From a bacterium (GTDB lineage Bacteria; CLD3; SB21): a DNA stretch of 33,298 nt. The notes beneath the pieces were generated by a model, which saw nothing but the letters and a program-made list of their open reading frames with translations, was not told where the DNA came from and ran no database searches. A program made the position numbers and the translations under genes. Where the stretch lies: contig JABWBZ010000005.1 in NCBI GenBank assembly GCA_013359335.1, positions 1 to 33,298 of the forward strand, given 5' to 3'. Shown here one piece after another: positions 1-33,298 of this stretch (positions are counted from its first letter, which is position 1; every line of letters begins with the position of its first letter).

Positions 1-119
1 TATAAAACAATCAGCAGACAACTCGTGATGCCAATCGCCAAACAGAAAATATTGATCAAGCAATACGCTTTGTGTTTGATCAAATTCCGAAATGCTATTT
101 TGAAGTAATTTTGAAACAT
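1..119 (-). CDS. FtsX/MacB-like ABC transporter permease, N-terminal part only (continues beyond left edge)
   Basis: Minus-strand translation from ATG at 119: MFQNYFKIAFRNLIKHKAYCLINIFCLAIGITSCLLIVL, matching the N-termini of the other permeases here (MFQNYLKIALRNL...LINIFGLxxG). Not in the supplied ORF track. Confidence 0.85.
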   Translation of the reverse strand, partial: MFQNYFKIAFRNLIKHKAYCLINIFCLAIGITSCLLIVL

Positions 120-142
120 TGGTTTTCTCCATATTGTAAAAC

Positions 143-201
143 GGCAGACGTCAGACGCGAGACGAGAACCTTCGTCTTACGTTTGGCATTTCACGTCTGC
201 C
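143..201. repeat. Intergenic quasi-palindromic repeat (GGCAGACGT...ACGTCTGCC with nested GACGA/TCGTC)
   Basis: Arms GGCAGACGT (143-151) and ACGTCTGCC (193-201) are perfect inverted repeats; inner arms GACGA (161-165) and TCGTC (172-176). Confidence 0.7.
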
Positions 202-203
202 TA

Positions 204-2618
204 TTATTCATATTTCAACGCATTCACCGGATTGCCCGTCGCGGCACGAAACGCCTGAAAACTAACTGTTCCCAAAGCAATGGCGAGCGTAACAACTCCG
301 GCAATTATAAATACGGCCGGTCCAATGGAAATCCGGTACGCAAAATGATCGAGCCATCGGTCCATGGCAAAATACGCGAGCGGCCATGCAACGAGATTCG
401 CGACGATCACCAATCGCACAAATTCTTTGGACATCAAACCGACGATATTCGCGACCGTCGCGCCCATCACTTTACGGATTCCGATTTCTTTGGTGCGGCG
501 TTCGGCCATAAATGCCGCAAGACCGATCAATCCCAAACAAGCGATGAATGTTCCCAAACCCGCAAAATATCCCAGCACCCGGCTGAGTTGCTCTTCATTG
601 CGGTACAGTTGATCGAAATTCTCATCGATGAATTGATAATTAAACGGCACATCCGGATCGTATTCAGCCCAGCGTTCTTTTAAGAATTCAAGCGTCGCGG
701 GAACGTTTTCCGGACGGATACGGATGGAAAAATATCCGGTAAAATTCGGATTGATAGCAAAAATCATCGGCGCAATTTTCTCGCGCATGGATTCAAAATG
801 AAAATCTTTCACGACACCGACAACCCGCGAACGCCGGTTACCGAAATTCACGCGTTTATTCAACGCGTCTTCATTCGACGTCCACCCGAGAGCTTTGACC
901 GCGGATTCATTGAAAATCACAGCGGCTGTATCGTCGGTAACAAACTCCTTCAAAAAATCACGTCCGGCAGCGATCGGCATGTCGTACGTAGTCATATAGT
1001 CGTGATCGACAAAGACGCTGGCAATTCGAAAATTTACGGCCTTCATCTCGCCGCCGATGTCCACTTGCATGTTAAAACTGTCCAATAATCGTCCCGACGG
1101 AAAACGGCTCGACGCCGATACCGCAACGATATTGGAATTTTGTTTCAATTGATTTTTTACGTCTTCAATTTTATTCCGAGCGCTTTGCGGAATTAAAATG
1201 GCCAGAACGTGATCGTGTTTGAATCCGAGATCGGCCGTTCTGCAAAAATCAAGTTGGTTTTGAATGATTCCAATGCCGCACAACAACGCAATGGTTATCG
1301 AAAATTGCGTGACTACGAGCGTTGAACGCAGCCAGGACGAACCGGATCCATTGCTCAATTTACCTTTTAAAACGACGACCGGCTCGAACGCCGAAAGAAA
1401 AAACGCCGGATAACTTCCCGAAATCAGCCCGGTCAACAACGCAATCGTAATAATCGACGCCAACATGAAATAATTATCCGCCGGATTCAGCGAAAGATTC
1501 TTTCCGATAAAAGCATTAAAATACGGTAACGCCAGTTCAACTAATCCGATGGCGAGGATGAGTGCAATGAATGCGAGGATAATAGTCTCGCTCAGAAATT
1601 GACGGATCAGGTCTTGGCGGCCGGCACCGACCACTTTTCGAACCCCTACTTCCCGCGAACGGTCTGCCGCTTTCGCCGTCGACAAATTCATAAAATTGAT
1701 ACACGCAATGAGCAGAATAAAAAACGCAACGGCTGAAAAAATATACACGTAGAGAATGTCGCCGTTGGGCTCTATCTCAGAATCTAAATGCGAATGCAGA
1801 TGAATATCAGTGATCGGCTGAAGTTTAAGCAACGTAAAAGCGCTGGCTTTCGGAATGCTTGGATTAGGAACCGGCACATGCTTATCGACGAATTTAACCA
1901 ACTGTTGCTCGAATTCACCGGCATCCATGCCTTCCGGTAAAAAAACGTACGTCGGATAATTATTGGAACCGAAGTTCGTCATGAGCGTTCCCGGAGAAAA
2001 AATTGTCTGCAGCGTCACGAACGATGCGAGAATATCGATGTGAAAGTGAGAATTTTCTGGGATGTCTTTGAGAATACCTGTGACTTTTAAATCAAGCTGA
2101 TCTTCATAGTTGATGATCTTTCCCATCGGATCGGCATTGCCGAAATACTTCCGCGCAGCCGATTCCGTCAGTACAATACTGTTCGGTTCTTTCAGAACGT
2201 TACGCCGATCGCCTTTCACTAATTCAAAACTGAAAACATCCAGCACATGTTCATCAGCCCAGAAAAAACGGTTTTCGATGAATGCTTGTTCACCCATTTT
2301 CAATTTAGTATTAAAATCACGAAGAAATTGCGCGACTTTAATCTGCGGAAAATCAGTTCTCAATAACGGCGCAAATGGAGGAGCGATAGGCCCCAGCCAT
2401 AAATTCATTTGCCCGTTTTGGTTATAAAATTGCCGGGAAACGCGATAAATCCTGTCGGCATGGGCGTGATATCGATCGTAACTCAGTTCATACTGCACGA
2501 ATAATAAAATAATCAAACAGCTCGCCATACCGACGGCTAAACCCAGAATGTTGATAGCCGAATACGTTTTGTGTTTGAGCAAATTACGTATGGCTATTTT
2601 TAGATAGTTTTGAAGCAT
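204..2618 (-). CDS. ABC transporter permease, MacB_PCD + FtsX (duplicated) architecture
   Basis: 804 aa; N-term TM plus periplasmic domain, 'RSREVGVRKVVGAGRQDLIRQFLSET' and 'RRTKEIGIRKVMGATVANIV' FtsX motifs; C-term NPVNALKYE. Confidence 0.93.
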   Translation of the reverse strand: MLQNYLKIAIRNLLKHKTYSAINILGLAVGMASCLIILLFVQYELSYDRYHAHADRIYRVSRQFYNQNGQMNLWLGPIAPPFAPLLRTDFPQIKVAQFLRDFNTKLKMGEQAFIENRFFWADEHVLDVFSFELVKGDRRNVLKEPNSIVLTESAARKYFGNADPMGKIINYEDQLDLKVTGILKDIPENSHFHIDILASFVTLQTIFSPGTLMTNFGSNNYPTYVFLPEGMDAGEFEQQLVKFVDKHVPVPNPSIPKASAFTLLKLQPITDIHLHSHLDSEIEPNGDILYVYIFSAVAFFILLIACINFMNLSTAKAADRSREVGVRKVVGAGRQDLIRQFLSETIILAFIALILAIGLVELALPYFNAFIGKNLSLNPADNYFMLASIITIALLTGLISGSYPAFFLSAFEPVVVLKGKLSNGSGSSWLRSTLVVTQFSITIALLCGIGIIQNQLDFCRTADLGFKHDHVLAILIPQSARNKIEDVKNQLKQNSNIVAVSASSRFPSGRLLDSFNMQVDIGGEMKAVNFRIASVFVDHDYMTTYDMPIAAGRDFLKEFVTDDTAAVIFNESAVKALGWTSNEDALNKRVNFGNRRSRVVGVVKDFHFESMREKIAPMIFAINPNFTGYFSIRIRPENVPATLEFLKERWAEYDPDVPFNYQFIDENFDQLYRNEEQLSRVLGYFAGLGTFIACLGLIGLAAFMAERRTKEIGIRKVMGATVANIVGLMSKEFVRLVIVANLVAWPLAYFAMDRWLDHFAYRISIGPAVFIIAGVVTLAIALGTVSFQAFRAATGNPVNALKYE

Positions 2619-2655
2619 ATATTTTCCTTGTTAACGGGCATAGCGCGGAAACTTT

Positions 2656-5022
2656 CTATTCACTATTCTTCAATACTTCCGACAAATTGATCGTTGCCAC
2701 ATTCCATGATTGACGACCCACAGCCGCCATCGCCGTAATAAAAATGACGACATTCGCCAAAACAAAAGGCATAAAACCCGGCGAAAAGTTTCCAGTAAAT
2801 TGTTTTACCTGTTTCAATAAAAGTTGGATACCGGCAGCGCTGAGCGTCGTAGCTATAACTCCGGCAACGATCATGGAAATAAGAAATTCGCGGTTGATCA
2901 ATAACAGGATTTGACCGGCCGATGCTCCGAGCATTTTGCGGACGCCCACTTCTTTCAGATACCGCAAAAAATGCTGCGCAGCCAGGCCATATAATCCCAG
3001 ACACGCAATCAGCAGAGCCATCGCGGCAACATAGCCGAATGTTCCGGAGACTTTGGTAAAGGTTTGATAAAATCCGTCAAAAACTTCTTTCTGAAAAAAA
3101 CGATTGATCGTCACATCGGGAAAAAGGTTTTTCCAAACCTGATCGATTTGAGCGGCAACTTCTTTTCCGGTTCCGGGCGCAAACCGAATAACCATACACG
3201 TAAAATCCTTGTTATCCGCCCTGAAAAACGCCGAGGGATACGTCGCGCCCGTTCCGAATAATTTGAAATCATCGACGACGCCGGTGATCGTGTATTTTTT
3301 TTCTGCTACGCGAATTTGCCGGCCAATACCGTCCGATAAATTTTGTTTCTCAAGAAACGCTTCATTGACTATAATCGAATTTTCATCCTCCACGCGTTTT
3401 TCAAAATCGAAAAACCGTCCGGATTTCAAGTTAAGACCGAGCGCTTCCGGGTAACCTGCGCCAACGTCAAAACGAAAAATATTTTGTTTTTCGTCGCCGT
3501 CTGCGAATAGCGTTTCCTGCCGCATGGATTGTCCGATATGATGGACGGATCCGGCAACCATCTGCACATTCGGATTTTTCAGAACTTCATTTTTTAACAG
3601 ATCGAATTGGCGGCTTTCCGTGAGTTGAACGATCAATGTTTGATCAGGATTGTATCCCCATGAAAAATGTTTCCACTGCTGCGCTGCTGTCAACAGTACG
3701 ACCGTTATAATGACGGCCAAAAACGCTAACACGAATTGAATCGCCAATAATCCCCGGCGCAGCATATTCTTGCTTACAAATTTTTGCCGCCCGGCAAAGA
3801 TGATGACTGGTTTAAATGATGACACGTAAAAAGCCGGGTACATGCCTGATCCCAAGCCTGTAACCGCCAACAATCCTAGCATCCATAACCACAAACCGGC
3901 ATTACTCGAAAATGAAACCGTTGTCTTGAGAACCATAATGCTGTTGAGAATGGGAACAAACAATACTTCCGTCAGCATCAATCCTAAGGCTAATGATAAA
4001 AAGCAAAGCAGAAGATTTTCCGACATGAATTGTGCGATCAAATGCTCGCGCCGGCCTCCCAGTACTTTCCGGATGCCGATTTCTTTCAAACGCCTTGAAA
4101 CGCCGCCCAGGGAAATATTCACAAAATTGAAACAGGAAACCGCCATCATCACTAACGCGATCAATGAAAACATGATCGTTAAAGCAGGATGGAGCGTTTC
4201 GGCTGGCCGATGAATGACATCATAAGCATTGGGCGCGGGATGACGGAGGTTATCAAGCGTAAATGATTGGATCGGCGTATCAGAATTATGATCATTGAAA
4301 AGCGGAACGTAGCGATTCATTTGTTTCGCCACAAAATCGGCATCCTCCGCCCGGCGAAGTTGAATAAAAATTCCGTCGGTCCGCGTTTTCCAATTTTGCG
4401 TTTTTAAAATTTCATGAACGGAATGATAGCCCGTCAGAAAATCGAACCGGAATCCGATATTGTTCGGAAACGGTTCGGCGACGCCTGCAATCGAAAAAGT
4501 TTTAGGCTGATCGCCGATGATCAGCGGAATCGTGCGGCCGATCGGATCTTTACCGGGAAAATATTTTTCAGCGGCATCGGCGCTCAGAATAATTGCATTG
4601 GGATTATTCAACGCAGAAGGGTCGCCGTACTTCAGCGGAAAAGTAAACATGGTGAAAAAATCGACGTCGGCATACGTAATGACTTCATCAAAAACATTTT
4701 CTTTGTAAAAAGCTTTTGCTCCTTCGCGTTGAATTCTCACCGCATGTTCGATCTGTGGAAAATCGGATTGCAGCGCCTGAGCAATCGGCGCCGGCGCATC
4801 GCCCCACGTTTGTATCTCTCCGCCGGTATTGGTCACGTATTCTATTATGAAAATACGTTCGCCGTTTTTGTGAAACTCATCCAGCGTCCAATAATTCTGC
4901 AAGAAAAGAAAAACGGTAATACTACAACCGACGGCGATCGACAAGCCGAAGATATTGATGATCGATACGGTCTTTTGCCGGAACAAATTCCGAAGAGCGA
5001 TTTTTAGATAATTTTGGAACAT
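2656..5022 (-). CDS. ABC transporter permease, MacB_PCD/FtsX type (divergent subtype)
   Basis: 788 aa; 'SRRLKEIGIRKVLGGRREHLIAQFMSEN' and 'YLKEVGVRKMLGASAGQIL' FtsX motifs; C-term diverges (INLSEVLKNSE). Confidence 0.92.
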   Translation of the reverse strand: MFQNYLKIALRNLFRQKTVSIINIFGLSIAVGCSITVFLFLQNYWTLDEFHKNGERIFIIEYVTNTGGEIQTWGDAPAPIAQALQSDFPQIEHAVRIQREGAKAFYKENVFDEVITYADVDFFTMFTFPLKYGDPSALNNPNAIILSADAAEKYFPGKDPIGRTIPLIIGDQPKTFSIAGVAEPFPNNIGFRFDFLTGYHSVHEILKTQNWKTRTDGIFIQLRRAEDADFVAKQMNRYVPLFNDHNSDTPIQSFTLDNLRHPAPNAYDVIHRPAETLHPALTIMFSLIALVMMAVSCFNFVNISLGGVSRRLKEIGIRKVLGGRREHLIAQFMSENLLLCFLSLALGLMLTEVLFVPILNSIMVLKTTVSFSSNAGLWLWMLGLLAVTGLGSGMYPAFYVSSFKPVIIFAGRQKFVSKNMLRRGLLAIQFVLAFLAVIITVVLLTAAQQWKHFSWGYNPDQTLIVQLTESRQFDLLKNEVLKNPNVQMVAGSVHHIGQSMRQETLFADGDEKQNIFRFDVGAGYPEALGLNLKSGRFFDFEKRVEDENSIIVNEAFLEKQNLSDGIGRQIRVAEKKYTITGVVDDFKLFGTGATYPSAFFRADNKDFTCMVIRFAPGTGKEVAAQIDQVWKNLFPDVTINRFFQKEVFDGFYQTFTKVSGTFGYVAAMALLIACLGLYGLAAQHFLRYLKEVGVRKMLGASAGQILLLINREFLISMIVAGVIATTLSAAGIQLLLKQVKQFTGNFSPGFMPFVLANVVIFITAMAAVGRQSWNVATINLSEVLKNSE

Positions 5023-5050
5023 CGGTTTTCCTATGCTAAGACTGGTATTG

Positions 5051-5098
5051 TTATTCGCGTTTCAATGCTTCCACAGGGTTCGTCGCGCCTTTGTAACT
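5051..5098 (-). pseudogene. C-terminal remnant of a permease gene
   Basis: Minus-strand in-frame peptide (V)SYKGATNPVEALKRE* matches the array's C-terminal signature (..SYxAIKAATANPVDALKYE*); no upstream permease sequence remains, and the esterase gene abuts it. Confidence 0.6.
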
Positions 5099-5943
5099 TA
5101 CTTATGAAAAACAGCGACAAGACCGTAATTCAGTGCCTCAGAAGGGACAGTAAAATGTCCTCCTTTATCAAAAATTCTTGTTGTCAGATTTAACCCGGAA
5201 TAATTTCTGCTCTTTATTTTTGAAATCATTTCATTAACATTTTCAGGTTGAAATTTTTCTCCTTCATCTGATCCGAATGAAATAAACACATCGGCTTTTA
5301 ATTCGGCGTTATGGTGGGAATACGTTTCTTCATCCTTAAATATTGCTTTGTTATCCCACGAAACAGTTGGACTGCTGATTATATATTTATTAAAAAGCCT
5401 GGTCTCACTGAATAGAGCATAAGTTGCAAAAAGTCCACCCATTGAATGGCCTTCAATAGCTCTGTTCGTTGTATCAGTCTTATAATTCTTATCCACAAAA
5501 GGAATCAGTTCTTTTTTTAAAAAAGATAAAAACCGGTTGGCTTTTCCCGTTCTCGGATCCTCAGGGATTTGAGTCGGAGAATAATCTCTCATTCTATTGT
5601 TTTTCCCTCCGGGGCCGGCATTTAAGCTGCCGTAACCGATTCCAACAATAATTATTTCTGGAATATGCCCACCCAACAAAAGATGAGGCGTCACGCCGCA
5701 CGCAACAAAATATGCTATATCGCCGTCCAGAACATATAAAACGGGATATTTCGAATTTGAAGAAGTGTAGTTTGTCGGAAGTTTAACATATACATTAAAA
5801 GTATCGTTAACTTCTTTCGAGTTAAATAAATAATATTCTGCATTTTGATTTATAAAAGAGTATTCTGCAGATATTTTTTGCGTTTGTGCGTTTAAATTTG
5901 CCGCAATCGCTAATGTGGTAATAAAGACCAATTTTGTTTTCAT
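5098..5943 (-). CDS. Secreted alpha/beta-hydrolase, Fes/IroE-like putative esterase family
   Basis: 281 aa; N-terminal signal peptide MKTKLVFITTLAIAANLNAQ; nucleophile elbow GHSMGGLF; 'YPVLYVLDGD'; GGHF near C-term. AAAGGG upstream of the ATG. Confidence 0.85.
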   Translation of the reverse strand: MKTKLVFITTLAIAANLNAQTQKISAEYSFINQNAEYYLFNSKEVNDTFNVYVKLPTNYTSSNSKYPVLYVLDGDIAYFVACGVTPHLLLGGHIPEIIIVGIGYGSLNAGPGGKNNRMRDYSPTQIPEDPRTGKANRFLSFLKKELIPFVDKNYKTDTTNRAIEGHSMGGLFATYALFSETRLFNKYIISSPTVSWDNKAIFKDEETYSHHNAELKADVFISFGSDEGEKFQPENVNEMISKIKSRNYSGLNLTTRIFDKGGHFTVPSEALNYGLVAVFHK

Positions 5944-6061
5944 TTGTACCCTTTTAACGATTTTTTAGGCGGCGATTTATTTTTTTTTGTTTAGATAAAA
6001 CTTGATTTTTTGCCGATTAGCGCTTGGTGCTCGAAACACGGGCGCATCAGTACACCGTAGG

Positions 6062-8431
6062 CTATTCGCACTTCAACGCGTCCACCGGATTTGCTGTTGC
6101 TGCCTTGATAGCCTGGATGCTAACTGTCAATAAAGCGATACACAACGTTAAAGCTCCCGCCAAAATAAATATTCCAACCGATACATCCATGCGGTACGCA
6201 AAATTTTGCAACCATGCATTCATGATATAATAAGCCGCAGGCCATGCAATGACATTGGCCATCAAAACCCATATTAAAAACTCTTTGGATAAAAGCATTA
6301 CGACACCTGTCACAGAAGCACCGAGGACTTTCCGAATACCAATTTCTTTGGTACGCTGTTCAGCGCTGAACGCAGATAACCCGAAGAGCCCCAAACATCC
6401 AATAAAAACAGCAAAGAGTGTAAAATAACCGATGAGAGTTTGCGAACGATCTTCCGATTGATATTGTTTATTAAAATCCTCATCGACAAAAAAGAAATCA
6501 AACGGACGTCCGGGAAAAAGACCGCTCCATGCCGAACGAACCAACTCTAGCGTTTGCCGGATCTCCTGGCCTGAAACAGCTAATGTAAAATAATTATACC
6601 AGCCTGGGTTCATAGTTATTACTACCGGTTCAATAGGTTCATGCAATGATTTGAAATGAAAATCTTTAACAACGCCGATGATACGCCCGGTTTTTCTTCC
6701 CCATTCAAATTTTTTCCCAATGGCCTGTGTGGGCGTCCAACCGAATTCACGTGCAGCGGTTTCATTGATCAGGAAACCCTCGTTCATATCCGTCAGAATC
6801 GATTTTGAAAAATTTCTTCCTGCCACCAGCGAGAGGCCATATGCCGGAACAAAATTTTCATCGGCAACCAGGCTCGACATCAGCCGGGTCTCATTTTCGC
6901 CAAGACCTTCTGGCCGTGAAACTCTTTGCAGTAAAGGTCGCCCGGGAATAGTTCCTGAAGATGTAACATGAGCAACTCCTGTGATACCCGACAAAACCGA
7001 TTTCACTGTTTCAGATTTTTGACCGGCATCCCGGTTAAGTCCAATTTCAATTACAAGTTTTTGATCCTTTTCAAATCCTAAAGGCTGATCTTTCATAAAC
7101 TCCAATTGACGGTAAACGGTAATTGCGGCAATCATCAGCCCGATAGAAATAGTAAATTGACTCACGACCAGAATGCGTCGCAAAGAAATACGCTGGCGTC
7201 CTTTGTCCAATTGTTGCTTCAGAGCCGTGATCGGTCTGGCCGCCGATAGTATCAAGGCGGGATAAAGGCCTGCACACAAGCCAAGCATCGTTGTTCCGAT
7301 AACCGAAACAACTATCCAAAATGGATTCAACCAGGCTAATTCTTTGCCGGTCAGCGTATTAAAAGGACCGATCAAAAGCTCGACAACAAAAAGAGAAAAA
7401 AGAAAAGCAATCCACGCCAGAAGTACGGATTCGGCCAGAAATTGCCTGATTAGCAGCATCCGTGAAGACCCCAGTACTTTGCGCACCCCGACTTCCCTGA
7501 TCCTGTGAGCGGATCGTGCAGTGGTAAGATTGACAAAATTCAGGCCGGCAATCGCAATAATCAAAATAGCGATTCCAGCAAATATCAAGACGGTAGTCCG
7601 GTCGCCATTAGTCTCAATTTCATTGGATAAATGAGATGTCAGATGTATATCTTTTAGCGGCTGCAAAAAAAGATTAATGGTAATACCCATGTCAGACGCT
7701 TCTTTAGCGTAATGCCTCATCACCATGTTTTTGATTTTGCTTTCCAGTTCGCCACGGTTGATATTTTCTTTAGCTAAAATATAAGTGTGCGTTCCTAACG
7801 CATACCAGTTTTGAATATGCGGCGTTAAGATTTCACGCGTACGGTGTGAAAGAAGCATATCAAAATGAAAATGAGAGTTTTTAGGAACATCGGCTGTCAA
7901 TCCGACGATTTCATATTTCATAGAATCATTAAGTGTAAGTATTTTTCCCAGTGGATCTGTGTCGCCAAAATATTTATGTGCCAGGGTTTGTGTTAATACA
8001 GCCGTATAAGGCCGGTCCAGTCCTGAACCCTTACCCCTAAGCATTGGAAATGAAAACATATCAAAAACCGACGGGTCGGTAAAAAATACTTTTGTTTCTG
8101 TAAGAATTTGATTTTCGTGCCGTACTGTAACAAAGGTTTGACGCAGGCGTGCAGTAGCTTCTATTTCCGGAAATTCTTCTTTCAATTTTGGGCCTGCAAG
8201 CGCCGATACCCAAGCCATCGTCCGAGTTGGTTCGCCGGGCGAAGTCACTTCATAGCCGACCCGAAAAATACGATCCACGTTAGTATGATACCGATCATAG
8301 GACCATTCATCCGTTACAAAAAGAATAATTAGCATGAAGGATGATAATCCAGCCGTGAGCCCCAGAATATTGATGCAGGCAAACGTTTTTTGTTTTCGCA
8401 AAAGCCTGACTGCAATTTTGAAATAGTGCAT
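6062..8431 (-). CDS. ABC transporter permease, MacB_PCD/FtsX type
   Basis: 789 aa; 'RIREVGVRKVLGSSRMLLIRQFLAES', 'QRTKEIGIRKVLGASVTGVV'; C-term NPVDALKCE. Confidence 0.93.
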   Translation of the reverse strand: MHYFKIAVRLLRKQKTFACINILGLTAGLSSFMLIILFVTDEWSYDRYHTNVDRIFRVGYEVTSPGEPTRTMAWVSALAGPKLKEEFPEIEATARLRQTFVTVRHENQILTETKVFFTDPSVFDMFSFPMLRGKGSGLDRPYTAVLTQTLAHKYFGDTDPLGKILTLNDSMKYEIVGLTADVPKNSHFHFDMLLSHRTREILTPHIQNWYALGTHTYILAKENINRGELESKIKNMVMRHYAKEASDMGITINLFLQPLKDIHLTSHLSNEIETNGDRTTVLIFAGIAILIIAIAGLNFVNLTTARSAHRIREVGVRKVLGSSRMLLIRQFLAESVLLAWIAFLFSLFVVELLIGPFNTLTGKELAWLNPFWIVVSVIGTTMLGLCAGLYPALILSAARPITALKQQLDKGRQRISLRRILVVSQFTISIGLMIAAITVYRQLEFMKDQPLGFEKDQKLVIEIGLNRDAGQKSETVKSVLSGITGVAHVTSSGTIPGRPLLQRVSRPEGLGENETRLMSSLVADENFVPAYGLSLVAGRNFSKSILTDMNEGFLINETAAREFGWTPTQAIGKKFEWGRKTGRIIGVVKDFHFKSLHEPIEPVVITMNPGWYNYFTLAVSGQEIRQTLELVRSAWSGLFPGRPFDFFFVDEDFNKQYQSEDRSQTLIGYFTLFAVFIGCLGLFGLSAFSAEQRTKEIGIRKVLGASVTGVVMLLSKEFLIWVLMANVIAWPAAYYIMNAWLQNFAYRMDVSVGIFILAGALTLCIALLTVSIQAIKAATANPVDALKCE

Positions 8432-8465
8432 AAGGGCCTCTGATCTTTCAATTATTAGTTTTTTG

Positions 8466-8761
8466 TCATTCGTATTTCAACGCTCCACCGGATTCGCGGT
8501 AGCGGCTTTGATAGCCTGATAACTCATGGTGATCAAAGCAATCGCAAGCGCGACGGCAGACGATAATAAAAAGCTCGCAACGCCTACGTCAATACGGTAG
8601 GCAAAATTTTCGAGCCATTGATTCATTAGCCAGTACGTCAACGGCCATGCAATGAAATTGGACATCAAAACCAGTTTGCCAAATTCTTTGGTCGGAAACG
8701 TCACAATGTTGCCAATCGTAGCGCTCAACACTTTGCGAATTCCGATTTCTTTCGTACGCTG
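8466..8761 (-). pseudogene. Decayed C-terminal fragment of an FtsX-type permease
   Basis: Reads QRTKEIGIRKVLSATIGNIVTFPTKEFGKLVLMSNFIAWPLTYWLMNQWLENFAYRIDVG...KAATANPV; a 1-nt deletion in GTGGA(-)GCGTTGAAATACGAATGA changes VDALKYE* into VER*; no N-terminal ~700 aa. Confidence 0.9.
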
Positions 8762-8782
8762 GTTTGGTATTTCACGTTGTTT

Positions 8783-11176
8783 TTATTCGTATTTCAACGC
8801 GTCCACCGGTTTCGCCGACGCGGCTTTCAGCGCACGATGGCTGACCGTGACTAATGTCAGAATAAGCATTGCGCTTAATGCAATCACAAAGGGTTCAACG
8901 CCAATGTTGATGCGGTATGCAAATCCTTCAAGCCAACCCGAGAGTATCCAGTATGCCATCGGAATCGCGAGTAAGGTTGACAAAACGGCCATGGCCGTAA
9001 ATTCTTTGACAAACATCATGAGAATGGATCCCGTTGAAGCGCCGAGAACCTTGCGGACACCGATCTCTTTCGTACGTTTTTCAGCGACGGCGGCTACGAG
9101 CCCGAATAAACCCAGACATCCGATGCCAATAGACAAAACGGTAAAGATCGTCGTAATTTTGGACAACTGGCTTTCAAAACGGTACACCTGATCGAGGCGG
9201 TGATCGAGAAAGGAATAATCCATCGATTTTTCCTGATCCATGCTGTTCCATATATCTTCGATCGCCGCAATAGTTTCCTGAGCATGACCGGCTTTCAATC
9301 GGACCGTTATGTACGGCATGGCGAAATTGAACAAACCGATCACCATCGGTTCGATCGGCTGATGCAGGCTCGCAAAATGAAAATCTTTGACGACGCCGAC
9401 TATCGGACCGCTCACCGGGCCGCGATCACCGCTGGCAATAATCCGCCCGATCGGATTGTCCAGTTTGTATGCACGCACAGCCGACTCATTGACGATATAC
9501 GCGCCGCTGGAATCAGAAATAAATTCCTGAGAAAAATCACGGCCCTCGACGAGTTCCAATCCGTAAGTTTTGAGATAATCATAACCAACAAATATAAACT
9601 GTACCGGATGGCCTTGATCGTCGGCTATCGGCCCGAAAAACATCGAACGAATCCGGTATCCTTCGCCGGCAATCCATGAATGGCGCGTCACGGAAGCAAC
9701 GCCGGGCAAGCGCTCAGTTTGATACTTGAACCGTTCGTAATTCTGATTTAGCGCTACGTTGCTGCCTAAGGCGCGAATCAGGACATTCTGTTCTTTTTCA
9801 AATCCGAGATTCGTCGATTGGACAAATTTAACCTGCTGCTGAATCACCCACACCGCGCTGATCAGGCCGGCCGTCACGGTCAATTGTGAAACCACCAAAA
9901 CTTGACGAAGATTGAATACGGGGCGAAATGCTTTCACTCGCAAATTGCGTACGGGCGAAAAACTGGATAAAACCATCGCCGGATAGAAACCGGCTCCGAG
10001 TCCGACCATGACGATCAGGAATAAACCAAATACCGCCAGCGCGGGATCGGAATATTGCAGCGCCAATCCAAGATTCGTTGATTGGTTGAGAACCACTACA
10101 AGAAGTTCTGAAAGTCCCAGCGCGATCAAAAAAGCGAACGCCGTTTGCGCGACCGATTCCGTCAGAAACTGAAGTATCAATTGCCGCCGTTCTGCGCCCA
10201 TGACTTTGCGGACACCGACTTCTTTGCTGCGACGTTCCGACTGGGCCGTTGCAAGATTCACATAATTGATTCCGGCAACGACCAGCACCAACAGACCAAT
10301 AATAGAAAAAGTATAAATGTAAAATGCATTGCCGTTAGGCCGGACTTCACTGTCGGTCTGGGAATAAAGATGAATATCTTTAACCGATTGCAGCTCAAAA
10401 TTCGACCCCTTTCGGGTTTCAGGGAAATGTTTTTGAACAATCGTTGCAAGCTGCTTATGCACGTCACCGGCTGCGGCCGGATCTTTGATGCGAAAATACG
10501 TCCAGAACCCGTAATTAAACCAACTGGTCATGAAATCCGCATTGACAACATATTTTCTGAAATCTTCAAACGAAGCGAGCGCCTGAAAAGTAAAGTGGGA
10601 ATTCTCAGGATAATCGTATGTCACGCCGGTGATTTTATAATCGACGTAAATGGTATTGATCCGAACGCGAACCGTTTTTCCGAGTGCGGACACATTCCCG
10701 AAAAGGCGGTGTGCCGTATTTTGAGTCACGATCAGCGATTGCGGTTCTTTGAGGGCAATCGCCGGATCACCCTCGGTAAGACGAATCGATAATAAATCCA
10801 GCATCTCCGGTTCACTAAAAATAAAATTCGGCTCGCCGATAATATTATCACCGGCCCGCAAAACCGCGTCTTGTCCGAAGCGGTACATACGCCCGATTTT
10901 TTCGATGGACGGAAATTCATGTTTCATTATATCAGCCACGCCATAAGATACCGCCGCGGTCGGCTGAGGAACGCCGGTCGTATTGCGTTGAAGAATAACA
11001 CGATACAACCGATCGCTCTGATCTTGAAATCGGTCGTAATTCCATTCCCGCCGTACGTAAAGCGCAATGACAATAAAACAAGCCAGGCCGGCGCCCAATC
11101 CGAAAATATTCAACAGCGCATAAGCTTTTTGTTTGACAATCGTACGTAAAGCTATTTTAAGATAGTTTTGAAACAT
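8783..11176 (-). CDS. ABC transporter permease, MacB_PCD/FtsX type
   Basis: 797 aa; 'RRSKEVGVRKVMGAERRQLILQFLTES', 'KRTKEIGVRKVLGASTGSIL'; C-term KPVDALKYE. Confidence 0.93.
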   Translation of the reverse strand: MFQNYLKIALRTIVKQKAYALLNIFGLGAGLACFIVIALYVRREWNYDRFQDQSDRLYRVILQRNTTGVPQPTAAVSYGVADIMKHEFPSIEKIGRMYRFGQDAVLRAGDNIIGEPNFIFSEPEMLDLLSIRLTEGDPAIALKEPQSLIVTQNTAHRLFGNVSALGKTVRVRINTIYVDYKITGVTYDYPENSHFTFQALASFEDFRKYVVNADFMTSWFNYGFWTYFRIKDPAAAGDVHKQLATIVQKHFPETRKGSNFELQSVKDIHLYSQTDSEVRPNGNAFYIYTFSIIGLLVLVVAGINYVNLATAQSERRSKEVGVRKVMGAERRQLILQFLTESVAQTAFAFLIALGLSELLVVVLNQSTNLGLALQYSDPALAVFGLFLIVMVGLGAGFYPAMVLSSFSPVRNLRVKAFRPVFNLRQVLVVSQLTVTAGLISAVWVIQQQVKFVQSTNLGFEKEQNVLIRALGSNVALNQNYERFKYQTERLPGVASVTRHSWIAGEGYRIRSMFFGPIADDQGHPVQFIFVGYDYLKTYGLELVEGRDFSQEFISDSSGAYIVNESAVRAYKLDNPIGRIIASGDRGPVSGPIVGVVKDFHFASLHQPIEPMVIGLFNFAMPYITVRLKAGHAQETIAAIEDIWNSMDQEKSMDYSFLDHRLDQVYRFESQLSKITTIFTVLSIGIGCLGLFGLVAAVAEKRTKEIGVRKVLGASTGSILMMFVKEFTAMAVLSTLLAIPMAYWILSGWLEGFAYRINIGVEPFVIALSAMLILTLVTVSHRALKAASAKPVDALKYE

Positions 11177-11198
11177 TTAATTTAAATCTCCCGCGTTA

Positions 11199-12230
11199 TC
11201 ATTCTGTCAGCACATCAACGATCGTTTCATTTTTCATTCCGGCGTCTTTCATTTTGCGTACTTTCGACGCGCTGATTCCGTGAATGCCCATCTGGACGAT
11301 TTCATCCGTCGTAAATCCGAACGCTTTCATTTCACTCACAAAATTAGCTCTAAGACCATGAATGCCGAATTGAACGATGTCATCAACTGAAAAACCTTTG
11401 TCGGTCATGTCACGAACAAAACTCGTACGAAGCCCGTGAATGCCAAATTGTACGGCTTCATCGACAGAATAATTCAGCGCCTTCATGTCTTTGATAAATT
11501 CCGGCCGCACGCCATGAATTCCGATTTGGACAATTTCTTCAGAATCGAAGCCGAGTTCTTTCGCTTCTCGAATATAGCCGGGCTTCAAGCCGTGAATGCC
11601 ATATTGAATCGTTTCCTCGAGGTTATCCGCCAAGCCCTCCATGTCTTTGATAAACGACGGCCTGATGCCGTGAATCCCGAGTTGAACGATGGCATCCACA
11701 TCAAGGCCTTCATATTTGGCGTTTTCAATAAAATCTTTTTTAATTCCGTGAATGCCGAATTGCACGACTTCGGAAAGGCGATACCCGAGCGGCGCAAGCC
11801 GTTCAACGTAATCCGTTTCAACGTCGCACATTGCCAAATCGAAAATTTCGCTGTCTTTGACATTTTTGTAACCCCACGAATTGAGTTTTCCCACAAATGA
11901 TTCATCCGGTACGAAAACGTATGTGCCTGAAGCTTTATTTTTTTGGCTTTCGCCGGCAAAATAAATAATGCCTTGTTCGAACGGCATCGTGAATGTGATT
12001 TCTCCGCCGTCGGACTTAACCTTCGAACGGTCCAGCCCTTTGAATCGGTTGTAAGATATTCCCTGAAATGACGTTTGAGACCCTTTTTGATCGGGCCGTT
12101 TCATGGTCAATGAAAGTTCGTTATGACTGAAAACAGCTTCCCAGGTTCCTTCGAACCCATTATCGGCTGCATAACCATGAACAGCGGCCGCGATCAAAAG
12201 AGTAAGCAGGGAGAAAAGTATTTTTTTCAT
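11199..12230 (-). CDS. Secreted repeat protein with about eight 26-aa 'QFGIHGx(3-4)FIxxM' repeats
   Basis: 343 aa; signal peptide MKKILFSLLTLLIAAAVHGYA; beta-type N-domain (FEGTWEAVF...ASGTYVFVPDESFVGKLNSWGY); seven GIHG repeats at 26-aa spacing plus one degenerate copy (FDLAMCDVETDYVERLAPLGYRLSEV). Confidence 0.9.
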   Translation of the reverse strand: MKKILFSLLTLLIAAAVHGYAADNGFEGTWEAVFSHNELSLTMKRPDQKGSQTSFQGISYNRFKGLDRSKVKSDGGEITFTMPFEQGIIYFAGESQKNKASGTYVFVPDESFVGKLNSWGYKNVKDSEIFDLAMCDVETDYVERLAPLGYRLSEVVQFGIHGIKKDFIENAKYEGLDVDAIVQLGIHGIRPSFIKDMEGLADNLEETIQYGIHGLKPGYIREAKELGFDSEEIVQIGIHGVRPEFIKDMKALNYSVDEAVQFGIHGLRTSFVRDMTDKGFSVDDIVQFGIHGLRANFVSEMKAFGFTTDEIVQMGIHGISASKVRKMKDAGMKNETIVDVLTE

Positions 12231-12266
12231 TTGATTTATCTTTCAATATTATTCGCACCAGAGTTC

Positions 12267-12313
12267 ACAGAGAACGCCGAGAAAAACTTATTTAAAACCT
12301 CTGCGCCCTCTGT
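12267..12313. repeat. Intergenic imperfect inverted repeat (ACAGAGAACGCCGAG / CTCTGCGCCCTCTGT)
   Basis: Arms 12267-12281 and 12299-12313 pair at 12/15 positions. Confidence 0.6.
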
Positions 12314-12333
12314 ATTCTCCGGCGTGAGTTTCT

Positions 12334-14751
12334 TTATTCATATTTCAATGCATCGACCGGGTTCGCCGTCGCGGCGCGAATGGCGCGATAGCCTACCGTC
12401 AATGCGGCAATTGCCAGCGTAAACGTGATGGACGTGATAAAAACGCCCGGGCCGATTGAAATACGGTATGCAAAATCCTGCAGCCAGCCGTTCATCACGT
12501 AATACGCGATCGGCGCAGCGAATACAAACGCAATGACGACCAATTGAACGAATTCTTTACCAAACATTATCAGAATGTCCGAAACGCCGGCGCCGAGCAC
12601 CTTCCGTACGCCGATTTCTTTCGTTCTCTGTGTCGCGATGAATGATATCAATCCAAACAATCCCATCGATCCGATGAAAATCGCAATGCCTGAAAAAATG
12701 CGGAAAAGATTTGAAGCTTTTTCTTCTTGTTTGTAAAAATCCCGGATCGTCTCGTCGATAAAGTGATATTCAAAAACATATTCGGGGTACACGTTATTCC
12801 ACGCTTTTTCAATTTGAGCGATAACGTCATGACTTGAATTCATGGTGATTTTGAAACTGGCTTCGTAATAAGTTTCGATGCGCGACGTGATCAGGCACGG
12901 GGACATACTTTCATGCAGGGAATTCATGTTAAAATCTTTGACAACGCCTACGATTGGAATGTCGGCTCCAGCCCAGAAATTGATGATTTTACCAATGGCG
13001 TCCTGAGGCGTGGCTATCCCGAGTTTCCGCACCATCGCTTCATTGACGACAAATTCCTTCACGGTATCGCTGGGGGACAAATTGCGTCCGGCCAGTAAAG
13101 TAAGATTATAGGTCGGAATAAAATGGTCGTCGGCCGTCTTGATGTCGGCGTTATGCTTTTGAATTTCCTTCCCATCGTTGTACCGGAAATTCGAAGTCCA
13201 GCGGTTGCCCGACGTCGCGCCGGAGTACCCAAAACTAAAATCTTTAATGCCGGGAGCATTGGTCAATTGTGCCCGGAGGCTCTCTAATTTTATTTTTTCA
13301 TTTGTCGGCAATGGCACGGTCACGATCGCTTCTTTGTTAAAGCCCAAATCCATTTGCCGCAGGAACTGCATCTGCATCATCACGACAAACGTTCCGATGA
13401 TGAGCGTCTGCGTGATGGCAAATTGCATAACGACCAATCCTTTGCGTAGAAAAATGCCTCCGCTGTGGTTGGACGTGATTTTTCCTTTCAGAGCGACCGC
13501 CGGCTGAAAGCGCGACAATACAAAAGCCGGATAGAGTCCTGACAAAAATGTTACAAAACCAATAACCGCGAGCAAAAAAACAGGCACCATCGAATCCGTA
13601 AAAGGATGAAAAATTACTTTCAATTCCAGCGCACCGGTAAGCTTCGAAAAAAGTAATTCCGTCAACACCACCGACGCAATGGCTGCTAGGGACGTAATGA
13701 TGAACGTTTCGCCGAGCAATTGTCCGATTAATTGAGTGCGTTGAGCGCCCAAAACTTTCCGTACGCCGACTTCACGCGAACGCGTGACCGCTTGCGCCGT
13801 GGCAAGATTGATGAAATTAATGCATGCAGTAACGATCAGGAATATACCGATGATAGCGAGGGCCCACAGTGAACTCACGCTCGTCGTGCGATCGGAGAAA
13901 TTACCGTAACGCGTATCGTAATGAATGGTTGACAATGGCTGCAAGTGGTAAACACGCACCTCGGCGGGATTATCATTTTTAAAATACTTGCTGACAAATT
14001 CAGGAAAACGGCCTTCCAATTCCGACGGGCTACCGTTTTCATTAAGTAAAACAAACGTGTTAACGTTACTGCTGGTGTTATTCCAACTCGTGATATCAAA
14101 TCCGCTCCCGGTTTTACCGATACTGCGTAACGTCGCGTAAGAAACCAGAATTTTAAACGGAAAATCCGAGTTGGTCGGGAAATTCTTCATCACGCCGGTA
14201 ACTTTAAGATCACGCACATTGTCAAGCCGGACGACGCGCCCGATCGGATCTTCGCCGGGAAAATATTTAGTAACCATTTCTTCCGTGAGAACTACGGTGT
14301 TTGGTTCTGACAAACTGGCGCTTGGCGAACCATTCACCCATTCGAAATCGAACATTTCAAAAAATTCAGGTTCGATGTAAACAAGGCCATCGTTTTCCTG
14401 AAATTTTTTTGGCGTTCCTTTGGCGTCTGTAATGGTAATTAGGCCTGAACGCGTATATTCGCAAACGGTGACTTTTTCGATATCGGGAAAATCTGTTCGC
14501 AACGCCGGAGCCAGCGGCGATTGAGTACCGAAGTCATACAACATGCCGTCCGGGTGAGTACGATCGGTATTGACGCGGTACAAGCGGTTTTTCTTAGAAT
14601 GGAAATCGTCGAACGTCAATTCAAACCGTACGATCAGAAAGATCATGAGTGCACAAGTAATGCCGAGCGACAATCCGAGAACGTTGATCAGCGTATAACT
14701 TTTGTTGCGGCTTAGTTTCCGCAATGCCGTTTTGAAATAATTTTTGATCAT
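12334..14751 (-). CDS. ABC transporter permease, MacB_PCD/FtsX type
   Basis: 805 aa; 'TRSREVGVRKVLGAQRTQLIGQLLGETF', 'QRTKEIGVRKVLGAGVSDIL'; C-term NPVDALKYE. Confidence 0.93.
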   Translation of the reverse strand: MIKNYFKTALRKLSRNKSYTLINVLGLSLGITCALMIFLIVRFELTFDDFHSKKNRLYRVNTDRTHPDGMLYDFGTQSPLAPALRTDFPDIEKVTVCEYTRSGLITITDAKGTPKKFQENDGLVYIEPEFFEMFDFEWVNGSPSASLSEPNTVVLTEEMVTKYFPGEDPIGRVVRLDNVRDLKVTGVMKNFPTNSDFPFKILVSYATLRSIGKTGSGFDITSWNNTSSNVNTFVLLNENGSPSELEGRFPEFVSKYFKNDNPAEVRVYHLQPLSTIHYDTRYGNFSDRTTSVSSLWALAIIGIFLIVTACINFINLATAQAVTRSREVGVRKVLGAQRTQLIGQLLGETFIITSLAAIASVVLTELLFSKLTGALELKVIFHPFTDSMVPVFLLAVIGFVTFLSGLYPAFVLSRFQPAVALKGKITSNHSGGIFLRKGLVVMQFAITQTLIIGTFVVMMQMQFLRQMDLGFNKEAIVTVPLPTNEKIKLESLRAQLTNAPGIKDFSFGYSGATSGNRWTSNFRYNDGKEIQKHNADIKTADDHFIPTYNLTLLAGRNLSPSDTVKEFVVNEAMVRKLGIATPQDAIGKIINFWAGADIPIVGVVKDFNMNSLHESMSPCLITSRIETYYEASFKITMNSSHDVIAQIEKAWNNVYPEYVFEYHFIDETIRDFYKQEEKASNLFRIFSGIAIFIGSMGLFGLISFIATQRTKEIGVRKVLGAGVSDILIMFGKEFVQLVVIAFVFAAPIAYYVMNGWLQDFAYRISIGPGVFITSITFTLAIAALTVGYRAIRAATANPVDALKYE

Positions 14752-14784
14752 GCTTATGGCTTCCTTTTTCGAAACAGAGGCTTT

Positions 14785-17184
14785 TTATTCATATTTTAAT
14801 GCATCCACCGGATTGGCCGAAGCGGCGCGTATAGCGCGGTAACCGACGGTCACGGCGGCGATCACCAGCGCAAAAACCATCGCGCTGACGAATACTCCGG
14901 GACCGATCGTAATGCGGTACGCAAAATCCTGCAACCATCCGCTCATCGTGAAATACGCAATCGGCGCGGCGATGACGAACGCAATCGTGATGAGTTGTGC
15001 AAAATCTTTTCCAAAAATCATCAAAATGTCTCCGATACCGGCGCCAAGAACCTTACGGACGCCGATTTCCTTCGTACGTTGAGCCGCCATGAATGAAACA
15101 AGGCCGAACAGTCCAAGGCATCCAATGAAAATGGCAATCGATGCAAAAATAGTAAACAATCGTGACGTGCGTTGCTCGTCTTCATAAAACTGCTGAATCG
15201 TTTCATCGAGAAAACTGTAATCGTACACAAATTCAGGAAATGCTTTCGACCATGCTGATTCAATTTTACCCAAAAGTTCTTTCGAATTTTCCATGGTAAT
15301 CTTGACGCTCATGATATTGTAACTGCGAACTTGTGGGGACATCACCATCGGCTCGATCGCCGAATGCAATGAAGTCATATTGAAATTTTTTACTACACCG
15401 ACTATAGGCCTTGGATCTTCACCGTACACATACAGAGTTTTACCCACGGCATCCATCGGATTAGTCAGCCCCATTTTGGCAACGGCCGCTTCATTGATCA
15501 CCAGTTCATGAATCGTGTCGCTCATGGTATAATTACGTCCGGCAAGAAGTTTAAGGCCGTAAGTGGAGATATAATTTTCATCCGCGATTCGCATGTCGGA
15601 GATCATTTCGACAGGACCGGAAGGACTGTCTTTATAAACCATTAACGATGTCCAATGGCTTGTTGACGCAGCAGCTTCAAATCCGAACGTTACATTCTGT
15701 ATGCCCGGCTGCCTCATCAATTCTGTTCGCAATGATTCCATACGTGATTTATCCTTTACCGGAACATCCGTGATGACGATAGCGTCCTTGACAAATCCCA
15801 TATCGGTTTTGCGAAATAACTCCATTTGTTCGAACACCACAATCGTACCGATTATCAGCGCTTGGGCAATCATAAATTGAAAAACGACCAGGCCCTTACG
15901 GATCCATAAACCTCCGGTCGATGACGAAGATTGCCCGCCTTTCAAAACCGTCGCCGGTTGATATCCGGCCAAAATAATAGCCGGGTAAAATCCCGACCCG
16001 ATACTAATAAGCGCAATCAGGCATGCGAGAAAGAGCCATATATGCCCATGGCCGATGAGACTGAATTGTAAATGAAAATCAAAACTGCTGTTCAGCAGTG
16101 GAACAGCTAATTCCGTCAACCCCATGGCGATAACGCCGGACAAAATCGTAATCAAAAATGTTTCGCCAAAAAATTGAACAAGAAGTTGGGTGCGAAATGC
16201 TCCCAGCACTTTTCGGACGCCGACTTCCTTGGCCCGCGTAATGGCTTGAGCGGTAGCGAGATTGACGAAATTAATGCAGGCCGTTGCAACGAGAAATAAT
16301 CCGATAATCGACAAAGCCCACATGCTGGAACGGGTCGTGGTGTGAGTATAACTGTCGGTCTCAGGATTAAAATGGATATCACTTAAAGGTTGAACCTCAT
16401 ACCCGCGTTCATGGCGGCGGCGCTCGTCGAGAAAAGGTTTGGCCATGTCCGTCACACGCGCATTGAAATCCATTGCGTCCCAGTTTTCCGGCGCAAGCAC
16501 ATAGGTATTGATGCTACTCATGGTCGCGCCCCACTGCTCCAAGTTGCGGTTACGCCCGGCCGCGCGTTGCGTGCTATAGGAAATGAAAACGGTAAACGGA
16601 AAATTTGTATTCAAGCGCGGATCGGCCATAAGCCCAACGACGGTAAGATTGTCAAGATTATTTACATTGAACGTCTTCCCAAGTGGATTTTCATTCCCGA
16701 AAAATTTCTTTGCCATACTCTGACTTAGAACAACTGAATAAGGCTCCGCCAAAGACGACGGATGGCCTTCAATCCATTGTGCGTCAAAAATTTCAAAAAA
16801 TTCCGGTTCGACATAAGCAACTCCTTCACTTTCAGCAAATTTCTTGGGCGCGTTTGATCCATCAGGAATTGTAAACACACCGCTGGATACATAATAAACG
16901 GTAGTGGTTTTCACATCACTGAAATGTGAACGAATGGCCGCTCCAAGGGGAAATTGCGAAGCGCCGTTGCGGCCAACTTCTCCGTCACGATACCAAACCG
17001 TATTCACCCGATAAATACGATCTTTGTTTTTATGAAAAGCATCGTAACTCAGTTCGTGCTGAATGATCAGATAAATACACAAGGCACATGTCATTCCGAT
17101 TGAAAGGCCGGCCATGTTAATCAGCGTATAATTTTTATTGCGGCTTAATTTGCGCCACGCAGTTTTAAAATAATTTTTAATCAT
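14785..17184 (-). CDS. ABC transporter permease, MacB_PCD/FtsX type (close paralogue of 12334-14751)
   Basis: 799 aa; starts MIKNYFKTAWRKLSRNKNYTLINMAGLSIGMTCAL (compare MIKNYFKTALRKLSRNKSYTLINVLGLSLGITCAL); C-term NPVDALKYE. Confidence 0.93.
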   Translation of the reverse strand: MIKNYFKTAWRKLSRNKNYTLINMAGLSIGMTCALCIYLIIQHELSYDAFHKNKDRIYRVNTVWYRDGEVGRNGASQFPLGAAIRSHFSDVKTTTVYYVSSGVFTIPDGSNAPKKFAESEGVAYVEPEFFEIFDAQWIEGHPSSLAEPYSVVLSQSMAKKFFGNENPLGKTFNVNNLDNLTVVGLMADPRLNTNFPFTVFISYSTQRAAGRNRNLEQWGATMSSINTYVLAPENWDAMDFNARVTDMAKPFLDERRRHERGYEVQPLSDIHFNPETDSYTHTTTRSSMWALSIIGLFLVATACINFVNLATAQAITRAKEVGVRKVLGAFRTQLLVQFFGETFLITILSGVIAMGLTELAVPLLNSSFDFHLQFSLIGHGHIWLFLACLIALISIGSGFYPAIILAGYQPATVLKGGQSSSSTGGLWIRKGLVVFQFMIAQALIIGTIVVFEQMELFRKTDMGFVKDAIVITDVPVKDKSRMESLRTELMRQPGIQNVTFGFEAAASTSHWTSLMVYKDSPSGPVEMISDMRIADENYISTYGLKLLAGRNYTMSDTIHELVINEAAVAKMGLTNPMDAVGKTLYVYGEDPRPIVGVVKNFNMTSLHSAIEPMVMSPQVRSYNIMSVKITMENSKELLGKIESAWSKAFPEFVYDYSFLDETIQQFYEDEQRTSRLFTIFASIAIFIGCLGLFGLVSFMAAQRTKEIGVRKVLGAGIGDILMIFGKDFAQLITIAFVIAAPIAYFTMSGWLQDFAYRITIGPGVFVSAMVFALVIAAVTVGYRAIRAASANPVDALKYE

Positions 17185-17277
17185 GAATTTGAAATTCTTT
17201 TTAATACTTCATCACCCAGACGCACAGGAAAATTTAATTTAAAAACAAATGCCGTACACTACTCTGGCGTGAAAGTT

Positions 17278-19647
17278 TTATTCATATCGTAAAGCATTAA
17301 CCGGATTTTCGGTGGCTATTTTATACACGCGCGATCCGACGGTCAGAACGGCCAACAATAGCATGGCCACTACGGCGCCCATAAACGGAACCATAGTAAT
17401 CGGTGCGTGCGAATTGAAAATGCTGTTCAATAACCCGTTGAGCGCGATGTAAGCGATGGGGAAAATCAACGCTGCAGCGATTATGATTAATACGTAAAAT
17501 TCACGGTTGACCAAATTCATAATGTGCGGTGCAGAGGCGCCGAGAACTTTGCGGATACCGATTTCTTTCGTACGGCGCGCGATATTCATGGACACGAGCG
17601 CAAAAAGTCCCATCGCGGCAATGATCATGGTCATCACGGCAACATAGATGAACATGTTTTTAATATTTTCATTTTCGACAAAATCTTCTTCAAACACCTT
17701 ATCCTGAAAACCTAATTCAAACGGCACGTCGGGCGTCAGCTTTTTCCATTCGGCTTTCATGGCAGCGACGACTTCGTCCGCTTTATCCGGCTGCATCTTG
17801 ACCGACATTAAACGGTAGGACGCTTTCGGAATCGCTTTGATCACCATCGGTTCGACCGGGCGCATGAACGTGCGCGTATAAAAATCGCTTACGACGCCGA
17901 TCACGCTGTATTCTTTGCCCTCAATGCGCAGAACCTTTCCGGCGGATTGTTGCCAGCCCAATTGTGAAGCGAGCGTTTGATTGATCATCACGCTTTGCTC
18001 CTCATCAGTTTTCAAAGCCGGATCGAAGCTTCGGCCTTCTTCAATACCGATGCCCAGCGTTTCAATATAGTCCGTGCCGACGCGCATCATATTGGTTTGA
18101 AACGTATTTCCTTCCGTCTCCATCGTCATACCGACGCTTTGACTCCGGCCGGCTTGATGAAGGGATCCTGCAATCCGATCGACTCCCGGCGTACGCAGCA
18201 TCGCAGCTTCAAACCGTTCATATTCCTCGGCGGAATTAAAATTTACCACCGCTACTTGTTCGCCTTTGAAACCCAGATCCATCGATGTGAAATAATCGTT
18301 GTTAATTTTGAAAACGATGGCGGCGACGATGGCAAACAAACAAATGGCAAATTGCAATACAACCAAAACGCGCGTCATAAATTTGTTGCCGGTCACTTGC
18401 TGAAGATCGCAGAAAATTTTAACAGGCTGAAACGTACTCATATACAAGGATGGATATAAACCGGAAATGACTCCGATCGCGGCAACTAAAAGTCCCATAA
18501 AAATCAAAAGCGGGTAATCGGAAAAAATATCGAAGCTAATCCAGTGACCGTCGATCAGAGTATTCATAAACGGCGCAAACGCCGCTTCCGCCAAACCGAG
18601 ACCGATCAGCAGCGCCACAAACGATACGATCAACGATTCGCCTAAAAACTGCAGTAGCAACTGGCGCCGCTGTCCACCCAAAACTTTCCGAACGCCGATT
18701 TCTTTGAAACGGCGCGCCGAGCCGGCGATCATGTTGTTCATAAAATTAAAACACGCCATCAGCATCAGCAGCCCAGCAATGATAGCCAGGGCAATTAGTC
18801 CGTTGGGGTTGGCTCCACGCGAAATATCTCCCCGGGTACGGTTGGAGTTTTTGGCAAGGTCAACCACATTATCGATATAAAAGGATTTGTAAAGCCGGTC
18901 GGGATTGACCGCGTTGTACGTCGCGATGTTATTTTGAATTTTTGATTCGACGGCCTTGGCATTGCTTCCGGGCGACAACTGAATAAAGGTAGCCGCTACG
19001 CTGTAATCCCATCCGTTGGCTTTCGGCGTAATGGCCTCAACCAAGCCGAATCCACACAACAAATCAAAACTAAAGCTGGCATTACGCGGTGCCTTACGAA
19101 TGATGCCTCGGACGACGAGATCGTACTTATGAGTTGGATCGATCCGTACGGTCAGCGTTTTGCCCAGCGCATTTTCTTTACCGAAATATTTGTCCGCTTT
19201 TTCCTCACTCAGAAAAATGGCGCTTGGATCCACTAATGCGTGCGGATCGCCGTCAACGAGCGGAAAAGTAAACATATCAAAAAAACCGGGATCGGCAAAC
19301 CATATCAATTCTTTAAAAACATTATCTCCGTAACGTACGGATGCATCGAAGTTATCGATTCGAACTGAACGTTTGACTTCGGGCAGTTGTTCTTTGAGCG
19401 CCGGTCCCAACGCCGCGGGAGTAAAGCCCCATCGTTCTTCACCGTTGTTTACCGGTTTGACGTGGCCGATCATGTAAATATCGGCGGCATTGGCGTGAAA
19501 TTCATCCTGGCTTATAAACGTGTAAATAAAAACAAAAATAGTCAGACAGACGCCGATGCCCATCGACAGGCCAAGAACGTTAATACCCGTATGCAGACGG
19601 TTGCGCCATAAAATGCGGACAGCCGTGCGGAGATAATTTTTGAACAT
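17278..19647 (-). CDS. ABC transporter permease, MacB_PCD/FtsX type (divergent subtype, resembles 2656-5022)
   Basis: 789 aa; 'ARRFKEIGVRKVLGGQRRQLLLQFLGES', 'RRTKEIGIRKVLGASAPHIM'; C-term NPVNALRYE. Confidence 0.93.
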   Translation of the reverse strand: MFKNYLRTAVRILWRNRLHTGINVLGLSMGIGVCLTIFVFIYTFISQDEFHANAADIYMIGHVKPVNNGEERWGFTPAALGPALKEQLPEVKRSVRIDNFDASVRYGDNVFKELIWFADPGFFDMFTFPLVDGDPHALVDPSAIFLSEEKADKYFGKENALGKTLTVRIDPTHKYDLVVRGIIRKAPRNASFSFDLLCGFGLVEAITPKANGWDYSVAATFIQLSPGSNAKAVESKIQNNIATYNAVNPDRLYKSFYIDNVVDLAKNSNRTRGDISRGANPNGLIALAIIAGLLMLMACFNFMNNMIAGSARRFKEIGVRKVLGGQRRQLLLQFLGESLIVSFVALLIGLGLAEAAFAPFMNTLIDGHWISFDIFSDYPLLIFMGLLVAAIGVISGLYPSLYMSTFQPVKIFCDLQQVTGNKFMTRVLVVLQFAICLFAIVAAIVFKINNDYFTSMDLGFKGEQVAVVNFNSAEEYERFEAAMLRTPGVDRIAGSLHQAGRSQSVGMTMETEGNTFQTNMMRVGTDYIETLGIGIEEGRSFDPALKTDEEQSVMINQTLASQLGWQQSAGKVLRIEGKEYSVIGVVSDFYTRTFMRPVEPMVIKAIPKASYRLMSVKMQPDKADEVVAAMKAEWKKLTPDVPFELGFQDKVFEEDFVENENIKNMFIYVAVMTMIIAAMGLFALVSMNIARRTKEIGIRKVLGASAPHIMNLVNREFYVLIIIAAALIFPIAYIALNGLLNSIFNSHAPITMVPFMGAVVAMLLLAVLTVGSRVYKIATENPVNALRYE

Positions 19648-19660
19648 AAGGCGCTCCTGT

Positions 19661-20350
<690 letters not shown>

Positions 20351-20400
20351 GACTGAATTCCTTTATTTGGTTGGTGTATTTTGTATTAGCATAAAAGCTT

Positions 20401-20760
20401 TCAGCTTTCGGCTCTCAGCCTTTGAAGAAAGGCCGTGAGCATTTTTTTGATTTCGACTACGCCGGAAGCTACTTTTTCGTAATCTGGCTTTTTTATGTAA
20501 TGGAGATCACAAGCCAAAAGTAGATGATATTCGAGTTCGCTCGCCGATCCCATTGCAATTTGCAAAAAACGAGCAAAATCGGCATCGGTTCTCCTACCAC
20601 AACCTTCAGCGATATTAGCAGGTATGGAAGATGATGCTCTTCGTATTTGACTTGTTAGACCGAACAATTCATCATTTGGAAAATTTTTTGTCATGGAATA
20701 CAGAATTAATGTTAACTGATGACTTTTTACCCATACATCTAAATTTCGAAAATCTTTCAT
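20401..20760 (-). CDS. Four-helix-bundle protein, S23 / 23S rRNA intervening-sequence-protein family
   Basis: 119 aa; 'MKDFRNLDVWVKSHQLTLILYSMTKNFPNDELFGLTSQIRRASSSIPANIAEGCGRRTDADFARFLQIAMGSASELEYHL' is the characteristic family pattern. Confidence 0.93.
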   Translation of the reverse strand: MKDFRNLDVWVKSHQLTLILYSMTKNFPNDELFGLTSQIRRASSSIPANIAEGCGRRTDADFARFLQIAMGSASELEYHLLLACDLHYIKKPDYEKVASGVVEIKKMLTAFLQRLRAES

Positions 20761-20798
20761 TGTTTTCCTTTACAGCGAATAGCTGAACGCCGACAGCT
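20403..20798. repeat. Inverted repeat pair framing the S23 ORF (AGCTTTCGGCTCTCAGC / GCTGAACGCCGACAGCT)
   Basis: Arm 20403-20419 versus reverse complement of 20782-20798 (AGCTGTCGGCGTTCAGC): 14/17 identical; the S23 stop codon falls at the arm edge. Confidence 0.6.
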
Positions 20799-20803
20799 AT
20801 GAG

Positions 20804-22060
20804 CTATTTCTGTTTCAACATCAACTTATCAATATCCCCATAACTGTCGTACGACGAGGTCACAACCTGTTCGCCCGGAAACAGGCCATCGATGACTTCA
20901 AAAACCTGGGGATTTTGCCGGCCGAGTTTGATCGGACGTTTGATGGCGAAGTCGCCCGAAGGATCGACGACAAAGATCCATTGGCCGCCGGTCTTCTGAT
21001 AAAATCCGCCGCGCGGCACGAGTATCGCTTCGGCGAGATCGCCGAGTTCCAGACGAATCTGCAACGTCTGGCCGCGGCGGATATCTTTCGGCGCTTCGCC
21101 CTGAAATTCCATATCCACTTCAAACCGGCCGTTGCTCACTTCCGGATAAACTTTTTTGATGATAAGAATGTAAGTTTTGCCGGCGAAATCGAATTCGCCC
21201 GTTTGCCCGATCTGAATGCGCGCAATATAATGTTCGTCAATTCCCGCGCGAACTTTGAATCCGTCGAGCACGTCGATCTGGCCCAAACGATCACCGGCGC
21301 GTTTGGATTCGCCAAGCTCGGCGTTACGGGACGTTAATTGCCCGTTGACAGGAGCCCGAATGGTGAGGTTGGCAAGATTTTCTTTGATGACATTCAGATT
21401 AGTTTGCATGTGCTGGATTGACGCCTCGAGCGATTGCATCTGCGTCGCACGCAAAATTGAATCGGAATGCATACTCTCGATCAAAAGATCGCGGCGATTG
21501 ACGGCATATTGATATTCATCGCGCGCTTGCTCGTATTCTTGTTGGGAAGTAAGATTTTGCGAGAGCAAACCTTTTTGAATATCGTAATTCCGTTTCCAGC
21601 GCCCGATCTGATATTCCAGATCGATGAGGTCGCCTTTATTGCGAATCCGGTTTTGTTCGAATGCCAGCCGGGTATTGCGCAAATTATTGATCTGCTCGAA
21701 AAGCTGCGCTTCGCGGAACATCACGTCCATTTGCAGATTCGTATTGGTCAGCTTCAAAAGCTCTTCGCCCTCTTTCACGATCGTACCTTCTTCGACGAAT
21801 AATTTTTCAACGCGTCCGCCTTCCATCGCGTCGAGATAGATCGTCTTGATCGGCAACACATTGCCGGTCACGGGAATAAATTCCTGAAAAGGACCTTTCG
21901 TGACTTTGGCCAGTGTGATTTTTTCAACTTCGACATTCAGTTTGGACGACGTATCACCGAAAAGAAACGTGTAAAAAACAAAAATGAACAAAAGTCCGCC
22001 GCCTGCAAAAATCGCGATCTTTTTCGGAGGCCAATTCTTTTTTTCAATTTTACGATCCAT
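20804..22060 (-). CDS. Periplasmic adaptor subunit (HlyD/MacA/RND-type membrane fusion protein)
   Basis: TM anchor, 'VKEGEELLKLTN' lipoyl half, long coiled coil, 'IRAPVNGQLTSRNAELGESKRAGDRLGQI', beta-barrel. The ORF track starts at 22099; the internal ATG at 22060 (MDRKIEKKNWPPKK) is preferred because a GGAA-type RBS precedes it and a candidate promoter ends near 22100. Confidence 0.92.
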   Translation of the reverse strand: MDRKIEKKNWPPKKIAIFAGGGLLFIFVFYTFLFGDTSSKLNVEVEKITLAKVTKGPFQEFIPVTGNVLPIKTIYLDAMEGGRVEKLFVEEGTIVKEGEELLKLTNTNLQMDVMFREAQLFEQINNLRNTRLAFEQNRIRNKGDLIDLEYQIGRWKRNYDIQKGLLSQNLTSQQEYEQARDEYQYAVNRRDLLIESMHSDSILRATQMQSLEASIQHMQTNLNVIKENLANLTIRAPVNGQLTSRNAELGESKRAGDRLGQIDVLDGFKVRAGIDEHYIARIQIGQTGEFDFAGKTYILIIKKVYPEVSNGRFEVDMEFQGEAPKDIRRGQTLQIRLELGDLAEAILVPRGGFYQKTGGQWIFVVDPSGDFAIKRPIKLGRQNPQVFEVIDGLFPGEQVVTSSYDSYGDIDKLMLKQK

Positions 22061-22112
22061 GTTTTTCCAATTCCATGTTTTGTAATAAGCTAGAAACAAT
22101 TAAGCAACGTGT

Positions 22113-22128
22113 TGCAAAGTCAATTCCC
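22113..22128 (-). promoter_or_regulatory. Candidate sigma-54 (-24/-12) promoter for the adaptor-ATPase-permease operon
   Basis: Minus strand GGGAAT-TGACT-TTGCA: GG (22127-22126), 10 nt, GC (22115-22114), the spacing of consensus TGGCAC-N5-TTGCA. Confidence 0.5.
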
Positions 22129-22186
22129 ATGCCCAAAACGTACGTTTATTTTTTAATGATTTAAGACTACGGAGAAATAATAGAAA

Positions 22187-22202
22187 TGTTCGCTTTCGCA
22201 CG
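22187..22202. promoter_or_regulatory. Candidate enhancer site 1 (degenerate): TGTTCG-CTTT-CGCACG
   Basis: Same layout as site 2; centre-to-centre distance 21 bp. Confidence 0.4.
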
Positions 22203-22207
22203 AAGAG

Positions 22208-22223
22208 TGTCCGTTTTCGGACA
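22208..22223. promoter_or_regulatory. Candidate enhancer site 2: TGTCCG-TTTT-CGGACA
   Basis: Perfect 6-bp inverted arms around 4 nt, about 88 bp upstream of the candidate -24 GG. Confidence 0.55.
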
Positions 22224-22300
22224 GTAGGTTTTTTACTCAAGAGAACGCTGAGAACATGGTGATTATGTTTGGGTCCGTGCTCTCAGGTGTGGATAGGATT

Positions 22301-25300
22301 TTAGGCTAATTTTTCCAATTCAACGATCGTATCATAGTAATTTTTTTCCAATTCTTCGATCATCGAACGGATTTTGGTGAGGTCGTTTTTGCGGCCGCAC
22401 TGATCGATATGTTCGCACAGATCGGCCATGTAACGCGCGCCGATATTGCCGCAAGCCCCTTTGAGGTTGTGTGCAGCCATCGACAAATTCGTGGTATCCT
22501 CGCCGGCCGCATGTTTTTTGATCTGAGCGATCAACGACGGCGCCTGGCGGAGAAACATGGCGATAATGTCCTGGAAAAATGTCGGATCGTCTTCGGTGGC
22601 CAGGCTTTTCAATCCGTCGATCGTGCGGGCGTCGACAATTTTATTCGGGCGTTTGAGTTCGGTATGAACCGGTTCGATTTTCGGTTTGATTGCGTGGCCC
22701 CATTTCGCCAGCGCCGCTGACACTTCTTCCAACCGGGTCGGTTTGCTGATATAATCGTCCATACCCGCTTCGATGCAGCGTTCGCGGTCGCCCTGCATCG
22801 CGTTGGCCGTCATGGCGATAATTTTCGGCCGCATATCGTTCGGCCAGTTTTCGACGATGTGGCGCGTCGCTTCGAGCCCGTCCATTTCCGGCATTTGCAT
22901 GTCCATAAATACGAGGTCGTAATGCTGCCGCTTGAGCGCGTCGACCGCTTCGATGCCGTTGCCAACTACGTCCGCGAGATAACCGATCTGCTTCAAAATC
23001 CGGAGCGCAACTTTTTGGTTGACGACGTTGTCTTCGGCAACGAGAATTCGCAGCGGGCGCAATTCGATGGTTTTGTCGTCGTCATGAATTGGTTGTTCGA
23101 GAATTTCAGGAATGGCTTTCGCTCCGGCGAGCGTATTCATCAGCATGTCGAAAAATTGCGACTGACGGATCGGCTTGGAAACATACGCCTGAAAAATTTC
23201 CTTCGCTTCTTTGACGCTGCGTTCGTTTTTGCCCAATGACGTCAGCAAAATCATCGGCATTTGTTCTTCCGTGCGCAGCTCGCGAATCGCTTTGCCCAGC
23301 ATGAGCCCGTCCATTTCCGGCATTTGCATGTCGATGATGGCGAGATCAAACGATTCGCGGTTTTTCAGCCAACCGACCGCTTCCTGCCCGGACGCCGTGG
23401 CTTTAGCTGTAAGCCCCCAATGCTGGCATTGCGTCGACAAAATCCGGCGATTGGTCTCATTGTCATCGACGATGAGAACCGATTTACCGTCGAGTTCCGT
23501 CACGCGCCCGGCTTTGCGGTCATCGACAGGTTTTTGCGCAACCGCCGTCTTGAGCGTAAATGAAAAGACCGAACCTTTGCCTTCAATACTTTCCGCCCAC
23601 ATGCGCCCGCCCATCAGTTCGGACAATCGCTTACAAATTGCCAGTCCCAACCCCGTACCGCCGTATTGCCGCGTTGTGGACGAATCGACTTGCGAAAACG
23701 ATTTGAAAAGACGATCCATTTTATTTTCAGGAATGCCGATGCCCGTATCTTTCAGGGAGAATTGCAGTTCCTGCGCGGCGCCGGATTGTTTGATCTTTTT
23801 AACGTTGAGAAAAATCTCGCCATTAGGTGTAAACTTCACGGCATTGCTGACGAGATTAGCCAAAATCTGCCGCACGCGCGTCACGTCGCCGACGACGAAC
23901 GTCGGCACATCCGGTTCGATGAAATAAAGCAATTCCAGCTGCTTTTCGGCAACCATCGACGCAAAAAGATCGAACGTGTCTTCGATGCAACTCCGCAGAT
24001 CGAACGGCTGTTCTTCCAATTCCATCTTGCCCGATTCGATTTTCGAAAAATCCAGGATATCGTTGATGATCGTCAGAAGCGTTTCACCGCTGACGCGGAT
24101 CGTTTCGACAAAACTGCGCTGCTCGGCGGACAATTCCGTTTCCATGAGCAATCCAGTCATGCCGATGACGCCGTTCATCGGCGTACGGATTTCGTGGCTC
24201 ATGTTAGCCAAAAACTCCGATTTCAACCGAGCCGCTGCCAGCGCGGCTTCGCGGGCGGAGATCAATTCCCGGTCGAGATGTTTCCGTTCGGTAATATCGC
24301 GTACGATCGCCAGCACTTCATCCACGCCGCTGACGACAATCCGCGCTTCGTGATCCCGTATGCGGCCGTCCACTTCGATCTGGTACTCGAAAACCTGCAT
24401 CTCACTCGTTTCGAGCGCTTTCTCCACATATTGCATCGTTTTTTCAGCGGCGCTGAGAATTTGCCCGCTCGTAACCACGACGCCGAAATCTTTGGGAACG
24501 CGGAAGTCGAAAATAATTCCGTCGCGCCGCAAGCGGTACATCAGATCGGGAATGGCATTGAGCAATGCCTGCGTCTTCGCTTCGCTCTTGCGTAAAGCTT
24601 CTTCCGTCTGTTTACGTTCGTTGACTTCTTTTTGTAAAGCTTTTGTGCGCTCGTCGATGCGTTTTTCGAGATTGCGGTTGATCTCTTCAAGCTGTTTGTA
24701 AGCCACTTCGAGATTGTCGACCATCTCGTTGAATGCGCTGGCGAGTTGGGCGACTTCGTCATTATAATACGTCGGCGCGCGGTGGGAAAGATCGCCGTTG
24801 GAAACCTTCACAACGGTAGCAACCATTTGCCCGAGATGGCTTGTCACGGCCGTGCTGATCGTGAAAACGGCAATCATCCCGATCACGAAAATCAACATAC
24901 TGACGGTGGTGATCGTCGTACGGCTCTGATCGATTTCCGCACGGATGCTTTCCAGGGAGATGCCGACAAATACGCGCCCGATTTTTTTTCCGTCTTTGTA
25001 AACGACGGTCATACCTTGGTACAATTTACCGTCGCCGGAAATAATATTATGATGCGTGGGATGGTCGAAATTATACTGATTCGCCAATCCGCGATTGAAA
25101 ATACCCAGCGCTTTACCGGTATTATTGATCACGATCATGTAAACGAGATCTTCATTCTGGCGGGCAACCTGGATGGTCGAATAAATAACACTCGTGTCTG
25201 CCGTTTGAATCGCACCCGAAAGGCTGAACGCCACCATTTCGCCGATGCTCTGCGCTTTCGCTTTGATGGAACGAATCGCCTGATCTTCGAGGCGGGTCGG

Positions 25301-25402
25301 GAAGAAAACGAAAATAAAAACCGAAATCACACCAATGATCAAGGTGACCAAAAGCGAGAGTTTGGTGCGAATCGTGGACAAGCCTTTTCGGGAAAACGCC
25401 AT
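22301..25402 (-). CDS. Hybrid sensor histidine kinase (periplasmic sensor, HAMP, PAS, HisKA, HATPase_c, REC, REC, Hpt)
   Basis: '[23 protein letters not shown]', '[39 protein letters not shown]', two REC domains ([26 protein letters not shown]), C-terminal Hpt '[14 protein letters not shown]'. ORF opens at 25486; Met29 (25402) is a likelier start. Confidence 0.94.
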
Positions 25403-25516
25403 ACCGTTAAATGTTAATAGAACAGGGTCATTAGATTTGCGCATCAAGATAAACAAAAACCGTCCACTTAAACAACAAATTTTCACAGGTATCTCAGCAC
25501 GACCGAGTTAATTCCG

Positions 25517-25568
25517 CCACAGAGGCGCAACCCCACCTCAGGGAGGGGTCGCTTTCGTGCCTTCGTGG
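25517..25568. repeat. Intergenic quasi-palindrome CCACAGAGGCGCAACCCC...GGGGTCGCTTTCGTGCCTTCGTGG
   Basis: Outer arms CCACAGAGGC/GCCTTCGTGG (imperfect) and inner ACCCC(A)CCT/AGG(GA)GGGGT. Confidence 0.6.
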
Positions 25569-25640
25569 AACAAGAAGAAAAGGATTTTATTTTGAAACGG
25601 TTAATGATTACATTGCTTCACTCCAAAATTTGCAAAAGGA

Positions 25641-26042
25641 ATGACCATGAAAGACATTGCGGAATTGCTCAAAGAACCGGGCGTATCGATTGCCGTCGTT
25701 GGCGCCAACGATCACCCCGAAAAATATGGTTCCGTCATCTACCGCGATTTAAAACGAAAAGGCTTCAAACTTTTTCCTGTCAATCCCACGCGTCCGACCG
25801 TCGACGGCGACCAAGCTTACAAAAATATTTCCGACATTCCCGAAACGCCGACGATTATTAATTTTGTCACGCCGCCGGCCGCTACGTTGAAAGTCCTGAA
25901 AGAATGCCTGGCAAAGGGATTCATGAACGTGTGGATCCAACCCGGCGCCGAAGATCCCGACGTACTGCGATTCGTACAGGAAAATCATTTCAATTACCTC
26001 GCAAATGCATGTATCATGGTTGAAAGTAGATTGAAGAATTGA
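25641..26042 (+). CDS. CoA-binding domain protein (YccU-like, CoA_binding_2)
   Basis: 133 aa: 'VSIAVVGANDHPEKYGSVIYRDLKRKGFKLFPVNPTRPTVDGDQAYKNISDIPETPTIINFVTPPAATLKVLKE'. The 25565 start is an out-of-frame alternative. Confidence 0.9.
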   Translation: MTMKDIAELLKEPGVSIAVVGANDHPEKYGSVIYRDLKRKGFKLFPVNPTRPTVDGDQAYKNISDIPETPTIINFVTPPAATLKVLKECLAKGFMNVWIQPGAEDPDVLRFVQENHFNYLANACIMVESRLKN

Positions 26043-26053
26043 TTCATTTTTTC

Positions 26054-26449
26054 ATTGATTCATTAACTCATTACGATTTTTGTTGTGTTTAAAGCTGAAG
26101 AATTAAAAAAGCGAACTAAATTATTTGCGATCCGTATTGTACGGTTATTTCGAACGTTACCCAAAACGGAAGAAGGCCGCGTTATCGGTAAACAGCTTTT
26201 GCGCTCCGGGACATCGGTTGCGGCCAATTATCGCGCCGTTTGCCGTGCCCGATCCAAAGCTGAATTTATTGCAAAAATGGGAATTGTCGTTGAAGAAATT
26301 GACAAAACGGTTTTTTGGCTTGAAATGCTGATTGATACAGAAATTATAAATGAATCTTTGCTCAAAGATCTTCTGAAAGAGGCCAACGAATTACTGGCAA
26401 TTTTCGCAGCATCCCAAAGAACATCCAAACAATGAGTAAATGAATCAAT
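26054..26449. repeat. Inverted repeat pair framing the second S23 ORF (ATTGATTCATTAACTCATT / AATGAGTAAATGAATCAAT)
   Basis: Arm 26054-26072 versus reverse complement of 26431-26449 (ATTGATTCATTTACTCATT): 18/19 identical; the S23 stop TGA (26433-26435) is inside the right arm. Confidence 0.8.
26085..26435 (+). CDS. Four-helix-bundle protein, S23/IVP-like family (second subtype)
   Basis: 116 aa: 'GRVIGKQLLRSGTSVAANYRAVCRARSKAEFIAKMGIVVEEIDKTVFWLEML' matches the second common subgroup of this family; GTG start. Confidence 0.9.
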   Translation: MFKAEELKKRTKLFAIRIVRLFRTLPKTEEGRVIGKQLLRSGTSVAANYRAVCRARSKAEFIAKMGIVVEEIDKTVFWLEMLIDTEIINESLLKDLLKEANELLAIFAASQRTSKQ

Positions 26450-26456
26450 AAATTCC

Positions 26457-27833
26457 ATGCTTCCAAAGTCTACCAAAATTCTGGTCATCGACGACGATGA
26501 AGACGTCCTTTTAGCGGCACGTTTGTTTCTCAAACAGCATGTCAGCGTTGTCCAGACCGAAAAAAATCCCGAACAAATTCCCGTTTTGCTTAAAAACGAA
26601 AATTACGACGTCATTTTGCTCGATATGAATTTCACGCGCGACGTGAGCAGCGGTTATGAAGGATTTTTCTGGCTGAATAAAATTTTAGAATTGGATCCGC
26701 GCGCCGTGGTGATTTTGATTACCGCGTACGGCGACGTGGAAATGGCGGTGCGCGCAATCAAAGAAGGCGCCATGGATTTTGTTTTGAAGCCTTGGCAAAA
26801 TGAAAAATTGCTTGCTACGTTATCAGCGGCCATGAACCTGCGTTTGTCAAGGCTTGAAGCGGAAAATTTACGCTCGCGACAGGAATTTCTCTCGGCGGAA
26901 CTCGACCAGCCTTTCCATGACATCATCGGCCATTCTCCTGCAATGCTTCAGGTTTTTTCTACGATTCAAAAAGTTGCTAAAACCGACGCCAATGTGCTGA
27001 TCCTCGGAGAAAACGGAACTGGCAAAGAATTGATCGCGCGCGCGTTGCATCGCCAGTCATTACGCCAAAAAGAAGTATTTATCACCGTAGACATGGGCGC
27101 CATCAGCGAGACGTTATTCGAAAGCGAACTTTTCGGACACGTGAAAGGCGCGTTTACCGACGCGAAAGAAGACCGCGCGGGAAGATTTGAAATCGCTACC
27201 GGCGGAACGTTGTTTCTGGACGAAATCGGTAATCTGTCGCTGCCGATGCAGGCAAAGCTTTTAACCGTTTTGCAAAACAGGGAAGTAACGCGCATCGGTT
27301 CGAATAAGCCGCTGCCGTTCGATATCCGGCTGATCTGCGCGACGAATTGGCCGATTCATGCCATGGTCGTCGAAAAAAAATTCCGCCAGGATTTGTTGTA
27401 CCGCATCAACACCGTTGAAATTGCTTTGCCGCCGCTGCGCGAACGCGCCGACGATTTGCCCGCGCTGGCCGAACATTTCATCGCATCGTATTGCAAAAAA
27501 TATCAGAAACCGGCCAAAAGCCTGCATGTAGCGGCATTGAAAAAACTCGAGAAATATTCCTGGCCCGGGAATGTGCGTGAACTGCAGCATACGATCGAAC
27601 GCGCCGTCATCATGAGCGAATCGCCGCTCCTTCAGCCGGAAGATTTCCTGCTCACCGCCTCGCAAGCCAAAGCCGACGGACTGATGATCGACGATTACAA
27701 TCTGGAAGAAATTGAAAAAGCGCTGATCCGTAAAGCGTTGAGCAAACACGGCGGGAACGTGAGTCACGCGGCGAAAGATCTGGGACTGACCCGGACGTCG
27801 CTATATCGCAGGTTGGAAAAATATGGTTTATAA
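26457..27833 (+). CDS. NtrC-family sigma-54-type response regulator (REC, AAA+, Fis HTH)
   Basis: 458 aa; REC 'KILVIDDDEDV...VILLDMNF', Walker A GENGTGKE, GAFTDA loop, GGTLFLDEIGNL, C-terminal Fis HTH 'GGNVSHAAKDLGLTRTSLYRRLEKYGL'. Confidence 0.96.
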   Translation: MLPKSTKILVIDDDEDVLLAARLFLKQHVSVVQTEKNPEQIPVLLKNENYDVILLDMNFTRDVSSGYEGFFWLNKILELDPRAVVILITAYGDVEMAVRAIKEGAMDFVLKPWQNEKLLATLSAAMNLRLSRLEAENLRSRQEFLSAELDQPFHDIIGHSPAMLQVFSTIQKVAKTDANVLILGENGTGKELIARALHRQSLRQKEVFITVDMGAISETLFESELFGHVKGAFTDAKEDRAGRFEIATGGTLFLDEIGNLSLPMQAKLLTVLQNREVTRIGSNKPLPFDIRLICATNWPIHAMVVEKKFRQDLLYRINTVEIALPPLRERADDLPALAEHFIASYCKKYQKPAKSLHVAALKKLEKYSWPGNVRELQHTIERAVIMSESPLLQPEDFLLTASQAKADGLMIDDYNLEEIEKALIRKALSKHGGNVSHAAKDLGLTRTSLYRRLEKYGL

Positions 27834-29196
27834 CCGCTTTCGCATCCTCTGCACGATTCGGGTTATCGTTCTGGCGCTGACGACGCACGTGTTTTTTTAT
27901 CTGCTGTCGCAAACTTCGCTCTATGTGACAACCGCTCTGGTCGGTATTACGATTATTTATCAAATTTACGCGCTGATTATTTTCGTTGAAAAAACCAACC
28001 GCGATTTGACGCGATTTCTCGAATCCATCCGCCACGAAGATTTTTCCCAAACGTTTTCCGGCTCCGGCTGGGGCTCGTCGTTCGACGAATTAAAATCCGC
28101 GTTCTCACAAATCATTACGGATTTCAGAAAAGCGCGTACGGAACGCGAGGAAAGTTTCCGTTATCTGCAAATCGTCGTACAGCATGTGCCGGTCGGGCTC
28201 ATTGCGTTTACGCCTGATGGTGATATCGAACTGATCAATAACGCCGCGCGCCGTTTGTTCAAAGTCGCCGTGTCCCCGGATCAGCCTTCGCTGCGGAATA
28301 TCAAAGCGCTGGAAGCCGTGAACAAATCGCTCGTGAATGTTTTTTTTCAACTGAAACCCGGTCAACGTACGCTGGTCAAATTCGACGACGGCACGGAGTG
28401 GGTTCAGCTCGTTATTTCGGCAACGGATTTTAAATTACGCGAACAGAAGTTTACGCTCGTGTCGCTGCAGAATATTCAAAGCGAATTGGAAGAAAAGGAA
28501 ATGGAAGCTTGGCAAAACCTGATTCGCGTACTGACGCATGAAATCATGAATTCCGTCACGCCGATTTCGTCCCTCGCGTCCACGGTCAACGACCTCGTTT
28601 CGCGTTCGTTCAATCGCGTGAATACCGGAGAAAAGGTCGATCAGGATTCAATGCAGGATATTCACGGCGCGCTTGGCACGATCCAAAAACGCAGCGAAGG
28701 ATTGATCCATTTCGTCGAGGCGTACCGCAATTTGACCAAAATACCCGCGCCGAATTTTCGCATTTTTGCCGTTAATGAATTATTCCACCGCGCCGAGCAA
28801 TTGCTTCGCCCGAAACTGACGGAAAATAAAATTCAATTTCAATCGATCATCGAACCGCCGACGCTGGAACTCACCGCCGATCTGGAATTGGTCGAACAAG
28901 TGTTGATCAATCTGCTGATCAATGCGATTCAGGCCACACAGAAACAACTCAAACGGCAAATTAAACTTACCGCGCGCCTCGATGAACGCGGACACGTACT
29001 GATTCAAGTAGCCGACAACGGTCCGGGCATTATTGACGAAGCGATGGATAAAATTTTTATTCCGTTTTTTACTACGAAAGAGGACGGCTCGGGCATTGGT
29101 TTGGCGCTTTCACGGCAAGTGATGCGCCTTCACCGCGGCACGATCGGCGTGCAGTCACGCCCGAATATCGAAACAGTTTTTACGCTGAGATTTTAA
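27823..29196 (+). CDS. Membrane sensor histidine kinase (PAS, HisKA-like, HATPase_c)
   Basis: 457 aa; two N-terminal TM segments, H-box 'LTHEIMNSVTPISSL', 'NLLINAIQAT', 'VADNGPGI', 'TKEDGSGIGLALS'; start overlaps the regulator stop by 11 nt. Confidence 0.95.
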   Translation: MVYNRFRILCTIRVIVLALTTHVFFYLLSQTSLYVTTALVGITIIYQIYALIIFVEKTNRDLTRFLESIRHEDFSQTFSGSGWGSSFDELKSAFSQIITDFRKARTEREESFRYLQIVVQHVPVGLIAFTPDGDIELINNAARRLFKVAVSPDQPSLRNIKALEAVNKSLVNVFFQLKPGQRTLVKFDDGTEWVQLVISATDFKLREQKFTLVSLQNIQSELEEKEMEAWQNLIRVLTHEIMNSVTPISSLASTVNDLVSRSFNRVNTGEKVDQDSMQDIHGALGTIQKRSEGLIHFVEAYRNLTKIPAPNFRIFAVNELFHRAEQLLRPKLTENKIQFQSIIEPPTLELTADLELVEQVLINLLINAIQATQKQLKRQIKLTARLDERGHVLIQVADNGPGIIDEAMDKIFIPFFTTKEDGSGIGLALSRQVMRLHRGTIGVQSRPNIETVFTLRF

Positions 29197-29235
29197 ACGT
29201 TTCAAGAGTAGCAAGGGTGACCGAATTTTTTTACC

Positions 29236-31620
29236 CTACTTCTTCCCGCCCGATTTTTTCTTATCCGTTTTTTTCACGCTTTCGCGGAAAGTTTTCAGCC
29301 GTTTTTCGACGCGATCGTAAATGGTGCCTTTGGGAAAACTTCCATTTTTGCGAACGGTCCCGGAAGGTTTTCCTGTGAGAATTTCAATCCCTTCGGCAAT
29401 GGTCGACACGGCCCAGACGTGAAAAAGCCCGTCACGTACGGCATCGACCACGTCGTCACGCAGCATGAGATGATTGAGATTGGTTTTGGGAATGATCACG
29501 CCCTGTTTGCCCGTGAGCCCGAACGCACGGCAGACGTCGAAATAGCCTTCGATTTTTTCATTGGCGCCGCCGATGGCCTGCACCGTGCCGTATTGATCGA
29601 CGGAACCCGTCACGGCAATGCCTTGCCGGATCGGCGCATCTGCCAGCGCGGAAAGTAACGCATACAATTCCGTCGATGACGCGCTGTCGCCGTCGACGCC
29701 TTCGTAACTTTGTTCGAATACCAATTTCGCTGACAACGTCAGCGGTTTGTCGATCGCAAACATCCGCGCAAGATATCCGCTCAGAATCAACACGCCTTTG
29801 CTGTGAATCGGTCCGCCGAGTGCGACCTGCCGTTCGATGTCTACAATTCCTTCCGTTCCCGGCGCGACCGTCACAGTAATGCGGCTCGGGCGGCCGAATT
29901 CGTATTCGCCCATGCGGATCACAGCTAATCCGTTGACCTGGCCCGTGATTTCCGACGTCGTATCAATCACAAGTATTTTGCGCGTGATCATTTCCTGAAT
30001 ATGTTCTTCGACGAGATTGGAACGATAAATTTTTTCTTCAAGCGCTTTTCGTACATGAATCGCCGTGATGTGCGGCGCTTGTTCCTGCGTTGCCCAGAAA
30101 TGCGCTTCGCGGATGACGTCGGCGATGGCGCCAAAATGCGTGGAAAGTTTTTCCTGATCTTCGGCGAAACGCGACGCGTGTTCGAGTAAACGCGCCGCCG
30201 CGCCGGCATCGAGATGCTTGAGATTTTCTTTCCGGCACAACATGGAGATAAACATCAAAAACTCGCGGATATTATTTTCCGTACGCGGCATGCTCGTGTC
30301 GAAATCCGCTTTGACTTTGAATAATTCGGGAAACTCTTCGTCGTACGAATGCATCATATAATAAAACATCGGGCGCCCGACGAGCAGCACTTTGACGTCG
30401 AGACGGATCGGCTGCGGACGCTGGCTTTTGGCGACGCTCATGCCGAGACTTTCCGCCATTTCTTCGATCACGATGGATTGCGAGCGCAGCGCACGCCGCA
30501 GGCCGTCCCAGCTCATGTGATTGCGCAGCACGTCCTCCACCGGCAACACGATGTAACCGCCATTAGCGCGATGCAAAGCTCCGGGTTTGATCATCGTGAA
30601 ATCGGTGTACATGGTTCCTTGTTCAACTTCTTTTTCCACGCGACCGAAAAGATTCGTATACGTCGGATGCAATTCCACGACAACCGGAGCGCCTTGTTGT
30701 TTACTATTATCCACCAAAAGATTCGCTTGGTATTTGGTCAGATCCAAATCGCGCTCGGGAACGTGATCGTCTTGCCCGGGTTTAAAAATATCAATGTCGG
30801 ATAACATATCGATCTGAATGGCATCGATATAATTTAAAACTTCTTTCTGGTCTTTATATTTTTCAGTTAGCTCTTCCATCACGCCGCTGAGTTGATACAA
30901 CATCACCTGCCGGTCAAGTTCGAGCATCGCGTTTTGCGTCGTTCGCTCAACGTCCCGAGTTTGTTTGATCGCTTCCTTGAGTTCGTCCTGCAGCGTTTCG
31001 CGTATTTTCATCCGCGTATCTTGTTCAGGCTGAGGCAGAGCGTTCCACTCGGTCTCGCTCATCGGCTTGCCGTCTTTGACGGGTACAAGAACGATGCCGA
31101 GCTGCGTCGCGTGCAGCGCAAATCCCTGATGTCCGGCTTTGATGGAAAATTGCTTCAGCACCGCTTCGCGCCGTTCATTCAGCGTCCGTTGAATTTCATC
31201 GCGTTTTTTACCGTATTCATCGCTTTCGAACGACTTAGGAATCTCACGGCTGACGTATTCGATAAACATCCGCATGTCCTGCTGAAATTCTTTTCCTTTG
31301 CCGGTGGGCAATTCCAACGCCATCGGCTGATAAGGGTCGTCGAAATTATTGACGTAACACCAGTCGTTGGGCGTGGGTTTCGTGAGAGCGAGTTCTTCGA
31401 GAAACGATTTGACGGCGGTCATTTTCCCGATGCCGCGCGGGCCGGCAACGAATATGTTGAATCCGACTTCCTGAATGCCGAGCCCGAAACGCAACGCCGA
31501 CACCGCGCGATGCTGCCCGATAATTCCGTCGACGGGTTTCAGATGTTCAGTCGATTCAAGGTTAAGCGTTTGCGGATCGATCGTCAAACGCAGTTGATCG
31601 GGAGCAAGTTCTTTGAGCAT
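29236..31620 (-). CDS. Lon-family (S16) protease with AAA_32-type N-terminal region (LonB/LonC-like)
   Basis: 794 aa; Lon catalytic Ser 'EGVDGDSASSTELYALLSALA' and Lys 'GGANEKIEGYFDVC'; N-terminal 'FVAGPRGIGKMTAVKSF'. Confidence 0.93.
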   Translation of the reverse strand: MLKELAPDQLRLTIDPQTLNLESTEHLKPVDGIIGQHRAVSALRFGLGIQEVGFNIFVAGPRGIGKMTAVKSFLEELALTKPTPNDWCYVNNFDDPYQPMALELPTGKGKEFQQDMRMFIEYVSREIPKSFESDEYGKKRDEIQRTLNERREAVLKQFSIKAGHQGFALHATQLGIVLVPVKDGKPMSETEWNALPQPEQDTRMKIRETLQDELKEAIKQTRDVERTTQNAMLELDRQVMLYQLSGVMEELTEKYKDQKEVLNYIDAIQIDMLSDIDIFKPGQDDHVPERDLDLTKYQANLLVDNSKQQGAPVVVELHPTYTNLFGRVEKEVEQGTMYTDFTMIKPGALHRANGGYIVLPVEDVLRNHMSWDGLRRALRSQSIVIEEMAESLGMSVAKSQRPQPIRLDVKVLLVGRPMFYYMMHSYDEEFPELFKVKADFDTSMPRTENNIREFLMFISMLCRKENLKHLDAGAAARLLEHASRFAEDQEKLSTHFGAIADVIREAHFWATQEQAPHITAIHVRKALEEKIYRSNLVEEHIQEMITRKILVIDTTSEITGQVNGLAVIRMGEYEFGRPSRITVTVAPGTEGIVDIERQVALGGPIHSKGVLILSGYLARMFAIDKPLTLSAKLVFEQSYEGVDGDSASSTELYALLSALADAPIRQGIAVTGSVDQYGTVQAIGGANEKIEGYFDVCRAFGLTGKQGVIIPKTNLNHLMLRDDVVDAVRDGLFHVWAVSTIAEGIEILTGKPSGTVRKNGSFPKGTIYDRVEKRLKTFRESVKKTDKKKSGGKK

Positions 31621-31693
31621 AATGTTTTTCTGGTTATAAAATAGGCTTAAATGTATTATTTGAATTTAAATTTTCAAAACACTATCATGATGT

Positions 31694-31837
31694 ATGCATA
31701 ACAAGAACTCTAAAAAAATTCAAATGCCGATTCTTTTAAAGAAATATGAATTGTCAGAACTCGTTAAAAAAATTCGGCCTTCAAATCTTCAAAAAGAAGT
31801 TAAAACAGGCAAAGCTGTTGGTAAAGAAAGTTGCTAA
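31694..31837 (+). CDS. Small ORF resembling the C-terminal tail of a MazE-like antitoxin
   Basis: 47 codons: MHNKNSKKIQMPILLKKYELSELVKKIRPSNLQKEVKTGKAVGKESC*; 'YxLxELvxxIxPxNxxxEVxxGxxVGKE' resembles the toxin-binding tail of MazE proteins. Not in the ORF track (<60 aa). Confidence 0.45.
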   Translation: MHNKNSKKIQMPILLKKYELSELVKKIRPSNLQKEVKTGKAVGKESC

Positions 31838-31849
31838 GCCCGAGTTGAA

Positions 31850-33298
31850 TTAAACTTCCTGCATCCAGCGATGAATTAATTTCAATTTTTCTCCATGATC
31901 CGCCCGGTGGATAAATTCATTGGTGTGAACGTCGTAACCATAATCGTTCTGCCACGTTTTGAAATGAGCGGCAACTTCGCGTATGGCATTGAGAATATAA
32001 TGAATTTCTTCATTGGTCATCGCGGGATGCAGCGACATCCTTATCCAGCCCGGTTTTTCAGAAAGATCGCCGTGATCGATTTTATCGGTGATCTTATGTG
32101 AGACGTCGCGTGAAATATGCAACAAATAATGTCCGTACGTTCCCGCGCAGGAACAGCCGCCGCGAACTTGAATTCCAAAATAATCATTGAGCAGTTTCAC
32201 GCCGAGATTGTAATGCAATCCGTCGATGTAAAATGAAATAACGGCGAGGCGGTTTTCCTGTTCGTCCGCTAAAATATGCAACCCGGGAATCGAACGCAGT
32301 TCATGAAAAATCTTCGGTAAAAATTCTTCCTCACGTTTCAGCATCATTTCCGAATTCATTTTTTCTTTAAGCCGTATGCACAAAGCCGCTTTGATGGTTT
32401 GCAGAAAAGGCGGCGTTCCACCGTCCTCGCGCGCTTCGATATTGTCCAGAAAACTCACTTCGCCCCACGGATTTGTCCAATTCACTGTGCCGCCGCCGGG
32501 TTGATCCGGAATTTTATTAACGTACAAATCGGAATCGAAAATCAAAACGCCCGGCGTGCCCGGCCCGCCGAGAAATTTATGCGGCGAAAAATAAATCGCA
32601 TCGAGTTTTTCCAAAGGATCCGACGGATGCATGTCGATCGGAACATACGGCGCGGAGCAGGCAAAATCGACAAAGCAAAGCCCGCCGGCTTCATGCATCA
32701 TTTTGGCAATCGCGTGATACGGCGTGCGAATACCCGTCACATTCGAACACGCGGTCACGGAAGCTATTTTCTGCCGGTTGGAATAACGTTTGATCGCGTC
32801 GGCAAAAAAATTCAAATCGACCGCGCCGCGTTCGTCCGGCGGAATGCATACCACTTCGCCGATCGTTTCTAACCACGACGTGTGATTGGAATGATGCTCC
32901 ATATGCGTAACGAAAATGACGGGGCGTTCGTTTTCAGGATAATGCAAATGACGCACGGCTTGTTCCGGCACACGCAGCCCCAGCAGGCGCTGAAATTTAT
33001 TGATCACGCCCGTCATACCGGAACCTTGCGTAATGATCACGTCCTTCGGACCGTCGTTGACATGACGTTTGATAATCTCATGCGCTTCATGATAGGCTGC
33101 GGTCATGTACGTACCGGTAATCGTCGTTTCCGTGTGCGTATTGCCGACGAATGGACCGAAGCGGTACAGCATTTTTTCCTCGATCGGCCGGTAAAGCCGC
33201 CCGCTCGCCGTCCAGTCGGCATACACGATCCGGCGCTCGCCATGCGGAGTTTTAAACGTTTGCACGTAACCAATAATATTTTTGCGGAAAGGCTCGAA
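31850..33298 (-). CDS. Aminotransferase class V / cysteine-desulfurase-like protein, 5' truncated by window edge
   Basis: 'DAIYFSPHKFLGGPGTPGVLIF' PLP-lysine region, 'GIQVRGGCSCAGTYGHYLLHI'. The frame stays open to the edge: FEPFRKNIIGYVQTFKTPHGERRIVYADWTASGRLYRPIEEKM. Confidence 0.94.
   Translation of the reverse strand, partial: FEPFRKNIIGYVQTFKTPHGERRIVYADWTASGRLYRPIEEKMLYRFGPFVGNTHTETTITGTYMTAAYHEAHEIIKRHVNDGPKDVIITQGSGMTGVINKFQRLLGLRVPEQAVRHLHYPENERPVIFVTHMEHHSNHTSWLETIGEVVCIPPDERGAVDLNFFADAIKRYSNRQKIASVTACSNVTGIRTPYHAIAKMMHEAGGLCFVDFACSAPYVPIDMHPSDPLEKLDAIYFSPHKFLGGPGTPGVLIFDSDLYVNKIPDQPGGGTVNWTNPWGEVSFLDNIEAREDGGTPPFLQTIKAALCIRLKEKMNSEMMLKREEEFLPKIFHELRSIPGLHILADEQENRLAVISFYIDGLHYNLGVKLLNDYFGIQVRGGCSCAGTYGHYLLHISRDVSHKITDKIDHGDLSEKPGWIRMSLHPAMTNEEIHYILNAIREVAAHFKTWQNDYGYDVHTNEFIHRADHGEKLKLIHRWMQEV

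Follow-up and report, generated by a model that had tools for sequence, protein, structure and literature searches.

A predicted sigma-54-dependent promoter with tandem palindromic sites at a MacB/FtsX-type exporter operon and its probable counterparts in many phyla

The exporter operon and its presumed regulatory genes

The window, by which we mean the whole stretch of 33,298 nucleotides that was analyzed, carries an exporter operon on its minus strand and a two-component system of the NtrC class on its plus strand, with the following genes:

204-2618, 2656-5022, 6062-8431, 8783-11176, 12334-14751 and 14785-17184, minus: six further permeases
17278-19647, minus: first of seven MacB/FtsX-type, ADOP-like permeases (Pfam MacB_PCD and FtsX; NCBIfam ADOP below cut-off; phmmer)
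19661-20350, minus: ABC ATPase, DarD/MacB/LolD-like (Pfam ABC_tran; NCBIfam DarD below cut-off)
20804-22060, minus: periplasmic adaptor, HlyD/DarC-like, first gene of the operon (Pfam HlyD_3; NCBIfam DarC below cut-off)
22301-25486, minus: hybrid histidine kinase with Hpt domain, lying between exporter promoter and regulator in this genus
26457-27833, plus: NtrC-family response regulator, presumed activator (receiver PF00072, sigma-54 AAA+ PF00158, Fis-type HTH PF02954)
27823-29196, plus: partner histidine kinase (HATPase_c; H-box HEIMNS)

The seven permeases are paralogous and are preceded by just one ATPase and one adaptor, and their array (204-19647, minus) is interrupted by an esterase gene and by the gene for a 343-aa protein with no confident family. 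By eye, a small ORF between adaptor and ATPase (20351-20803, minus) is four-helix-bundle-like and resembles 23S rRNA intervening-sequence proteins, and a second such ORF lies just before the regulator gene (26084-26440, plus). The original prediction took ATG 22060 as the adaptor start, and this start is right because the adaptors of four relatives begin at the equivalent ATG (MDRK/MDRQIEKK).

Here the hybrid kinase gene separates the regulator gene from the exporter operon, which is 4 kb distant, and the two are neither adjacent nor divergent; alongside regulator and kinase, beyond the hybrid kinase gene, is a plus-strand gene for a CoA-binding protein. The rpoN gene that a sigma-54 promoter leads one to expect is in the genome (PF04552, E 5.9e-59), where 16 strong sigma-54 activator domains are also encoded, alongside weak AAA matches. 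In the regulator the sigma-54 contact loop reads GAFTDA (residue 235) instead of GAFTGA; 86 of 88 regulator orthologues carry GAFTDA, GSFTDA or GAYTDA, while paralogues mostly have GAFTGA. GAFTDA is among the loop variants listed as able to activate (PMC4641369).

Tandem palindromes and the register of the predicted promoter

The intergenic region upstream of the adaptor contains the following candidate elements:

22208-22223, minus, TGTCCGAAAACGGACA: UAS1, distal candidate enhancer palindrome, TGTCCG-TTTT-CGGACA, centre at about -108 from the predicted start
22187-22202, minus, CGTGCGAAAGCGAACA: UAS2, proximal candidate enhancer palindrome, TGTTCG-CTTT-CGCACG, degenerate, conserved at 20-22 bp spacing
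22135-22119, minus, TGGGCATGGGAATTGAC: best-supported -24/-12 element, highest matrix score in the region and conserved in the family
22129-22113, minus, TGGGAATTGACTTTGCA: overlapping -24/-12 element of the original prediction, less likely

Both palindromes are present as the original prediction had described them, with a centre-to-centre distance of 21 bp. Counts of single palindromes are uninformative because near-palindromes with at most 3 mismatches number 15 in the window against 13.8 expected. In a genome-wide scan, which the original prediction had proposed, the exact TGTCCGN4CGGACA copy is unique and one-mismatch copies number 12 elsewhere. When TGTNCGN4CGNACA was sought twice, 21 bp apart and with at most 3 mismatches of 20, the tandem pair occurred once in the 3.5 Mb genome, at this promoter. 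Footprinting, likewise proposed, gave the same picture in close relatives with orthologous adaptors (G001, 97% identical; G003, 82%; G004 and G006, 75%), all of which retain both palindromes, 20-21 bp apart, and the -24/-12 element. The hybrid kinase gene is missing from the locus in G004 and G006 and the palindromes are still there; therefore, the sites belong to the adaptor promoter. The two palindromes are thus phased, conserved and above chance, as is expected of an enhancer pair.

The 21-bp tandem site was found once each in the window's genome (G000), G001, G004 and G006, in front of the adaptor; in G003 the promoter pair has a spacing of 20 bp, and the single 21-bp match is weak and lies elsewhere. 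No tandem site was found in G005, G007 and G008, genomes without a close regulator orthologue and without the adaptor, and in the fragmented genome G002 the regulator is present on a contig that ends close by and the adaptor was not found. The predicted regulon of the window's family is a single operon. A distant match in G035, with a regulator of 46% identity and the exporter about 7 kb off, has a good -24/-12 element, TTGGCACG-GGGC-TCGC, but its pair is degenerate (13/20) and it was not counted.

A sigma-54 promoter facing the exporter operon is likewise indicated: rpoN accompanies a TGGCA-like -24 that is conserved in orthologous promoters. This part of the original prediction is supported, but its exact -24/-12 register is not: both conservation and a distance seen elsewhere favour a register 6 bp further upstream. 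The original element, TGGGAATTGACTTTGCA, is present as described (GG-N10-GC) and has a weak -24. The upstream element, TGGGCATGGGAATTGAC, reads GGGCATG-GGAA-TTGA, a GG-N10-GA in which A takes the place of the -12 C; several orthologous promoters show the same substitution. With a matrix trained without the window's own family, the scores are 11.4 for the upstream element and 6.4 for the original one, against 10.2-18.0 for the training promoters. Among the 41 promoters of the class, whose selection put little weight on the -12 C, this base is variable (C 11, G 12, T 11, A 7). In the upstream element, the -24 GG is 53 bp away from where the UAS pair ends. In a family alignment made with MAFFT without reference to promoters, GGCA...ATTG is invariant and in register in 5/5 genomes.

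It is conceivable, although unlikely, that the same system works through the original element (start about 22102) or uses both registers. That element has a perfect TTGCA at -12, is retained in the same-genus genome G001 and outscores its neighbour under textbook consensus weights, which value the -12 C. However, at 59 bp its distance from the pair is out of phase by about half a turn and occurs in 0/41 training promoters; its score falls below their range; and its TTGC is retained in the genus only, G003 having neither GG nor GC and G004 lacking the GC. The working -24/-12 is thus most likely the upstream element, from which a transcription start at about 22108 is deduced, 48 bases before the adaptor ATG.

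The original prediction had also proposed a short palindrome, GCAACGTGTTGC, as an extra operator. It is present at 22104-22115, yet it is absent from the orthologue even within the same genus in the family alignment; we rejected it as an operator, and it is probably due to chance.

Conservation of the arrangement across phyla

Scanning a genome collection with the regulator alignment gave 80 loci at 52-73% identity, distributed over Bacteroidota, Latescibacterota, Zixibacteria, Acidobacteria, Balneola, Salinibacter, Marinimicrobia, Aminicenantes, Kordiimonas and others. In most orthologous loci regulator and kinase are divergent from the exporter operon, and in nearly all orthologous loci the kinase gene comes after the regulator gene. 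In the tree of regulators, the window's protein falls together with those of G001, G004 and G006; the tree intermingles several phyla, and many of its forks are weak. In 85 regulator-orthologue loci, 42 pairs scored at least 17/20, against a mean of 0.25 (maximum 3) for 40 permuted palindromes, the control on which we rely because a pattern read backwards differs in CpG content. The best pair score at 32 paralogous activator loci was only 14. A minority of orthologous loci have no clear pair beside the exporter (e.g., L111, L113, L115, and L129). The recognition helix TRxSLYRRL/M/I is strongly retained across the orthologues, in keeping with one binding site across phyla. In several Bacteroidales loci (L064 7614, L066 7620, L069 7602, L077 2483, and L080 431) a second tandem pair lies downstream of the ATPase gene and possibly serves a second promoter for the next gene.

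The distance between pair and promoter appears to follow a rule. In 42 pair-to-exporter regions, which leave out the window's family, TGGCAY occurs on the exporter-facing strand in 37, on the other strand in none, and in 2.75 of 42 in shuffles. The distance from the pair end to the -24 GG is 52-55, 64-67 or 75-79 bp in 38/41 promoters, in steps of about 11 bp; here we rely on the discrete clusters because a Rayleigh test on the distances, which ignores kinship, does not single out a period of 11 bp. These pair and promoter counts are not independent events, since many of the sequences are related. As a check on data outside the training set, sites were sought in 12 genomes by the pair alone. 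Among 20 such sites from Spirosoma, Kordiimonas, and Ekhidna, the best sigma-54 match lay at 53-56, 64-65 or 73 bp in 18; with the classes held strictly to the training ranges, 13/20 agreed against about 1.7 expected by position alone. The arrangement is also directional: a sigma-54 match of at least 10 was found on the exporter side of 37/37 pairs, most of them from the training set, and on the other side of 3/37. At L178, L132, L133 (Pontibacter), and L118, the pair is flanked on either side, at 54-64 bp, by sigma-54-like elements, which suggests that the regulator may activate its own gene as well.

Spirosoma telluris (L161-L175) shows a large expansion of the same predicted regulon. Its 17 tandem sites lie mostly before separate permease genes, and five precede genes for small proteins that are exported or belong to the envelope; at three of the five the -24/-12 is very strong. 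The non-permease targets in Spirosoma are three small exported DUF3244-like proteins, a DUF4097 protein and a PA14-OmpA protein; a target in Ekhidna is an acyltransferase. Together, the target genes suggest a response to envelope or antimicrobial stress.

The original prediction had pointed to the nearby NtrC-type regulator as a possible activator, and this assignment is the most likely one, since the pair tracks the regulator orthologues; by co-occurrence and linkage, the palindrome pair is most likely the site of the regulator encoded at 26457-27833. With 16 strong sigma-54 activator domains in the genome, the palindromes could in principle serve a different regulator, be it another activator or a repressor, and be followed by an ordinary promoter of the sigma-70 type. 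The scan for such promoters, whose coverage leaves out organism-specific types and thereby leaves this reading some room, found no sigma-70-like promoter in the region. We consider it quite improbable, as the pair follows the orthologues of this regulator and not its paralogues, and the -24/-12 stands at fixed distances from the pair. Finally, we rejected, as hardly credible, a terminator hairpin of the upstream hybrid kinase gene: the perfect palindrome lies 78 bases past that gene's stop codon and is flagged by a scanner as terminator-like on the plus strand, but the gene is on the minus strand and the T-run on the plus strand, the second palindrome is left unexplained, and the sites persist in the two relatives that lack the gene at this locus.

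Proposed mechanism and comparison with known systems

With considerable confidence, we interpret the region as a sigma-54-dependent promoter of the adaptor-ATPase-permease operon that is controlled by the neighbouring two-component system. Counting against it are the TTGA at -12, the preference of textbook weights for the other register, the GAFTDA loop, the minority of orthologous loci with no clear pair and the position of the regulator gene in the window. In this model, the kinase (27823-29196) would phosphorylate the NtrC-family regulator. Dimers of the regulator would occupy the two TGTnCG-N4-CGnACA sites, which lie 20-22 bp apart on one face of the DNA, at about -108 and -87, and would form an AAA+ ring. 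By looping or bending the DNA over a short distance, the ring may then contact the closed RNA polymerase-sigma-54 complex at 22135-22119, so that the promoter would open and transcription start from about 22108. This mechanism is established for the NtrC class, and it is by analogy that binding, phosphorylation, ring assembly and the start site are proposed here.

The genomes compared make it very probable that the arrangement truly serves as an on-switch for such export pumps and is in wide use. More broadly, we think it rather likely that these loci form a previously undescribed sigma-54 regulon that spans phyla and obeys a fixed grammar, in which tandem TGTnCG-N4-CGnACA sites (20-22 bp) stand about 54, 65 or 76 bp from the -24/-12 on the same face, and GAFTDA regulators are dedicated to MacB/FtsX exporters and, in the expanded Spirosoma set, to twelve or more genes for permeases and envelope proteins. 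In open-licence papers, we found no description of the regulator, its site or the spacing rule. Outside Proteobacteria there are a great many NtrC-family activators, and the sites of few of them are known; for one orthologous family, the present analysis predicts a binding site, proposes how the promoter is spaced from it and assigns a class of targets, in many phyla. Cultured genera are included (Spirosoma, Pontibacter, Kordiimonas, and Algoriphagus), which makes the regulation of MacB/FtsX-type exporters directly testable, and these operons possibly serve envelope or antimicrobial defence. The steps of about 11 bp between enhancer and promoter suggest that sigma-54 activation at close range keeps its DNA-face phasing over long evolutionary times.

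The DarBCD darobactin exporter and MacAB-type exporters have an adaptor, an ATPase and a permease of the same general types. In contrast, the window has seven permeases with one ATPase and one adaptor, and its Dar matches all lie below the NCBIfam equivalog cut-offs (DarC 200/450 bits, DarD 283/375, and DarB 93/700).

Activators of the NtrC, ZraR and NorR types act from paired palindromic sites upstream of a -24/-12 promoter. Activation of sigma-54 promoters via upstream activating sites is classical (review PMC7175178). The available part of a 2025 study predicts sigma-54 promoters for COG0577 FtsX-like antimicrobial peptide permeases in Bacteroidia, Opitutia and Gammaproteobacteria, which it terms first evidence (PMC12316311); that part ties no activator, enhancer site or spacing rule to these permeases, whereas all three are proposed here. 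In the sigma-54 regulome of Desulfovibrio vulgaris, several activator motifs have TGT/ACA half sites 9, 11 or 12 bp apart (PMC4641369); the present site is TGT-N10-ACA in tandem, and its target class, exporters, differs. The group 1 NtrC-family activators (NtrC, ZraR, and NorR types) share with the present regulator the receiver-AAA+-Fis HTH layout and the paired palindromes. The proposed system differs from them in its site, TGTnCG-N4-CGnACA, in its GAFTDA/GSFTDA/GAYTDA loop, in the position of the pair about 53-79 bp from the -24 in steps of about 11 bp, and in a -12 C that is not conserved.
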